In this document: in pieces, positions 1 through 64,000 of the stretch | Position numbering within the stretch: position 1 is the stretch's first letter | Layout: each line of letters starts with the position of its first letter | NCBI RefSeq assembly: GCF_027497495.1 | Contig: NZ_CP114205.1 | Coordinates: 1 to 64,000 of the forward strand | Source of the DNA: Streptomyces tubercidicus | Lineage (GTDB): Bacteria > Actinomycetota > Actinomycetes > Streptomycetales > Streptomycetaceae | Length of the DNA stretch: 64,000 bases | Direction of reading: 5' to 3' | The notes under the pieces: generated by a model | What the model was told of the DNA's origin: nothing | What the model saw: only the letters and a program-made list of their open reading frames with translations | Database searches by the model: none | Translations under genes and position numbers: made by a program

Positions 1-230
1 GGGGGGCGGGGGGCATAAATGCCCCTAAAGAAATTTCTGACGAAATTTTCACGCCCCGCAATTCGCCTGACGGCGAATTATCTGTGGTTTATGTCGGGCC
101 GCTGACGCGGCCCTTGATTTTGCGTGTTGATTAGCCTGACGGCTAATCATTTCTTGTTTATGGTTTTTGAATTGGGGCGCCTGACGGCGCAATTATTTTC
201 CTTCTTTAGTTGGCCGCTGACGCGGCATTT
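1..230. repeat. Telomere-like palindrome array (CTGACG-loop hairpins)
   Basis: The end begins with a G-rich tip and a palindrome at 10-25 (GGGGCAT-AA-ATGCCCC). Six hairpins then follow, each with the same six-base loop CTGACG but different arms: 31-48 (AAATTT), 60-79 (AATTCGC), 96-113 (GGGCCG), 128-149 (TGATTAGC), 177-190 (GCGC, with outer AATT arms across a GGG bulge) and 213-226 (GCCG). Conserved loops with compensating arm changes mean that the folded form is under selection. Dense terminal palindromes are characteristic of Streptomyces telomeres. The arms do not match the archetypal chromosomal telomere that I remember. A G-rich non-archetypal end such as that of plasmid SCP1 is the closest comparison, from memory. 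That the first base is the true physical end is an inference. Confidence 0.8.
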
Positions 231-294
231 TATGTAACATTGAGGTTGCCTAACTCGGGTTCTTGGTGCAGGTATTGAGGGTGTCTCAGGTTAG

Positions 295-527
295 CCGATC
301 TGGCGATCGGTCGGGTATGGTTGTTGAGATCTGATTTCAGAGTACTGCTTTTTGTACCGTCCGGCTGGCGCCGTCCTCAATAATTGCGAGTCGTTTTCTT
401 TTGGTGATGGCCGAACTTCTTTTATGGCTCGGGGGTAGCCTTTCTTCCGGAGCCTGACTATTTTCTGTTGTATGGGATTTGGGACAGGGGTGCCCCAAAC
501 TCGCAGGGTGCCGATCTGGCGATCGGC
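295..527. repeat. Second hairpin class with TGGC loops
   Basis: Three perfect hairpins share the tetraloop TGGC: 295-310 (CCGATC arms), 362-373 (CGGC arms) and 510-527 (GCCGATC arms). The first and third have the same core. They lie just inside the CTGACG array and probably belong to the same terminal structure. No protein-coding gene is convincing between 230 and 1100; the short open frames there overlap these hairpins. Confidence 0.7.
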
Positions 528-657
528 AGGTTGTTTATCCAGGGAGGCGTCGTGTTCTGTTGAGTGGAGCGTTCAGCTCGGGTGGTGGGTGTGACCGCGG
601 ACGGTCAGAGGGTGTTGGTGGGGAGCGATGTAGTGGGCATGGCTCGTATGAGTCGGG

Positions 658-884
658 GGTCCCTGACGGGGCTACAGGTTTCGCTGCAGGGGGCACTGTT
701 GCCTGGGAGCTGTAGTTCGGCCTCACCTGTCTCCTGACCACTGTGTGCCCTGTTGCTCTCTTGTGGGGTGGGCCGGGGTTGACGGTGCCTCTGTGCGGTT
801 GGCTTGGCTCAGAGCCGGCATGCGGGTGTAGACATGGCGCTTGTGCGTCAAGGCCCCTGACGGGGCTTCAGGCTCTGCTGAAGC
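658..884. repeat. Inner copies of the terminal hairpins
   Basis: CTGACG-loop hairpins recur at 658-673 (short arm with G-T wobble pairs) and 853-866 (GCCC arms). Each is followed by a similar downstream element, and at 865-884 this is a perfect GCTTCAG/CTGAAGC hairpin. The two units are diverged copies of one module, so terminal-type palindromes extend almost 0.9 kb inward. A CCCTATAGGG palindrome at 1060-1069 just ahead of the first gene could be an operator. Confidence 0.6.
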
Positions 885-1120
885 TGGCGGCCGACTAGTG
901 GACTGTTGTTCAGCCGTAGGTCCCCTAGGGAGCGTCTCGTGGTGCTGACGGGCTCGTGAGTGAGTGGGGACGAGGGGGCTCCAGTGCGTTGCAGGGCTGG
1001 GGTGGTTGGTGTGGCTTCGAAGTTTTTTGGCTGGGCTGTTAAGAACTGGGGCGGCTGGGCCCTATAGGGGGTGAACGCGTTCTGTGATGCCCCTATCCAG
1101 CTCTCTGAGGTTCCCGACAG

Positions 1121-1420
1121 ATGTCCTTCCTTGAGTACCTTCCGGCCGCGGTCTCCCTGGGGGTCGAGTTGTACGGCTCCTGGCACCGCCCCGGGTTCGT
1201 GCGGCTTCGCGAGCAGTTGCTCGGCCGTAAGCCGTCTGAGGCTGCCTGTGTCCTGTCTGACCCACCCGTGGTGGCGGCCAGTTCGGTGGCGGAGATCGTG
1301 CAGATTCTGCCGCCGGGCGCGGTCCTCTCCTACGAGGCCGCAGACGGTAGCCGGCTGATCGTTTGGTGGATCGAGCGTCGGCCCGCCGACGGTGGGACGG
1401 ACGGCTACTGGCTGTGGTGA
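1121..1420 (+). CDS. Small hypothetical protein next to the telomere
   Basis: A 99-residue protein that I do not recognise. It has no signal peptide or clear membrane segment and ends in an aromatic tail (GYWLW). A GAGG about 10 bases ahead of the ATG is a usable ribosome site. The stop codon overlaps the GTG of the next gene (GTGA), so the two are probably translationally coupled and related in role. It is the outermost gene of the replicon. Confidence 0.6.
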   Translation: MSFLEYLPAAVSLGVELYGSWHRPGFVRLREQLLGRKPSEAACVLSDPPVVAASSVAEIVQILPPGAVLSYEAADGSRLIVWWIERRPADGGTDGYWLW

Positions 1421-2037
1421 GCGGTTCGTCCCACCGGGCCGAGGGTGCTGACGTGTTCAGCGCCCTCGGCCCGGACGGCCAGACTCTGTACGTCACGATC
1501 CGGCGGAAGGTCCGCCGGCACCTGGTGGTCAAGTTTCCGCAGCTGAATGAGGCTGACGCCTTCGAGCTCACGGATGCGGCGATCTTGATCGCCTTCCGGA
1601 GCGGCATCGATCCGGAACGGCAGCCGGTCGCTTATGTGAAGAAGATCGCGGAACGTGAGGCGCTGGACCACATGGAGCGCCGTAAGCCGGAGCTCCTGGC
1701 CGGGGAGGTTCTCGATCTCCTGGATCCGCCGGCTCCCACCGATGCGGCGGTCGAGGGCCAGGAGGCGCAGAGTGCTGGGCGGGACAAGCGCGACGAGGAG
1801 ATATGGGACCTCGTTGACCAGGCGACCGTGCAGATTGCGGCGCCGCAGTGTCGTGAGGTGCTCGCACGGCAGGGCCGTGGGGATGGCGACGACCAGATTG
1901 CTTCGGACCTGGGGATCAAGAAGAACGCGGTGTATCAGCAGCGCAGTCGCGGGGTTACGGCGTTACGGGCAGAGCTCACGGAATACGTCCGGCCAGGGCA
2001 TATGAAGCCACCTCAGGCCCAACGTGGTGAGCGGTAG
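1417..2037 (+). CDS. Sigma-70-like (ECF-type) RNA polymerase sigma factor
   Basis: About 206 residues from the GTG at 1417. That start is chosen over an in-frame upstream one because it overlaps the preceding stop codon. The N-terminal half has a region-2-like helix (LTDAAILIAFRSG through AYVKKIAEREALDH). The C-terminal part has a region-4-like helix-turn-helix (DQIASDLGIKKNAVYQQRSRG). The two are joined by an acidic, proline-containing linker, and the length fits an ECF sigma factor. It should direct transcription of specific promoters or act as a DNA-binding sigma-like protein. It sits in a three-gene operon at the replicon end. No anti-sigma factor with membrane helices is adjacent. Confidence 0.7.
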   Translation: MSGSSHRAEGADVFSALGPDGQTLYVTIRRKVRRHLVVKFPQLNEADAFELTDAAILIAFRSGIDPERQPVAYVKKIAEREALDHMERRKPELLAGEVLDLLDPPAPTDAAVEGQEAQSAGRDKRDEEIWDLVDQATVQIAAPQCREVLARQGRGDGDDQIASDLGIKKNAVYQQRSRGVTALRAELTEYVRPGHMKPPQAQRGER

Positions 2038-2088
2038 ATGCGCGCCAAGGGACGCATGTGGAGGGTTCGTACGCTGGGAGGAGCGCGT

Positions 2089-3984
2089 ATGGGAAATCAG
2101 GTCATGGCTTACAGGGAGCTGTCGGCCTGGCTGGCAGGGCCGACCGACTACTGGGATCGTCCGGACGGCGACTGGCCGTCCGGACGATCCCAGGGCTCGG
2201 CTGACGAGCCGGTGCCCAGGGAGCGCCAGAGGGCTAACACTGCCTATGTGATGGGGTCCCGCGCGTTGCGGCGGGGGGACCTGGCGCGCGCCTGGGAGTG
2301 GTTCGCCCTCGCTGGTGGCCAGGAGCATCCCGGCAGTGCGTTCCGGCTTGCTGTGTGGGTCCTGCGTCGTGCCGATGCGGCTGAGGAAGAGGCTGGGGGT
2401 GATCGCGTCTGGACGCGCGAGGTGGCGCAGGTGCTCGGTGTGCTCGTACGGGCGGCCCAGTGGGGTCATGGTGACGCGCGGCAGCTGCTGGATGGAGTCC
2501 TTCTCGGCTCCGTTGAGGGTTCCTTGCGGGGCACTGTGGAGTTGCTGTGCCCATCGGCCGAGGCTGCTGCCTCTGTCTTGGACACCGTCGTGCTGGCGGC
2601 CCAGGAGGATTACGAGCCGCAGGACGGGGAGTTCTTCCCGGAACTCATCGCCCGGCTCGCTCGGCTGCGGACTCATCTGCGGCCAAAGGCACCGAAGTTT
2701 CAGCCGCCGCGGCAACGACGTGGTGACGCAGCAGAGTCTTCGGCGGCCTGCCGGCCGTCGGAGGAGATGTTCGATTCGGCTGTTAAAAACGTAGCGGTCA
2801 TGCTGTGGTCACTACGGGTTTCGCGGGCCCAATCAGATGCTTGGGGATCCGTGTTGTGGCCTCTGTCCTCTCCACGGGGTGAGCGCTTGGAGACGCTGAG
2901 GAGGTCGGAGCTTTTGCTGGACCTGTATGTGTCTCGGCGGGGCTGGGGACGCCAGGTTGGTAGGAGAATTCCCGACGTCCGGAGGGAAGAAAATCGCGGT
3001 ACGTATCGAATGGACACGGGGATGCGGCTTGCTGCTGAATCGACTGTGCCGGATTCATTGGTGATGTGCTTGCCAGACTTGTGGTCAACGCAAAGGAATT
3101 CACCACCCGGCACCGCGTCAGGTTCTGCGCGGCTACCTTTTTCCGCAAGTGCGGGTACTCCGGGCAAGCGGACCATAATGTCGGAGCCTGGGAAGCTGTT
3201 TGACTTCGTCAGAGTGTTGTCTGCTGAAGCAGTCCAAGAGTGGCGGCAGGAAGCTCAGGCCACTGTGCTGGAGAGGCAGCCATCTTCCGGAATTCCGCGG
3301 CGGTGCCGTTGTCCCAAGTGCCGCAGGAAGGCCGCATATCCCCGCGAAGAATCCCGTGCGGTGCAGGCTGGCCGTAGGTGCATGGGAGCGCAGCAGCCTG
3401 CCGTGTTTGATGCTTTTACGCTTGCGGGGGCTACGGGCTTGGAGGCGCTGAATTATCCATCAGCAGCTCTTCGAGAGAGCGGCTTTCCCGAACGGGAAAC
3501 AGTTGTTCAGATTGTTTCTCGGTGTGGTGGCGGCTGGTTGCTTTGCGGAAGAGTCGAGGAGGTGAGAGCTGTGCTTGCTGGGTTTCGGCAAACCATGCCC
3601 GGCTCTCGTTGGCTTCCTCCCACGCAGGTGCTGGAGTCTGCACATCTCCTCGGTCCTGCAGTGTCGTCAGACCGCTCTGGGGGGCCGCGTCCTACGTCGT
3701 TGGAGCTGATGATCAGCAGTTCGCAGTTCGCCACGGGCTGTGACAGCTGCTTGCCGTCTCCGGTTGGGCCTGGTGAGCTCGACTGGTCCAGGCGCCGACT
3801 TCCCGCTGCGGCCGACGACGTGATTCTTCATGCCGCTTGTCCGCAGTCGTCGGGGGTGGACGTGCCCTGGGCGTGGCCCCCTGCTCTGGTCGCTCACCTC
3901 GCTGAGTGGTGTGAGCAGGTGCGACGCTCGCAAGGTAACCCAGCTGCTTCGCGTAGTCCTGATGAGGTGTGCGAGGAGGGGTAG
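2089..3984 (+). CDS. Hypothetical protein with TPR/Sel1-like N-terminal part
   Basis: About 631 residues from the ATG at 2089, preceded by GGGAGGAG. An in-frame ATG at 2038 lacks such a site. Residues about 45-170 resemble TPR/Sel1-like helical pairs (ALRRGDLARAWEWFALAG). The C-terminal half carries a cysteine cluster (RCRCPKC) and no family that I recognise. Base composition dips around 2.78-3.2 kb, so the gene may be chimeric. An 18-bp perfect inverted repeat lies inside the 5' coding region at 2151-2193. It follows the sigma-like gene and is likely co-transcribed with it. Confidence 0.55.
   Translation: MGNQVMAYRELSAWLAGPTDYWDRPDGDWPSGRSQGSADEPVPRERQRANTAYVMGSRALRRGDLARAWEWFALAGGQEHPGSAFRLAVWVLRRADAAEEEAGGDRVWTREVAQVLGVLVRAAQWGHGDARQLLDGVLLGSVEGSLRGTVELLCPSAEAAASVLDTVVLAAQEDYEPQDGEFFPELIARLARLRTHLRPKAPKFQPPRQRRGDAAESSAACRPSEEMFDSAVKNVAVMLWSLRVSRAQSDAWGSVLWPLSSPRGERLETLRRSELLLDLYVSRRGWGRQVGRRIPDVRREENRGTYRMDTGMRLAAESTVPDSLVMCLPDLWSTQRNSPPGTASGSARLPFSASAGTPGKRTIMSEPGKLFDFVRVLSAEAVQEWRQEAQATVLERQPSSGIPRRCRCPKCRRKAAYPREESRAVQAGRRCMGAQQPAVFDAFTLAGATGLEALNYPSAALRESGFPERETVVQIVSRCGGGWLLCGRVEEVRAVLAGFRQTMPGSRWLPPTQVLESAHLLGPAVSSDRSGGPRPTSLELMISSSQFATGCDSCLPSPVGPGELDWSRRRLPAAADDVILHAACPQSSGVDVPWAWPPALVAHLAEWCEQVRRSQGNPAASRSPDEVCEEG
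2151..2193. repeat. Perfect 18-bp inverted repeat inside a gene
   Basis: CTGGGATCGTCCGGACGG at 2151-2168 is repeated as its exact reverse complement at 2176-2193, with a seven-base loop. It encodes the segment WDRPDGDWPSGRSQ near the N-terminus of the 2089 gene. Such a long perfect stem is unexpected in coding DNA and would form a very stable RNA hairpin. Confidence 0.9.
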
Positions 3985-4172
3985 CTCATGGCGTGTGCAA
4001 TGGGTCCGTGAGGATTCTTGGGGTCACAGTGGTAGGAATTTGCTGCACGCGTGGAAAGTCTGTCAGATTCTGTTCGGGAGAATGGGCATGGGCCAGTGGC
4101 ATTCGTGCTGTGTGCTCGGCTGAATTATCGGAATATGCGTGACCACGAAGCGCCAGCTCAGCGCAGACCTAG

Positions 4173-5048
4173 GTTCTGTCTCCTTGGTCATCGTCGTGCC
4201 CAGATGGGGATGGCGGCGAGGTGGAGGGCGGCCTGGTAGGCGATGGCGAGTTTGTCGCATCGCATGGCCAGGCCGCGCCACTGCTTGAGGCGGTTGATGC
4301 ACCGTTCGACGGTGTTGCGCTGCTTGTAGGCCTCTTGGTCGAAGACCGGGCCGACCTGGTCGGACGGCTGCGGAATGACCGCACGGATCCCTCGTCGCCG
4401 CAGGTGGGCTCGGATGGCGCGGGAGGAGTAGGCCCGGTCCGCGAGCACAGCCAATGGTCGGGTCCGGGGCCTGCCTGGGCCGCATCGTGGAACGCGGATG
4501 CGGGTCATGACGGCCTCGAAGGCCGGCGCGGTCACCGGCCTGGCCCGCGGTGGCGGTCAGGGACAGGGGCCGTGCGTGGCCGTCGGCGGCCAGGTGGACC
4601 TTGGTGCTCAAGCCGCCTCGTGAGCGTCCGAGCGCGTGTTCGGCTGGCTCACTGCGGCCTTCGGCCCCCTTTTGCGTGCTCCGGCAGCGTGTTGGTGGGC
4701 TCGGACGACTGTAGAGTCCACCGATACGGTCCAGCCGATGTCGTCATCGGCGTCCGCAGCCGCGAGGACGGCGGTCAGGATCTTCGGCCAGGTGCCGTTG
4801 ACGGCCCATCTGATCAGCCGTTTGTGGGCGGTCTGGAACGGGCCGAGCTCGTCGGGCAGGTCTCGCCAGGGCGAATTGGTGCGGTACTTCCAGGCGATGG
4901 CCTCGAGGGTGCGGCGGTGTCGGCCCACCGCCTGCCGCGGACCGGATCGGCCGGCATCAGCGGCGCGATCCGGTCCCACATCGCATCAGTGATCGCTAAT
5001 CGGACGGACACATCCGATCAACTGACCAACCCATCAAAGAGATAGGGC
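4173..5048 (-). mobile_element. IS5-family insertion sequence (decayed)
   Basis: An 876-bp element. Its ends form imperfect inverted repeats (left GTTCTGTCTCCTTGGT, right read inward GCCCTATCTCTTTGAT). It is flanked on both sides by CTAG (4169-4172 and 5049-5052), which I read as the target duplication. Size, end type and a four-base CTAG target all suit the IS5 family, IS427-like branch. It carries one transposase gene broken into several frames. Confidence 0.85.
4188..5011 (-). pseudogene. IS5-family transposase, frameshifted
   Basis: Read from 5011 downward, the protein changes frame three times. The N-terminus (MSVRLAITDAMWDRIAPLMP) loses frame near 4925. The next part (LEAIAWKYRTNSPWRDLPDE, with the SVDSTVVRAHQH catalytic region) ends near 4615. 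A short stretch in a third frame runs to about 4540. The C-terminus (LADRAYSSRAIRAHL through ERCINRLKQWRGLA) completes the DDE domain. The switch near 4615 could be the programmed frameshift usual for this group. The other two are decay, the first apparently a one-base loss. The element is probably immobile unless helped in trans. Confidence 0.85.
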
Positions 5049-5078
5049 CTAGGTCCGCAGGCGTACCGGGGGGGAACT

Positions 5079-5438
5079 GTGTTGCCTAGGGGTCGTCCTG
5101 CACAGTGGCGTACGCCTGATGGTGGTGGTCCAGCTGTGGAGCGCGGAGGAGTGGGTGAGGAGGGGTGGAGCCTGTCGCAGAGGTGGAGAATCACGGTGCT
5201 GGTCGCCGCCGTGTTGGGGATCGTCTCGACTCCGGTGCTCTGGCTGCTTGATGGGCCGGATGCTGGGCAGTTGGTGGGGGCTTCGGTTCAGGCCGCGGCC
5301 GGCGTGGGCGCTTTGGTGTGGGCGTGGGTGCAGTCGGCCTCGCCATCGGCGGCCGGGGCTCGGGATGCGGTGGTGCGGACAGGACAGGCTGAGGCAAGCG
5401 GTGGGGTGGACGGCGCATACGGGAATTCGGCGGCCTGA
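5079..5438 (+). CDS. Small two-helix membrane protein
   Basis: Up to 119 residues. The GTG at 5079 follows a G-rich ribosome site, and a GTG at 5139 is an alternative start. Two hydrophobic helices (WRITVLVAAVLGIVSTPVLWLL and LVGASVQAAAGVGALVWAWVQ) are followed by a polar alanine/glycine tail. It lies 31 bp from the insertion-sequence end and upstream of a decayed STAND-type repeat gene, and could be that gene's membrane partner. No known family recognised. Confidence 0.5.
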   Translation: MLPRGRPAQWRTPDGGGPAVERGGVGEEGWSLSQRWRITVLVAAVLGIVSTPVLWLLDGPDAGQLVGASVQAAAGVGALVWAWVQSASPSAAGARDAVVRTGQAEASGGVDGAYGNSAA

Positions 5439-5566
5439 CGGCGCGGGCAGTCGGCCGGCCTACGCGGAGCAGACCGGGAACGCGACCGCTCGTGGCCAAG
5501 GCAGTAGCGCTGGCACCGGGATCGACTTGAGCCGCTAGCCCTCAATGTGACATGTGGAAGGCTCGA

Positions 5567-7906
5567 TGAGCGATGAAGTGGCGTCGGGCGTGGCGGGCGC
5601 CCCGCTTCCTGGCCGGCGCTGGTGCTCGGGCTCGACCTGTCAGCGTGGATGCAAGCGGTGACGCTGTCGCCGCGGGCGGGGGCACAGCGGTCAGCGGCTA
5701 TCGTCGATCCCGCCCCGGGGCAGCGCCGAGCGCTGCTGCGCTCCTATGGGGCGAACCTGGAGCAGCAGGAATTCGGGGAGGATCAGTACGCCGCGTTCGG
5801 CAGCGCCTTCGAGCTGGCTCTGGCGGCTCGCGTGGCCGGGCGGTTGCCCGAGTTCGCCGGACGCGGGCAGCTGCTGGATGCCTCTGTGCACGAGCAGTTG
5901 CAGGGCACTGCGCAGCCTACGGGGGTGCGGCAGGTGCTGCACCATTGGGCGCTGCTGATGGACCAGGACTTGACTGGGTGGTTGCCTCTGGGACAGGCCC
6001 AGCGCAGTGCCGCTCAGCTGCCGGTAGCCAGCGCCGCGGCTGAAGTGGTGGATCAGGCACTGGGATCGCCGCTGGTGCGGGTTCAAGGCCAGCGCCTTCA
6101 GTTCCGGCATGAGTGGTACACCCAGTTCCTGACCGCGGACGCGTTGGTGTGGCGGTGTACGGCTGCTCAGGAGCTGGCCGGCGAGCTTCGGCAGCCGCAC
6201 CGCAGAGACTTGGCAGCGTGGGCTGTGCCGTTGCACAGCGATCCGGGCACCGTACGCGATCTGCTCCGGGAGCTGCCCGACGAAGAGTTCCTGATCGGCG
6301 CACTGTACGGGCGGCTGGGCCCGGTGGCCGATCAGGTGGCCTTGGCGGAGGGGAGGCGCTGCCTTGAGGAAGCCGTGACGGTTATGGCGGCCAGCCAGGT
6401 CGTGTGTGAGTCGGACTTCATGTACATGGTGGTGCCGGACAAGTCGTCGAGCAGGTACGAGCAGGCGGTGTTCCATGCGGTCGGCGCCACGGCCAGCGAC
6501 GGGCGCCTTCTGGAACCGCTGGCCCAGCTCATGCGCCAGACTGACGAGGCGTTCCGGCGCGGCGCGAACCATGGCGCGGCAGGGTATCGCCACGCGGTAC
6601 CGGCGCTGATCGCCGCTGCCCTCGCCGACGGGGTACGGGAGAGTTCCGAGCGGCTGCCGGCCTGCCGGATCACGCACGCGGCCCGGCTAGCCTGGTCGCG
6701 GCGCAGCCGCCACCAGCCGGCGACGGCGGCCAAGCTGAGCCAGTGGGGGCGTCCCTGGAGGCCAGAGACATCGGCCTAATGGTCCTGCTGTGCGCCCTGC
6801 TGCGGTATGCCAACGATGCTGAGGCGGCGGCGTTGGCGCCGAAAGTCTTCTCTCTGGCCTGGGCATCGGGTGCCTACCATCTGCGATTCGCTGCTCTCGG
6901 CATGCTTACCGGCATCCGCAGCACGGCCACCGCAGCCACCGCTGCTGCGGTGACCGAGCTTCTTGACGAGGTGCACACCGATGACCCTTTTGTGTCGACC
7001 GCGCTCGTCGACGCCCTTCACATCTACGGCAAGATCAGCTCGCCCTGCAACGTCCGTGACATCACCCAGGAGATCCGTCTCCTGCTCGCCGACCCGCAGC
7101 ATCCCAACGCCCATGCTCGGGCAAAGGGCATCCTCGTGAGCCGGTTCGAGGATGTCATCGCCGCGCCTTTCACCGAGGCAGTTGAGGCTCTGGAGCCGGC
7201 GGAACGCATCGCGCTGACAGTCCTCGCCGTCCGCGAAGGGGACACCAGTTTCTTCACTGATGTCTTCTTGAAAGAGCTCATACGTTCCCAGGACCCGGCA
7301 GCGCTGCCGGCCTTCCGGTACTGGGCCTCCCATCTGGAGCTGCAGGACCCGTTTCGGCAAAGCGCCGTGGGCTGCCACCTCCTAGGCATCGAAGGCTGCG
7401 CAACCCGCCTCGCTGCCCCTCCCCCGCTGCTGGCCGACCATGCGGGGAAGGACGCCGACGCCTGGCGCTGCTACGGCCAGATCCTGTTCTGGCTCAGTCG
7501 CCCCGGTCCCAGCGGAGAGGAGCGAACTCTGCGCTGCGCACCACTGTGGGACGGTCTCACCACCCGCCTGCTCGACGCCGCCGTGGACCCCTTCCACCAG
7601 TTCCCATACGCAGCCCAGTTTGCCCAGGACATCCGCACCAGCGCGCTGGGCCGCATCGTGGACGCCTTCCCTTCCCAGACCCGCACCGTCCTGCACCACG
7701 CGCTGACCAGCCCCGAGCGCCTCACCTCACTCTTCTCGCTCCCCCTCCGCCAGGAGCGCGGTACCTTCGTGATGCGCCTCCTCGCCCGCAGCGGAGACCA
7801 CTCCTCGTTGCCCCTGCTGAGGACGTACCTCAATCATCCGCTTCACAGCGCCGCCGCAGCCGACACCATCCGGGACCTCAACAACCGCATCGCCGAAAAT
7901 AGGTGA
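5567..7906 (+). pseudogene. C-terminal remnant of a STAND/NACHT-type repeat protein
   Basis: Two long open frames, 5622-6779 and 6743-7906, overlap by 37 bp in different frames and read as one protein across a frameshift near 6750. The first contains LQFRHEWYTQFLTADALVW, similar to the winged-helix segment that follows the NTPase core in NACHT/STAND proteins. The rest is HEAT-like helical repeats to the C-terminus. No Walker A/B motifs precede it. An ATG at 5567 gives only about 31 residues before a stop, so the NTPase half is lost or was replaced. In this class the repeats normally sense a ligand. Confidence 0.6.
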
Positions 7907-8161
7907 TGGGCCTACGCACTGTCCCGGCTGTCCTCGACTTCACGCGGCTGGGAGCTGGCCGATCTGGAACGGGCACGGGTTGTCCAGCGCGCTTCCATGG
8001 CCGACTACCTTGCGCAGCGTCGCGTACTGGCGGGGGAAGCAGAGGTCCCGCCCGCGACCGTCATGTCGGTGGCCGAGAAGCACTTCGTGACCGACATGGC
8101 CGCCTTCCGGCAGGAAAACGACCGGGCCCGGATGACCGTCGATCCGCTCCTGCGCCGCTAG
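7907..8161 (+). pseudogene. Short coding remnant after the STAND-like gene
   Basis: Immediately beyond the TGA at 7904-7906 the same frame stays open to 8159-8161 and encodes a plausible helical sequence (ELADLERARVVQRASMADYL ... DMAAFRQENDRARM). No good start codon is visible. It may be the tail of another decayed gene. From 8162 to 8416 I see nothing coding. Confidence 0.3.
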
Positions 8162-8416
8162 GAGTACAACCCACTGCGCGGCAGACCCCTGGTCAAGGGG
8201 CCACGGCGCAGGGCTGGGTCTGGGGCAAGGTGGTGAGCGCCACTTGAGAACGAGGAAGAGCAGGACGCGCTGCGGGAGTTCGGCGTGGACGGGGCATGAC
8301 GCCCGCAACGCTACGAGAGCCAGGGGCGCCACAGGGCGGATTCCAGGGTCGCGTGCTGCCGGCGGACGCCGGGTGCCGGCGGGTAACGGCTAAGGTCTGT
8401 CGCGACGGTGCTCCGG

Positions 8417-8950
8417 TCAGCGGTCCAGTGCGGGGAGGTGGGCCAGGCCGTTGTCGAGCATGATGCGGTCGGTGGTCTCGTGCAGGGCGCTGTCGGCGCC
8501 GATCACGGTCTCGATGCCATCGGGCAGCAGATCGCGCGGCCGGTACCAGTCGCGCAGTTGCGTCTCGTTGACGTCATCGGCGATCGGCTTGGTGGCATGC
8601 CGGGTGAGGGTTTCATCGAACGGCACGTCCAGGTAGTAGCCGTGGGTCGGGCCGCGGTGGTCGGCGCGCAGCTGGGCGAGCATGTCGCCGTAGCGGTCGG
8701 CGTAGAGGATGCCTTCGACCACGACGTGATAGCCGGCGTCCAGGGCGTAGCGGGCGGTCAGGTCGATCAGGCCGATGTTCGCGGCGCCGGGCCGGTCCCG
8801 CTCGCGGAGCACGATGCGGCGGAGGTTGTCCTGGCCGACCAGGGCCAGCCCGCGGCCGAACCTCTCGCGGAGGCCGGCCGCGACGGACGACTTGCCCGAG
8901 GCGCTGTTGCCGCGCAGTACGACCAGCCGGGTCTCTTCGGTGCCCACCAT
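8417..8950 (-). CDS. P-loop kinase / AAA-type ATPase (zeta-toxin-like fold)
   Basis: About 177 residues from the ATG at 8950. Near the start, LVVLRGNSASGKSSVAAGL is a Walker A loop of the nucleoside-kinase type. DNLRRIVLRER and a VVVEGILYADRYGDML segment follow, as in small P-loop kinases related to chloramphenicol phosphotransferase and zeta toxins. It should phosphorylate a small substrate that cannot be named. No strong ribosome site is visible, so it may be leaderless. The frame is open further upstream, but that stretch is not kinase-like. No antitoxin partner is adjacent. Confidence 0.75.
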   Translation of the reverse strand: MVGTEETRLVVLRGNSASGKSSVAAGLRERFGRGLALVGQDNLRRIVLRERDRPGAANIGLIDLTARYALDAGYHVVVEGILYADRYGDMLAQLRADHRGPTHGYYLDVPFDETLTRHATKPIADDVNETQLRDWYRPRDLLPDGIETVIGADSALHETTDRIMLDNGLAHLPALDR

Positions 8951-9166
8951 CACGGATTTCACGCTACCGACGGCCGGTGACAGCGCGAGGATCGCTCCGA
9001 GCGCCGTCGCGCTGTTGCCGATCTTGTACGCGGCGCCAGGGAGGTTTCCAGCGCGTCGGTGCCCCGCTTGAGCGATGCCGAGAGTGAGGTGGGTGTGCAG
9101 TCGGTGTACTCCGGGCCGGCGCCTGGGGGTTGTTGCCGTCGGCGGGCTCAACGGATCACGTCCGTG

Positions 9167-12100
9167 TCACGGTGCGCAAGGAGCCTCTGGTGGGGTTCCG
9201 GGTGGGAGGTGTTCGCGTTCCTCCTCGGTAAAGTCGCGGCCTGCGTTCTTGCACAGGTGGGTGAACCAGCTGTCGGGGCGGAGGTCGTAGGCGGTGAGCC
9301 AGCCCCTGTTCTCCACGGTCAGCTCGGTGCCTCGGAGGGCCGAGGTGGGAGAGGAGCCGCCTGGGATCGTGCCGATGCGGGTCCCGTCGTTGGCGTCCCA
9401 CAGTTCGTAGACCCCTTCGCTCCCCTTCTGCGTGATCACCGTCCCGCTGTCCGTCACGGCGTTGACGTTTTCGGTGATCTCCGTCGTGATGGGTGTGCCC
9501 ACGGTCGTGCCCTTGGCGACGTCCCAGCGGTGCAGCTTGCCGTCGGCGTGCTCCACGACCAGGTACCGGCCGCTTGGGGAGAAGGCCAGATTGCTGGCGT
9601 CGCTGTGGTCGATGCGCGGGCTGATCTTGTCGCCTTCCAGCACCTCTGTCCGCTTGCGGGTTCGGACGTCCCAGATCTGGATCCTGCCCCTGTCCTCGTC
9701 GTTGCTCGTTACCACGGCGACCTGATGAGGGTGGCCTGGGCGGCCGTGGAGCTGGCCCAGCGGAGAGGAATCGAGAACTGGTGAGCGGTCGACGGGCAGC
9801 GGTTCTCCTGTCTGTACCCCGCGCTCCGGGTCCACTTGAAGCAGGTTGGCGCCGTTGGTCAGCACGGTGACGTCGCCGTCGGGCAGGGGTGCGACCGCGC
9901 TGATCAGCCCCGGTTCCTGTGGTGTCTTCGGGCCCGCGTCCAAGGGGACATCGACGGGGTCGGAGAGCGTGTCGGGGTCGTACACGTACAGGTGTGAACC
10001 GCCCTCCTGCCAGAGCAGGAGTTGCTTGCCCCCGGCCGTCCACGCGAGGCTCCAGTGTCGGTCGAAGGTGACCTGGTGCGGGGGTTCGACGGTGGTGGAG
10101 CCGCCGTGTAGCAGGTCCACGACCTGCACCTTGTGGTTCGTCATCCACGCGACCAGGCGGCCGTCCTTCGCCCAGGCGTACTCGTTGATGAGCCCGGGTA
10201 CCTTCGCGGGTCGGGGGGCGGGCCGGGCGTAGGCCACCACCAGGGCGTTTCCGACGGGGGACAGTACCATCGGGCCGCCCTTGTCGCGCCGGGCGACGGC
10301 GAGCATCGGATCCGAGTAGCCTGGTTCGTCATCCACCGGCAGGCGTGTCACATACGTGTCGTCCGTGCCCCACCTGCCGAGTGCGACATCGACGTAGCGG
10401 TCGTCGTCGGAGTTCTTGGTTTCGTAGCCGTATGCGGCAGTGGCATCGGTGGACGTCCAGTCGTCGCCTTTGGCCCGGAGCTTTCGCAGCGTGTGTCCCG
10501 TGCGCAGGTCGAGCAGCGCAGCTTTGCTTGGCGTCTTGAGGTCATGGGACGGGCTCGTCGTGACCATCACGGTGTCGGGGTCCTTCCCGAAAGCCACCTC
10601 CTGGCCACGCGCGGCCGATACCACTGTGGCGGCCACCGGCAGAGGCTTGAGGTCCCCCAGGTGCCATACATCGACGAGGGTCCGGGGCTTTGTGAGCTCG
10701 ACGTCCGGAGCGTGGGTGTTGAGTGTCCGCATCAGACGGCTGCCGTCCGCGCTGAATTCCAGATCGCCCTTGACCTTGTCGCGCCTGTCGGTGAGTTCTC
10801 GTCCGAGCCGGGTCGGTTCGCTGCCCTTCCCGTCCAGCCGCCAGAGCCGCACTGTGCCGTCCGGCGTCGCCACTGCGTAGTGCCGCCCGTCGGGGCTGAT
10901 TTCCCCGGTCTGTTCGGATTCGGGTACGCCGGGGAGGGTGTAGTGGCGGGGTTTGCCCTCAAGTACGCCGGTCACCACCGACACCTGGTGCGGGTCGTTT
11001 CCCGCCGGCTTGGAACGCACCACGAGGGTGCGGCCGTCGGGGGTCGCGGCCAGCTCTTGTACGCGGCCGCGCCACAGGCCGCTGTGGGCGCCGCGCAGGT
11101 ACTGCGCCCGGACATACTGGTTGAGCAGTTCCTCCCGGGCCTGCGGTGTCCTGTCGGTGTGCCATGCGGCGAGCGCGAACTGCAGTGCCGTCCCCGGCGC
11201 CTCGGCCTGCCGGCTGCCGGACTCCTTCGCCAGTGCGCGGGACGCGAGGGTGCGCAGCTGGGCCTTGAGGTCCTGGCTGGTGTTGAAGGCGATCGTGCCC
11301 AGCGTTCCCGCCGCGAGCAGTAGGGCCATGAGCACCGCGCCGACCGCCCGCAGTCTGCGGACCGTCCGCTGCTCGTACCGGTGGCCGGCTTCGATGTAGG
11401 CGCGCTCGTCTGCGGTCATATCTTCTGGCCGCAGCTGAAGCCACTCCGCCCCTTCGGCGAGGGTCTTGCCCCGTTGCAGGGCCTCTGGTTCCTTGTCCTT
11501 CCCCTCCCAGCGTGCCATGTCCGTGCGGAGTTGCTCTTGCCACACCCGGAACTTCCTGCTGTCGTCCAACCAGCGGCGCAGCCTGGGCCAAAGCCGCGTG
11601 AGGGCCTCATGCGTGAGTTCGGCGATCTCCGCACCCGTGGTCGTGTGGTCAATGACCACGAGCTTGCCCCGGGCGAGGCGGCGGGCAAGGGCCACCGCTG
11701 CGGGGTCGAGCTGGGTGAGCGGGGTGGCGCGGCGGGTGTAGCCGCCCCGGTCGTCAGGGCGGGCCAGTTGAAGGAACAGCCTGCGTGCCACGGTTTCTTC
11801 GGATTCAGGTACGTGCGTGCGGTAGGTGTGGTCCGCGTAGCCCGCCAGAGTTCCGGCGACGCCGCCGAGTTCGTCGTACGCCGTGTGGGTGAGCATGGAG
11901 CGTTCGCGCCGCTCCCACAGCCGGGTGAGCGTGAATTCCACCAGCGGCATCCGTCCGGGCTGGTCCGCCGCGTCCTCGACGATGCGGGTGGCCAGCCCGG
12001 GCTCCAGCCACAGCCCCGGTACGGCCGCGACCGGGCCGGTGATGGCACGGTGCAGGTCGTCGGCGTCGAGCGGGGCGAGGAGGAAGACGGCATCGCTGAG

Positions 12101-13438
12101 CGCGCCGGACGTCCTCGACGTCACCAGGTCGCCGAGGGATTCCTCGCGTGCGGTGGCTACGACCCGCAGGCCGCGTCCGCCCGCCGAACGCGGTGAGCCC
12201 GCCAGCTCGGCAAGGAGCCCGAGCAGGGTGCGCGCCGCGGTCGGCTCGGCGCCGGCGTACTCCTCCAGTTGATCGACGACGAGCAGGTGGCCGCCGGCGC
12301 CGGCCCGCTTTTGGAGCGAGTCCCGCAAGCCGGCTACGGCTTGCGGGACGCGGCTGGGAGGTGGTCGGGTGTATGTGCGGGCGGCGTCAACGGGCTCTGC
12401 CTCGCCCAGCGGGTCTTCGTCCCCAGGTTCTTCGCCGCTCGGCTCGCCTCCTGATCCGTCCCTGAGCAGCCGTGCCAGTGTCTCTGCCTTGCTCAGGCGG
12501 TCGATCTCCCCAGCGCCCGGCTCCAATGCGGGGACGAGCACATGAGCCAGCACTGTCTCTGGCCTGTCCCCAGGTACGGGGCGCAGTACGGACACGCCCA
12601 TGCCGTCCGCCCGAAGCAGGGGCAGCAGACCGGAGCGGATCAGCGACGACTTGCCGCACCCGGAAGGTCCGACCACCACCGTCAGGGGGCGCTGGGCAAT
12701 CGACTCGGCCAGCCGCCCGGCATCGTCCTCGCGTCCGTGGAAGAACTCGGAGTCCTCCTCCTCGAACACCTCAAGGCCGCGGAACGGGCACGTCGGGCGC
12801 AGTACCTCCTCGTCCACAAGCGAGGCGGACGGCACGAGGAACGCGGTCCCAGCCAGGGCCCCGTGCCCGGCCGCGACGGTCAGCCCGACGACTCCGCCCT
12901 GCTCGTCGTCCCACACCGCGGCCCCGCTGTAGCCATTGGTGATCGGACGGCTGCCGGGGGCGGCGTCCATTTGTACCCAGCCTGTGCCCTGGACGCTCCG
13001 CAACGTGCCGGTCGCCCACACCCCGTGGTCGCCACCGTCCGGGAAGCCATAGGCTCGGAAGGAGTGTCCCCACACGGACGCGCCGTCCACGAGCGCCACA
13101 GGGTGCGCGTTGGGTACCCGTCGGTCGAGGCGCAGCAGGGCTACGTCGCCGCTGTCGTCCCTCTGGAGGGGCTTCCAGGAGACGACCCGGGCCCGCACGG
13201 TGGGGACGTCTTGGTCGGCGTCGCGCAGCAGCGGGAACTCGACCGGTACGGCTGCGGAGGGGGCTGTATCGGTATCCCGCGGGAGCCCCAACGCGTCCGC
13301 GACCACGTGTGCGCAGGTGCATATGACTTCGGGTGTTACGAGGAAGCCTGCTCCCACGACCGCGTCGCCGTCCCGGATCCGGACGAGGCCTGACTCCAGT
13401 GCGCTTTCACCCCGTAACGCAGCCATGTCGAGCATCAT
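9167..13438 (-). CDS. Trypsin-STAND NTPase-WD40 conflict protein
   Basis: A 1,423-residue multidomain protein. Residues about 15-205 are a trypsin-like protease with a visible triad: His43 (TCAHVV), Asp98 (SGDVALL) and Ser171 (NGYSGAAVW). Residues about 217-620 are a STAND NTPase (nSTAND1 type) starting at PFRGLEVF, with Walker A GPSGCGKSS at 257-265 and Walker B LLVVDQLEE at 385-393. A membrane helix lies at about 696-718, and WD40-like beta-propeller repeats fill the rest. The predicted model is that the propeller senses a trigger, the NTPase switches or oligomerises, and the protease acts. Its start overlaps the trypco1 gene stop by ATGA, so the two are co-translated. It appears intact. 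Confidence 0.92.
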   Translation of the reverse strand: MMLDMAALRGESALESGLVRIRDGDAVVGAGFLVTPEVICTCAHVVADALGLPRDTDTAPSAAVPVEFPLLRDADQDVPTVRARVVSWKPLQRDDSGDVALLRLDRRVPNAHPVALVDGASVWGHSFRAYGFPDGGDHGVWATGTLRSVQGTGWVQMDAAPGSRPITNGYSGAAVWDDEQGGVVGLTVAAGHGALAGTAFLVPSASLVDEEVLRPTCPFRGLEVFEEEDSEFFHGREDDAGRLAESIAQRPLTVVVGPSGCGKSSLIRSGLLPLLRADGMGVSVLRPVPGDRPETVLAHVLVPALEPGAGEIDRLSKAETLARLLRDGSGGEPSGEEPGDEDPLGEAEPVDAARTYTRPPPSRVPQAVAGLRDSLQKRAGAGGHLLVVDQLEEYAGAEPTAARTLLGLLAELAGSPRSAGGRGLRVVATAREESLGDLVTSRTSGALSDAVFLLAPLDADDLHRAITGPVAAVPGLWLEPGLATRIVEDAADQPGRMPLVEFTLTRLWERRERSMLTHTAYDELGGVAGTLAGYADHTYRTHVPESEETVARRLFLQLARPDDRGGYTRRATPLTQLDPAAVALARRLARGKLVVIDHTTTGAEIAELTHEALTRLWPRLRRWLDDSRKFRVWQEQLRTDMARWEGKDKEPEALQRGKTLAEGAEWLQLRPEDMTADERAYIEAGHRYEQRTVRRLRAVGAVLMALLLAAGTLGTIAFNTSQDLKAQLRTLASRALAKESGSRQAEAPGTALQFALAAWHTDRTPQAREELLNQYVRAQYLRGAHSGLWRGRVQELAATPDGRTLVVRSKPAGNDPHQVSVVTGVLEGKPRHYTLPGVPESEQTGEISPDGRHYAVATPDGTVRLWRLDGKGSEPTRLGRELTDRRDKVKGDLEFSADGSRLMRTLNTHAPDVELTKPRTLVDVWHLGDLKPLPVAATVVSAARGQEVAFGKDPDTVMVTTSPSHDLKTPSKAALLDLRTGHTLRKLRAKGDDWTSTDATAAYGYETKNSDDDRYVDVALGRWGTDDTYVTRLPVDDEPGYSDPMLAVARRDKGGPMVLSPVGNALVVAYARPAPRPAKVPGLINEYAWAKDGRLVAWMTNHKVQVVDLLHGGSTTVEPPHQVTFDRHWSLAWTAGGKQLLLWQEGGSHLYVYDPDTLSDPVDVPLDAGPKTPQEPGLISAVAPLPDGDVTVLTNGANLLQVDPERGVQTGEPLPVDRSPVLDSSPLGQLHGRPGHPHQVAVVTSNDEDRGRIQIWDVRTRKRTEVLEGDKISPRIDHSDASNLAFSPSGRYLVVEHADGKLHRWDVAKGTTVGTPITTEITENVNAVTDSGTVITQKGSEGVYELWDANDGTRIGTIPGGSSPTSALRGTELTVENRGWLTAYDLRPDSWFTHLCKNAGRDFTEEEREHLPPGTPPEAPCAP

Positions 13439-13770
13439 CGCGGATCACGGGCGCCCCATTCCAGACGTACCGCGAAGTTGGCCTCACTGGCCGCCTTCGC
13501 CACCACGACGCCCGCTTCCGCAGATAGCTTGATCCCGAACTCCACGCTCACGGAGTTGGGTTGGCGTGCCAGGTCCCGGACGCTGTCAGCGACCGCCTCG
13601 ACGGCTGGCCTGATGTGTGCGAGCGCCTCCTGGAGGGTCTGCGCGGAGCCGCGGACGACGCCGGATGCCGATCCGCGGCCCACTCGGTCGATCCCGCTGT
13701 CCTGCTGCCCGTCGATTTCGACTCGCACCGCGGTGCCATCGCTGAGCCGCATCTCCCCGATCCGCGCCAT
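13435..13770 (-). CDS. Trypsin-co-occurring domain (trypco1) protein
   Basis: About 111 residues from the ATG at 13770, with AGAGAGAC upstream. An N-terminal strand-rich segment (IGEMRLSDGTAVRVEI) and a C-terminal segment (VEFGIKLSAEAGVVVAKAA ... VRLEW) match the trypco1/CU044_2847 family as I know it. That family is encoded beside trypsin-like proteases in conflict operons. Its stop overlaps the start of the protease-STAND gene. It probably regulates or is recognised by the protease, but no activity is established by sequence. The region from 13771 to about 14090 holds no clear gene and should contain the operon promoter. Confidence 0.85.
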   Translation of the reverse strand: MARIGEMRLSDGTAVRVEIDGQQDSGIDRVGRGSASGVVRGSAQTLQEALAHIRPAVEAVADSVRDLARQPNSVSVEFGIKLSAEAGVVVAKAASEANFAVRLEWGARDPR

Positions 13771-14089
13771 GTCATCTGTCTCTCTGTGAAGCCGCCACAT
13801 ACGTGTCCGGCCATCAATTCGCCTGGCCCATAGGGGCTTTTGAGCGATGTCGGCCGCATTCATATCGTGCCATCGTGGTAGGCCGTCCGTGTGCACGAAA
13901 GGTGGGGTATGCGGCGGGGGCGGTGCCTGGAATGGCCGGGCCGAAGCCGGGGTGTGCACCCTGTGGGGCCGTGTCCTGTGTGGTGGGGCGGTGTTGGCGC
14001 GGGCGCAGGAAGGGACAGTGGAGTTGGATCGTTCCGGGGGGGTGTGGGTCTGCCGTCTTGCCGGTCACCACAGGCTGCGGGGATGTATG

Positions 14090-14571
14090 CGAGGGGCTAT
14101 CAGGGTGCCGGCCCGGTGCCACCAACGCGTCCTCGCCGACCTGATCGACGCCGACGGCGTCCTGCCCGACATCCCGCCCGGGGTGCTCTTCGACGGCGAC
14201 GGCCTCGGCATATGGCTCCAGCGGCAGAAGGACCCAGCCACCTGGGCGCAGCTGTCCCCGAGCAGCAGGAACGGCTCTCCAGGTTGGGCGTACAGGCCGC
14301 TCAGAGGCCAGCTCTCACCCCGACGGCCAAGAGGCAGGGCAAGGCGCAGCAGGCGTTCCGGCGCGGCCTGGCAGCCCTCGCACAGTGGGTGGAGCGGGAA
14401 GGCCGGCGGCCGGTACCCCGCGGCCACAACGAACAGACCGCGGTCGATGGCGAGGAGGAGCCGGTGCTGGTGAAGCTGGGCGTGTGGGTCTCGAACACCA
14501 AATCGGGGCGGGACAAGCTCGCCCCCGAACAGCGCACCGCACTGCAGGAGCTGGGCATCGACTGGGTGTGA
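14090..14571 (+). pseudogene. Helicase-associated-domain remnant (terminal helicase tail)
   Basis: Two frames join near 14255. The first encodes VLADLIDADGVLPDIPPGVL ... GIWLQRQKDPATWAQLS. The second encodes EQQERLSRLGV ... AFRRGLAALAQWVEREGR ... LGVWVSNTKSGRDKL ... LQELGIDWV. These are helicase-associated repeats found at the C-terminus of large actinomycete DEAD/DEAH helicases, including the TtrA-type helicases located near Streptomyces chromosome ends. The helicase core is absent, so this is a stranded tail. Confidence 0.75.
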
Positions 14572-14825
14572 AGCATCAGTGGTTGTTCGGGGCCGGGAGC
14601 GTCAGGCTCTTGGCCGCACCTGGGCTCAGCAGGCCGGTGTGCCTACTTCGCGTTCAGGCTTCGGGCTACTGAGGTGATCACGCCCTTGTCGTCGAGTTGT
14701 CCTGTCAACGCGCCGAGGGCTGCACCCTGAACGACCGGTGTCCAGCGCGCCAGGGGCTACGCAGTGACTCCCGAAGCTGTCGACAGAGACAGCCGTGAGC
14801 TGGCATCAGCCAGCTCACGGCGGCG

Positions 14826-15073
14826 TCAATTGCTACTGCCGAGTTCCCGCAGTGTTCCGCCGCCGATCAGCGTCACCACTGCGGTGGCTGCGCCGGCAAC
14901 TGTGGAGAAGCCGCCACCACTTGCCACACCCGCTCCAGCGACGGGTAGGTCAGCGCCAGTACTCCGCAGCCCACCGCGGTCGCGAACAGGGCCGCTGCCA
15001 CTGCGCCCGCCGTACGCCAGGAGCGCCGCGTGAGTTGGAACAGGTCGGCTGGCTCATTCGCCTGCCTGTGGAC
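14826..15073 (-). pseudogene. Decayed small membrane protein
   Basis: On the minus strand, FQLTRRSWRTAGAVAAALFA through GVLALTYPSLERVW reads as a transmembrane segment. About 40 codons later a second hydrophobic stretch (FSTVAGAATAVVTLIGGG) continues in another frame up to the TGA at 14826-14828. No start codon is in frame, and an in-frame TGA lies just upstream. It reads as a two-helix membrane protein broken by a frameshift. Confidence 0.35.
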
Positions 15074-15828
15074 TCACCGTCGGTGATGCGCGGCGGCGTC
15101 TCGGCTCAGCTCCTCGACGCTGCTGTCCTTGCACAGGCTCCCGGACGCTTGATCGTGCCCAAGCCGCCGACGGGGTTCTGCGTGTGGCGTCGTGCCGGGC
15201 ACTCCGCGACCTATCGTCCCCTGGGCGCTTGGCAGCATTGGCGTTGGTCGTGCACCTCTCCCCGGCACCGCCAAGGGGGTCATCGAGGCGGACCGGCTGG
15301 GGCGCGTATGCGCGCTGACCCTCAGCTTTCTGGCGAGCACTCTCGATCGCCTGGTCGCTTCGGGAGCAGCGACGTCCTGGTCGTTCGATATGGGCGCTGG
15401 AGACATCACCTGGACTCTGTGCCTTTCCCTGACGAACAGGATTACCGAGGCAAGCTTCACGCACTCGTCTCCAGCGCTCGGCGCTGGAGCACACTCCCTG
15501 GCACATGCGACGGGCATGGACGGGTAGCCGGTCAGAATGGGGCACGGGATTGCGCTGGCGCAATCCTGTTCTTCATAGCCGAACCCATGGGCAGTGGCGC
15601 ATACTTCTGCTCGCATTTCGACGCTGCCTGATACGGATGTCAAGGCAGAGCTGCACTCCGGTCTGTGAGTTCCTGCACCTCAGTGGAATACCCTGCACAG
15701 ACAGCAGAAGGCGCAAGGCGACGGGCGCGCGGAAAGGGTGCAATAGCATCCTCAGCTCTGCGAAAGTGCTGCATCATGGATTGCTCGCGCGCCCGCCGAC
15801 TCCGCATTCACTGGATCAGCGATCCCAT
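15074..15828. other. No convincing gene (decayed stretch)
   Basis: Several overlapping open frames exist on both strands. None has recognisable domains or a consistent codon pattern. A segment near 15,290-15,440 on the plus strand has some coding character (VIEADRLGRVCALTLSFLAS) but no start or family. Confidence 0.4.
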
Positions 15829-16101
15829 CTATGTATAGCGGGTGTATTCGGGTACATCTGCCAACGCTCTCGGATCATCCATGGATCTCGCTTTGACGTC
15901 GGCCGGGGCCTTCACTCGCGACACGCTGATTCCGTGCAGGCATGCATTGCACCAGAGCAGAAAGTATCCGAGGCGCGTCTTCGGGTCGATGATGTACCTG
16001 TAATCCAGTTGCGCCTTGCCGCAGTGGGGACATGGAACATGTTCGCCTTCGGGGGCGGTAATGCTCGGGATGAGCGCAATCCACTTATCTCTTCGTTGCA
16101 C
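15829..16101 (-). CDS. Candidate immunity protein for the Rhs toxin
   Basis: A 90-residue protein starting at a GTG that shares one base with the Rhs gene stop (TAGTG). It has two Cys pairs (CPHCG and LWCNACLHG) forming a probable zinc ribbon. It has no signal peptide, so it stays in the cytoplasm. A small gene directly after and overlapping a polymorphic toxin is the normal position of the cognate immunity protein, and this role is inferred from position alone. Confidence 0.7.
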   Translation of the reverse strand: MQRRDKWIALIPSITAPEGEHVPCPHCGKAQLDYRYIIDPKTRLGYFLLWCNACLHGISVSRVKAPADVKARSMDDPRALADVPEYTRYT

Positions 16102-19100
16102 TATCCGAGCCTCCCGTTGTAGTAGTTCCAGAATTGTCCCTCTGAAGCGTAGGCGGCTCTCTCCCAGGCGTGCTCCTGCTCAAGAGACGTAGCAGGCCCA
16201 TAGGTGTCGATCTGCATGACATGCTGCCGCTCGTGCCCAATCGTCTTAGTGAGGTTCTCGGCTGACGAGAAGGCGTCTGGGTAAAGCGTGATGGTTCGAT
16301 TCGGCGCAGTGTGTCCGTAGAGCATCCTTCCGACAAGATCCGCATCACGGTTGATTTTAACCTTCACACCGTCAAGGCCGACGCCTGCGCGCTGTGCGAC
16401 TTTCTTAACTGTGCGCTTTTGCATGGGTATCGGCAGTTCTTGAAACGGCCCGATGTTCTTCCCTCTCCTGGCCAGCATCCCACCGACAGCAAGCTCACCA
16501 GTCTTGAAGAAGCCGGCACCGGGCACTGGCGTGAACGTGGCCCCCAGCCGTACGCCGTCGGAGAAGGCTGACGTTTCAAGACCGACTCCGCTTCCGGCCA
16601 TTTCCTCGCGGATGGCGTCGCCCGCGCAATTGACAGAGCCGAAGATCTGAAAGACTTGACAGCCAACTGTGGCGGTGTCGACGATTCCGGTGAGGATTCC
16701 GCCCAACCAGTCCTTGTCGTCTCCGCGGGGGCCAGAGAGCCATCTCTTGTTGCAGCTGAAGCGATTGCAAGTGGAGCCCCAGTGCCCACTGTTGACGCTT
16801 CCAGCGCTGCTTGTGTATGCCGTACCGGATGAGCCTCCGCTATAGCAGCCAACAGAGCAGCCGGAGTGCCTTTCTCTCTCGGGATGATAGACAGATCCAC
16901 TGCCTGGAACTCCGTTATTGCAGTGCTGCATGACACCGGTCATGCAGTCTGCGTTACCGAGCCCTGTTGGATCGGAGTTAGTGGTCGGGTTGTTGGAACT
17001 GTAGCTGTATCCGTTGAGGGTTTGAGGCTTATCGGTCTCGAGCAGGGGGTCGACGCTGAGGAAGGCGCCGGTGAGGGGGTCGTACTCACGGGCTCCGATG
17101 TGGGTAAGGCCTGTTCCGGTGTCGGCAGGCGCACCGAGGAAACTCTTGTCGTCGGGCCAGGCCGTGGGCGCGGTTCCGCGGGGCGCTCCGAACGGGGTGG
17201 TGTAACGCTTGGCGTAGCTGAAGGTGCCGGCGTCGATGGCCAGGCTTGAAGTGCCGTGGTGATCGGCGGCAAGGAAGGTCAGCTTCGTGCTGGCTCCACC
17301 GGTGGCGGTGCGCACCGCGATGTTCTTGCCGGCTGCGGTGTAGTAGCGGAGGCCTGAGAGTGCGCCCTTGGTGGTAAGACGTATTTCGGTGTCGCCGAAG
17401 TAGAGGGTAGTCACGCCGTCCGTGGCGGCGCGGCGAATGAGGAGGTCTCCGTTGGCGTCGTAGAGGTAGCCGGTGGTAGAGGGGGTGCCGGTGTTGTCAG
17501 GTTCCGTTGCGCTGGAGAGCTTGCCTTCGCTGTTCCAGTGAAGGGCTTGGTTGGCTTTGGAACCGGGGCGCTGGATGGTGTTACCGGTTTTGTCGTACGT
17601 GTACGTCTGGGTTTTGCCATTGGTTTCGGTGCTTGTCAGGGGGTGGGGCTGTTTGCTGGGTGTGCCGTAGCTGTAGGTGGTTATGGTGTCGCCTGATGTG
17701 GCGTGCTGCACCTGTTGTTTGCGTTGGCCTGCGGAGTTGTAGGTGTAGCTGGTCCAGTACGGTGCGGCACCAGTGAGGTTGGTGCTCGTGCGTCCGCCGG
17801 CGCTGCAGTCGTCGGTTTTCGGGGTCCAGGCCTCGCTGAGGCGACGGTACCCGTCATAGGCGAAGCACTGGTTGTCGATCTTCCCCGTGCCGCCGAGGGT
17901 GGTGGCGTCGGAGATGGAAGTGACGTTTCCTGCGTCGTCTTGACGGAAAACCAGGTCCTGGAGTCTGTACGGGTGCGTGTCGTCAGTGACGTAGGAGCGG
18001 GTCAGGCGGCGGGTGCCCGGTTCATAGTCGTAGCCGAGGTAGGTGTTCTTGGCTGAGGTGCCGGCGTTGGTGCCCAGGGTGAGGCGGCGTAGGTCTCCTG
18101 CGGGTGCGTAGTCTGCGCCTTGCAGGTAGCCGGTAGTGCCCTTGGCTGTGAGTTGCTTGCCTGTGGCGTTGTAGGTGTAGGAGACGGTCTCGGCAGGCAG
18201 GCCGGCTACTGCAGGTTGGGATGCCTGGCTGATTGTTCCGTCGAGGCGGTAACCGGTGGTGGTGGACAGGGTCTTGGGGACTCCTGCCTTGACGAGTGGA
18301 TCGCTTTCCGGCAGGGAGAGCTGGCTTTCAGTGGCTTGGTAGAGGCTGTCGTAGCGGGTGACCTTTTGGATGTATGCCTTGCCGCCAGCACCCTCCTCGT
18401 AGCGGATGGAGGCATCAGGCTGGCCCTTGGCGAGTGCGTCGAACGTCCAAGCGGTGAGTTTGTTGGCATCAGTTTTGGACCCTTGCCATGTGCCGGTCTT
18501 TCGGCCCAGTTCGTCGTAGGCGTGAACCAGGGTTCTGTTCTCGGCGTCGGTAACGGTGGTGACCTGGTCAAGGTCGTCGTATGCCGTGCTGGTTGTGCCC
18601 TTGTCCGGGTCAGCTGTGGCGGTTTGACGGCCGAACAAGTCGTAGGTGTGAGACCAGGTCGGCTTAGTGGTGTCGGTCCCTGCAACGGGGCCGGTGACCG
18701 TTCTGGGCTGTCCGCCCGCGGTGTAGGTGTAGTTGGTCGCGACGTAGTCGGTGCCGGTTGGCGTGGGCCCGTCGTAGTCGAGGCGCTGAGTGGTCTGTCC
18801 GCGGGCGTCAGTGACGGTGGCGACGGCTTGGCCGCCGAGGGGCGCAGTGGTCGAGGTGGTGTCGCCGGTGTAGGTGGTTTGCGTGGTCCAGCGGGCTATG
18901 CCGTAGTTGCGGGTTACGGCCTTGATGGGGCGTTCGGCGCCGTCGTATGTGGTGTCGGTCTGGGTGGGTGCCTGGCTGCCCTCGGTCTGGACCGCGGTTC
19001 CGGAAGGATCGTTCTTCTCGTCCCAGATGTCCGACTGCGTGCTGGAGGCGAATCCGCGGGAGTCGTACAGGGTGAGGGCGATGAGACGTCCGCCGGTCGG

Positions 19101-22100
19101 TGACGGGGTTTGGACTTGGCGGATGCGCAGGAGGGAGTCGTAGATCTCGTAGGTGGTGTTGTAGCCGTTTCCGTCGCCGCGCAGAGTGCCGGTGGAGACC
19201 CAGGGCAGGTCGTTGCCGGCGAGGTGGTAGCCGTAGACGTAGTTGGGGGTCTTCTGGGCGAGGTGGGAGCGGTTGGGGAGCCAGACCTTGGTGACGCGGC
19301 CGAGGGAGTCGTATTCAGTTTCGGTGATCCGGCCGTTGGGGTCGGTCGCTTTGAGGGGAGAGCCTGTGGCCGGGTCAAGCGTGGTGGTGGTCTCGTAGCC
19401 CTTGGCATCGCCGGTGACTTTGGACAGTAGAGGCCCGCTGGTCGCCGGTGTGTAGGTCGTGGTGGTCTTGGTGTGGTCCCGGGCGTCCTTGACGAGGGTA
19501 GGGCGGCCGAGGGCGTCGTAGTCCGTGGTGGCGGTCTTCTGCCAGGTGGGGGTGTTGGCTGTGTCGTAGCTTTTGGCGCGGGCGGTCCACTGGGCGTCGC
19601 CCTTGGTGGGTTTCTGGTTGGCGGACCAGGTGGTGGTGTCGTAGGCGGTGGCGGTGTCGGAGATGACGTCGCCTGGCCTGCTGCTGTCTGCGGGCAGGTC
19701 GAGGTCTGTGTCTGATGTGGTGCAGGGCTTGGCGGTGGTGCGCGTGCGGGAGACCAGGGAGGTCAGGCCGTCATCGTTGCGTGCGTACCAGGTGCGGGTG
19801 CAGGTTTCGTCCCCGTTTTTGGCGTCGTCGCCGCGGTCTTCGGCGGTCTGCGGCATGCCCAGGTCGTCGTAGGTGGTGGCGGTGGTGCGGATCCGGTCGG
19901 TGGGGGTGATGCCGCTGGTGATGGCGGTGCGGGCGTGGGTGGCGCCGGTGCGGGTGAAGTAGGCCTCGGTGTCGGCGTAGGACTTGTGTTGGGTGGCGGT
20001 GCGCTTGGACCAGGGGTCGTTGACGGTGCCGGAGGTGTAGGCGGCGTTGTTGTAGGTCGCTGTTTCGCGGGTGAAGCCCGTGTACTGCTCGCTGTCGGTG
20101 ATGTCGGTGGCTTTGATGCCGGTGACGGTGGCAGTGCGGCGCTTGTCGGGGTCGAGGGTCTTGCCGTCAGCGGCGAGGAGCCGGTCGCCGTTCATACCGC
20201 GCATGTAGACGGTGGTGGTCTTGGACTGTGTGCCGGAGGGGTCGCCGGTGAGGTGGGTGACCTGTTCGTAGCCGCGCCAGAGGGACCAGGTGCGTTCTTT
20301 GGCGGGGGTGAGGGGGTCGTCGTTGTAGTGCCAGGCACCGCCGCCTGAGTAGGTGTAGGTGTGCTGGACGGCGACGGACCCGCCGTGCGGGTCGGTGGTG
20401 GAGACGGAGGTGACTCGGTACTTCTGGAACCAGTCCAGTTGCGGGTCGGCGGAGCCTCCGTTGGGCTTCCAGTAGACGGGGTAGCAGCGTCGGGTGTTGT
20501 GGTCGGCCTTGGGCATGGTCTGGCCGGCAATGCAGTCGGCTTCGGCGTAGCTGACGATGGTCTGTGCGCCGGCTTCGGACGTGACGGTTTTCAGGCGGGG
20601 CTTTTCGAGGGAGAGGATGTTGTCGCTGGCACCGTCGACGCGGTTGGGCTTGAATTCGTGATCGAGCCGGACCGGGCCGAGGGCGATGTCGGTGCCGCGT
20701 TTGCCGGTGTGCTTGATCTCGTCCAGCCACAGGGACTGGTCGGAGGAGTCGCCGGTGTCGCCGGGATCGAGGTACTGCTGCTTGAGGTTCCAGGCGTCGA
20801 TCGGCGCATAGCCGGGGGTGGTGGCGGTGGTGTCCCAGGCGTAGGTGGTGAGGCTGGTGAGGCGCTTGCGGGTGAAGAAGGTGGGGGCGACGTTGCCGGT
20901 GCATTTGTCGTCGTCCTTGCAGACGGCGTCGAAGGGTACGTCGGGCCAGTTGTCGCGGGTGTCCTTGGTCAGGGAGTCACAGCCGTCTCCTGTGGCGGTG
21001 CAGCGCTCGGTGTAGTTGAGGACGACCTTGTTGGAGGCGGCGGGGGTGGCGGAGAACAGGGAGCCGGCGCGCTGGCCGTAGCGGATTTCTTTGAGGTAGC
21101 CGCCGCGGGTGTAGGGGGTGGCGGTGTTGTCGTCGCCGAGCTTGTCGTAGTTGTTGGTTTCGGCCTGGTACCAGTAGGTCATGGCGTTGGCGTGGGTGTC
21201 CTGGACGAGGTCCAGGTTCCAGCGCCAGGCCTGTTTCTTGTCGCGTTTGGCGAACGTGGTGCCGTTGTCGTAGCCGGGCTCGTCCTTGTCGTCGCCGAAG
21301 ACGGGGGCGGTCCATACCGAGTCGGTGCGGTCGTCGGCTCCGGCTCCTGGGAGCTTGTTCAGACCGAAGGTGTAGGTGGTGCCGTCTGCTGTGGTGACGG
21401 TCCAGTATTCGCCGTTGTCGTCACTGTTGTCGGCACCTGTGTGGTGGGTGACGAGGGAGGCGTCGTCGTTCTTCAGGTGCCAGTGGCCGGTGGTGTCGTC
21501 CTTGACGAGTTCGGTGGCCTTGCCGTTCAGCACGAGTGAGGCGTTGTCGTACTTCCAGCACTGGTCGAACTTGTCGTCCTGGCCGTCGTCGTCGCAGGAG
21601 CCGTACTTGCGCTCGATGTAGGAGGAGGTGAGGTCGAAGCCTTCGCCGATCGTGGTGCCCTGGTTGTTGGTGCTGGCGGTGCGGCCGTCGACGCTGCCGG
21701 AGTCGTAGGAGATGTTCAGGTCCGGAGTTGGTCCGGCTGCGGCCGGTGGAGTGCGCAGGGGGTAGGACCAGGTGAAGGAGCCGGAGGAACCGCCGGCTTC
21801 CCAGGTGGAGGAGGCTGCGAGCGGGGTGGCTTTGTAGTCGCCTGCCCCGGATTTGGTGCCGGCGGCCAGAGCGAGCACCATCTTCCGGCCGCCGGCACCT
21901 GCCTTGAATGTGAGGGGGGCGGTGATCTGCTGGCGGGCGCGCTGGTTGGTGAAGCGCTGGGGGCTCAGATGGCGGCATGCTGGCTTGTCTGGCGTGGTGA
22001 GTGCACAGGTCGGCAGGCTCATCAGGCGCAGTCGGCCGGCGTAGTCACCGCCGTAGGCGGAGGCGAAGGCCGCGTAGTTGATGCCGATCTGGGTGCTGCC

Positions 22101-22598
22101 CCCGCGGGCCGGCCCGGTGGCGGTGAGAACCACGCCCTTGAGGCCCAGGGCGTGTGAGGTGTCCTGCCCCAGGACTGCGACCTCGATCGTGTTGGCGCCG
22201 CGGGTGGTGCGTTTGGTGGGCTTGGTCAGGGTGATGGGCAGGTCACCGGGCTTGGCTTTGGCGTGAGCGACCGTGGTGGTGAGGCGGGCCGTTCCAGTGG
22301 TTGGCCAGGTGGTGGTGCGCTGTTGGTCGGTGCGAGCACGCTGTCGGTCGGCCGTGTCGGCTGCCGCTGCCTTGCGTAACTGGGCGGCGGTGCGGGGATC
22401 AGGTTTGGCAGTGAGAGGTTTGGTGCTGGCTGCGCGTGGTGCGGTGAGGCTGGGGCGGCCCAGGGGGTCAGGGGCGGCGGCGAAGGCGACGGGCGAGATC
22501 AGGCCTGGCAGAAGGGTGAAGCTCAGTGTGACGGCGATGCGCTGGGTCCAGCGGCGCCCTCTGGGGGGCGTGGAGCGCGGCAGGTCGGTGGTGTACAT
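16101..22598 (-). CDS. Secreted Rhs/YD-repeat polymorphic toxin
   Basis: About 2,165 residues from the ATG at 22598, which is preceded by AAGGAGAA. A signal peptide lies near residues 15-45 (RIAVTLSFTLLPGLISPVAF). A long N-terminal region leads into many YD/Rhs repeats (YDALGRPT, YDSLGRVT, YDLFGRQT) and then the Rhs core end (YDPLTGAFLSVDPL ... NPTTNSDPTGLG). The variable C-terminal toxin of about 270 residues ends in a helical segment with HERQHVMQ, an HExxH-type zinc metallopeptidase motif, followed by EHAWERAAYASE. The Rhs shell should encapsulate the toxin for release to competitors. It is flanked by the immunity candidate downstream and the LamG protein upstream. The reading frame is intact. 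Confidence 0.9.
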   Translation of the reverse strand: MYTTDLPRSTPPRGRRWTQRIAVTLSFTLLPGLISPVAFAAAPDPLGRPSLTAPRAASTKPLTAKPDPRTAAQLRKAAAADTADRQRARTDQQRTTTWPTTGTARLTTTVAHAKAKPGDLPITLTKPTKRTTRGANTIEVAVLGQDTSHALGLKGVVLTATGPARGGSTQIGINYAAFASAYGGDYAGRLRLMSLPTCALTTPDKPACRHLSPQRFTNQRARQQITAPLTFKAGAGGRKMVLALAAGTKSGAGDYKATPLAASSTWEAGGSSGSFTWSYPLRTPPAAAGPTPDLNISYDSGSVDGRTASTNNQGTTIGEGFDLTSSYIERKYGSCDDDGQDDKFDQCWKYDNASLVLNGKATELVKDDTTGHWHLKNDDASLVTHHTGADNSDDNGEYWTVTTADGTTYTFGLNKLPGAGADDRTDSVWTAPVFGDDKDEPGYDNGTTFAKRDKKQAWRWNLDLVQDTHANAMTYWYQAETNNYDKLGDDNTATPYTRGGYLKEIRYGQRAGSLFSATPAASNKVVLNYTERCTATGDGCDSLTKDTRDNWPDVPFDAVCKDDDKCTGNVAPTFFTRKRLTSLTTYAWDTTATTPGYAPIDAWNLKQQYLDPGDTGDSSDQSLWLDEIKHTGKRGTDIALGPVRLDHEFKPNRVDGASDNILSLEKPRLKTVTSEAGAQTIVSYAEADCIAGQTMPKADHNTRRCYPVYWKPNGGSADPQLDWFQKYRVTSVSTTDPHGGSVAVQHTYTYSGGGAWHYNDDPLTPAKERTWSLWRGYEQVTHLTGDPSGTQSKTTTVYMRGMNGDRLLAADGKTLDPDKRRTATVTGIKATDITDSEQYTGFTRETATYNNAAYTSGTVNDPWSKRTATQHKSYADTEAYFTRTGATHARTAITSGITPTDRIRTTATTYDDLGMPQTAEDRGDDAKNGDETCTRTWYARNDDGLTSLVSRTRTTAKPCTTSDTDLDLPADSSRPGDVISDTATAYDTTTWSANQKPTKGDAQWTARAKSYDTANTPTWQKTATTDYDALGRPTLVKDARDHTKTTTTYTPATSGPLLSKVTGDAKGYETTTTLDPATGSPLKATDPNGRITETEYDSLGRVTKVWLPNRSHLAQKTPNYVYGYHLAGNDLPWVSTGTLRGDGNGYNTTYEIYDSLLRIRQVQTPSPTGGRLIALTLYDSRGFASSTQSDIWDEKNDPSGTAVQTEGSQAPTQTDTTYDGAERPIKAVTRNYGIARWTTQTTYTGDTTSTTAPLGGQAVATVTDARGQTTQRLDYDGPTPTGTDYVATNYTYTAGGQPRTVTGPVAGTDTTKPTWSHTYDLFGRQTATADPDKGTTSTAYDDLDQVTTVTDAENRTLVHAYDELGRKTGTWQGSKTDANKLTAWTFDALAKGQPDASIRYEEGAGGKAYIQKVTRYDSLYQATESQLSLPESDPLVKAGVPKTLSTTTGYRLDGTISQASQPAVAGLPAETVSYTYNATGKQLTAKGTTGYLQGADYAPAGDLRRLTLGTNAGTSAKNTYLGYDYEPGTRRLTRSYVTDDTHPYRLQDLVFRQDDAGNVTSISDATTLGGTGKIDNQCFAYDGYRRLSEAWTPKTDDCSAGGRTSTNLTGAAPYWTSYTYNSAGQRKQQVQHATSGDTITTYSYGTPSKQPHPLTSTETNGKTQTYTYDKTGNTIQRPGSKANQALHWNSEGKLSSATEPDNTGTPSTTGYLYDANGDLLIRRAATDGVTTLYFGDTEIRLTTKGALSGLRYYTAAGKNIAVRTATGGASTKLTFLAADHHGTSSLAIDAGTFSYAKRYTTPFGAPRGTAPTAWPDDKSFLGAPADTGTGLTHIGAREYDPLTGAFLSVDPLLETDKPQTLNGYSYSSNNPTTNSDPTGLGNADCMTGVMQHCNNGVPGSGSVYHPERERHSGCSVGCYSGGSSGTAYTSSAGSVNSGHWGSTCNRFSCNKRWLSGPRGDDKDWLGGILTGIVDTATVGCQVFQIFGSVNCAGDAIREEMAGSGVGLETSAFSDGVRLGATFTPVPGAGFFKTGELAVGGMLARRGKNIGPFQELPIPMQKRTVKKVAQRAGVGLDGVKVKINRDADLVGRMLYGHTAPNRTITLYPDAFSSAENLTKTIGHERQHVMQIDTYGPATSLEQEHAWERAAYASEGQFWNYYNGRLG

Positions 22599-22747
22599 GT
22601 GGGTTCTCCTTGCGCCCGCTGTTGCGGGGCGCCGGTCATCAGCCCGGTGGTGCAAGCCGGGGCAGCGTGAGGTAGGTGGAGAGACTGCGTGTTGCGGCGG
22701 CAGTCGGGACGGCTGCGCGGCTGCCGTCCCGACTGCTGTTGCTCCGC

Positions 22748-25700
22748 TCAGGCGTCGTCAGGGGCTGCCAGCACCTGGGAGCGGACCTGATCTGCGGTCA
22801 TTGCGCCGGTCCACACGCGCAGTTCGGCCAAGGCCCCGGGGAGGTAGTGGCTGGTGGTGCCGGCCAGGCGGGCGTTGCCTGCGGTGAGGTCTCCGCTGCC
22901 TTGCTGGGGGGTGGCGAAGCCTGCTTCACCTTCGGGTTGCTGTGGGAACTGGCCGATGTATAGATGGGTCATGCCCAGCTGCTGTTGGCCGTCGTCGTCG
23001 GTGAAGGTCTCGGCGGCGTCGAAGACTCCGGTGAGGTCCACCCAGCTGTTGAGTTCCTTGGGGCTGATGGGTTCTTGTGCGGTGACCAGGCCGGTGTCGG
23101 TTACTTTGCCGGTGGCGTCGACGGCGGTGCGGCCGAACTTCCACAGGTAGGTGTCGGCTGCTGGTTTCTCCACCCACAGGGCCCAGGAGGATTCCTTGCC
23201 TGCCGGTGCGGCCTGGGAGAAGACCGCGGCGCGGTAGCCGACGGGTTGTTTGGCGAGGCCGGCTGAGTCCAGGCGGACTCGGGCGGAGACTGTGAAGGAT
23301 CCTGTCTCGTCGACGACGGGCCCGGTGGCGGTTGCGTAGCCGGTGGAGCCGTTGAGGACCAGGGACTGGTCCTGGCCGTCCTCGTCCTTCAAAGAGGCGC
23401 CCGTGGCGGAGAATTTCAGCGGACCGCGGCCGTAGGGGAAGCCGGTGCTGCTCGGGTCGTCGGGGTCTTCGGGGCTTTCGCGGACGCTTGCGCCCTGGGA
23501 GATGGCGGCGTCCCAGTGCCCGACGAGTTCATTGGCAGGGACGCCGTCCTGCTCAAGGGCAGCTTCCTGGTGCAGTTCGTCGGCGTTCAGCGGGCGCTGC
23601 CACAGGGCAACTTCGTCGATGCGGCCGCGCCAGTTCTCGCCGTAGAGGTCGGCGACCTTGCTGCGGCCGAACTGCAGTCCTTCGGAGGCCGTCCACGGCT
23701 TGTAGGTGCTGACGGTGCTTGCGGTGACGGGTTGGCCCTGGGGGCGTCCGTTGACGAAGAGCTGGATGGTGTCGTTCTTCGGGTCGGCGTCGTGCTGGGT
23801 GTCGAAGACGCCGGCCAGGTGGGTCCAGACTCGCGTTGTGGGATTGGGGCTGTCGGCCGGGGAGCGGATATAGGAGGCGGTCTTGCTGTCCTGGTCGGTG
23901 CGGTTGAACACCCACTTGCGGGTGGTGGCGGAGTAGTACAGCGTGAAGGCCGAGGCGTGTTCGCCCGGTTCGGTGAGCACCACGTGGTTCGCCGTGGTGT
24001 CGGTGAGGTAGACCCAGGCGGAGACGGTGAACGAATCTCCGGTGTTGAGGGCTGGTGTGCTGGTGGCCGCGTAGCCGTGTTGTTTGTTCGGGTCGGCGCT
24101 GTCCATCCACAGGGAGTAGTCGTGGGCGCCGCGGCGGGCGAGTGTGGACCAGCCGGCACCGGTGGTGTAGAGGGTGGCGTTGTGGCGGGTTCCCACGGTG
24201 GCTCTGTCGGCGGCGGTGGTGATGGCCGAGCCGGGAGGGGCGTCGTCGAAGTGCCAGCGGCCGGTGTTGCCTTCGGCGGGCGAGGCCTTGAAGACGTATT
24301 CGCTGGGTGGTCCGTAGCGGACGCGGCCGTCGGCGTCGAGGTCGGTGGCTTCGACGGAGAGGACCTGGGTACCGGGCAGTGACGGGGTGACGTCCTTGAC
24401 GGCGGGGGTGGCTCCGCTGACGGTCTTTGCGCCCTTCTTCGACGTGGTCAGCAGGCGGTAGCGGTAGCCTTTGACGCCGGATTCGCCGCTGTGGGGCTTG
24501 AAGGTGAAGGCGCCGGCGATGCCGGGACCGCCCTTGGGTTCGCACAGGCTGGTGGTGCATTCGGTATACGGGCCGGTGCTGGTGATCTGTGGCGCCTTGG
24601 GGGCGCTGGTGTCGATCTTCAGGTAGCACCAGGAGGAGTAGGGGGAGAACAGGTCACCGGACTTGGATCCGTAGTACCAGTGGGACTGGGTGCGGGACTT
24701 GAAGCGGTAGAGGCCGCCGTCGGCGCGCTGGCTTGTGACGGCTTTTTCCAGGGTGCCGTCAGGGTCCCAGCCCTTGTCGGGTTTGTAGTCGCTCCAGACC
24801 TTGTCCCATGAGCTGCCGTTCTTGCGTTCCATCCAGAACTCGGCCTGCAGTGAGCCTTTTTCTTCGCCGTTCTTGGGCTGCACTTTCGTTTGGACGCGTG
24901 CCTGGACGGTGGGGGTGGCGGTGGTGACGGTCAGCGGGTCGGAGGAGGAGGTGCGGCAGTAGGCGGTGGTGCCCGTTGCGGGGATGGCGCCGACGGAGGT
25001 CGGCAGGCCTGGCCGGGGCACGTAGTTGACCTTGAGCTCGGCGTTGTCGTCGAAGCGCTTCCACGCCCGGGGTTCGCTCTCGTCCGTTGCGCGCAGCATC
25101 AGCGTCAGGCGGTGGATCTTGCCGTCGGCGAAAGAGCGGACGGTGGAGGCGAGGTTTTCGTCGCTCTCCTGGGGGTTGTCGTTGAACTCCACCCAGGTGT
25201 CCGGCTGCGCGGGTGAGCAGTTCTTGTCGCGTCCGGCGGAGATGTAGCGGTCGCCCATGTGGTCGAGCGTCTTGGGTCCGGGCCAGCGGGTGCCTTCGGA
25301 GATGTTGTCGGTGCGCTTGAGGTCGACCCAGTACGGGGTGCAGTTGAACGACCAGGTCTCGTGGGCCCGGAAGGTGGCGTCGATAACGTACTTGCCGCTG
25401 AGCTTGGTCGGGGCGAACTCGAAGTACATGCGGTCGGTGTAACCGGAGCCGCAGTAGTAGCCGTCGGCGTTGCCGCACTTGCCGACGCCCATGGGCTTGT
25501 CGAACTGCCAGAACTTGTCGCCGTCGGAGGAGAGTTTGGTGCGCTCGGACACTCCGAGGCCGACGGGCGGGTCGATGTAGACGGGGTAGACGGTGTCCTT
25601 GCCGCGCAGCAGGTCCAGGTCCGGTGCGACGGAGACAGCGCTTGCGGTGACGGTGACGGGCAGCTCGGCGCTGGCGGCCCCATCCCCCGGGTGCGTGGGG

Positions 25701-26506
25701 TCGCCCCCTTCGGTGCCTGGCTGCTCGGCGGCCGTCGGCTGTGAGGGTTTCCCGCCTCGCTGTTCGGCAGCTTTGGACTTGGGTGAGGGAGGCAGTGTGC
25801 CGCCTGCTGAGTCCCACATCTGACCAGCTGGTCCGGTGAAGACGGCGTTGCCGTCGGAGTCGACGGCGCGCAGGCCACCGCCGGCACCGGGGATGACGCT
25901 GAGGCCCTTGGCGGAGGCGGTGAGCTTGATGTTTTCCAGCTCGGGGCTGTGCGCAGCTTCGGCTGTTTTGACGACGAGAACCTCGCGGTATCCCTCGGCG
26001 GTTGCCGTGAGCTGCAGGTCAACGTCCTTGAGGACATGGGCGTACGTGGCGGTTGCCCCGTTCAGCGCCGGGGTGGGTAGCGTGCCCGGCCAGCCGAACT
26101 TCATGGACTGCTCGTCCGTGCCTAACTGCAGCATGCCTGCCCCGGGCCCGCCGCCGGAGAAGTCCAGGTTCACCACTGCGGACTTCGGGCCTACGGTCCC
26201 GTCGGTGCGGCGTACCAGTGTGGTGTCGATGTTCTGCCACGAGCCGTCAGGTGCCTTTGCTCGCTGGGGCGTCGTGGACTGTGTCAGTGTGAACGTTCCG
26301 TCAGGATTAGCGACGGTCTGCGAGTACTCGGTGCGCTCTGACGTGACCTCCACCGGCTCGCCGGTCGCCCCGGCTCGCTGCAGTGCGGACTGCGTCATGG
26401 TCGAGGTCTTGCCGGCTGCGGTGGCTTGCGGTGGCGCGAGCGCGAGCACCGGAAGCGACGTCAGGAGCGCCGCGGTGGTGACGCTGGCTATGCCGCGTCT
26501 GGTCAT
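22748..26506 (-). CDS. Secreted LamG-domain protein, partner of the Rhs toxin
   Basis: About 1,252 residues from the ATG at 26506, with GAAGAAG upstream. A signal peptide (SVTTAALLTSLPVLALA) is followed by a DNRLRE/LamG-type surface protein layout. The C-terminal half holds two concanavalin/LamG-like jelly rolls: FTVSAWVYLTDTTANHVVLT ... GRIDEVALWQRPLNADEL, and FTVSARVRLDSAG ... GALAELRVWTGAMTADQV. Such proteins commonly precede Rhs toxins in Streptomyces and may help cell-surface display or delivery. The Rhs start lies 150 bp downstream on the same strand, so the two probably form one operon. Confidence 0.85.
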   Translation of the reverse strand: MTRRGIASVTTAALLTSLPVLALAPPQATAAGKTSTMTQSALQRAGATGEPVEVTSERTEYSQTVANPDGTFTLTQSTTPQRAKAPDGSWQNIDTTLVRRTDGTVGPKSAVVNLDFSGGGPGAGMLQLGTDEQSMKFGWPGTLPTPALNGATATYAHVLKDVDLQLTATAEGYREVLVVKTAEAAHSPELENIKLTASAKGLSVIPGAGGGLRAVDSDGNAVFTGPAGQMWDSAGGTLPPSPKSKAAEQRGGKPSQPTAAEQPGTEGGDPTHPGDGAASAELPVTVTASAVSVAPDLDLLRGKDTVYPVYIDPPVGLGVSERTKLSSDGDKFWQFDKPMGVGKCGNADGYYCGSGYTDRMYFEFAPTKLSGKYVIDATFRAHETWSFNCTPYWVDLKRTDNISEGTRWPGPKTLDHMGDRYISAGRDKNCSPAQPDTWVEFNDNPQESDENLASTVRSFADGKIHRLTLMLRATDESEPRAWKRFDDNAELKVNYVPRPGLPTSVGAIPATGTTAYCRTSSSDPLTVTTATPTVQARVQTKVQPKNGEEKGSLQAEFWMERKNGSSWDKVWSDYKPDKGWDPDGTLEKAVTSQRADGGLYRFKSRTQSHWYYGSKSGDLFSPYSSWCYLKIDTSAPKAPQITSTGPYTECTTSLCEPKGGPGIAGAFTFKPHSGESGVKGYRYRLLTTSKKGAKTVSGATPAVKDVTPSLPGTQVLSVEATDLDADGRVRYGPPSEYVFKASPAEGNTGRWHFDDAPPGSAITTAADRATVGTRHNATLYTTGAGWSTLARRGAHDYSLWMDSADPNKQHGYAATSTPALNTGDSFTVSAWVYLTDTTANHVVLTEPGEHASAFTLYYSATTRKWVFNRTDQDSKTASYIRSPADSPNPTTRVWTHLAGVFDTQHDADPKNDTIQLFVNGRPQGQPVTASTVSTYKPWTASEGLQFGRSKVADLYGENWRGRIDEVALWQRPLNADELHQEAALEQDGVPANELVGHWDAAISQGASVRESPEDPDDPSSTGFPYGRGPLKFSATGASLKDEDGQDQSLVLNGSTGYATATGPVVDETGSFTVSARVRLDSAGLAKQPVGYRAAVFSQAAPAGKESSWALWVEKPAADTYLWKFGRTAVDATGKVTDTGLVTAQEPISPKELNSWVDLTGVFDAAETFTDDDGQQQLGMTHLYIGQFPQQPEGEAGFATPQQGSGDLTAGNARLAGTTSHYLPGALAELRVWTGAMTADQVRSQVLAAPDDA

Positions 26507-26627
26507 GCTTCTTCGTGCACCGTGAATCCGGTGCCCCCACCCCAAACTCACAGTCCCCACCCTGAGTTCATATTCATTCACAGAAACTTCACAGCTGCGC
26601 GAGTTAACCCCGCCCCCAGTTCCACCG

Positions 26628-27151
26628 TCAAGCGTGACCCCCGTCACGTGACCAATACGCGTCATCGCCGCCCGGGCCGCCTCGGCGGCGCCACCGCACC
26701 CCTGATCCGACGTTGCCGCCGACCCTGGTGTGCTTGGCCTGCAGCACAATGCGGCCTCGCTGCCGGCCGCCGCCGATGACGTCGGCGGCCTGGTCGCCCT
26801 GACGGCCGACTTTGCGGGCCGACCAGCCGTCGCGGGTGAGCAGATCACGCAGCGCGATGTCGGATTCCTGGTCGTTCATGGCGTCGACTTCGGCGAGCGT
26901 GATCCGCAGCAGCGCAAGCATGGCGGTGCGGGTTCGTTGTGTGCGTGTGGAGCGCAGAATGCGCCATAGTCCGTACCCGAGGCCGCCAGCTGTGAGGGCG
27001 CCCAAAGGGGCCATGCGCGGACCACTGCACGGCGCGCGGCGAAAGCCGTCTGCACCACCAAGGTCAGTGCCGCCACGGCAATGACAGCAGCCGCAATGTG
27101 CTCGCCAGTACCGCGCGGCTTCCGCAGCCGCGGCCGACGCCTGGCCATCAC
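26628..27151 (-). pseudogene. Membrane-anchored Mrr-like restriction nuclease, frameshifted
   Basis: From the ATG at 27151, an N-terminus with a hydrophobic helix (HIAAAVIAVAALTLVVQTAF) loses frame near 27000. It continues as LGALTAGGLGYGLWRILRS ... IALRDLLTRDGWSARKVG and then GDQAADVIGGG ... RIVLQAKH. The last part matches the Mrr-type catalytic core (D...QAKH) of type IV enzymes that cut modified DNA. After GGNVGS the sequence no longer follows the family, so the tail is also lost. Likely non-functional. Confidence 0.75.
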
Positions 27152-27494
27152 CGCGTGGCCGACGGAGATGCCGCAGGCCGCGGCGAGACCGGATGGCCGG
27201 CTGCTTCCTCGCCTCCGAAGCCGAAGACCTGCCCCCGAAGCCAGACCCTGCGATGAGTCCGGCGATCATCCAGCCGCTCGTCTTCTTCCCCGCGGGCGCG
27301 GGTTGCGCAGGAAGGGCTTCCGCCGGCCACCATCGGTCCCGCTGCAAGAGCGGGGCCTCATCCGTCGTGGAGCAGGCGGACTCACATGGCGAAAAAAGGA
27401 GCGTGTTCGAATGTGCTCAGGCCGGCAGACGCACCCGAGCAGCCAGGGCGGACTGTGGTGCCCCACAGGTGCGGGTCGCTTCGTGAGCGCGGCT

Positions 27495-28556
27495 CTATGA
27501 CAGAAGTCGCGACAGCAGGTAGAGGACTGCCAAGGCTCCCAGGACTGTTGCGGCAATCTGCCAAGTCCGTTGCGGCGAGGGCAGGATGAAGACCTGGAGC
27601 GAGGTCGGGCCAGGGTAAACGTAGTAGACCCGATGCCGGTGTTCGGGCACAACCACCCGGGCCAGCGGCAGGTACCGCACGTCGGCCTCTCGTGCGATCT
27701 CACCGTCACGCGGCTTGAGGCGCGGCTTCAGCAGAGCCTTGAAATCGGCCTCGAGGCCGTCAGGGACAGAATCCTTGTGGGTGAGGAAGGTCTTGCGCCA
27801 GTCGCCGTACTCGCGTGCGTGCTGCCGCGCCACGTATGGCAGGCCCGACTCGGGCCACTTGATCTTCTCGGTCCGTGGCTGCCGGTTGATGATGCCTTCG
27901 GTCCACGTCACGGTGTGGCCGGTGCCCGCGCATCGCTTATGGGGCTCGGTTCCTGCGCCATCGCAGTTGGGACACTCTCGTGTCCCCCCGCCCCGGCAGG
28001 TCGAGCACATGGCGTGTCCGCGGCCTCGGCATGTGGCGCATGCAGCCTCGGCCGCCCCGCACTGTTTGCACGTGGCCCGCTCGTCCGCTGCCTGCCGGTG
28101 TTCTTCGGGAGCCTTCCGGATGCGGTGGCCCGTGCCGTCGCAGCGTAAGCACGCGTCGATGCCGCGGCAGTCGCTGCAGGAAGTGGTCGCCGCACAGGGC
28201 AGGTCCCCTCGGCCCTGGCAACGCGAGCAGGTCACTTTCCCGTTGCCGCAAGGGCAGGACTCCTCTTTTACCGACCCTCGTTGCACGAGCTTGTGTGTCG
28301 TCGCGACGGAGAGATCCTGCGGTGGGGCAAGGGGGTGACGCCTCAGCCTGTCGTACTGCGGGCGGCCCGAGAGGTCGAGTCGGCCGCGGTGAATACGCTC
28401 GTCCTCGGTACGGGTCTCCATGCACCGCACGACCGTTCCCTCAAGGAGCGAGTGCCAGGTGATCTCTCCTGAAACCGGCAAGCCCACCTTCGACGCTTCC
28501 CCACGCTCGGCGATGTGCTGTCGCACGGCTTGCAGGATGTCCGTCTCGCTCAGCAT
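27495..28556 (-). CDS. Tail-anchored protein with DnaJ-type zinc-finger repeats
   Basis: About 353 residues from the ATG at 28556, with a run of Gs as ribosome site. The middle third is packed with CxxCxGxG-like motifs (CSRCQGRG, CLRCDGTG, CATCRGRG, CSTCRGGG, CPNCDGAG) as in the DnaJ cysteine-rich domain, but there is no J domain. The C-terminus is a single hydrophobic helix (AATVLGALAVLYLL), making it tail-anchored with the zinc domain in the cytoplasm. It may act as a membrane chaperone or scaffold, and its role is unknown. Confidence 0.75.
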   Translation of the reverse strand: MLSETDILQAVRQHIAERGEASKVGLPVSGEITWHSLLEGTVVRCMETRTEDERIHRGRLDLSGRPQYDRLRRHPLAPPQDLSVATTHKLVQRGSVKEESCPCGNGKVTCSRCQGRGDLPCAATTSCSDCRGIDACLRCDGTGHRIRKAPEEHRQAADERATCKQCGAAEAACATCRGRGHAMCSTCRGGGTRECPNCDGAGTEPHKRCAGTGHTVTWTEGIINRQPRTEKIKWPESGLPYVARQHAREYGDWRKTFLTHKDSVPDGLEADFKALLKPRLKPRDGEIAREADVRYLPLARVVVPEHRHRVYYVYPGPTSLQVFILPSPQRTWQIAATVLGALAVLYLLSRLLS

Positions 28557-28690
28557 GAGCCCCCCCTGTTTCAGCCGCGGGTACTTTCCCAGAGACCGTG
28601 GTGGGCACCGTAGCCAAAACGCACCACGGGTCAGTGCCGAACCGGGCAATCCGTGCGGCCGGCCGGCGTGCCCCTTCGCTTGCGCGGGTG

Positions 28691-29392
28691 TCAGCGGGGT
28701 CTCCAGGTGCGGATCTCCAGGTGGGTGATGTGGGCGTCGGGGTGGATGCGGCCGGTCTCCAGGAGCCAGTGCTGGACGGCTGCGGTCACGTCGCCGCCTG
28801 CTGCGTCGACGCGTTGGGCGAAGTCGGTGGCGTCGAAGCCTCCGGTGGTGGCGGATCCGTAGGAGCGTTCTTCGGTGTGGTCGGCACGTTGGACGACGTC
28901 GCGGCGGATGCCGGGTGAGTCCGCGCGGCTGCCGGAGGCCAGGGTGAACCCGCTCTTCGGCATACGCACCGTGAAGGCGAGGCGCAGCCTTTGGCGGGCT
29001 GCTTCGGCGATCAGGGGGCGTAGGCGGGCTGCGCCGGAGGCGATGGCTTGGGCTCCGGCGCGGCCGGTTCCGGTGCCGGTGGGGGTGATGAGGACGGCTT
29101 TGGTGCGTACGCGGGCGCGGGTGCCGGCGGCGGTGGTGCGGCGGGTGATGTGGGGGGCTGCGAGAGCGGCGAGTTCGGCTGTGTCGGTGATGCCGGCGTG
29201 GACGGCGGCCAGGGCGTGGCGGAGGGCGGGGACGAAGGCGGCGCCCTTGTGGCGTGTGTAGAACTGGGAGACGAGGGAGGCGTCGCGGTTGATGATGTGG
29301 GCGATGTCCCGTTTGGTGTAGCCGGCGGCGCGGAGTTGGTCGGAGAGCTGGGCTGCTTCGTTCAACTCAGGGGTGCGGCGCTGGGGTGGCAT
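28691..29392 (-). CDS. HTH protein, terminal-protein (Tpc-like) candidate
   Basis: A 233-residue protein. Residues about 8-55 form a helix-turn-helix (LRAAGYTKRDIAHIINRDAS). The rest is basic and helical, with a conserved-looking C-terminal block (FDATDFAQRVDAAGGDVTAA ... IHPDAHITHLEIRTWR). Its ATG shares one base with the polymerase-like gene stop (TGATG), implying coupled translation. Streptomyces terminal proteins that cap telomeres are similarly small, with an N-terminal HTH, and are encoded beside a telomere-associated partner. The role is inferred from context; the nucleotide-attachment residue (Ser/Thr/Tyr) cannot be picked out. It could also be an ordinary plasmid regulator. Confidence 0.55.
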   Translation of the reverse strand: MPPQRRTPELNEAAQLSDQLRAAGYTKRDIAHIINRDASLVSQFYTRHKGAAFVPALRHALAAVHAGITDTAELAALAAPHITRRTTAAGTRARVRTKAVLITPTGTGTGRAGAQAIASGAARLRPLIAEAARQRLRLAFTVRMPKSGFTLASGSRADSPGIRRDVVQRADHTEERSYGSATTGGFDATDFAQRVDAAGGDVTAAVQHWLLETGRIHPDAHITHLEIRTWRPR

Positions 29393-31599
29393 CAGGCGTC
29401 ACCGCCGGTGCGGGTGCGGTGGAGGGCGGTGCGTCCTGCGTCGCGCAGGGCGAGCAGTTCGTCCTCGGTGGTGGGGGCGGGGACGGGTCCGGTCAGGTGG
29501 CCTTTGTGGAGGTATTCGCCGGGCTGGCCGTGGTAGGGCCAGTTCTGGGGTGCGGTGAGGTAGACGGCGTCGGTGCGGAAGGCGACGACGGTGCCGGGGG
29601 GTGCGTGGAGGGCGCCGACGTGGGTGTTGTCGTCGCGCATGCGCATGGACAGCAGGGCGGCGCGGGCGCCGGACCAGATGGTGGCGGCCCATTCGGGGTG
29701 GGCGTTGGGGTCGCGGGAGAAGCCGGTGGGGCGTTGCCAGGTGACGTGGTCGTCGTCGAAGCCGATGATTTCGGCGTCGGCGGGGATGTCGCGCTCGGCG
29801 GTGCGGGGGGTGGTACCGGTGACGGTGCGGGGGCGTTGGGCGAAGGAGCCGATGCCGTACAGGAGCAGGGAGCGCACAGCGCGGGAGGCGAGGTGGGCGG
29901 CCTGGCGGTGGGTGGGGTCGCCGTGGAGGTCGGCTTGGGCTGAGAGAGAGGCCCAGGCTTCCTTGAGTTTCCTGGACCAGTCATCCAGGGGCTTGCCGTC
30001 TTCCCACAGCAGGCCGTCGAGGATTTCGACCTTCCACGAGGCCAGGGGGTTGGACAGGGCGGTGTAGACCTCGGGGCCGCCGGCCCAGGTGGTGAAGGTG
30101 GTGCCGGGGGTCCGGGGGTAGTGCCAGGCGCGTTCGCCGGGGGCGGGGGCCGGCAGGATGCCGACGTGGTTCCAGCCGTCGGGGACGGTCACGCGCACCT
30201 GCCAGTGGCCGCAGCCGAAGAGGGCCTTGGTCTGCTCCTTCTCGCTCCAGGAGGCGAAGGTGGCGGCGGTGATGCGGCGGGGGGTGCCGACGGGGGATTT
30301 CCAGGTGTGCTTGGCGTAGGCGAAGGTGCGGTCGTACTCGACGAGGGACGGCAGCTGGTCGGGGACGTCGGGTGGGGTGATCAGTTCGGTGCGGCCCTGG
30401 CCGGCGGTGGCGTGCAGGAGGCCGCGCAGTTCTTCGGACAGGACGGGGTAGCCGTCGGAGAACTGGCCTCGGGCGGGGATGGTGCGGGTCCACAGGTCGC
30501 GGCCGGTCTGGGAGGGGGAGCCCATGATGACGGCGTCGGGCCAGTGGGATCGTAGGGCCTTCCACAGCAGGACGAAGGCGTCGCGGATGGTGGTGGGGTC
30601 GGCTCCGTCGGGGTCGAACCACTCCCCCACCGACCGGATTTCGACGTGCTGGTCTGCGCTTTCGCGCTGGTAGCGGCCGACGGGGTGGCGGGCGTGGACG
30701 AAGTGCCCGGCCATGCGGTCCTTGCCGCGGCCGGTGTCGGTGCGCCACCCGGGGATGGGGGCGTTCAGCCAGGCGGCGACGGCGTCACGCAGGAACGGGT
30801 ATCGCCCGGCCTCACGGTGCCAGGGGTCGCCCGCGGTGAGGTAGATCCGCTCCACGCCCTCGGGGATGGTGTGGAAGACGGCCTGCAGGATGTCGGCCGC
30901 CGACCGGCTGCCAAGATCGAGGCGCGTGGCCTGGTCTCGGTAGACCAGCATGCCGGTGGCGGTGTCGAGGAAAGCGGTGGAGCGGGCCTGCTGGGTGAAG
31001 TTCGGCCGGGTGGAGGCCAGATGGGCGGTGTGACCGACCCAGCGGTCGCCCTCAGGCCCCTCCGGCAGAGAAGGCAGCGGCCGCGGCACGCCGGCAGCAG
31101 CCAGTGAGGACGGCGTGCTTGCCGGAGGTGGCTGTGGGGCGGCCGCGGGCGCCTTCGCGGCCGGGGCGGCGTGGGCCGTGGCAGGAGGGGTCTCGACTGG
31201 GGCCGGCGTGGACGGGACTGCGTCGGCGGGCGCCGGTGTTCGGGGGCCGCGGGTCATGGGCGGAGCAGCTGCTCCCGGAGCCGGCTCAGGCGTCTGTGCG
31301 GCGCAAGGCTCCTCAACAGGTTGCGCGTGGACGTCAGAGTCGGGAGCAGCCGGCGCAGGCCGCGCGGGAGTGGTGAGACTGTCCGGTGCCAGGATGGGGG
31401 CGATGGCGACGACTTCCGCGAGGCTCATGCCGGCCGCTGGCGCGATCCGCTCGGCCTTGGCTTTCTCGTACCCGGCCAGCGCGGTAACGCGGCGGGCCCG
31501 TTCCGTCTCGAGCTTTGCCACCTCGGCCTGCTTCTTCTTGATCTCGTCACGCAGGGTGCGCAGTTCGGCGAGAGAGGCGGTGTAGGCCTTGCTGTCCAT
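29392..31599 (-). CDS. Protein-primed family B DNA polymerase-like (Tac-like) protein
   Basis: A 735-residue protein with AAAGGG upstream of the ATG. Residues 5-50 are a coiled coil, about 75-180 an Ala/Pro linker, and about 190-700 a globular domain. The order of segments resembles the DNA_pol_B_2 class: a motif A-like EYDRTFAYAKHT at 421-432, then GHWQVRVTVPDG and YPRTPGTTFTTWAGGPEV; a motif B-like helix RAVRSLLLYGIGSF at 573-586; and a motif C-like FRTDAVYLT at 674-682. The canonical DTDS is degenerate to RTDA, so activity is uncertain. With the HTH gene downstream it is a candidate telomere-associated polymerase like SCP1 Tac, recalled from memory. Confidence 0.55.
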   Translation of the reverse strand: MDSKAYTASLAELRTLRDEIKKKQAEVAKLETERARRVTALAGYEKAKAERIAPAAGMSLAEVVAIAPILAPDSLTTPARPAPAAPDSDVHAQPVEEPCAAQTPEPAPGAAAPPMTRGPRTPAPADAVPSTPAPVETPPATAHAAPAAKAPAAAPQPPPASTPSSLAAAGVPRPLPSLPEGPEGDRWVGHTAHLASTRPNFTQQARSTAFLDTATGMLVYRDQATRLDLGSRSAADILQAVFHTIPEGVERIYLTAGDPWHREAGRYPFLRDAVAAWLNAPIPGWRTDTGRGKDRMAGHFVHARHPVGRYQRESADQHVEIRSVGEWFDPDGADPTTIRDAFVLLWKALRSHWPDAVIMGSPSQTGRDLWTRTIPARGQFSDGYPVLSEELRGLLHATAGQGRTELITPPDVPDQLPSLVEYDRTFAYAKHTWKSPVGTPRRITAATFASWSEKEQTKALFGCGHWQVRVTVPDGWNHVGILPAPAPGERAWHYPRTPGTTFTTWAGGPEVYTALSNPLASWKVEILDGLLWEDGKPLDDWSRKLKEAWASLSAQADLHGDPTHRQAAHLASRAVRSLLLYGIGSFAQRPRTVTGTTPRTAERDIPADAEIIGFDDDHVTWQRPTGFSRDPNAHPEWAATIWSGARAALLSMRMRDDNTHVGALHAPPGTVVAFRTDAVYLTAPQNWPYHGQPGEYLHKGHLTGPVPAPTTEDELLALRDAGRTALHRTRTGGDA

Positions 31600-31620
31600 C
31601 GCAATCCCTTTTGGAGTGGG

Positions 31621-32226
31621 TTAGTTAACGGCGTTGCCTGCAGCGACATAGGCGATCGCCCCGCCGGAGTGAGAGGCAAGGCGGGTGCCCAGCAGCAGGT
31701 CTGCGACGGCGCGGTCCTGGGCTGCGGGAGCAGTCAGGTGTTTCGTGGGGCCGGTGAGGTCGGTGATGTAGCCGGCCAGGACAGCATCGGGAAAAGCGTG
31801 TCGGCCCTGCTCGTTCTTCTCCCAGCGGGATAGTCCGGTGAGGACGGCGACGACATACCCGGCAAGGGTCACCGGCAAGATTTTCCCAGCTGCGACGCTC
31901 GCCGCGTCGCACCGCCACCAGCCACGCAGCGCCTTGAGAAGGTCTTCAGGCGTGAGGGAGGCTGCGAAACCGATCCAGTCACGGTCCGGATCGTGGGCCC
32001 GTTGAGCGACGTCCACCCGCAAGACGGCGAGCTCCCGGACGTCCAGCTGCTCCAGGGGGGCACTGTGCCGTGCGCCGAGGGCTTGGACCATCCCGAGGGG
32101 GGCCATGACGCGTACGCCGCGGCGTGACAGTCCCGGCAGCAATTCGGCACGCACGAGACGGCGGAACGTGGTCACGGCACAGCCAAGTTCTTCAGCAGCC
32201 TGACCTGTTGTCAGCAGCACACGCAC
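31621..32226 (-). CDS. MerR/excisionase-like HTH protein heading the telomere operon
   Basis: A 201-residue protein with an N-terminal winged HTH (LLTTGQAAEELGCAVTTFRR ... RRGVRVMAPLG) and a C-terminal helical domain of unknown type. The GTG at 32226 is uncertain; a second GTG six bases further in is possible. Its TAA is 21 bp from the polymerase-like gene, on the same strand, so the three genes form an operon. It probably regulates the operon or binds DNA ends as a partner. Confidence 0.65.
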   Translation of the reverse strand: MRVLLTTGQAAEELGCAVTTFRRLVRAELLPGLSRRGVRVMAPLGMVQALGARHSAPLEQLDVRELAVLRVDVAQRAHDPDRDWIGFAASLTPEDLLKALRGWWRCDAASVAAGKILPVTLAGYVVAVLTGLSRWEKNEQGRHAFPDAVLAGYITDLTGPTKHLTAPAAQDRAVADLLLGTRLASHSGGAIAYVAAGNAVN

Positions 32227-32279
32227 TCCAGCAGGCGGACTCAGATATCTGATTCGGCTATGACACTAGCCGGATGAGT

Positions 32280-34103
32280 AACCCGGGTCAAAGAAAGGCA
32301 CATCGATAGCTGCGAGCCACGAGCGCGCTTCGCTCCCGCCGCGCGCGCCGAACGCGCCCGTCAGCGGCAGGTGCCCGGGCGCGGCGACGGCCAGCGCTGG
32401 AGCGCCGAAGACGCCCTGGGCGAGAGGGAGTTCGCCGCGTTGATGCGCACCCTGCACCGTGAGGCGGACGTTTCGGGCGGAGCACGGCCTGTTCCCGCTT
32501 GGCCGGCCCTGACCGAAGCCAGCAACAGATCGTCGCCGAGCGTGCCCTGTCGTTTTGTGTGCCGGTCGGACGCCGCGGACGAGGCCGGTGCCGACCTGAT
32601 CACCGACGTCTGCCGGGTGGTCGAGGCCTGCGACCTCACCCTGCTCGATCGGGTGCCGGCCGCGCACTGGCTGCAGTGGCTGCCCGGTTTGTGGAAGGTG
32701 CCGGGCGGCTACGCGCTGCTGTCTTCGGCGCTCCAGCGGGCCGCCGCACACGACGAGGGCGCCACGACCGCGTTCCTCACGCGGACGATGACCTCGGACG
32801 TCACCGTCGTCGCCTTCCATCAACGGCATATGCGACTGCCGCAGCTCAGTGCGCAGGCGCTGGACTGCCTCAACGAGGGGCACCCCCGGCCCACGCCCTG
32901 GCCGCGCTTCTCGGCATCGCCGCCGCAGCGCTGCCCGCAGAGACGGCCGAGACGGCCCTCGGTCTGCTGCAACGCAGCGTTGCCGTCTGCGCGGACATCG
33001 GCACGGATGCCTCCGCTGACCGGGACACCGCGGTGGCGTCAGGTGCCTGCCTGGCGGCGTGCCAGATGACTGCACCCATGTTCGACGCCCTGATCAAGAT
33101 TTTCGAGGACGACGTCCTGCCCGCGCGAGACATCATCGGCCAGGCCACACGAACGCGAACAACGCCTGGTCCGCTCTGGCCCTGTCGCAGCGCGGACGAC
33201 TGTACCTGTGGGCGCACCGGGCACTTCCTCGACAGCTGACCGCCCCGGACGCCTCGTGCGCAGCAGCCCCGTCGACGAATTCGCCTCCACCATTGCGGGC
33301 CCGCTCATCTCGCAGCCGTCCCTGTCAACGCCGCCGTCCCGGCCGACCTCGCCGCGCAGACCGGCAGCGTGTGGCTGCAGGCGGACGCGGTGCAGATGCG
33401 GGATACCGTGCGAGCCCAGGCATGGCTGCCACTCACCGCCGCGGAAGTGCGAGAGGTTCTCACCTCACCGTCCCGCCGGATCACCGGGTCCCGGGAGCAG
33501 TTCACTGCCGTGGTCGCCGAGGCGCTGGGGGACATCGCTGACGACCTGCGTACCGACCGGGCGCTGCGCGCCCAGCTCTGGCATCGCCGGCGCCGGAACA
33601 ACGACTGGGTCAGCTATGTGCCCGCCGAAGAGCGCGAGATGTCGACCTGGCTGGCCCGTGAGCTGGAGCGACGGCTGCGGGACCGGGCGGCCGTCTTGCG
33701 GGAGGTCGAGATCAACCCGCGCCTGGCGGAAACCGATGGCGATATCCCCGACCTGCTGGCCGTCGCCCACACCACCGGTGCCCAGGCGCTGTCCGTGCCT
33801 GGCGAGGTGAAGTGCAGTTGGCACAGACAGGTCGTCACTGCCATCCGGGACCAGCTCGGCCTGCGCTACCTGCAGGGCCCCCAGGGGACGACGGGTGTGT
33901 ATGTGGCTGTCTACTTCGGCGGCAGCGCCTGGGACACCGGCGACAGCCGACGCACGCAGTCAGCCCGCCGTAGCCTGGACCGGCTCCGGCAAGAACTCCG
34001 TCAGCATGCAGCCGATCTGGCCGGGCACGGCATCACCGCCCATGTCTGTGTTCTGGATGCCTGGTTGGAAGCCGATGCCCTGTCCGACCAGAGCCCGGGA
34101 TGA
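32280..34103 (+). pseudogene. Broken large protein with C-terminal PD-(D/E)XK nuclease
   Basis: Coding sequence jumps frame at about 32,885, 33,150, 33,240 and 33,340. The pieces include AFLTRTMTSDVTVVAFHQRH, LLGIAAAALPAETAETALGL, NAWSALALSQRGRLYLWAHR and the final open block from about 33,369. The last block contains VEINPRLAETDGDIPDLLAV ... LSVPGEVKCSWHRQVVTAI ... YVAVYFGGSAWD, a plausible restriction-endonuclease-like active site (E, D, EVK). It is the tail of a large defence-type protein, now decayed, although the nuclease block itself is still open. Confidence 0.65.
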
Positions 34104-34990
34104 GCAGACCAGACCTGCGTGATCGCCCGGCCTGGGCTGTCGGCAGCCGCAAGCCGTCCGAGCGGCGGCGCCCGGACGGCCCAAAGACGCGACCACCATG
34201 GCCCGGTCCCTCCTCGGCTCGATCTGTCCGGGCTCGCAGCACGATGGTGACGATGATCGCCGCACGCAACTCACCCAACCATCGGCTCGACCGCAGAGAA
34301 GGGGCGCAGCCACAGCTCGCTCAGCGCGCCCTCGGCCGCCACTACCGGCGACTCCGCAACGCTGAGCAATCAACGCTCACAGTGAGCAGATCTCAGAAAC
34401 TCGCAGGTCATATCGGCTCAGCCGACGCAACCTGCCAACTTTATCCATGAGTAACTTTCAGTGTGTCCCGCTCCCCAAGCTGAGCAATGCACAGGTCAGC
34501 CTTGAAGGGCTGCTCACTTTCAGGAAGGCCGCGACAACCGCCCTGGCCAGTGAACAACCAGCGCACCGCGACGGGGCGCCGGCGACCGGGCGGCCCGTCT
34601 CGCAGGCCGCCTCATCAAGAGCTGAATTCTTGAGGTTCATCCCATGGGAACAGCCCCTGACCGTTGCCGGTGAAAGGTCAAGCCCTGGCCGCCCGGCCTT
34701 ACGGCCTGGCGGCGGGCGGCCGCGGTACACCGAGTCCGACCAGGCATTGGTGGTCTTGGGCTTGATGCCGGCGTAGACGGTCTGGCGCCGCTGAGCTTGG
34801 TCCCCGGGCCAACCGCCTGCTCGGCGCTGGTCGCCTCGATGCCCTTGGAACGAAGGACACCGACGGCAGCCCACGGGGAATCGTGCAGCTGATGCCCGGC
34901 TTGGCGGGCGGACACCAGGAATAGCCCGTCTGGGCTTCGGGCCGCCAGGCCTTCACCTGGCGGCCCGAAGCCTCTGCGCGGCCGTGGGCA
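34104..34990. other. No gene seen; contains a 17-bp perfect hairpin
   Basis: No recognisable gene on either strand. Between two decayed genes, the perfect inverted repeat at 34933-34972 (below) is the only structured element that I can see. Confidence 0.6.
34933..34972. terminator. Perfect 17-bp stem-loop, probable bidirectional terminator
   Basis: GGCTTCGGGCCGCCAGG at 34933-34949 pairs perfectly with 34956-34972 around a six-base CCTTCA loop. There is no T-run, as usual in actinomycetes. It lies between a convergent pair of decayed genes. Confidence 0.7.
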
Positions 34991-34999
34991 GCGGTCACC

Positions 35000-35740
35000 G
35001 GCGCGCTCGGCCGGAGCGCGACGCTCCTCACCGTGCCGTGACAGTTGCGCGGCCGTGCAGTCGTTATCCGTCGGCTTCGCGAGCGGCGGCGGCGGCGGCG
35101 GCGGTGGCGGCTCGCTCGGGGTCGGTCCCACAGGCGGGTGGTCTGGTCGGCTGCAGTGGTGGCGAGGGTGTGTCCGTCCGGGCTGAACGCCACGAAGTGG
35201 ACTTCGTTGGTGTGGAACTTGAGGACTGCTGTCGGGCGGTGTGTTCGGGTGTCCCAGAGGCGGATGCAACGGTCGGCCCCAACGGTGGCAACGGTTCGGC
35301 CGTCAGGGCTCAAAGCGATGCCGTTCACCGAGCCGGTGTGACTTGTCAGGGTGGCGAGGGACGTCCTCGAAGCGCTGTCCCACAGCCGTGCCGTGCCGTC
35401 GTGGGACGCTGTGCCGATGGTCCTGCCGTCGGGCTGAACGCGGCGTCCGGCAGCTCCCCGTGGTGTCCTTTCAAGATGCCGGAGGTGCGACGGGAGGCGA
35501 CGTCCCGGAGCCGCGCGGTGTGTCGGCGCTGGCGCTGATCACGGTGCGTCCGTCCGAGCTGAAACGCACCGAGTCCACCGTCTCCTGGTGTCCTCGTAGC
35601 ACGGCGAGCGGTTTTCGGGATGCCACGTCCCACAAGCGCACCGTGTGGTCCGCGCCACCGCTCGCCACCGTCCGGCCGTCGGGAGAGAACGCCACCGACA
35701 TTGCTGATTGGCTGTGGCGGCCCAGCATCGCCTGCACGTG
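35000..35740 (-). pseudogene. WD40 propeller fragment
   Basis: On the minus strand, blades read [35 protein letters not shown], then, after frame changes near 35,500 and 35,340, [20 protein letters not shown] and FSPDGHTLATTAADQTTRLW. These are the C-terminal blades of a STAND-WD40-type protein. The NTPase part is absent, and the C-terminus runs into an arginine-rich out-of-frame tail. From 35,741 to 36,199 I see no gene. Confidence 0.8.
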
Positions 35741-36199
35741 CCCGCCAGCCTAGAAGCCGGGTCACCAGGCACACAACGATCCGGGACGAAGCGCGTACGG
35801 GATCCGGATGGATACCTGCTGGTCCTGTCCACTCATTCCTGGGCTCGTGAGCTGATGTCGACGGCCGCGTAGTGCGGCTCAACTCAAGGTTTCCGTGACG
35901 CGGGTCATGAACCCGTCGCTGCCGCAGCTCGGGGTGCACCGCGGCTGGCGGCCACCTTGTCCTGGCGCCCCACGTTGAACCGAGGGCGATTGGCGCTCTC
36001 GTAGGGCAAGGACCTGCCCCCTCCCGCCCGTCAGCCAGGTCCTCGGCAGATGCTGCTGTTTTGCTTGTGTTGCTGACCGGAGGTCAAGCTCCCCGTTTCG
36101 GTGGGCGCAGTGCGATGTGGGGCGTCAGACCGCAGCCGACGCCCCACAGGTACACCACTAATGAACCCCAGAAGAGGGCAGCCCTACCGGAACGGTCCC

Positions 36200-36643
36200 T
36201 TAGAAGGCGATGTCCCGCAGAGCGAGGTAGATCTGGTACTGCACCTCACCGCCAGCGGCCTTGATGGCCCACTTGAGGGGGTTCCAGTTGGAGAGTCCGT
36301 TCACCCACTTGCGGTAGCCCTTCCAACTCTTGGCGATCTTCTTGATGGCGCCCTTGCCGTACTTGGCGGCGATCCGCTTGGCAATCTGCCAAGCAATGCC
36401 GCGACCCTTCTTCGCCTGGACGCCGCTCTTGGCGTCGATCGTGGCGACAGCGTCCGTCGACGCGGCGGCGGACCGCAGCGTTTCGATGCTGATGCTACGA
36501 ACGGCGGCACTGTTCGCCGTCGTCTGCACCGAGGAGACAGCCGGAGCGCGGTTGGCTTCGGCAGCCGACGCCATCGGGGCGGCGACGCCCAGGGCGACGG
36601 CAGCCGTGACCGTCGCTGCTGCTACTCGGAGTTTGTTACGCAT
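36200..36643 (-). CDS. Secreted cationic peptide (candidate bacteriocin precursor)
   Basis: 147 residues. A signal peptide covers about 1-27 (VAAATVTAAVALGVAAPMASA), then comes an alanine/serine-rich propeptide-like stretch to about residue 80. A lysine-rich amphipathic C-terminus follows (RGIAWQIAKRIAAKYGKGAI ... KKIAKSWKGYRKWVNGLSNW). A strongly cationic, tryptophan-containing end without cysteines suits a membrane-active peptide. The role is inferred; no known bacteriocin family is recognised. A small membrane protein gene lies 170 bp upstream on the same strand. The gene end is clean and it looks intact. Confidence 0.7.
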   Translation of the reverse strand: MRNKLRVAAATVTAAVALGVAAPMASAAEANRAPAVSSVQTTANSAAVRSISIETLRSAAASTDAVATIDAKSGVQAKKGRGIAWQIAKRIAAKYGKGAIKKIAKSWKGYRKWVNGLSNWNPLKWAIKAAGGEVQYQIYLALRDIAF

Positions 36644-36701
36644 AGGTTCCCCCTGCTGTATGGAGTGAGGCCGCTGCCGTGCGGTGCACGAACGGCCTTT
36701 C

Positions 36702-36724
36702 CCCGCCTGGCGTTTCTAGGCGGG
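36702..36724 (-). terminator. Hairpin between the membrane and peptide genes
   Basis: CCCGCCT at 36702-36708 pairs with AGGCGGG at 36718-36724 across a nine-base loop. It sits between the stop of the upstream membrane gene and the start of the secreted peptide gene, and may end or attenuate read-through. Confidence 0.4.
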
Positions 36725-36812
36725 CAGAAGGAATCATCACGCTGTGCGCTGACTGTAGGCTATTGGCCCTTCGGGTATGGGCCGGATGGACGATGTCCCT
36801 GCGTCCGAGGTC

Positions 36813-37103
36813 TCACAGCGGAAAAGTGTCACTGTGGTTGAGCCAGCAAACGACCCCGAACACGGCGAGAATCCCAAAGATCACTGACGCTCCGTCGTTG
36901 ATCTTCTTATTCCTGATGGCATGCCAGACAAGCATGCCAAGCGGCGGCACCCAACCCGCGAAGTAGGCGGCCCACGCGAATTTCCCCCACGCCTCCCCCT
37001 TCCCGAGCGTGAACCCGAGGAAGGACACGAAAAGGAAAGCCGCGAACGAAAACCAGATGTTGTCCGACACCATCTGGCCGCGCGTCTTCTTAACTGTCTG
37101 CAT
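36813..37103 (-). CDS. Small membrane protein, possible immunity partner
   Basis: 96 residues from the ATG at 37103, preceded by AGGGGGAT. It has three hydrophobic helices (IWFSFAAFLFVSFLGFTLG, FAWAAYFAGWVPPLGMLVW, ASVIFGILAVFGVVCWL). The size and topology resemble bacteriocin immunity membrane proteins, and it is placed just before the secreted cationic peptide gene. Partnership is an inference from gene order. Confidence 0.65.
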   Translation of the reverse strand: MQTVKKTRGQMVSDNIWFSFAAFLFVSFLGFTLGKGEAWGKFAWAAYFAGWVPPLGMLVWHAIRNKKINDGASVIFGILAVFGVVCWLNHSDTFPL

Positions 37104-37126
37104 GATCCCCCTATCAAGCAACTGCA

Positions 37127-37158
37127 GCTTCCTGCATGACCGTTGCCATGCAGGAAGC
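37127..37158. promoter_or_regulatory. Perfect 12-bp hairpin in the leader of the membrane gene
   Basis: GCTTCCTGCATG at 37127-37138 pairs perfectly with 37147-37158 across an eight-base loop, 24 bp upstream of the start at 37103 and just outside the ribosome site. It could be an operator palindrome or an RNA element controlling the peptide/immunity pair. The rest of 37,159-37,541 holds no gene. Confidence 0.6.
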
Positions 37159-37541
37159 CAACCATAACGAGGAACCATGCCGTCAGGACACCAGCCCGCC
37201 AAGGACCTGGTAAACAGGTCGGAGCGCTTGACCGTCTGGAACGCCTCGCCCAGTGGCGCATCGCGGACAGGAGGCAGGCACAGCCCTGACCAAGGACGCG
37301 GGCGGCCATGATGGAGCCGGTAGTCGCGTATCAGGAGTGCGACCCGCTTATCTCAAAGGCCGGTTGGCACGCCCTCTCGTACGGAGCGGACCGGAGTCAG
37401 TCGTCGGGTCGGTGGCCGGGGATTATGCAACAGCGGTTGCCATGGCCAAAAGGGATACGCCTCAAAGGCCAATACCGGCTGCCCGTTCGCCGTTCCTAGG
37501 GTTGAAATCAAACAGCCCCAACCCTTGGAAAGGAAACAGCA

Positions 37542-38303
37542 ATGAGCAATGGTTCCGCACTCCGTCGGATCAGCACAGCAGCCGTCGCCGGCGCCGCCGC
37601 CGTCGCCGTCCTGGCCCCGGCCGCCTCCGCAATGGGCCCCAGCAGCGCGGCGCCAACCGCGGGCTCGTCAGCGTCCGCGCAGACGAACAAGCTCACCCCG
37701 CACACGTACGTGGCCTACCTGATCAAGCAGCGCACCCCCGAGGCCCGCGCCACCCTCAAGGCGTTCCGTGCGCTGCCGAAGTCCAAGCAGGTCAAGTTCC
37801 TCGGCTACCTGCAGTCCCGCACTGTCTACAAGGCTTTCGGTGGCCAGATGCGCGGGCACACCGGCGGCAACAAGACCGTGCGGGCGGTGACGAACTACAA
37901 CAAGGACGTGAAGTTCGTCCGCGCCACGCAGAACAGCAAGACCAAGCAGGGTCGCAAGACCAAGCAGGGTCGCAAGGCCAGTGTCAGGGTCGCGTTCACG
38001 GTGACGGAGAAGGTCTTCAGCATCCCCGTGACGAGCGCGCAGGTGTGGGTGACGTACGAGTCGAAGCACGGGAAGGTCCGCAAGGTCATCGGCGGCGGCT
38101 CGAAGCTCACCAACGTCAACGCGGCGATCAACATCACGGGCGGCAAGGTCGAGCCGACCAACCTGGAGGGCCACAGCGGCTTCGCCGCGACCACCTGGAG
38201 GGCCACCGAGCGCGTGGACGGCTTCGGCAGCGACATCATCAAGCGGCAGCGCGTCCAGAGTGGCTGGGGCAACACCTTCCAGGCCAGTCTCACCAACGTC
38301 TGA
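37542..38303 (+). CDS. Secreted protein of unknown function
   Basis: 253 residues, with GGAAAGGAAA ahead of the ATG. The signal peptide ends near residue 30 (AAVAVLAPAASA). The mature part has a helical region (YLIKQRTPEARATLKAFRAL), a lysine-rich stretch with an exact in-frame 18-bp tandem duplication at 37938-37973 (KTKQGR twice), and a beta-rich C-terminus. A 19-bp tandem duplication spans the stop codon (38287-38324), so the stop itself is repeated. Only the general secreted-protein assignment is supported. Confidence 0.75.
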   Translation: MSNGSALRRISTAAVAGAAAVAVLAPAASAMGPSSAAPTAGSSASAQTNKLTPHTYVAYLIKQRTPEARATLKAFRALPKSKQVKFLGYLQSRTVYKAFGGQMRGHTGGNKTVRAVTNYNKDVKFVRATQNSKTKQGRKTKQGRKASVRVAFTVTEKVFSIPVTSAQVWVTYESKHGKVRKVIGGGSKLTNVNAAINITGGKVEPTNLEGHSGFAATTWRATERVDGFGSDIIKRQRVQSGWGNTFQASLTNV

Positions 38304-38489
38304 CCGTCTCACCAACGTCTGACCGACACCCGTACACACACCAGCGTCCCCCCTGCGCCAGGCGGATTCCAGGGATCGTGACCACACATGATCACCGACG
38401 TGTGGTAGCGGGCATTGCATGCAGACGCTCGGCTGGGGTTTCCCCGCCGAGCGTTTCGCGTGGTCGGCTGCTGAGCCTGTTCTTGGTCT

Positions 38490-39965
38490 ACCAAGATCTT
38501 CCGGCTTGCCGATGGCTTTGAGAGTCTCGGGGCGTATGACGGTCTTGCCGACGTCGTAGCGGGGTGCCCGGCGTTCGTTCTTGGCGCCAGGTGGCCGCCG
38601 GGCCCGGCGCCACGGGGTTTGGGAACACGGTCGGGCAGGCGAGGTGAGCGCGGATGTTCCTGAACCCCCGACGGCCTCGGCCGGGGTGAGCCGGTCGGAG
38701 GTGGCGGGTTTCCCCCAGGGCCAGCGGAGGTCCGCGGCCAGCGGAGGTCCGCGGCCAGCGGAGGTCCGCGGCCAGCGGAGGTCCGCGGCCAGCGGAGGTC
38801 CGCGGCGAGCGGCCGGGCGAGCCGGAGCCGGGTGTGAGCGACGATCAGGATCCAGGCCCAGCGGTCCGCCGCCTCGGGAGTACGGAGTTTCGGAGTGGTC
38901 CAGCCCAGGTCTGCTTCGCGAAGCGGAAGGTGTGCTCCAGATCGAAGCGGCGGAGAAATGCCTGCCAGAAACGGTCCACGCCGTCCGGGGTTGCGCCGGT
39001 CTTGGAGGACCATAACCATCCGGCGGGGCATCCCGGTCCTTCGATAGACGCTCGGCCTTCCACCGCATCAACGTCCCCTCGGTCAACGGCAGTTCACCGT
39101 CATGGTCGAGCCAGGACGAGCTACGGGTGAGCCTTGGGTAGATCCGGTCCCATGCCTGGTCTCGGCCTTGCCGTCAGTGGTGGTATCCGTGACCGTGCTG
39201 ATCGCGGGCTCGGGCCGTGTCTCCGGACCGGTGAAGCGGAATTCCGGGCCGTGTTGGGTGGCCGGCCGTTGACGCCGTGCATCCTCGGTGGCTCCGGCAG
39301 GCGCATGACGCGGTCGGAGCGGACCCGGCCGACCAGCTCGGCCGGCAGGTCGCGCAGCACCCAGGCCAGACGGGTGACGTCGCAGCCGGCGTCGCTGACG
39401 ATCACGATATGCGGGTCCCCGTCCTGCCACGAGCCCGCGGCGAGAGCCGCTCGGCGACACCCCGCAGCTGATCGGCGGGATCGCGGTCGCGTCGTCCGCA
39501 GGGCCGAGCCGCACTGCGTCCAAAATCGCGGTCCAGGACGTGGCCCCGGCTCCAGCACGGCGACGAAAGAGTAGGCCGGCCCGGAATGAACTACGAGACC
39601 CTTTTCGCCCGGCCGTAGACGTGGCAGAAGAGCCAGTCAGCCGAGCACGGCGCGTCCGAGCGAAGCCACAGCGACACCTCGACCGCCAGGACCAGGCACC
39701 CGCCGTCGAAACGCGGCAGCGACAGCCCGGCCAGGACCGTCCGCAGCCGGCCGAAGTCAATCCGGCCGTGGTTCAAGCCGCCGTACATCGCTCCGTGCCC
39801 ACGCCGACGCTCGGGCAACAGCGTCAAGTCCACCGCGGACTTCACCGCACCGTCCGCACAGCACCGCGTCCGCCGGCTCGAACAACTCGTCACGCCCAGA
39901 GGTCGACACTCGCAGAAGCCTCCCCGGAAGCCTGACGCTTCCGCGAACGCTTCCTCCGGACAGCT
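38490..39965 (-). pseudogene. IS701-like transposase, heavily frameshifted
   Basis: Read from about 39,965 downward the order is RRGHGAMYGGLNHGRIDFGR, LSLPRFDGGCLVLAVEVSLW, LDAVRLGPADDATA, LAWVLRDLPAELVGRVRSDR, FWQAFLRRFDLEHTFRFAKQ, and a C-terminus KRSAGK after AIGKPEDLG. These match the large actinomycete transposase family related to IS701. At least five frame changes make it dead. A five-copy 17-bp tandem repeat has expanded inside the C-terminal part. Element ends were not located. Confidence 0.8.
38721..38805. repeat. 17-bp tandem repeat, five copies
   Basis: The unit CCAGCGGAGGTCCGCGG is repeated exactly five times (starts 38721, 38738, 38755, 38772, 38789) inside the decayed transposase. 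The unit length is not a multiple of three, so each copy shifts the frame. Confidence 0.95.
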
Positions 39966-40052
39966 TCTGGCAGCAGACTCCCCTCACGCCTTCGTCGTGG
40001 TCACGTGCACCTTGGTCGCAGCACAGGATCAGACGAAGGCCGCCCCATGCCC

Positions 40053-40087
40053 CGAACTGCGAACTGCGAACTGCGAACTGCGAACTG
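40053..40087. repeat. Heptamer tandem repeat CGAACTG, five copies
   Basis: Five exact head-to-tail copies of CGAACTG in the non-coding gap between the transposase remnant and the phosphoribosyltransferase gene. The region 39,966-40,159 has no gene. Confidence 0.95.
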
Positions 40088-40159
40088 CGAAAAGTGCCTC
40101 AAGTTCGAGGCCGGTTCGAAGCCGAGAGGCTGACCTCAGGATTCGCACGGTGGGAGATC

Positions 40160-40666
40160 TTACGCGGTCAGCAGGCCCCGAACGGCGCCGAGAGCGCTCT
40201 TCGGCGCATCGGTGAGCTGATCCACGATGACGCCGCAACCCATCCAGGTGGACCCACACTCCTCGACCATGCTCCGGACAGCTGCCGCCTGGCTTCCGGT
40301 CTCCACCCAGTCGTCCACCAACAACACGCGGTCTCCCGACCCCAGCGAGGAACGCTGGAGCCGCAGCGTGTGACGAAGGCACCGGCAATCGGGAGACGAC
40401 TGACGGGCGACCTTGTCTCCCGGGAAGACGCCCTCGCCCTTCCGGACAGGAACAAACCCGACGCCGAACTCAACGGCCGCGGCACCACCCAGCAGGAACC
40501 CCCGCGACTCAATCCCACAGACCGCTGTGATCCGCTCGTCCCGGAACGGTTCAACGAGACCGGCGACGATCACGGCCAGTGCTTTGGCATCCCGAAAGAC
40601 CGCCCACACATCCGCGTGACCACCGATCCATCGGAAGCGTTCCAGCGCCAGGTCCCGTGCAGTCAT
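40160..40666 (-). CDS. Adenine phosphoribosyltransferase-like protein
   Basis: About 168 residues from the ATG at 40666. AVCGIESRGFLLGGAAA and VPVRKGEGVFPGDKV are the type I PRTase core. VLLVDDWVETGSQAAA is the PRPP-binding loop, with Trp where Apt enzymes usually have Ala/Leu. It would transfer a base to PRPP. Similar lone Apt-like genes can belong to salvage or secondary metabolism. No strong ribosome site is visible, and an open frame extends upstream without family similarity. Confidence 0.8.
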   Translation of the reverse strand: MTARDLALERFRWIGGHADVWAVFRDAKALAVIVAGLVEPFRDERITAVCGIESRGFLLGGAAAVEFGVGFVPVRKGEGVFPGDKVARQSSPDCRCLRHTLRLQRSSLGSGDRVLLVDDWVETGSQAAAVRSMVEECGSTWMGCGVIVDQLTDAPKSALGAVRGLLTA

Positions 40667-40944
40667 GGGCACGAGCGGAAGTCTTCCGACCGCGGAGCAA
40701 CGCAGCAAACCCTTATCGGCCACTCAGGCGTCCTGAGCCTGCCGGCGCTCGACCTGAGCCCGAAGACAAGAACAAGTCGAGCGCCTGTTTCCCTTCCCGG
40801 GCCCGGTAACGAGCCGGGCCAAACCGCACTGGAGCACTACGGCACTACGGGTGGGCGGCGGCACGCTCCCGCAGGAAGACTCCGGCACGAGCGGCGGCCT
40901 CTTCCTACGTCGCGCACCAGGTGCCGGCCTCGGCGGCGCCACAA

Positions 40945-40974
40945 GCGCCCCTTCCCGGAAAAAGGGAGGGGCGC
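40945..40974 (-). terminator. Terminator after the LuxR-type gene
   Basis: GCGCCCCTTCCC at 40945-40956 pairs with 40964-40974 (one bulged base) around an A-rich loop. It lies 29-58 bp past the stop of the minus-strand regulator gene. Confidence 0.6.
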
Positions 40975-41002
40975 CGGCTCGATCACTACTGGCCGCTCTG
41001 CG

Positions 41003-41350
41003 TCAGGCGGCCGGTCGGCGGATGGCGTGATGGTGAACATAGGCGAAGATCGCGGCTTCGACGCGGGTGGAGACCCCGACCTTCACCATGAGGTTGGCGA
41101 GATGCGCCTTGACGGTACGTTCAGTGATGACCAGCTGCCGACTGATTGCCCGATTCGGTGCGGCTTGCCCGATGAGAATGAGGACTTGGCGCTCACGGGG
41201 CGTCAGGTGCGAGATGCCGCCGGGGTCTCCTGGCGCGAGGGGGCGCGCCGGGCCCTCGACACCCTGTACGGGTGCATCGTCGATGCCCGTGTGATTCCCG
41301 GACAAAGCTCGTACGGCTTCCGCTTTCTGTGCAGAGGCACGGCTTGGCAT
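41003..41350 (-). CDS. LuxR-type response-regulator-like transcription factor
   Basis: About 115 residues from the ATG at 41350, with AAGGGGGAAG upstream. The C-terminal 65 residues are a LuxR/NarL HTH (LTPRERQVLILIGQAAPNRA through ITERTVKAHLANLMVKVGVS). The N-terminal 50 residues are disordered and lack a receiver domain, so it is an orphan DNA-binding regulator. It is divergent from the STAND-WD40 gene at 41644 and may control it. Confidence 0.85.
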   Translation of the reverse strand: MPSRASAQKAEAVRALSGNHTGIDDAPVQGVEGPARPLAPGDPGGISHLTPRERQVLILIGQAAPNRAISRQLVITERTVKAHLANLMVKVGVSTRVEAAIFAYVHHHAIRRPAA

Positions 41351-41643
41351 GGCTTCCCCCTTGGATGGTCCTGTTGCCTGCCGCTGGGCTCGCCCGGCGG
41401 GCTCGGTGTGCCACACCGGCGTGGCGGCAGGATGTGCGAGCAGGTCGGTTGACCCACTCCCCCGGGGTGGGTCAACCGGCCGACAACAGCAAGTCCACCC
41501 GCCGCAGAGTTGTTTGGCAGCCCCTCTGAACTGCAGCTAATCAATTCGCCCGGTGCCCCGCCGCGTCCGGGATGCCGTTGTGGACGTGGTGGCCTGGCCC
41601 ATAGGCTGGAGGGACGCTTGCAGGGATTCGGGGGGAGCGGCGA

Positions 41644-44600
41644 GTGGGGCGTCCGGAGAATCCGATCGATCCGCAGGACGGTCCGGTCCCGCGCTTCGCC
41701 TACGAGTTACGCAAGCTGCGAGTGGAGGCGGGGACGCCGGCCTACCGGGCCATGGCACGGCGCGTCGGCTACTCAGCGGCGACACTGTCGCAAGCCGCCG
41801 CGGGCGAACGCCTGCCGACCCTGCCGGTACTGCTGGCCTATGTGCGCGCCTGCCACGGGGATACCGAGGAGTGGCAGCACCGCTGGGAACAGACCGACGC
41901 CGACCTCACCCGCCAGCCACGACCCCAAAACGACGACGCAGATCCGCCCTACCGCGGACTGGCCCGCTTCGAACCGGGCGACGCGGAACTGTTCTTCGGC
42001 CGCGACGAGTTGACGGCGCAGCTGGCCAAGGCAGTCCGTCGGCACCGTGTCAGCGCACTGGTAGGCGCCTCGGGCAGCGGCAAGTCCTCACTGCTCCGGG
42101 CCGGACTCATCCCCCGCCTGCGCGCCCCGGACGAGGCCGACGGCCAGACACCGGCCGCCGTACGGATCCTCACCCCGGGCCTACACCCCATGACGCACGG
42201 CGAACGCCTGCAGCCGGCTCCCGGACCCGGAGAGACCTGGCTACTGGTGGACCAGTTCGAAGAACTCTTCACCCTCTGCACCGACGACGCGGAACGCAGC
42301 GCTTTCCTCGATCATCTGCTGGCCGCACGGCACGAGGCCAGCCGACTGCGCGTGGTCCTTGCCGTGCGGGCCGACTTCTTCGGCCGCTGCGCCGACCACA
42401 CAGCCCTCGCCGCTGCTCTACAAGACGCCACACTGCTGGTCGGCCCCATGGACACCCACCAGCTCAGGGCAGCCATCGTCCGACCGGCCGCAGCCCGCGG
42501 ACTGATCGTCGAGCGGGACCTGACCGCCCGCATCATCGAAGAGATCAACGGCGAACCCGGCAGCCTCCCCCTCATGTCCCACGCCCTGATGGAAACCTGG
42601 CGCCACCGGCAAGGACGCACCCTGACCACCCAGATCTACGAAGCAACCGGCGGCCTGCACGGCGCCATCGCCCGCACCGCCGAAGACACCTACACCCAAC
42701 TACCCCCCACCCAAGCCACCCTCGCCCGCCGCACCCTACTCCGCCTCATCACCCCAGGCGACGGCACCCAAGACACCCGCCACCCCATCAACCGCAACGA
42801 ACTCAACACCAACAACCCCGCCGACACCACAGCAGTACTGGAACACCTGACCTCCGCCCGACTGATCACCCTCGACAACGACACCATCGACCTCACCCAC
42901 GAAGCCCTCATCACCGCCTGGCCCAGACTCCGCCAATGGATCGAACAAGACCGCGAACGCCTACGCGTGCACCGACAACTCACCCACGACACTCTCCTAT
43001 GGCACAAACTCGACCGCGACCCCAGCGCCCTCTACCGCGGAACCCGACTCACCCGCGCCCAAGAAACCTTCACAAGCCCAGAGCACAACACACTGAACCC
43101 CCTTGAAACCGCCTTCCTCAACGCGGCACTCGCCGCCCGCGACCACGAACGACACGCTGCCGCCCGCACCACCCGGCGCCTGCGCCAGTTCACCGGCACG
43201 CTGGCCGTCCTACTCGTCCTCGCCCTCACCGCGGGCGTGATCGCATGGGACCAGTACCGGACCAGCGAACAGCAACGGCACACGGCAGTGACCGCGCAGC
43301 AGATGTCGTTGTCGCGACAGCTCGCCGCGCAGTCGACTGCTCTGCTCGAGGACAGTCCTGACCTCGCCTCGCTCCTGGCAGTCCACGCCTACCGGACTGC
43401 CCGCACGAAGGAAGCGACCGCCGGCGTCCTTGCGGCCGCCGGCCTTCCGCTCCGGCAGCGGTTGGAGCACACCTACGATGCGCTGTCGGCCGCCTTCAGC
43501 CCCGACGGCCACACCCTGGCCACCGTTGACGGAGCCGGGGGAGTACGGCTTTGGAATGTGATCAGGGGAAAGATCCGCACCACGCTGACGGACAACAGCG
43601 GTGCGGAATCGGTGGCGTTCAGCCCCGACGGACGCACCCTGGCCACCGGGGAGGACAACGGTGGGGTGCGGCTGTGGGACGTGGCCACGGGCAAAGTCCG
43701 CGCCTCACTGACTTCGCCCCAGGCTGATTACGTGAAGTCGGTGGCGTTCAGCCCCGACGGACGCACGGTGGTCGGCAGCGGCGGCACGACCGCGAAGGTC
43801 CGGCTGTGGGACACATCCACGGGCAAAGCACGCACCACGCTGCTCTCGCACAGTGCCGATGTGAAGTCGGTGATGTTCAGCCCCGACGGACACACCCTGG
43901 CCACCGGCGAAGACAACGGCAGGGTACGGCTGTGGGACACAGCCACGGGCAAAACCCACACCACGCTGGCAGGCAGTAGTGACACCAGATCGGTGGCGTT
44001 CAGCCCCGACGGCCGAACCCTGGCCACCGGCGAGGACAACGGCAGGGTACGGCTGTGGGACACGGCCACAGGCAAAGTCCGCGCCTCACTGGCCTCGCCC
44101 CACGCTGACGGCGTGAAGTCGGTGGCGATCAGCCCCGACGGACACACCCTGGCCGGCGGTGGCGAAGACGGAACCGTATGGCTGTGGGACATCACAACTG
44201 GAAAGCCATATACCACCCTTATCGGCCACACCGGCGATGTGCGGGCAGTCATCTTCAGCCCTGACGGGCGGACACTGGCCAGCATCGGTGACGAAGATGG
44301 GTCGCTGCGGCTGTGGGACGTGGCAGGCGGGAGGAACCGTGCCACACTCACCGGACACACTGCTGCAGTGAAATCGCTGGCGTTCAGTCCCGGGGGAAGC
44401 ACTCTGGCCAGCGGCAGTGACGACGGCACGGTGCGCCTGTGGGACACGACAAGCGGCACAGGCCGTACCGCAATGAGTCAACAAAACCGGGTGCAAGCGG
44501 TGGCGTTCGGCCCCGGTAGCCGTCCATGGGCCGGGGGCAGTGACAACAGAAGAAGCATGTGGCTGTGGAGTGCGGCGACCGGCAGAATCCGCAAGCCCGC

Positions 44601-45324
44601 CGCCTCTGGAGAAAGCAAGGGGTGGGTGGTATTCAGTCCCGATGGCCGCACATTTGCCGGCGACAACGGCCGTAACACGGTCCTGGCGTGGGACCTCGCC
44701 ACAGGTAGAGCGCACACCACTTTGATGAAGGATTACGAACCCGCAGGACCTCTTGCGTTAAGTCCCCAAGGGCGCACCCTGGCCAGCAACACCAGCGTGG
44801 GCACGCTGCTCTTGTGGGATGCGAAGACAGGCGATGTACGTACCACCCTGCCTGGACACAGCGGCATTGGGGAGACGGTGGCGTTCAGCCCTGACGGGCG
44901 CACCCTGGCCAGTGGTGACGACACCGGCAGAGTGCGGCTATGGGATTTGACAGCCGCACAACACCACGTCGCCTTGACCGGCCCCCTCATCCCGGTGGCG
45001 TCGACAGCGTTCAGCCCTGATGGCCAAACTCTCGCCAGCGGCAGCGACGACGGGACACTGCGCCTCTGGGACGTGAAAACCGGCAGAGTACGTGCCACCT
45101 TGACCGGACACACCCACCGAGTCGGGGCGGTGGCGTTCAGCCCCGACGGGCGCACCCTCGCCAGTGGCGACGCCAGTGGGAAAGCACGGCTATGGGACGT
45201 GTACCTGCCCCACCCGGCTGAAGCTGTCACCAAGGTGTGTCATGCCGTAAACCGGGACCTGACACACCAGGAAGCCTCGCTGTACCTCCCGCACCGAAGC
45301 CTTCACCGTGTCTGTCGTTCCTGA
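41644..45324 (+). CDS. HTH-STAND NTPase-WD40 protein
   Basis: 1,226 residues from the GTG at 41644, with GGGGGAG upstream. Residues about 15-90 are an Xre-like HTH domain (YELRKLRVEAGTPAYRAMAR, GYSAATLSQAAAGERL). Residues about 102-480 are a STAND NTPase (nSTAND1) starting PYRGLARFEPGDAELFFGR, with Walker A GASGSGKSS at 141-149 and Walker B WLLVDQFEE at 199-207. A membrane helix lies near residue 520-540 (TGTLAVLLVLALTAGVIAW). From about 610 on, a long series of WD40 blades (FSPDGRTLASG...VRLWD) follows, enough for two propellers. This architecture is common in Streptomyces, and some members belong to anti-phage or cell-suicide systems. Intact. Confidence 0.92.
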   Translation: MGRPENPIDPQDGPVPRFAYELRKLRVEAGTPAYRAMARRVGYSAATLSQAAAGERLPTLPVLLAYVRACHGDTEEWQHRWEQTDADLTRQPRPQNDDADPPYRGLARFEPGDAELFFGRDELTAQLAKAVRRHRVSALVGASGSGKSSLLRAGLIPRLRAPDEADGQTPAAVRILTPGLHPMTHGERLQPAPGPGETWLLVDQFEELFTLCTDDAERSAFLDHLLAARHEASRLRVVLAVRADFFGRCADHTALAAALQDATLLVGPMDTHQLRAAIVRPAAARGLIVERDLTARIIEEINGEPGSLPLMSHALMETWRHRQGRTLTTQIYEATGGLHGAIARTAEDTYTQLPPTQATLARRTLLRLITPGDGTQDTRHPINRNELNTNNPADTTAVLEHLTSARLITLDNDTIDLTHEALITAWPRLRQWIEQDRERLRVHRQLTHDTLLWHKLDRDPSALYRGTRLTRAQETFTSPEHNTLNPLETAFLNAALAARDHERHAAARTTRRLRQFTGTLAVLLVLALTAGVIAWDQYRTSEQQRHTAVTAQQMSLSRQLAAQSTALLEDSPDLASLLAVHAYRTARTKEATAGVLAAAGLPLRQRLEHTYDALSAAFSPDGHTLATVDGAGGVRLWNVIRGKIRTTLTDNSGAESVAFSPDGRTLATGEDNGGVRLWDVATGKVRASLTSPQADYVKSVAFSPDGRTVVGSGGTTAKVRLWDTSTGKARTTLLSHSADVKSVMFSPDGHTLATGEDNGRVRLWDTATGKTHTTLAGSSDTRSVAFSPDGRTLATGEDNGRVRLWDTATGKVRASLASPHADGVKSVAISPDGHTLAGGGEDGTVWLWDITTGKPYTTLIGHTGDVRAVIFSPDGRTLASIGDEDGSLRLWDVAGGRNRATLTGHTAAVKSLAFSPGGSTLASGSDDGTVRLWDTTSGTGRTAMSQQNRVQAVAFGPGSRPWAGGSDNRRSMWLWSAATGRIRKPAASGESKGWVVFSPDGRTFAGDNGRNTVLAWDLATGRAHTTLMKDYEPAGPLALSPQGRTLASNTSVGTLLLWDAKTGDVRTTLPGHSGIGETVAFSPDGRTLASGDDTGRVRLWDLTAAQHHVALTGPLIPVASTAFSPDGQTLASGSDDGTLRLWDVKTGRVRATLTGHTHRVGAVAFSPDGRTLASGDASGKARLWDVYLPHPAEAVTKVCHAVNRDLTHQEASLYLPHRSLHRVCRS

Positions 45325-45339
45325 GACGGAGGTCCACCT

Positions 45340-45480
45340 GACCGGGGCAAGACCTGGCCGCAGCCGGAGACAGCCGCGTCATCTGCCTGTGGAATGTGCC
45401 CCGCACCACAGCAATGCCCACCAACTACGCCCCCACAGTTGCCTCCCTCCGCTTCAGTCCCAACCGCAGGGTGGTAGGCA
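45340..45480 (+). pseudogene. Isolated WD40 blade remnant
   Basis: Just after the STAND-WD40 gene, one frame reads DLAAAGDSRVICLWNVPRTT and then ASLRFSPNRRVV, a broken WD40 blade. It may be a leftover from duplication of the propeller end. Confidence 0.45.
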
Positions 45481-45606
45481 GAGCGCTCTTCGAGAGCCTG
45501 AAGCCGCACCGGCGCGTGGGCCTGACAGGTAGCAGCGTCGCTGTGTTCATGAAGAAGATGAACGCCCAAGGGCAGGAAGGCCGTCATGCCCCGGACGGAA
45601 GCCCCT

Positions 45607-45846
45607 TCACCCCGAGACCCGAAGACCTCTTCTGGCTGACCGTATCTGTACAGCGCGGGTGAGCTCCCCCATGAGGTCCAGCTTCTTCCACGCGAGCCAG
45701 GCGGTGACGAGCGCTTCGTACGGCGTGCGGTCCAGGGGGAGTTCTGCTTCGATCAGGCCGTGCGGGTCGTAGAGCACGGAGTGTGGGTGCCGCGCCGTGT
45801 CATCGGGGGCGCGGGCGTGGGCGTGGGCGTCCGGGGCGGTCTGCAC
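45607..45846 (-). pseudogene. Fragment of an unidentified protein
   Basis: A frame with good coding character (VLYDPHGLIEAELPLDRTPY ... ALVTAWLAWKKLDLMGELTR) stays open in both directions beyond any clear start. I do not recognise the family. From 45,847 to 46,490 there is no other gene. Confidence 0.35.
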
Positions 45847-46490
45847 GAGGAGTCGGGCGTAGCCGCGGCCTGCGATTCATCACCTATGGGAACTAGGTGA
45901 CTTTGCCCGGATCGCGCCAACCGGCCGCTTCGAACGCGTAGCGCTTCCAGCCGGAAGGAGCCTCTCCGCTACCTCCGAGGTACCGGAAGCCGCGGACCGC
46001 ACCACATCGGGAGTTGCTCACCCCTGGTAGCAGAACGCTGCCTGTCTAGTGCAACATCCGCCTTCCTCACCTACATAACTCCTCAGAGAAAGGGGTTCGG
46101 ACCACACGGTCCAGGTCCCGCGCAAGTTCTCGCGAATCTGCGCGCGTGGTGCTGTCCGGTGCCTGCTGCGCAGCTCAAGGGGCGTGGTGGGGCATTTTCG
46201 CGAGGACGCGACACAAGCCCCTGCCTTGGCCGAGAGTCACGCCGTCCGAACGAGATCCACGGAATCGAGGAAGTGCTGATGTGCCATCACACCGTTCAGG
46301 GGCAATGCCGGAGCCGATTGGCGCTGGCGTGGTAGCGCCACCCCGGCCACGGGCTCACGGGCCCGAACGAGGGACGCGCTCCGGCCGAGCGCCGAGCCGA
46401 CAGCCGACCGCGCGGCGACCACCCCCGCGGACGACAGCCACCGAGCTGTCCGAGTCCGCCGAGCTCACTCACGCGCTGAAAGGCACCCGC

Positions 46491-46724
46491 ATGTCCCCCA
46501 GCACCGATCCCACTCCCCTGTCCATGCAGCCCCCCAGCCGCCGGGGCCGTCTGATACGGCGTCTGCGGGCCTTCGTGGCCTGGGTGCCGCGCGTCCTTCC
46601 TTTCCTCTTCATCGCTGCCGGCCTGACCATCGGCCTCACAGGACCGACCGCCTTGGGCGCAGCCCTCATCACGGCAGGGGCCATGGGCGGCAGCATCCAG
46701 ATCACCGTCTACATCCGCCGGTGA
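46491..46724 (+). CDS. Small membrane protein
   Basis: 77 residues from the ATG at 46491, with AAAGG 8 bp upstream. An arginine-rich N-terminus (RRGRLIRRLRAF) precedes two hydrophobic helices (VLPFLFIAAGLTIGLTG and ALGAALITAGAMGGSIQITV). No family recognised. Convergent with the LexA-like gene pair. Confidence 0.55.
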   Translation: MSPSTDPTPLSMQPPSRRGRLIRRLRAFVAWVPRVLPFLFIAAGLTIGLTGPTALGAALITAGAMGGSIQITVYIRR

Positions 46725-46798
46725 GGGACTGACCAACTCGCGGGTCCGGTTCGCCGAAAGCGACCGGGCCCCAAGCCGCGGCTGCGGCCGCCGGCCTG

Positions 46799-47008
46799 TC
46801 ACTGCATCTGGTACGAGCGGCTTCGGTGCGGGGCATGGGTGACGATCCCGCAGCGTTCCAGGGCCTGCAGGTGATAGGCGACCGTCGAGGCGGACAGGGC
46901 GACCGCGTCGGCGATCTCCCGTATCGACGGCGGGTAGCCGGCCTCGTCGGTCAGCTCCCGCAGGGCCCGAGCGATCCGGCGCTGGTTGTCGGTGAGGTAG
47001 GCAGTCAT
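46799..47008 (-). CDS. LexA-like winged-helix DNA-binding protein
   Basis: 69 residues from the ATG at 47008. The sequence QRRIARALRELTDEAGYPPS ... IREIADAVALSASTVAYHLQ ... ERCGIVTHAPHRSRSYQMQ follows the LexA N-terminal winged helix almost along its whole length. There is no C-terminal self-cleavage (S24) domain, so it cannot be derepressed by RecA-driven cleavage in the usual way. Its start overlaps the stop of the upstream gene, giving a two-gene operon. Confidence 0.8.
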   Translation of the reverse strand: MTAYLTDNQRRIARALRELTDEAGYPPSIREIADAVALSASTVAYHLQALERCGIVTHAPHRSRSYQMQ

Positions 47009-47253
47009 CGCTGGGCCTCTGCAGGGTCCGGGGCCCAGGTCTGCTGCTTGAGCGCCATCCGGGCGGCCGGGGCCCGGCCGGGGATGGTCGCCCAATACGA
47101 GTGCGTGGCGATCCGTACGGAAAGCCGCTGCAGGGTGCGGCGCAGGACGGTGGTCTGGGAGGGGTTCTCCTCCTGGGCGAGCTGGCGGTAGGCGGTGTAC
47201 CAGGCGCGCTGGGCCTGCAGGAGGTCGTCGGGGAAGTCGTAGGAGGACGCCAC
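47005..47253 (-). CDS. Small helical protein coupled to the LexA-like gene
   Basis: 82 residues from the GTG at 47253 (Shine-Dalgarno weak). It is helical and rich in Ala/Gln/Arg (LLQAQRAWYTAYRQLAQEEN). It ends overlapping the next start (ATGA). It probably acts with the LexA-like protein. Family not recognised. A TGTTCGA half-site at 47271-47277 just upstream resembles half of an actinobacterial SOS box. Confidence 0.6.
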   Translation of the reverse strand: MASSYDFPDDLLQAQRAWYTAYRQLAQEENPSQTTVLRRTLQRLSVRIATHSYWATIPGRAPAARMALKQQTWAPDPAEAQR

Positions 47254-47659
47254 CCCCAGATTGCATCACATGTTCGAATTGCGGCGCAGCACACGCACGA
47301 GTGAACCTAGCGCCGCACTGCCAGCGGGGCGGCCCTATGGGCGGCAGCCCCGGCACGTGTGCGCCCGTCGAGCAGGCCCGTGCCGAGGTGCGGCGCAGTA
47401 CGGCTTCGAGGCGCGGGCTGCTCTCCGAGCATCGACGGCGCAGTAGCCATTCAGGCTCTTGCCTCCCGTGATGTGCTGCTACTGACGTGCGATACGGGGC
47501 AGCACACCCGCGGGCGGGCGGCCGGGCCGAAGGTGACGAAGGTGCCGGCGAAGGACCCTGGTCCCGAGCCGGACCGGGCAGCACAGGACAAGCCGGGCAC
47601 CGGGACCCGAGCGAAGCGTCGCGAGTGGCAGGCCGCTCACGGCTAGCCGATGTTCGTCT

Positions 47660-48360
47660 TTGCCGCGCTCTCGGCGTGACGCTGCCCTCGCAGTTCTCCG
47701 CGACCCCACTACTGCCACCGAACTCGCCGAGGCGGCCCGCGCGGCAGTCGCTGCCGGAGTCACAGACATCCATCTTCACCCCAAGAGGCCTGACGGCTCC
47801 GATACTCTCGCCCCCGAAATCGTCGCCGAGGCCATCGAGGCGGTACGCGAGACGTTCCAGCTACCCCCATCGGTGTCACCACAGGAGCATGGACCGTACC
47901 TGACCCTGACCAGCGCGCTGCCCTTGTACGGTCATGGACCGTCCGGCCTGACCACGCCTCAGTCAATTGGCATAAAGACGGCGCTGACCTAGTCGCCCAC
48001 GCTCTGCGAGAGAAGGGCATCGCTATCGAGGCCGGCATCTACTCCGGCACTGATGCCGCCTCACGCTTGCGCGCCTCACCCTTCGTCGACAAAATCTTGC
48101 GTGTACTCGCCGAAGTCGTCGACACCAATCCACACACTGCCTCAGCCACTACGGACCTTCTGCTGCGGGATATCGGCACCGCCTGTGCGGCACCAATTCT
48201 GCTACACGGCGAAGACGGTAGCGCCTGGCCTGTCCTGCGTGTGGCCAGACGGCTCGGTCTGGCGACCCGGATCGGATTCGAAGACGTATTACATACACCT
48301 GATGGCATCCCCGCCCCCGACAATGCGGCATTGGTGAAAGCTGCAGCCCTTCTGCGGTAA
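47660..48360 (+). pseudogene. BKACE-family enzyme, frameshifted
   Basis: A single protein is readable across one frame change. AVAAGVTDIHLHPKRPDGSD is in the first frame. GVTTGAWTVPDPDQRA, ASVNWHKDGADLVAHALREK, EAGIYSGTDAASRLRASP and VDTNPHTASATTDLLLRDIG are in the second. This is the beta-keto acid cleavage enzyme (BKACE) TIM-barrel family. The shift falls in the run CCCCC at 47863-47867, so one base may be missing (true decay or a sequencing error). The N-terminus is also truncated, and no good start precedes it. Confidence 0.8.
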
Positions 48361-48418
48361 CGATCTGCGCTACCGCCCGTGGCGTCTGGCTGGCTCCTCC
48401 CTCTCCGCCGCCAGCGTG

Positions 48419-48985
48419 TCAGGACGCCACGCGCAGGTAGGTCGGCCAGCCGATGCGGTCGAAGAGCCGGAACATCTTCTTGATGTCGGTCGGGTTCAGC
48501 TTCACGCAGCCGTTGGACTTGTAGTCGCCGGCGCCATCCCAGCGGCGGGGCTCGTTGCCGCCCTGGCTGCCGTCGCGGTTCATCTCGGAGTGGATGAACA
48601 TCCCGGTACGCGTCAGGGTGCCCTTGGAGCACTTCATGTCCTGGAGGTAGACGGCGTAGCCCTTGATGAGCTTGCCGTTGTAGGTGCGGGACTTGAGCCT
48701 GATCTTCCAGTTGCCGTTCGGCATCCAGCCCTTGGCGCGCACGCAGTCGTTCTTGATGCCGAGGCCCGATCCGGCCCGGTAGGTGGCCCAGAGCTTCTCG
48801 CCCTGGTACACCGAGATCCGCGAGTCGGTGGGGTCGTCCTGGTTCTTGTCGAAGACCAGGGTGGTTGCCGCGGCCGCCGACGGCGCCGCGGCAGGCCCCT
48901 GTGCGGCGGCGGCCGGTGCCAGGGCCAGCGTGGTCGCCATGGCCCCGATCACGACGCCGCGCAGGTGACGTCCGTTGCTGCTCAT
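48419..48985 (-). CDS. L,D-transpeptidase (YkuD domain)
   Basis: 188 residues from the ATG at 48985, with GAGGGAAAC upstream. A signal peptide covers about 1-30. A YkuD catalytic domain follows, with the signature HSEM at TRTGMFIHSEMNRDG and SNGCVKLNP containing the catalytic cysteine. It should cross-link peptidoglycan (3-3 links) outside the membrane. Lacking other domains, it is a minimal family member. Two overlapping hairpins lie in its leader. Confidence 0.9.
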   Translation of the reverse strand: MSSNGRHLRGVVIGAMATTLALAPAAAAQGPAAAPSAAAATTLVFDKNQDDPTDSRISVYQGEKLWATYRAGSGLGIKNDCVRAKGWMPNGNWKIRLKSRTYNGKLIKGYAVYLQDMKCSKGTLTRTGMFIHSEMNRDGSQGGNEPRRWDGAGDYKSNGCVKLNPTDIKKMFRLFDRIGWPTYLRVAS

Positions 48986-49008
48986 GTGTTTCCCTCGTTC
49001 TTCCCGTA

Positions 49009-49067
49009 CGGCTCGGTGCGCCCAGCCACACATGCGCGGCTGGGCGCGCCGAGCCGCGCATGTGTGG
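49009..49067. promoter_or_regulatory. Two mutually exclusive stem-loops in the leader
   Basis: Stem A: 49009-49027 pairs with 49038-49056 (19 bp, one G-T pair). Stem B: CCACACATGCGCGGCT at 49026-49041 pairs perfectly with 49052-49067 (16 bp). They share bases, so only one can form at a time, as in an attenuator. They lie 24-82 nt upstream of the L,D-transpeptidase start and downstream of the secreted protein gene, both on the minus strand. Confidence 0.75.
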
Positions 49068-49187
49068 CGTGTGCTGTTCGTGACTGTGGGTGGGCGGCAA
49101 AAGCGCCCATGACCACTGCGGTTCAGGTGCGAGCGCACCCGGCCTTCGGCGGGAGCGAGGGCGGCTCGGTCCACGCCCGGTGCGCGG

Positions 49188-49538
49188 TCAGGCGATGGCC
49201 AGGCGGACCTGTGCCGACTTCGTCCCGGCGAAGGTGAAGGTGAACTGCTCCCTGACCCCGGAGCTGCACGCGGACTTCGTGTGGTAGGCACCGTTGCCGG
49301 CGTTGATGCGGACCACGGCGCACTTGCCGTCCATGCGGGTGTCCTGGAGCCAGCCGGCCACCGTCACCTTGTTGTCCGCGCAGTTCAGGCTCCAGCTGGC
49401 CGACGCCCCGTCGATCACCGGGGATGCGGAGGACGGACAGGTGGCCGCGCTCGCCGGGCCGGCGGCGCCGACAGCCAATCCACCGGCGAGGACGACGGCC
49501 GACACAAAGGACGTGATGGACTTGCGGACAGCGGACAT
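49188..49538 (-). CDS. Small secreted protein (paralogue of the 60.8-kb gene)
   Basis: 116 residues from the ATG at 49538, with AGGGGGC upstream. The signal peptide ends near residue 33 (VVLAGGLAVGAAGPASAA). The mature part is beta-rich with spaced cysteines (TCPS, NCADNKVTVAGWLQDTRMDG, KCAVVRINAGNGAYHTKSAC). It has the same pattern as the protein at 60782-61156, so they are one family, which I do not recognise by name. On the minus strand it precedes the L,D-transpeptidase. Confidence 0.75.
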   Translation of the reverse strand: MSAVRKSITSFVSAVVLAGGLAVGAAGPASAATCPSSASPVIDGASASWSLNCADNKVTVAGWLQDTRMDGKCAVVRINAGNGAYHTKSACSSGVREQFTFTFAGTKSAQVRLAIA

Positions 49539-49792
49539 GAGTGCCCCCTTCGGGCGACGTGATGACAGGAAGCGGACCGGACGAAGACCTGGACCTGTCG
49601 CCCGCCGATGAAGCGGGCTGTCCGGGAGCGCCGGCCGCAGAACCAGCATCGCCGGAAGACCCCGGCGGGAGAAGACGATCCCGGCTGCTTACCGAGGCAC
49701 ATCAATGCACCCTGCATGGCAGGGCTTTGACCTGGGACTATGGCCCGACGCATGAGGACTGCATCACTCGGACGGCGCGTGTGCCACCCTTC

Positions 49793-50869
49793 TCACCCGG
49801 ACGCGGAGGGCAGTGGGCTAGCGGCCCTCTGGTAGTCCGGTGCTGCGACGGGAGGGAGCTGTTTCACCAGCAGAGCCAGCCAGGTGCCCGCATCCGCCCG
49901 GCCGGTCACGGACAGGCCATGAGTGCGCTGGAAGAACCTCACGTCCTCGGCGGTCTCCGCGGTGAACCTCCCCGACACCGCCGTGCCGCCCTGGCCCACG
50001 TTGTTCAGAAGTTCCTGCACGGCCCGCACCTCGAAGGTCCCGGATCCGGGCCCGACCTCTTTCACCAGCTCCGGCCAGGTGAGCCTGCCCACCTTGCCGT
50101 CGGCCGGCAGATGCCTCCTGCGCTGGAAGTCCATGACGGCGTCCCGGGTGTCATCCCTGAAGAAGCCGTCGGCCCGCACTTTGTAGCCCTGCGTGTTCAG
50201 CAGGTACTGCAGGGCGCGGGCACGGGTGAACTGGTCCTCCTCGCCCATGCGCAGCAACGGCCACTGGTACGGCGTCTGGCTCGCGGAAACGGCACCCCCC
50301 GCACCGTCGGCCGTGCGGTCCTTGACGGAGAACCATTCGTGGGTGATCACTCCGGCGGTGAATGCCAGAACCATGGCCGCCGCGACCAGGACGGGTCGCA
50401 GACACCGGGAGCGGAGCCGACCGGGTGTGCCGCGGCCATCCGTGCCGTGCGCGGCGGTGCCGGACGCGGCGGTGCCGGGCATGGCATCGGGTGCGGGGGT
50501 TTCGTCGGATCCGTCTGCGGCATCCGTTGGCGCGGTGTGTTCCCCTCCGCCGCCAGCGGCTCGTTGACGGCCGTTCTCCCGCAGCGCGGCCCGGCACAGC
50601 GCCCGTGCCTGTGCGAGTTCCGCCACCGGGGCGCGCAACTGGGCGTGCAAAGCCTCCACCACCCTCAAAGGAGCGGTCGACAAGTGCTTTGGATTCAGGT
50701 AACGCGACAGCGTCGTCTGGTCGACCCCCAGCCTCGCGGCCAGCGCCTGCTGCGTCGGCCGGATGCCGCCGGGCGGGCTCCCGGCCTCCTCCCACCAGCG
50801 GCGCAGCAGCCGCGCCAGCTGCACCCCCGCGCTCCCTTCTGGTTCCCGGTCGCCCCGCTCCTGCGCCAT
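49793..50869 (-). CDS. HTH-membrane-peptidoglycan-binding protein
   Basis: 358 residues. Residues about 30-75 are an Xre-like HTH (TQQALAARLGVDQTTLSRYL). An acidic linker follows, then a single membrane helix near 158-180 (RPVLVAAAMVLAFTAGVI). Two PG_binding_1 domains come next: about 205-265 (LQYLLNTQGYKVRADGFFRD ... DAVMDFQRRRHLPADGKVG), and about 275-340. The DNA-binding end is cytoplasmic and the wall-binding end is outside. This suggests a one-component sensor linking cell-wall state to transcription. It is in the same orientation as, and next to, two exported-protein genes. Confidence 0.85.
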   Translation of the reverse strand: MAQERGDREPEGSAGVQLARLLRRWWEEAGSPPGGIRPTQQALAARLGVDQTTLSRYLNPKHLSTAPLRVVEALHAQLRAPVAELAQARALCRAALRENGRQRAAGGGGEHTAPTDAADGSDETPAPDAMPGTAASGTAAHGTDGRGTPGRLRSRCLRPVLVAAAMVLAFTAGVITHEWFSVKDRTADGAGGAVSASQTPYQWPLLRMGEEDQFTRARALQYLLNTQGYKVRADGFFRDDTRDAVMDFQRRRHLPADGKVGRLTWPELVKEVGPGSGTFEVRAVQELLNNVGQGGTAVSGRFTAETAEDVRFFQRTHGLSVTGRADAGTWLALLVKQLPPVAAPDYQRAASPLPSASG

Positions 50870-51180
50870 GTACGTGCCTCCCTGCCGTCATACGAAACAG
50901 CCGGGCCTCCGCATTGCCTGCATAGCGGCATAACAGCAGGTCAGGTCTGTGCATGATGTCAGGCATCGATGCATCGGCCTCAGCGTCGCTGATCGTAACG
51001 ACGTGGTCACGACGTCCGGCACGGCCACTTGCGGGCCACCCATGCCCCCGACCCAGCTCCCGATGCTCCTTGGCCCTGCTACCAAGCCGCCTCCCCCCTC
51101 GGGAAACCCGGACCGGCAACCGCAGCACGGCCTACGTTCACCCAGACGAGTGCACCGGACGCCGCGGTAACCAAAGGGAA

Positions 51181-51585
51181 ATGACTCACCCACAGGGACG
51201 ACTGGCGGCATACGCAAACGAGCGGCCCAACTGGGCCGACGCCACAGACACATCACGAGAGAACGCCGACCAGCTGAAGCATCAACCCAGCCACGTCTCC
51301 GACAACCGCGCACGCCTTGCCGCCACGACCTACGACGACTACGCCAACCGACTCGCCCGAGCCACCGACACCGCACACCCCGGTCGCCGAAGCCAGGGGG
51401 AGACTACGGGCGGTCAGGCGGAGGGAGCGGCGGCCGGCTCGGCCGCCGTGGTCTCCAGCCGGGCAAGGCGTTCGTACAGGGCTCGTACGAGCCGGGCTCT
51501 GTTCTGGCAACAGGCGACGGTGCCCTGTGCCGACATCAACAGACGGCGCTGCCTGCCCTCCGAGCCGCCGGGCGCCGACGGCTGA
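51181..51585 (+). CDS. Hypothetical small protein
   Basis: Up to 134 residues from an ATG preceded by AAAGGGAA. The first 60 residues look coding (DDYANRLARATDTA), while the later arginine-rich part may be out of frame. No family recognised. Confidence 0.35.
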   Translation: MTHPQGRLAAYANERPNWADATDTSRENADQLKHQPSHVSDNRARLAATTYDDYANRLARATDTAHPGRRSQGETTGGQAEGAAAGSAAVVSSRARRSYRARTSRALFWQQATVPCADINRRRCLPSEPPGADG

Positions 51586-51697
51586 CTGCCTTCACTGCGC
51601 GGCGAGTCGGGCCTTCGTTGACCCGTACGACTCCATAAAGCCGACCCCCGGGGATGTCATGGTTGACCCCCTGAGGCCCGTGGTGTTGTGGGAAGGG

Positions 51698-52756
51698 CTA
51701 CTGCATCAGCGCGGCGAGGGCCTGGTCGGCCATCTGTACACCCATCGTGGCCGCGATGGTGGTGCCTGCCTCCAGGAGCTTGTCCTTGAGCTGGGTGGCG
51801 AACTGGCGCAGGCGGCCCGGCTCAGGGTTCTCGGAGGTCGCCTCAGTGTGGAGGTCCTGGGCGACGCGCTCCAGCTCCGCTCGGTCCGCGTCGGACACGC
51901 CCAGGGTGGTGCTGACCTGGCCGATGTACCCGGCGAGCTGGGCGAACAGCGTCGGATCGACGCCGTCGGTGTTGTTCTGGGTGAAGTGCCGCTGCTCACC
52001 GATGATGACGCCCTTGGCGTTTGGCAGGTAGTTGTTGTACGTGGCGCCGGGACGGGGCTGGTTGACGTGGTCCTGCACGCTTCCTCCTGCCAGGGCGCAG
52101 CGGACGCCCTGGGGTGTGATGGCGATGGTGGCGGGGGCGGTGTCGATGTGCTCGATCAGCTTGTACTGGGTCAGATGGGCAAGTGCTTCCTGCAGCTCAG
52201 TTCCGGTGATCGCGGATCCGGCGAAGTAGGCGACGGGCGTGGCGAGGAACAGCACCGGGTAGAGGGGCTTCTGGTCGCCGACGGTGTCGAACAGCCACCG
52301 GTGGAAGGCGTCCATGGTGTAGCGGAGGTGGGCGGCGCGGTCTAGGCGCAACTTCTTCAGGCGGTGGATCGCGGCGCGGCCCGCGTCGGTGAGGTAGATG
52401 TCGGGTGCCTCACCGCCCCAGTTGCGCGAGACCTTGACGAAGTCGCGCTGTTCCAGCTCAAAGGCGAGTACGGTCGCGTCCTCGTCGTGCAGCTGCTGGT
52501 CCTCGATGAAACGGGCAACGTTGATGTAGTGCGAGGGGTTCTGTCGGGCCCGCTCGTCCAGCCACGTCAGGAGGCGGGCGAGAACCGGGTCGCCTTCGGT
52601 GGTGTCACGGCCGGGCACGGCGCCGCCTTCAGCAGATGCCTCCGTCTGGATCGGCACGCGGATCGGGTTCTGCTTGGCTGCGCGCTCGTAGTCCTTGGCG
52701 ATCTGCCTGAAGTGCTTCTCGATCGCGCGTCGCTGGCTGCTGGAGCTGTCGGCCAC
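51698..52756 (-). CDS. Winged-helix-containing hypothetical protein
   Basis: 352 residues from the GTG at 52756, with AGGAGGG upstream. A basic coiled-coil-like N-terminus is followed by two winged-helix-like segments (ATVLAFELEQRDFVKVSRNW with IYLTDAGRAAIHRL; and LQEALAHLTQYKLIEHIDTA with ITPQGVRCAL). A C-terminal helical domain (TLFAQLAGYIGQVSTTLGVS) comes last. It probably responds to or carries a regulatory signal within the integrative-element block. Exact role unknown. Confidence 0.7.
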   Translation of the reverse strand: MADSSSSQRRAIEKHFRQIAKDYERAAKQNPIRVPIQTEASAEGGAVPGRDTTEGDPVLARLLTWLDERARQNPSHYINVARFIEDQQLHDEDATVLAFELEQRDFVKVSRNWGGEAPDIYLTDAGRAAIHRLKKLRLDRAAHLRYTMDAFHRWLFDTVGDQKPLYPVLFLATPVAYFAGSAITGTELQEALAHLTQYKLIEHIDTAPATIAITPQGVRCALAGGSVQDHVNQPRPGATYNNYLPNAKGVIIGEQRHFTQNNTDGVDPTLFAQLAGYIGQVSTTLGVSDADRAELERVAQDLHTEATSENPEPGRLRQFATQLKDKLLEAGTTIAATMGVQMADQALAALMQ

Positions 52757-52885
52757 GTTGCCCTCCTGTCTCAGGTACCTCAGCCAAGGGTCCGGAGGGG
52801 GTACGACACCGGCCGCTCAGTTGGGAGGGACCCTGTCGGCTGGACCGGACAGGCCCGCTTCGCGGATGGCCACGGCCCGGGCGGG

Positions 52886-53469
52886 TCAGTCGAGGTCGGG
52901 GTGCCGGAGGCCCGCGCGGGGCCGGTTGCGGGCCCACATCTTGAGGTTGCCGACGCGGTAAAGGAGTTCGGCACCGCGCTTGTCGACCGAGGCGGGGAAG
53001 TCCGGGTCGTTGGCGCGTGCCCAGCGCAGGGCGGCGAGCGTGAGCTCTGGCAGACGGTCCTGCTGGGCTTTGCGCAGTCCGACCACGGCGTCATCCGGGT
53101 CTTCCGTCGAGGCCGGGGCCGTCGCCGGCGGCGTCGCGGGGGGGCGGCGGCCGGGGCCGGCGGTGTGAGGCTCCAGGCGTCAGTGGGGAAGTCCCGGTCG
53201 GTGGCCGGTTCGGCGGCGGGCGCGGGCAGGAGAGCCTGGGCGCTGATGCTCCAGGCGTCGGTGCGGAGGTCGGCGGCAGGGGCAGCCGGCTTCTGCAGGG
53301 CCGGGTCGGTCGTGCCCCTCGCGTGGGCGCCGGACATCGCCCACGCGCGGGCCTCCGCGTTCGACAGGTTCAACACCTGCGTTTCGCAAGCCCGGCCGCG
53401 CAGGACGACTTGGACACGGCCGGGGTGCTCGGTCGGCATCGGGATCGGGCTGGCTTCGGAGACGAGCAT
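52886..53469 (-). pseudogene. Broken integrative-element accessory gene
   Basis: The N-terminus (MLVSEASPIPMPTEHPGRVQ, VLRGRACETQVLNLSNAEAR) changes frame near 53,090, after an arginine run. It continues in a second frame as LPELTLAALRWARANDPDFP ... ELLYRVGNLKMWARNRP. It lies just downstream of the FtsK-like remnant. Family not named. Confidence 0.6.
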
Positions 53470-53472
53470 GCG

Positions 53473-54330
53473 CTAGGCATTGAGGGTGTAGCGGACGAGG
53501 CTGCGGGTGGAGAAGTTCTCGCGCGTCTCCGGGCCGCCGATGGCGCGGGCGGGGGCGGACTGTGCCACCAGGAGAACGTGCAGGCGGACCTGACGGCCCA
53601 TGAAAAGGATCTCAGCGAGCGCGTCGACGGCCGGGGACGTCTTCGGGTCGCCGCTCTCCCGGATCTTCGCCCAGTACCGCTTGAGCTGCGCCATGGTGGC
53701 GTTGGCCTCTTCGAGGAGGGTCACCAGCCTCGGTCCGACGCGCCATGGCTCCCTTTCGAGGACGTCATCGCCCAGCTGCTCCGCGAGGCGGTCCTGCGTC
53801 GTCCTTCCTGTGCGAGGTGGATGAGGGCGTCGTGGATCTCGGCGATGTCGCGGCAGTAGGTGACGCCGGGCACGCCGCGGGCCCAGGTGTGGGAGATCCG
53901 CTTGAAGTCCAGGACGTACACGAGCGCACGGTGGTGGATGAACTGGCAGCAGATGGTGCGCAGGATGGTCGACTTGCCGCCGCCGTTGCCTGCGGAGATC
54001 AGGACGTGCGGGGAGTCGGCGTCCAGGTCGACGGCCACCTTCTTCTTGCCGGCCCCGAGGCCGATCAGCGGGTGCGGACTCGGGCATGTGCGCCAAGATC
54101 TCGCGGAACCCGGGGTCGGACAGGCGCAGCGTCTTGGGCGGGGCCTGCCGCTTCTTGACGATGCCGTGTGTGTCCCTGCCCGGCGCGGCGCTCAGGCACC
54201 GGCTGCGACGGAATCGCGATCAGTGTGCCGGCTGCGTCGTGCTCGGCCCGCCGCTCGCCGCAGCGCCTCCGGGGACCCGGGCATGCCGTGCGGCAGATAC
54301 CCGGACCGGGTGCCCAGCCCCACCCGCGCA
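53473..54330 (-). pseudogene. FtsK/TraB-like DNA translocase, frameshifted
   Basis: Pieces read in order: DAAGTLIAIPSQPVPERR, KKRQAPPKTLRLSDPGFREI, then DADSPHVLISAGNGGGKST (Walker A) with ALVYVLDFKRISHTWARGVP, and finally RVGPRLVTLLEEANATMAQL ... LHVLLVAQSAPARAIGG with the end YTLNA at 53473. This is the FtsK/SpoIIIE-like ATPase used by Streptomyces plasmids and integrative elements for double-stranded DNA transfer. Frame changes near 54,165, 54,050 and 53,790 break it. Confidence 0.8.
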
Positions 54331-54361
54331 CTTGGACCGCGAGGGCAGCCAGAGCAAGGGC

Positions 54362-54536
54362 GCCGCCTCGATGACCTGCGCGACCGTCTGGCCAGCGCCG
54401 AGTGGTACGACGACGAGGAATTCGCCGCCTACGGCCTCTCGAAGACGCCATCACCGCCTTGAGAAGCTGGGCCCAGCAGTGGGCGGGCGACCTCGACGAG
54501 CGGCTGGCACGAGAAACAGGCGAGTACGAGGACTGA
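54362..54536 (+). repeat. Copy 1 of a duplicated small-gene segment
   Basis: About 175 bp nearly identical to 56830-57006. Both encode a small acidic helical protein tail (LDDLRDRLA, EEFAAYGL, ITALRSWAQQWAG). Copy 1 has a frameshift just after the YGL codons. The ends of homology are sharp. Confidence 0.75.
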
Positions 54537-54683
54537 CCTACTCGACTTTGCCGCAGAGGCAGTCGGCGGGCCGGGGGGAGCGCACTGCGAAGTCCGGTCC
54601 AGGAGAGGGTGGCGAGGGGGCTCAAACCATCGCTTCTACGATGCTCGTTCATCGTTCCGAAAAGAGTGAGAGGCCTGCCCGTG

Positions 54684-54932
54684 ATGCCCCCGGAGTGCGT
54701 AGCCTGCGCAATGTCGGCAACCAGGAAGCGCAACCCCTCCGACAAGTGCTCCGTCGTGTACTTCCGCTCCACCGTCGACTACCCCGACGACTGGACCGGG
54801 CACCCCGAAAACGCCGAATGGTTCTGCACCGAACACCTACCCCTGACCGAGGGCCTCACCGACCTCTCAGCCCTCACGGCAATCGACCAGATCCGCACCC
54901 AGCTGACCCAGAGCACGGCCGCTGCCGACTGA
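54684..54932 (+). CDS. Small zinc-ribbon-like protein
   Basis: 82 residues from the ATG at 54684. It starts with a CVAC pair, and WFCTEHLPL contains a further Cys and His. It has an acidic middle (STVDYPDDWTGHPENAEWFC). No family recognised; the frame is clean. Confidence 0.55.
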   Translation: MPPECVACAMSATRKRNPSDKCSVVYFRSTVDYPDDWTGHPENAEWFCTEHLPLTEGLTDLSALTAIDQIRTQLTQSTAAAD

Positions 54933-55134
54933 CTTCACCACCGAGGACGGCCGCCGGTCCTTCGCCGTCTTCGAGGTGATGGTCCGCGAGCCCTGGCGCG
55001 GCAAGGGAGAGGCCGCTCGCATCCACGAGCGGCTGTTGCGCGACCGGTCCGAGCAGCGCGCCACCCTGCTGGTCGACTGGTGCAGCGCGGCGAGCACGAT
55101 GGCGGGGTGGGGGACGAGGAGCTCAGCACGCTGA
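54931..55134 (+). pseudogene. GNAT acetyltransferase fragment
   Basis: The frame reads FAVFEVMVREPWRGKGEAAR and IHERLLRDRSEQRATLLVD, the acetyl-CoA loop (R/Q-x-x-G-x-G/A) and following helix of GNAT N-acetyltransferases. The N-terminal strands are missing, and the end diverges after LLVD. Truncated. Confidence 0.65.
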
Positions 55135-55141
55135 GTGACCG

Positions 55142-55429
55142 TCACTCCGAATAGGGAACTCGGAGCTTGCCCCAGGACGTTGCTCCCGGCCAGCCGTCCG
55201 CGTCCGCGCCCTGGTACCCCAGCATCCGCTGCCACATGGCGTAGGAGTCGCGGTGGTATGTCGTCCAATGACGTCCACTAAGAGGATGCGCCGAGGGTGG
55301 GCCGGCCGGACCGAATTCTGTGCATCCCTCTGCGACCAGGCGCATTGCCATCATCTTGATGATCGGACTGTTCGGCTCACTCTTGAACCACTCGGAACCT
55401 GGGAAGGGAACGTAGCCGGATGTGTTCAT
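55142..55429 (-). CDS. Peptidoglycan-binding-like small protein
   Basis: 95 residues. The end (SYAMWQRMLGYQGADADGWP, GATSWGKLRVP) matches the peptidoglycan-binding tail found in Streptomyces phage- and cell-wall-related proteins. No signal peptide is visible, so it may be a stranded domain or a phage-type protein. From 55,430 to 55,739 I see no gene. Confidence 0.6.
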   Translation of the reverse strand: MNTSGYVPFPGSEWFKSEPNSPIIKMMAMRLVAEGCTEFGPAGPPSAHPLSGRHWTTYHRDSYAMWQRMLGYQGADADGWPGATSWGKLRVPYSE

Positions 55430-55739
55430 GCTTGTAAGTTAGTCCTATCCACCATTACCTGCATGTTCACGCCCTTGCGGCTCGGTGAGTTCATGCGACT
55501 GGCGGATGTCTGAGGATCGTTATCGCTGTATCCTGCTCGGCTGCAGCGTGGAGGATCGATGGAGAGCCCAGAAGATCCGACCTGAGCCGGCCTGGCAAGC
55601 GACTGTGCTTGGCGCATCGCCCGTGAGGACCGCCAAACGCCCAGCCCACGTCGGGTCTTCTTTGTCGTCTCTCGGGCGACTTTCTTTGAAGACATCAAAG
55701 TTGCTGATCAAAAAACTAGAAACCGGAAACAAAAAATAG

Positions 55740-56087
55740 TTACTCGCTGCCTTGTTCAGGGATCTGCGGCAGCTCGGCCGTGGTGCGCCGATGGCGCCGG
55801 CGCCGCATCACCGTGGCAGCCTGGGCGACGGTCCAGATGGTCACCGCGACACCAAGACCGGCGACGTACTCAGGACAATCCTGTTCCGCCGGCAACAGGC
55901 GCCTGCGCTTGGCGAAAGCTCGGCGGTAGGCCGGCTTCTCCGCGACGGACTCCACCCGGGCATTGATCATCTTCGCGCAGACGTTTGGGGTCTTCGCCGA
56001 AGACAGCACCAGCCCCAGCACAGCTGCCGCTCCGCCTCGCCTGTCCCTGAGCACATTCGCGAGACCGGTCGAGCCGGCCGCCGTCAC
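55740..56087 (-). CDS. Small protein coupled to the MazG-like gene
   Basis: 115 residues from a GTG overlapping the MazG-like gene stop (GTGA). One hydrophobic segment (YVAGLGVAVTIWTVAQAATV) near the C-terminus suggests a membrane anchor. The rest is basic. Unrecognised; translationally coupled. Confidence 0.5.
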   Translation of the reverse strand: MTAAGSTGLANVLRDRRGGAAAVLGLVLSSAKTPNVCAKMINARVESVAEKPAYRRAFAKRRRLLPAEQDCPEYVAGLGVAVTIWTVAQAATVMRRRRHRRTTAELPQIPEQGSE

Positions 56088-56425
56088 GACGGCTCCCCGG
56101 CCTTCGGGAGACGAGCGCTGATCGCCACGTCGAGTTCGGTCATCGTGCGGCGGAAGGCCGCCTCCAGATCAACGTCGTAGCGATGCGCCAGGATGAGAAC
56201 TGACCACAGGCAGTCCGCGAGCTCATGCTCCAGCGCTGCACGCCCGCCCGGCACCTCCCGAGCGCCCTCCTCGGCCATCACCAGCTTGGCCAGATCGCCG
56301 ACATCGCCCGTGAAGCCGAGCATGAACTCCTCCCGCGTCCACACCCAGCCACGCTCGTAGCGGTTCATCTCGTCGTACAGATCATGGATACGCACCGCCT
56401 GCTGGCGCAGTTCCTCAAGGTTCAT
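56084..56425 (-). CDS. MazG-like nucleotide pyrophosphohydrolase
   Basis: 113 residues from the ATG at 56425, with GGGAGGGG upstream. Helical protein with EFMLGFTGDVGDLAKLVMAE and HELADCLWSVLILAHRYDVD, the paired E/D motifs (GDVGDLAK, ELADCLW) that bind Mg2+ in all-alpha NTP pyrophosphohydrolases. It should hydrolyse an NTP to an NMP. It is coupled to the gene at 56087. An open frame upstream is not MazG-like. Confidence 0.8.
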   Translation of the reverse strand: MNLEELRQQAVRIHDLYDEMNRYERGWVWTREEFMLGFTGDVGDLAKLVMAEEGAREVPGGRAALEHELADCLWSVLILAHRYDVDLEAAFRRTMTELDVAISARLPKAGEPS

Positions 56426-56556
56426 CTCAAGCCCCTCCCGATCCGGACCGGACGTACATGATCCCCATCCGACGACGGGCCGGGTATCCCAGTCATCGTG
56501 GGGAACGATCACTCGGTGACTGGGGAAGGATCTTGAACACAGGTCGTCGAACCAGG

Positions 56557-56688
56557 TCAGACCCACTCGTGAACGCCCGTACGGACAACACGCTCGCGCG
56601 CCAGGTCGACCACAAGGCGACCGAATGCCTCCCGAGGCAGCAGAACCGGCTTTTCGGGCGCTATGAACGCGTCGGTCCGGATTCCCAT
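56557..56688 (-). CDS. Possible very small protein upstream of the MazG-like gene
   Basis: 43 residues from the ATG at 56688 (MGIRTDAFIAPEKPVLLPRE, RLVVDLARERVVRTG). Codon use is coding-like and the start is leaderless-type. It could also be a broken N-terminus. Confidence 0.35.
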   Translation of the reverse strand: MGIRTDAFIAPEKPVLLPREAFGRLVVDLARERVVRTGVHEWV

Positions 56689-56829
56689 GCGACCGGTTGT
56701 AACAGAGCAAATCCGCCCCGAGCCAGCGAGAATCGACTCCCCGGGGGCGGGCATCGCCCCCGGAACGGCCGAACACCCCACCCGCCCGGAACTCGAACAG
56801 CCCGGCTAACGCCACGGACGCGACGCCTT

Positions 56830-57006
56830 CCGCCTCGATGACCTGCGCGACCGTCTGGCCGGCGCCGAGTGGTGCGACGACGAGGAATTCGCCGCCTATG
56901 GCCTCACCGATGACGCCATCACCGCCTTGAGAAGCTGGGCCCAGCAGTGGGCGGGCGGCCTCGACGAGCGACGGGCACGAGAAACAGACGCGTACGAGGA
57001 CTGACC
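56830..57006 (+). repeat. Copy 2 of the duplicated small-gene segment
   Basis: Near-identical to 54362-54536. It encodes FRLDDLRDRLAGAEWCDDEE, FAAYGLTDDAITALRSWAQQ, ERRARETDAYED in one open frame ending at 57002-57004. There is no start codon after the in-frame TAA at 56807, so it too is a remnant. Confidence 0.7.
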
Positions 57007-57281
57007 CGCGCGGCGCCGGCCCGCCGAGGCAATGTCGCTCAGGGCACAAGTACGAGCCTGCGCAGGCGTCCGGCCGAGACCCCCTTCTGCTTCGTGGAGT
57101 AGTCCGCAATGCGGCCTGGCGCCGGCCGCCGGAGGCGAGGGCATGGAAGTCAAGCCGCCGATGCGGACCGTTTGGCACGGAGCCATCGCCTTCGGCATTG
57201 GTGATGCTTCATCCCCACTCCGGCCTGCTCCAGGGAGCAGATCCCTACCTCGGCTCGCTCGACAACCCGTCGGCAGGTTGG

Positions 57282-57371
57282 GGGACCATCCCCGCGGGTG
57301 CGGGGAGCAGCACGTGGCGGGTTCCCCGGCGCGAATGACCGCGGGACGATCCCCGCGCCAGCGGGGATGGT
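57282..57371 (+). CRISPR. Two-repeat type I-E-like CRISPR relic
   Basis: A 29-nt repeat (57282-57310; core CCATCCCCGCGGGTGCGG) is followed by exactly 32 nt (57311-57342) and a second, degenerate 29-nt repeat (57343-57371). Repeat length, GGGACCATCCCCGCG start and 32-nt spacer are those of actinobacterial type I-E arrays. No cas gene is in the window. Confidence 0.75.
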
Positions 57372-57554
57372 CCCGCGCCGACGGCCTCCACTACTACGGC
57401 ACCACCGTCCGCCTGCCGGAGCCGTCCGACCTCAAGCTGGACACCAGCGGCCTCTGACTGCCCGGAGCGCCGAGGAGCAGGCCGACCGGGGCGTTCATAT
57501 GTTCTCCTCGCCACGCCCTACCGGCCTCCGTGGCAGCCCCGGAACGATGGCGCC

Positions 57555-57716
57555 ATGCCTGATCCGCACTGCTCCAGCTGCTGCCCCGTCGAACCGCCCA
57601 AGCCCGAGGCGCCCGTACCGTGGCCGATCGGTGCGTTGCTGTGTCTCGTTGTCGTGGGCGGCGCCGTAACCTGCCTGTACGCGCTCGTCATGTGGGCGGC
57701 GTCGAGCCTTTTCTGA
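57555..57716 (+). CDS. Small single-helix membrane protein
   Basis: 53 residues starting MPDPHCSSCCPVEPPKPEAP and then a hydrophobic helix (IGALLCLVVVGGAVTCLYAL). It starts after GGAACG. Cysteine- and proline-rich N-terminus. No family recognised. From 57,717 to 58,107 there is no other gene, only the repeat at 57924. Confidence 0.45.
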   Translation: MPDPHCSSCCPVEPPKPEAPVPWPIGALLCLVVVGGAVTCLYALVMWAASSLF

Positions 57717-57921
57717 GCGGGCCGTCATTGGCCCTCCGGACGACACCCGCGATTCCCTGTGACGCCCCGGCTTCGGTTGGGCCGCAGCCGCGTCCCGGTG
57801 TTCACCACCGCCCGCGCCTAGCAGGTGCTCGTCCGCCCGGCACCGCCGTCAGCCGGCCAGGGAGCCTCCGACGTCTAGCTGGGCACCAGCAGCCCCTGGC
57901 TGGCGCCGCACGGCGTCGGCT

Positions 57922-57955
<34 letters not shown>

Positions 57956-58107
57956 CTACGAGTACCTGCGCACCATCGTGGGTCTTCATCATCGGTCCCC
58001 TTCGGCGGGCTGTTCACCATCGTGAGGTGCCTTATGTCGTGAAGGTCGGAGTTGGTGAAAGTGGTTCATAATCCGGTCCTGCGCGGGTAACGATGCAGGT
58101 TAGGAAG

Positions 58108-58136
58108 CTGCTCCCCGTACGCGCGGGGATGGTCCG
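58108..58136 (-). CRISPR. Orphan CRISPR repeat, inverted
   Basis: 29 nt that match the 57282 repeat on the opposite strand, with only a few differences. It has no partner repeat at the expected 61-nt spacing, so it is a solitary relic. Confidence 0.6.
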
Positions 58137-58172
58137 TTGCAGCGGAGCTACCCGGCTGGCCAGACTTCTGTC

Positions 58173-58685
58173 ATGCGATTCCCGTCCCAAGCAAGCCGAG
58201 ACGTCCAAGTCCGCTACGTCGCTCCCAGTTGTATGGGCGGCTTTGCCTGGTTCACGATCGACTTCGAACCTCTGGCGGAGGGCGGGCTTGGCTTCGAGTT
58301 CGTCAATCCGCTTGGCCCTGAGGAGATCGACCCTGAGTGTGCGCAAGCGCTCAGGGAAGGGATTCTGCTGTGGCTCATCGGAGCTGCACGCAGCGAACTC
58401 ACGTTCAGCCGCCCATCGTTGCCGACCACCGCGGAACTTGAACGTGGGATGCCTGTCCGTCAGGAAGCCGGTCCCGGGCTCATCGCTCTTCGGGCTGTAC
58501 TCCGGCATTCACGTGTGCACGAGGTCGACTCCCTGCCGTGGACTCACGTGCGTGCCGGCTGGCGTGCCGCAGACAAGGGACTGCTCGGTGCTGATGCAGC
58601 GGAAGACTCGCGGGACCGAGCTCCGCAGGCATCGGGATCCAACTCGGAGCCGGCACCTCAAGCCGACCGACGCCTTCTTCGGTGA
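58173..58685 (+). CDS. EF-G domain IV-like protein
   Basis: 170 residues from the ATG at 58173. SRDVQVRYVAPSCMGGFAWF, TIDFEPLAEGGLGFEFVNPL and ECAQALREGILLWL follow the order of EF-G domain IV (GG, FEP, G-FEFVN, helix), but no GTPase is present. The last 60 residues look out of frame. It may be a decayed translation-factor piece or an independent domain protein. From 58,686 to 59,054 there is no gene. Confidence 0.45.
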   Translation: MRFPSQASRDVQVRYVAPSCMGGFAWFTIDFEPLAEGGLGFEFVNPLGPEEIDPECAQALREGILLWLIGAARSELTFSRPSLPTTAELERGMPVRQEAGPGLIALRAVLRHSRVHEVDSLPWTHVRAGWRAADKGLLGADAAEDSRDRAPQASGSNSEPAPQADRRLLR

Positions 58686-59054
58686 GGAGGGGGCGCGGCA
58701 GGTCATGAAGTCGCGGACGGTGGCATGGTCGCTCGTGTTGGGCGAGTAGCCGACCTCGTACCATGCAAGGAGGCCTTGGCCGCAATCGGCCGTCGACGCC
58801 GTTGGACAGCGTGACCGAGCTGGCGGGCGCGCTGGCCGATCACCACCGGGTCATGTAACTGCGGGAGGAAGTACGGCTGTCCGGCGGTGCCTGGCGCGAG
58901 GCCCGCGCCGCGATCACCGCCCCACGGTCCGCGTTGGAGACGTTGACCTCGGCAGGCGAGAGGGAAAAGATCACGTCACACCGCGAGACTACGCGACCCC
59001 AGATGACCGGCTGCCGATAGGGTCATGTCCATTGTCGATAACGGGGGTTAGCCG

Positions 59055-59783
59055 ATGCCAGTGAAGCAGCGTCGAATCAGCGGGGTGGCGGCAGCAGCTG
59101 CCTTCGGGATTCTGGCCCTGGCGGCCGGCTGCGGCAGCAAGCCCACCGCTGGAAAACACGAGGCCAAGCCGACAGGCTCCAGAGCGACAGCTCCCGGATC
59201 TCCCTCCTCCTCGGCTTCCCCTGCAGATCTCAAGCCCGTCAAGAGCCAGCAGTTGCGTCACTATCTGCTGACCGCTGACGACTTGGGACCGGGATACACG
59301 CAGACCGAGACCCCCGACGATGAGAAGGCAGCCGACCCTCACCGCTACGACGACATGGGTGTGAGCGGCTGCCCCGCCTTGCAGGAGCTGGGCAAACACA
59401 GCGACGAAGTGCAGTTCGCGGCGAAGACCTCCGCCGGCTTCACGTTCGGCGCGGATTCAACGCTGGGCGAGGAACTGCACAGCGATGCACCATCCAAACT
59501 GTCCGCAGGCATGCGCAGGCTCATGCATGCTCAGACGTCCTGCCCCACCTACACCATGACCTCTGGCAACACCCCTCTCACAGTGACCGTGCGCAAGGAC
59601 GACGCACCCAGCCCTGGGCCAGATGCCTACGCCTACACGACCACGCTCACCGGCCCAGGAGGGTCGCAGGTGCTGAAGACGGCCGCCGTCCGCCGCAGCA
59701 ACGTGCTGGTGATGCTCGTGGGCGCGCCCGCTCTGGTCGACCGGCATATCGAAGCGGCCATCGCCAAACTTCCGGCCAGCTGA
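59055..59783 (+). CDS. Lipoprotein
   Basis: 242 residues with a lipobox (LALAAGC at about residues 20-26; Cys becomes the lipidated N-terminus), then a Ser/Pro/Ala linker. A globular domain follows (HYLLTADDLGPGYTQTE ... LVDRHIEAAIAKLPAS) similar in layout to the PknH-like extracellular sensor domain. It is surface-anchored. The binding partner is unknown. Confidence 0.8.
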   Translation: MPVKQRRISGVAAAAAFGILALAAGCGSKPTAGKHEAKPTGSRATAPGSPSSSASPADLKPVKSQQLRHYLLTADDLGPGYTQTETPDDEKAADPHRYDDMGVSGCPALQELGKHSDEVQFAAKTSAGFTFGADSTLGEELHSDAPSKLSAGMRRLMHAQTSCPTYTMTSGNTPLTVTVRKDDAPSPGPDAYAYTTTLTGPGGSQVLKTAAVRRSNVLVMLVGAPALVDRHIEAAIAKLPAS

Positions 59784-59998
59784 GTCAGGGTTTCCCGAGC
59801 TCTGCCACCAGCCTTGTTGCGGCCTCATGCGCGGCGCGAAGCTCTGGTGATATCGCCGAAGACAGTTCGAGCATAGGCCCCTAACGCGAAGGGCCGGAGG
59901 CCCGTCGGCCCGCTTAAATCACTCGCGCCGGTGACAGTGCAACACCTGTTGCACTGGTCCTGCTCGTCGGGCGTTACCTGCCGGTGGCTGCAGGCGCC

Positions 59999-60742
59999 TT
60001 ACCGCCCAGGGACGAGCAGATGCTCTGCCTCGAACAGCACGTGAAGGACCTCGTCGTCTCCCACGTCGCCCTTGACGGGTGGCAGATCCTGCACCGCTAC
60101 GCGACCTGGCACCTGATTCGCCGGCTTCGCTGCCGAAGCCGCGGCAACGACAACAAGGTCGCCGGGGCCCGGGGCGGCTCCGCTGGATGGCAGCAGGCCC
60201 ACCTCCTGGGCCACGCCGCCGGTCCAGCCCTCCGGGCCGGCCCGCCCCTGCAGCTGGCACACGACCGGTTCCGTTCCCAGGTAGAGCACCCGGCGGTCGG
60301 CCTGGGCGTGAACTCGACCTCAACGGCCACCAGACGGCCGTCGGGCAGCACCGCCATGAGGTCCGGCCAGTGCACGGCGTGGGCGCCGACCGGTATGGCG
60401 ATCGGGCCCCCGTGCCGGGCCCCGATGGGCACATTGGGTACGCCGGGCTCCGCCAGGGGCTGGGCCGTCGACGGCTTCGGTCGCGTGCACCTCCCGTTCG
60501 GTGAGCGCCCTGCGCCCGGCCGCCTCCAGATTGACCCCGACGTCCGCGAGAGCCAGGCGGTGCAGCAGCCGCTCGCCCGGCCGGTTCGGCACCGACAGTC
60601 CGGTGCCGGCGATCTGCGCCTCGCTGAGTGGTGGACTCCCAATGGGCGAGTGATGCGCCCCAGTGTGATCCGTAGCCGGTGTACTGGTCAGCCGTCCGCT
60701 GACCAGCGAGACAGAACAGGCCCATGGTTCTGACCAGTTCAC
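59999..60742 (-). pseudogene. Replication-relaxation-like protein remnant
   Basis: Three frames in turn encode PGERLLHRLALADVGVNLEA, then HWPDLMAVLPDGRLVAVEVE and TRPLE-type tail, then GDLVVVAAASAAKPANQVPG. The central part resembles the replication-relaxation family of plasmid/integrative-element proteins that act with relaxases. Frameshifts near 60,560 and 60,300. Confidence 0.55.
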
Positions 60743-60781
60743 CCCAGGGGCCCGCCAGGAGCGGGATCGACCGCACCAGGG

Positions 60782-61156
60782 TCAGACGATGCGCCCTGTC
60801 ACGTAGGCGTCCGTCGCGCCGCCCTGCGACCAGTGGAAGTCCTTGTGATTGCCCTTGCCGCACACCTTCATGTACCGGTAGCCGCCATGGTTGAAGTTCA
60901 CCTCGACCATGGCGCAGTGGCCGTCCGCCTTGTCGTCCCAGATGGTGCCCCAGACCTGGACTCCCGAGGAGAGGTGGCACTCGCTGTAAATGATGTGCCC
61001 GCCGCTACCCATGTCGATGCGGTGGAAGGGGCAGCTCGCATGGCGCGCCGACGGGAGCCCGGCCGGTGCCTCGGCAGCGGCGACTGCGGGCATGGCCAGG
61101 CCCAGTCCCGTAGCGGCAACCAGGGTGGCGACGGCACGTTTGACTATGCAGTTCAT
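60782..61156 (-). CDS. Small secreted protein (paralogue of the 49.2-kb gene)
   Basis: 124 residues with GAGGAG before the ATG at 61156. The signal peptide ends near residue 28 (ATLVAATGLGLAMPAVAA). The mature part has ADGHCAMVEVNFNHGGYRYM and KVCGKGNHKDFHW, aligning with DGKCAVVRINAGNGAYHTKS of the 49188 protein. Same family, unrecognised by name. Confidence 0.7.
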   Translation of the reverse strand: MNCIVKRAVATLVAATGLGLAMPAVAAAEAPAGLPSARHASCPFHRIDMGSGGHIIYSECHLSSGVQVWGTIWDDKADGHCAMVEVNFNHGGYRYMKVCGKGNHKDFHWSQGGATDAYVTGRIV

Positions 61157-61476
61157 CAGGACTCCTCTGGATAGGGGGCTGGCTGCCGTGAGCTGCCTAC
61201 GGGCGCTGTGTTGCGCCTCTTTTTTGCCTTCATCCTGGTGCGGGTGGAAGGCCGTGAGCAGGGCGCATCAGTGGCATACGAAGCATCTGGGGCGTAGGTC
61301 CTCCCGCTCCGTGCGCAACGGAGGTTGCTCTCAAAGTCGGTTGTGCGCGTAAGGCGGCAAACGGAGCACGGGCGTGGTGCAAGCGATGAACGGGAGATCG
61401 TTGTTCCACGGAAAGTCGGTGTTGCGGTGAAAGGTGAGGCAACCGTGGCTGAGGAAAGGGAACAATTGGCGCAGGC

Positions 61477-61752
61477 GTGGCTCGGCAGACGCAGCTTCAA
61501 TCGTCCCAGGACTGCCGCCTCGGTGAGATCTCTGAAGAGCACCTGAGCGAGCCGGGACTTGTCGTCATCGACATCACCGCGGCTGACGAAGCGACCGCCA
61601 TCGAAGCGGCAGCAGCGCTCGGCGGACTGTGGCTCTCCAGTGGTCCGTCCGCCCCCTGGCGTACGCCCGGCGAAGCCGGCGTCACGGTCCGCGCCTATGC
61701 CGACCTCCGCCGTGCCCCCCTGCCGGCGCCAGCTGGCCCCGGCACCGGCTGA
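61477..61752 (+). CDS. DUF6207 family protein
   Basis: Up to 91 residues from a GTG at 61477; the core starts at EEHLSEPGLVVIDITAADEA and ends RTPGEAGVTVRAYADLRRA, matching the Streptomyces DUF6207 family. A later in-frame start may be the true one. Function unknown. Between 61,157 and 61,476 there is no gene. Confidence 0.65.
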   Translation: MARQTQLQSSQDCRLGEISEEHLSEPGLVVIDITAADEATAIEAAAALGGLWLSSGPSAPWRTPGEAGVTVRAYADLRRAPLPAPAGPGTG

Positions 61753-61955
61753 ACGCTCCGCCTCCACCGGTGCCTCAGGAGCGGGCAGCTACCGCACCAA
61801 CTCCGGCTCTGCGCAACTTGCGGGCGAAGTGCTCCACCTCGGGCAGCGTTCCTGAGCCGGCCAGCACCTGGCCCAGGACGACCTTGGCCTCCGTCAGGCG
61901 GATGCTGATGGGGATCAGCGATTTTCCCCGGTGTTACTCGGGTTCCCCAGTCGAT

Positions 61956-62450
61956 TCAGCAGTCAACTGTGGTGCCACGGATGCGAGAGCTATGTCTGGC
62001 GAGGGCGAGGACTGCGGCGGTGCAGGAGAAGCCGATCAGTGCACCGAGGGTGTTGCTGGTGAGGTCGTTGATGTCGGCGCTGCGTCCTGATCGGGTCAGG
62101 TACTGGGTGACCTCGATCGTGAGGGAGCCGAGGAATCCGAAGAGGGTGGCCTGGTACCAGCGCACCGGGAGCAGGGCTAGCAGGAGGCCGACGGGGGCGA
62201 ACATGAGCACGTTCAGCACGGCGTCCTTGATGTCCGCCGCATTGGTCAGGTCCAGCGCCTTCAGATTGAGAGCCTGGCCGCCGCCGGAGGGGGTCCCGAA
62301 GGTGAAGTAGACGACGCAGGCTGCCCAGAACCACAGCAGCCCGAGGGCGACCCGCTGCGACATCTGCCGAGGACTTCTGCGCCGGGTGGTCACCGCACAG
62401 AGGGCAACACCACCCAGAACGCCGATAAGGAAGGCGACCGGGAAGAACAT
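61956..62450 (-). CDS. VanZ-like membrane protein
   Basis: 164 residues with four or five hydrophobic helices (AFLIGVLGGVALCAV, ALGLLWFWAACVVYFTFG, VLMFAPVGLLLALL, LFGFLGSLTIEVTQYL, LGALIGFSCTAAVLAL). Charged motifs RSADINDLTSNTLG are as in VanZ-family proteins. Some members give teicoplanin resistance; here the role is unknown. Shine-Dalgarno weak. Confidence 0.75.
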   Translation of the reverse strand: MFFPVAFLIGVLGGVALCAVTTRRRSPRQMSQRVALGLLWFWAACVVYFTFGTPSGGGQALNLKALDLTNAADIKDAVLNVLMFAPVGLLLALLPVRWYQATLFGFLGSLTIEVTQYLTRSGRSADINDLTSNTLGALIGFSCTAAVLALARHSSRIRGTTVDC

Positions 62451-62721
62451 GGCGAGAAGCTATCAGTCGATCATAAGAGACTTATTTACTCGACGAAGCG
62501 GCGGTCGGGGCCTCGACTGATGTCGCTCTTGCTGTGACCGCATACGTTCACCGGGTTGGTGATCCCTGACGTCAGGAGCTGAGCTTCTAGATCAACACGA
62601 GCCACCAGGTGTTCATGGCCCCTCCTACAGGCCGAACAAGCGAGTCGGGGCGGCCGTCACCAAAGTGCGAGTTGCCCCAGGGGGTGCTGCCGGGGGCCGT
62701 CGGCTCACTGATCCGGGGTGC

Positions 62722-63741
62722 TCAGCTGACCGGTCCCGTCATCGCGTGCGGCCCTACTGCCGGTTCGAGCAGCGACAACGTCCGCTGCTGCGCATCGAGG
62801 CCGGCGCGGATGCCGACCGGCATCGGCAGATTCGGGCCGGCATGCCCGAACTCGACGTTGCCCAGGACCGGGATGTCACGGTCGCCGAGGACGTCGAGGA
62901 CGATCTCGGGCAGGGTAGGAGACGCGCCGGGCTCAAGTCCACTGATCTCGTGCGGAACGCCCACGACCATGCCGGAGATCCGATCGAGGATGCCGCAGTG
63001 TCGCATCACCTGCAGATAGCTCCACACGTACGATGCCGGGCCGCCCATCTCCTCCCAGAACAGCACCGCACCGTCGAACCATTCGAGCGGCAGCGCGAAA
63101 CGCGTCGCCTGCGCCAGCACGATGCGATTGATCACCCCGCCGATCAGCCGGCCTTCGACACGACCAGGACGCCAGCACTCCCACGACGGGCTCGCAGGCA
63201 GCGCACCGATTGCCTCGGTACCGGTCAGCAACCGGGAGTAGAGCTTCGCGAGTTTCGCCTGGCGCGCCACGGGCGCAGACTGCCAAGTTCCGCCGAAGCC
63301 AGGGACGGCCATGTCGGCATGGAACCCGACCAGACCCGTGCGCGCATAGAGCACCAGATGCAGCAGCGAGATGTCGCTGTAGCCGAGGATCGGTTTGGGG
63401 TCGGCCCTGATCGCCTCGACGTCGATCAGGTCAAGGTAGCCGAGCGCCGACTGGCCGCCGTCACTCGCGACGATCGCGCGCACCTCAGGATCACGCAGAA
63501 GATCATTGAGTTCCCCGGCGATCTCCGCCGGCGTGGCCGCGCTCCACCAATGGCGGCGTCCTACTTCGAGTAGCGGAGCCCGACGCACGCGGAAGCCCAT
63601 CCGCTCAAGCACAACCACCGTCTGCTCGACGTTGGTCTCGTAAGCGGCTGGCAGCGGACCGGACAGCGATGCGATGACAACGAGATCTCCGGGCCTCAGG
63701 GCACGCGGTCGAAGCAGTTGAGGCAGTGCAGAACCAGTCAT
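62722..63741 (-). CDS. S66-family L,D-carboxypeptidase (MccF-like)
   Basis: 339 residues. RPRALRPGDLVVIASLSGPL starts the domain. ASDGGQSALG holds the likely nucleophile Ser, and LGYSDISLLHLVLYARTGLV with GFHADMAVPGFGG are conserved parts of the S66 fold. RVEGRLIGGVINRIVLAQAT follows. The family cleaves L,D-peptide bonds in peptidoglycan or, in MccF, inactivates microcin C-type nucleotide peptides. Its start lies 32 bp from the transposase stop on the same strand. Confidence 0.85.
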   Translation of the reverse strand: MTGSALPQLLRPRALRPGDLVVIASLSGPLPAAYETNVEQTVVVLERMGFRVRRAPLLEVGRRHWWSAATPAEIAGELNDLLRDPEVRAIVASDGGQSALGYLDLIDVEAIRADPKPILGYSDISLLHLVLYARTGLVGFHADMAVPGFGGTWQSAPVARQAKLAKLYSRLLTGTEAIGALPASPSWECWRPGRVEGRLIGGVINRIVLAQATRFALPLEWFDGAVLFWEEMGGPASYVWSYLQVMRHCGILDRISGMVVGVPHEISGLEPGASPTLPEIVLDVLGDRDIPVLGNVEFGHAGPNLPMPVGIRAGLDAQQRTLSLLEPAVGPHAMTGPVS

Positions 63742-63772
63742 GGCGTCAGTGTCGCCGGTGCCATTGGTAGGG

Positions 63773-64000
63773 TCACGCGACTTTCGCCGGTCGTCCGCCC
63801 CAGCGCAGGCGCCCTTCTCGCTGCGGATGCGGGCTCGCTCGCGGCGCCGGGCCGCGAGGGCATCTGGATGGCGGGCGTTGGTGTTGCGCCAGCGCAGGTA
63901 GGCGTGCAGGGCGCGAGTCTGGAGGGTGTGGTTGCGGTGGTGGGAGTTGGCGACGGTGAACTGCCGCAGTGGCCCGAAGTGGGCCTCGATCGGGTTGGCC
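63773..64000 (-). pseudogene. IS630-family transposase C-terminus (partial, frameshifted)
   Basis: Reading inward from the window edge: NPIEAHFGPLRQFTVANSHH, NHTLQTRALHAYLRWRNTNA, ALAARRRERARIRSEKG, the typical tail of IS630-like DDE transposases. The normal ending in this family (WGGRPAKVA then stop, here TGA at 63775-63773) is reached only after a one-base frameshift near 63,812. It continues beyond the window. Confidence 0.75.

Follow-up and report, generated by a model that had tools for sequence, protein, structure and literature searches.

Which polymerase primes the telomeres of Streptomyces has been unclear. On the 8.28-Mb linear chromosome of Streptomyces tubercidicus, whose left end is analysed here, three genes near both chromosome ends look like an end-copying machine. 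The DNA analysed (the window) comprises 64,000 nucleotides and begins with the first base of the chromosome's only contig (8,284,047 bp). We consider it very likely that these genes form the chromosome's telomere-replication (end-patching) operon, a divergent relative of tac-tpc of SCP1, with P0001 as its polymerase. The features are as follows.

31621..32226, minus strand: P0003, 201 aa, GTG start, HTH protein; first gene in the operon
29392..31599, minus strand: P0001, 735 aa, member of the Tac family; residues 178-735 predicted to fold like a phi29-type family-B polymerase
30310..30336, minus strand: motif A of P0001, residues 422-430, YDRTFAYAK; D423 invariant, proposed metal ligand
29842..29874, minus strand: motif B of P0001, residues 576-586, R-x7-G-x-F; R576 and G584 invariant
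29554..29580, minus strand: motif C of P0001, residues 674-682, FRTDAVYLT; D677 invariant, proposed metal ligand
28691..29392, minus strand: P0002, 233 aa, with an HTH; candidate protein primer (terminal protein), placed as Tpc is
2..36001, no strand: part of the terminal inverted repeat, which spans at least 36 kb; operon copy at both chromosome ends
1..240, no strand: chromosome end (telomere); begins GGGGGGCGGGGGGC, then close-packed palindromes

The operon runs on the minus strand from the 201-aa HTH gene through the 735-aa gene to the 233-aa HTH gene, with all three reading frames where an initial annotation of this DNA had placed them. That annotation took both junctions for overlaps; P0001 and P0002 do share a TGATG, and the 21 bp between P0003 and P0001 are a spacer. 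A GTDB scan returned 134 relatives, the best 80 of which were retained as loci for neighbour counts. A P0002 homologue lies downstream of the P0001 homologue in 80/80 of these best loci, with a gap of at most about 0.8 kb and often of a few bases, and a P0003 homologue lies upstream in 48 of the 80, one of these being only a partial match. The three-gene arrangement is more than chance. On pSCO2 and pFRL3, and likewise on four plasmids from other genera, the large gene is also directly followed by a small one.

P0001 belongs to the Tac family, judging from its similarity to a Tac-sized, 645-aa pSCO2 protein (32.5% identity over 534 aa, E 5e-56) and from the way the literature names the genes of that plasmid; identity to a Tac-sized protein of pFRL3 reaches 59.7%. 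One report assigns tac/tpc to pSCO2 and SCP1-type telomeres to both pSCO2 and pFRL3 (PMC8743542), and both plasmids carry the P0001-type gene pair. The comparison with Tac/Tpc drawn in the initial annotation was therefore apt, whereas its description of a new operon was too strong, because P0001 is a Tac-family member. This family is common on plasmids (58 plasmid records), with relatives on plasmids, some of them linear, of Micrococcus, Kineococcus, Clavibacter and Curtobacterium. One earlier report described tac-tpc-type homologues on chromosomes (PMC7188733).

The N-terminal ~175 residues of P0001 are largely Pro/Ala-rich and lie outside the modelled region. For residues 178-735, AlphaFold2 (68 sequences) gave a model with a pLDDT of 86.8 and a pTM of 0.86. 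A Foldseek search of the PDB with this model returned nine matches with E <= 0.001, every one of them a chain of phi29 DNA polymerase; the best has probability 1.00 (E 9.0e-11), and the polymerase-terminal protein complex 2ex3 is included. TM-scores were moderate (0.38-0.46 by query length) and identity was ~12%. VIA-align likewise placed phi29 polymerase first, with Z 19.5 (415 aligned, 6.0 A) against 12.4 for the best other entry, and the 50 rows listed are polymerases. Among viral models, 39 matched with E <= 1e-3: 30 named DNA polymerase or PolB, seven nameless and two otherwise named. The predicted model has a family-B polymerase fold, and the likeness to protein-primed polymerases that had been noticed from three short segments is supported by its wide margin in favour of phi29. 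The structural match stops at phi29 residue 512-523, and the thumb therefore looks short. P0001 is, on this model and jointly with the telomere-replication reading as a whole, highly probably a cryptic, divergent phi29-like family-B DNA polymerase.

The three segments, YDRTFAYAK, YGIGSF (residues 581-586) and FRTDAVYLT, coincide with the invariant D423, R576/G584 and D677, respectively. D423, Y428, R576, G584 and D677 are invariant in ten hand-chosen members from six genera (P0001 and nine from the 58 plasmid records). The two aspartates, which we take to be the counterparts of phi29 D249 and D458, do not vary in two further alignments either, one with 68 rows and one with 22, the former consisting of the window's protein and 67 of the 80 loci, with 13 redundant or truncated loci omitted. 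D677 sits between two predicted strands, and motif B has the same spacing as K-x7-G-x-F of phi29. Motifs A and B are 153 residues apart and motifs B and C 101, compared with 134 and 75 in phi29, a spacing that would be compatible with TPR1 and TPR2 insertions. The canonical strings DxNSxYP, KxxxNSxYG and DTDS are not matched, P0001 having DRTFAYA, R-x7-G-x-F and RTDA; of the signature residues, SLYP and the motif-B Asn are missing and RTD replaces DTD, and we therefore term the protein phi29-like and divergent and not a canonical member. The phi29 enzyme has four exonuclease acids; in the 22-row alignment, the 3'-5' exonuclease acids appear not to be conserved, E320 being the sole invariant acid in core residues 1-190.

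Sequence comparison detects this kinship faintly. Neither P0001 nor P0002 has a significant match in Pfam, NCBIfam or PHROGs, and P0001 has no Pfam match at all. Pfam DNA_pol_B_2 touches three of the ten members (E 4.4e-4, 0.0015 and 0.22), all below cut-off, the best being residues 291-475 of the pSCO2 protein with 19.7 bits against a gathering cut-off of 25.8, and none of the 68 close members at E <= 0.1. Searching PDB sequences with the family profile yielded four unconvincing matches (best E 0.022). The Tac profile matched phi29 alone poorly (E 0.056) and eight phi29-like polymerases no better (E 0.057 and 0.048, the latter above 40 column-shuffled decoys); these eight phage polymerases came from 225 records, with Idefix omitted, being longer. 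A forced global profile alignment of Tac with the phi29-like polymerases gave nothing usable, and the profile comparison is too weak alone.

The loss of several canonical motif residues and the unconserved exonuclease site would also suit a polymerase-derived, non-catalytic telomere scaffold that tethers P0002 while the host's DinB1 or DinB2 primes, and one study describes DinB1 or DinB2 as required for end patching in vivo (PMC4513846). The motif A and C aspartates nevertheless stay invariant in both the 68-row and the 22-row alignment. According to the same source, Tac is necessary and sufficient for adding dGMP to Tpc, with no polymerase added; for SCP1, Tac by itself has been shown to deoxynucleotidylate Tpc when given dGTP and to elongate it briefly (PMC4513846). 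We regard the scaffold as unlikely, and catalysis by P0001 as the preferred reading.

At its right end the contig repeats the sequence of its left end minus one G, and 36,000 compared bases show 0 mismatches; a second operon copy occupies the mirror position in the right terminal repeat, and the frames are open in both repeats. The window's end opens GGGGGGC, and folding of its 3' strand predicts seven hairpins, each with a 4-nt loop (GTCA six times, TTTA once), the terminal C-run pairing inward to give a closed cloverleaf. Folded as DNA, this strand reaches -57.9 kcal/mol, whereas 200 shuffles give -29.7 +/- 3.4 (z -8.21). In its opening G-run with the C behind it and in its 4-nt loops, this end matches the SCP1 type. 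Both ends of pSCO2 read GGGGGGCA, the right end of pFRL3 reads GGGGGGGC, and similar ends occur on several other replicons with a Tac-family gene, in a comparison of five ends picked for their likeness. The records of pFRL3, S. laculatispora and pKVP2 have no G-run on the left, and several of the Tac-bearing chromosome contigs examined lack it too. The start of the window's end differs from that of the archetypal telomere, in line with the non-archetypal end proposed initially.

An archetypal tap-tpg pair elsewhere in the genome would have spoken against this assignment, as the initial annotation had recognized. No Tap or Tpg scores above cut-off in the host genome: a Tpg remnant covers 58/183 positions (77.5 bits against a cut-off of 90) and a Tap remnant consists of two fragments, one with a stop. 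The archetypal tap-tpg has decayed to fragments. P0001 itself has no match to the NCBIfam Tap model and P0002 none to the Tpg model (E <= 10). Across genomes, Tpg falls below cut-off in six of the seven whose open Tac frame is on a contig of 7 Mb or more and in one of the 11 others (Fisher p 0.0025, with classes transcribed by hand), a contrast confounded by draft assemblies. Family membership, a matching end, the decay of tap-tpg and a phi29-like predicted fold together point to a divergent Tac/Tpc system with a cryptic family-B polymerase.

The operon is likely of plasmid origin, and it might be a passenger, the tac-tpc of an invading linear plasmid lodged in the terminal repeats of a chromosome whose ends are served otherwise. 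The wide distribution of the family on plasmids fits this, as does the telomere exchange in natural populations proposed in a further study (PMC7205883). The resemblance of the chromosome end to those of several other family-bearing replicons, the lack of any Tap or Tpg above cut-off and the frames kept open in both repeats argue against it, and we think it improbable; the plasmid source seems to have brought its own telomere along. That P0001 and P0002 are a phage-like replicon or defence module with protein-primed synthesis and no relation to chromosome ends is very improbable. The phage polymerase fold and a weak PHROG match of P0003 (function unknown, E 4.4e-4) speak for it; against it, viral contigs gave 11 pattern matches and no encoded relative, the best PHROG matches are E 0.018 for P0001 and 0.16 for P0002, and the gene pair is linked with replicon ends.

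If P0001 is the polymerase of an end-patching operon, P0002 would be its primer, a candidacy inferred from gene linkage and analogy. When 81 sequences are aligned, S39, S42, T46, T141, S159, T173 and Y178 are among its hydroxyl residues conserved in 95% or more; T141, S159, T173, Y178 and those within the HTH would be candidates for the priming residue. With P0002 as query, tblastn found Streptomyces and Kitasatospora partners only (27 records, E <= 0.01); the pSCO2 partner, 32% identical in the multiple alignment, is not among these records. P0003 is proposed to be a telomere-binding or regulatory HTH protein, with matches to Pfam HTH_17 (E 7.8e-5) and an NCBIfam excisionase-like model (E 0.0032) that both lie below cut-offs. 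We hypothesize that outward replication leaves the 3' strand single-stranded, that this strand folds into the predicted hairpin cloverleaf, and that P0001, as a Tac-family protein, binds it together with P0002. D423 and D677 would hold two metals, with R576 standing in for the motif-B lysine, and P0001 would add the first G residues onto a P0002 hydroxyl, copy a short stretch and hand over to another polymerase, while P0002 would remain at the 5' end and cap it. An unconserved proofreading site in the N-terminal domain and a short-looking thumb would fit such a start-only enzyme. P0003 would be a separate HTH for telomere recognition or regulation.

The same reasoning may extend to Tap. Counterparts of motifs A, B and C are found in 12/12 aligned Tap sequences (the 12 Tap genes obtained as loci, when 197 genomes scored above cut-off), all of which have an N-terminal HTH, a fused domain that may play a P0003-like role. 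The Tap and Tac profiles match with a probability of 76% (E 2.2e-5), or 16% (E 0.0016) with fewer rows; the Tap profile found no match among the phi29-like polymerases. The Tap core model, built from locus L021, is of low confidence (pLDDT 56.2, pTM 0.42, eight sequences). Foldseek ranks phi29 polymerase in all nine top places for it, with E from 3.9e-4 to 9.4e-3 and three matches at E <= 0.001, and its VIA rows are polymerases. Since the top VIA Z is only 7.1 and phi29 is absent among the 50 rows listed, the Tap model is treated as suggestive. The ten-member Tac profile, at positions 324-547, also gave weak matches at 20 places in 18 same-genus genomes; these looked like noise at first, and 16 of them, in 14 genomes, lie inside Tap genes as judged by eye. 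The other four are in genomes G058, G111, G119 and G138, the G058 place being ~0.6 kb ahead of a Tpg gene; G091 and G161 have short fragments, which were left out of this count. Tap has reportedly been presented as a primase (Yang 2017). Tac and Tap probably represent two branches within a single cryptic phi29-like family-B polymerase family, which would start archetypal ends too and whose Tac-type pair would also serve the Micrococcus, Kineococcus, Clavibacter and Curtobacterium plasmids. In a 2015 study, Tac and Tap are said to have no polymerase motif and no shared homology, and Streptomyces to encode no family-B polymerase (PMC4513846); in the open-licence literature and listings searched, no paper was found that calls Tac or Tap a family-B polymerase.

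With a predicted phi29-like fold and two invariant aspartates, the priming question becomes directly testable, D423 and D677 being named as mutation targets. If the reading is true, it links bacterial chromosome ends to protein-primed phages and points to a family-B enzyme whose synthesis begins on a protein and soon ends. If Tac and Tap are one family, a domesticated protein-primed polymerase starts Streptomyces ends, contrary to the statements quoted above. The analysis also locates genes of the tac-tpc type, next to a telomere that matches them, at the ends of a chromosome, and finds their relatives on plasmids from several further actinobacterial genera.

Among known systems, SCP1 Tac/Tpc, pSCO2 and pFRL3 share with this operon the gene order of large protein followed by small protein, and the pSCO2 and pFRL3 large proteins are homologous to P0001. 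The G-run then C and the 4-nt loops are those of SCP1-type ends (PMC4513846, PMC7205883). Unlike SCP1, pSCO2 and pFRL3, the operon is chromosomal, lies in both terminal repeats and is headed by an HTH gene; P0002, with 233 aa, is shorter than Tpc with its 259 aa (PMC3572947), the likeness of the two lying in gene position; the window's palindromes also differ in sequence from those of pSCO2. In Arthrobacter pAL1 (pAL1.101/pAL1.102), a large protein is said to deoxynucleotidylate the terminal protein encoded next door; pAL1 is not among the matches listed for the P0001 family. With phi29 polymerase, P0001 shares the overall predicted fold, the motif A and C aspartates, R/K-x7-G-x-F, motif spacings of similar order and a gene adjoining that of a small primer protein. 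It differs in its low identity, the lost SLYP, motif-B Asn and first motif-C Asp, the unconserved exonuclease acids and the short-looking thumb, and the Tac product is described as only short (PMC4513846). Archetypal Tap/Tpg differs in its telomeres, in the N-terminal HTH of Tap and in an NCBIfam Tap model that P0001 does not match, whereas the two-protein logic of end patching, the motif counterparts in all 12 Tap sequences and the match to the Tac profile are common ground.

The putative telomere operon comprises three genes:

32226–31621, minus strand: P0003, an HTH protein of 201 aa
31599–29392, minus strand: P0001, the protein assigned to the Tac family, 735 aa
29392–28691, minus strand: P0002, a candidate terminal protein of 233 aa

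The TGATG junction of P0001 and P0002 stands as described in the initial annotation, but the 21 bp given there as an overlap of P0003 and P0001 is a spacer. The window is the beginning of one 8,284,047-bp contig, in which P0002 is present twice (28694–29392, minus strand, and 8254657–8255355, plus strand), as is P0001. The reversed right contig end equals window bases 2–36001 with 0 mismatches in 36,000, which places the operon within terminal inverted repeats of at least 36 kb, and from these repeats we infer that the chromosome is linear. Other genes of the terminal region are:

2038–3984, plus strand, some 2 kb away from the telomere: 648-aa ORF that matched nothing in Pfam at E ≤ 0.001
9167–13438, minus strand, in the terminal repeat: 1423-aa protein with trypsin-like, STAND NTPase (nSTAND1) and WD40-type domains
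16101–26848, minus strand, with strong GC skew: 2184-aa protein with weak SpvB/RHS-repeat matches, adjoining a 1366-aa protein with laminin-G-like domains
27495–28649, minus strand, directly downstream of the operon: 384-aa ORF with repeated CxxC motifs mid-protein, by eye like a DnaJ-type zinc-finger region

Structure prediction, proposed earlier as a check on the family B polymerase-like reading of P0001, gave a confident model for residues 178–735, aligned with 67 relatives (pLDDT 86.8, pTM 0.86), and this model is nearest to phi29 DNA polymerase. All nine Foldseek matches in the PDB at E ≤ 0.001 are phi29 DNA polymerase (best E 9.0e-11, TM-scores 0.38–0.46, identity about 12%), including its complex with the phi29 terminal protein, and a structural aligner superposed 415 residues on the phi29 enzyme (Z 19.5, 6.0 Å, 11% identity), the best non-phi29 entry reaching Z 12.4. 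Among viral models, 39 matched at E ≤ 1e-3, of which 30 are named DNA polymerase or PolB, seven are nameless and two are otherwise named; they include the polymerases of Bacillus phage GA-1 and Streptomyces phage WheeHeim. The Pfam family DNA_pol_B_2 was matched, below its cut-off, by three of ten diverse family members, best by the pSCO2 protein (E 4.4e-4, residues 291–475), and by none of 68 close relatives at E ≤ 0.1.

The three segments singled out in the initial annotation correspond to motifs A (D423 with Y428), B (R576-x7-G584-x-F586) and C (D677). The polymerase signature residues are replaced in part. D423 and D677 are invariant in overlapping alignments of 10, 68 and 22 rows, and F586 is kept in at least 90% of the 10-row alignment. 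In the predicted model, D677 lies between two strands and R576–G584 inside a long helix, as would be expected of palm and fingers. A working exonuclease appears unlikely from the alignment, since E320 is the sole invariant acid in core residues 1–190 (22 rows). The match to phi29 ends at phi29 residue 512–523, and the thumb, given its position in phi29, is therefore judged short or absent in the P0001 model; loss of exonuclease and thumb would suit a start-only enzyme.

By tblastn, P0001 matched 58 plasmid records, 40 of them listed, from Streptomyces (26), Curtobacterium (7), Micrococcus (6), Kitasatospora (5), Cutibacterium (5) and other genera; among the matches listed from this search and a GTDB genome scan, the closest are in Streptomyces. 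More distant relatives (25–33% identical) include those on pSCO2 of S. collinus, pKRAD01 of Kineococcus, pLMV7 of Micrococcus and pCSL1 of Clavibacter, each followed immediately by a gene for 199–287 aa. pKRAD01 and pLMV7 are recorded as linear, the latter with terminal proteins reported at its 5' ends (PMC3869321), and pSCO2 and pCSL1 as circular, whereas an excerpt of PMC8743542 treats pSCO2 as linear. The same excerpt ascribes SCP1-type telomeres to three replicons, pSCO2 and pFRL3 among them, and states that tac and tpc are on pSCO2. As judged from the gene table, the 645-aa/199-aa pair is the sole pSCO2 pair of fitting sizes, and P0001 can hence be assigned, by sequence and via pSCO2 as named in the literature, to the Tac family. 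The GTDB scan with the family alignment gave 134 relatives; at the best 80 of these, a P0002 homolog lies downstream in every case, no more than about 0.8 kb away, and a P0003 homolog upstream in 48. P0002 itself matched 27 records, in Streptomyces and Kitasatospora only, and the small partners on pSCO2 and in other genera, without significant match to P0002, are linked to it by position. Excerpts of earlier work note tac-tpc homologs on the K. viridifaciens chromosome (PMC7188733) and none in the Streptomyces population of PMC7205883. A K. viridifaciens plasmid record also has such a pair, which may be the same genes as those noted on the chromosome, though under different locus tags.

Tap and Tac are described, in an excerpt of PMC4513846, as sharing no homology and lacking a polymerase motif. 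The Tac profile matched Tap genes with E-values between 2.3e-6 and 8.3e-4: its 20 weak matches are spread over 18 genomes, and 16 of them, in 14 genomes, lie within listed Tap genes. With 22 Tac and 12 Tap rows, profile comparison gave a probability of 16% (E 0.0016), all three motifs being in register; with 77 and 20 rows it gave 76% (E 2.2e-5, score 52.5; reversed profile 17.4, 40 column-shuffled profiles at most 28.4), and here only motif B was in register, while motif C was displaced and motif A fell beyond the aligned part. All 12 Tap sequences carry, in the same order, G-[IL]-D-x-N-x-A-F, K-A-T-V-K-G-G-x-G-K and S-D-C-x-V-Y (spacings of 146 and 70 residues in Tap locus L101). Several results speak against a family-B relation of Tap. 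The motif-A Asp is replaced in five of eight more divergent Tap-like proteins, and no match was obtained in profile comparison of Tap with polymerases or between DNA_pol_B_2 and any of the 12 Tap proteins. The Tap model is of low confidence; its nine best Foldseek matches are phi29 polymerase, but its VIA rows are all below Z 8. Tap is rated a likely but unproven family-B relative.

At 13 of the 80 Tac loci, the sequence before the Tac gene codes, in place of P0003, for a counterpart of the N-terminal HTH of Tap that is 54–61% identical to one Tap over about 72–76 residues and forms a separate short ORF in all five loci inspected:

L064, L066, L067, L068, L069, L071, L082, L083, L084, L086, L089, L092, L095

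Tap may hence be a fused version of such an HTH-plus-polymerase pair; in the window, the place is held by a different protein, P0003. In eight of the 80 Tac loci, the tac-type operon is preceded, a few kb upstream, by an open frame for a full-length Tap-like protein:

L021, L022, L038, L047, L052, L053, L056, L080 (first 4 kb)

The motif-A Asp is replaced in the frames of L038, L052, L053, L056 and L080, as is motif C in L052, L056 and L080, and by sequence these frames therefore look like inactive Tap paralogs.

The initial annotation had proposed looking for Tpg and Tap elsewhere in the genome; fragments of each are present:

8031757–8032349, contig 1 of the window's genome (G000): adjacent tap and tpg fragments, about 252 kb from the right end

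Tpg is represented by positions 126–183 of 183 (77.5 bits, cut-off 90) and Tap by two adjacent pieces covering positions 467–622 of 695, one with a stop. Weak Tap matches elsewhere mean little, because they also turn up in four of 14 control genomes, E. coli among them; here, with a Tpg fragment adjoining, a relic of the archetypal system is likely, which suggests a past telomere switch. Of 295 genomes in the genus, 213 have Tpg at or above its cut-off and 197 have Tap at or above its own. An open Tac frame scoring above 500 bits occurs in 18 genomes. In seven of them it lies on a contig of 7 Mb or more, and six of these seven have Tpg below cut-off, versus one of the other 11 (Fisher p 0.0025), a contrast that is confounded by draft assemblies and in which the classes were chosen by us, contig size in the group of 11 being deduced from contig number except for G100. 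For G086, G196 and G253, Tpg status was taken from E-values, and G085, G028, G273, G233, G091 and G161 were excluded for broken, partial or weak Tac.

The window begins with GGGGGGCGGGGGGCATAAATGCCCC. Both ends of pSCO2 read GGGGGGCA and the right end of pFRL3 GGGGGGGCGGGG; a G-run is absent at the left ends of the pFRL3, S. laculatispora and pKVP2 records, the left end alone being covered for the last two. For the 3' strand of window bases 1–240, the predicted fold (−57.9 kcal/mol, z −8.21) has seven hairpins, each with a 4-nt loop (GTCA in six, TTTA in one), and the terminal C-run pairs inward. Four ends of other family-bearing replicons, picked for visible likeness (G100 contig 2 left, G284, G253 and pFRL3 right) align with the window at a mean column identity of 65% and have a TGTGGTTTATGTCGGGCCGC-like sequence in common; eight of 37 consensus pairs show two-sided change in some end, with a slightly unfavorable covariation term (+0.96). 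Both ends of Tac-bearing G052 are palindrome-rich with similar motifs. Among the other Tac-bearing contigs examined, no such sequence is seen at G069, G079, G285 contig 1 or the right end of G100 contig 2, or at the contig ends closest to the Tac gene in L069 and L071, possibly because the assemblies end early. Among nine comparison chromosomes, G228, G226 and G031 end in palindromes that we take to be archetypal; these were not recognized in the other six, some of which have other palindromes.

Three points are new: the predicted polymerase identity, the location on a chromosome together with a telomere of its own, and the evidence for a possible single family uniting Tac and Tap. SCP1 telomeres start with up to six G, then C, then A, and in vitro Tac adds dGMP to the terminal protein, followed by short extension (PMC4513846, excerpt). 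The simplest account for the window's operon would be end patching as with SCP1, in which a Tac-type polymerase would join dGMP to the terminal protein and extend it briefly.
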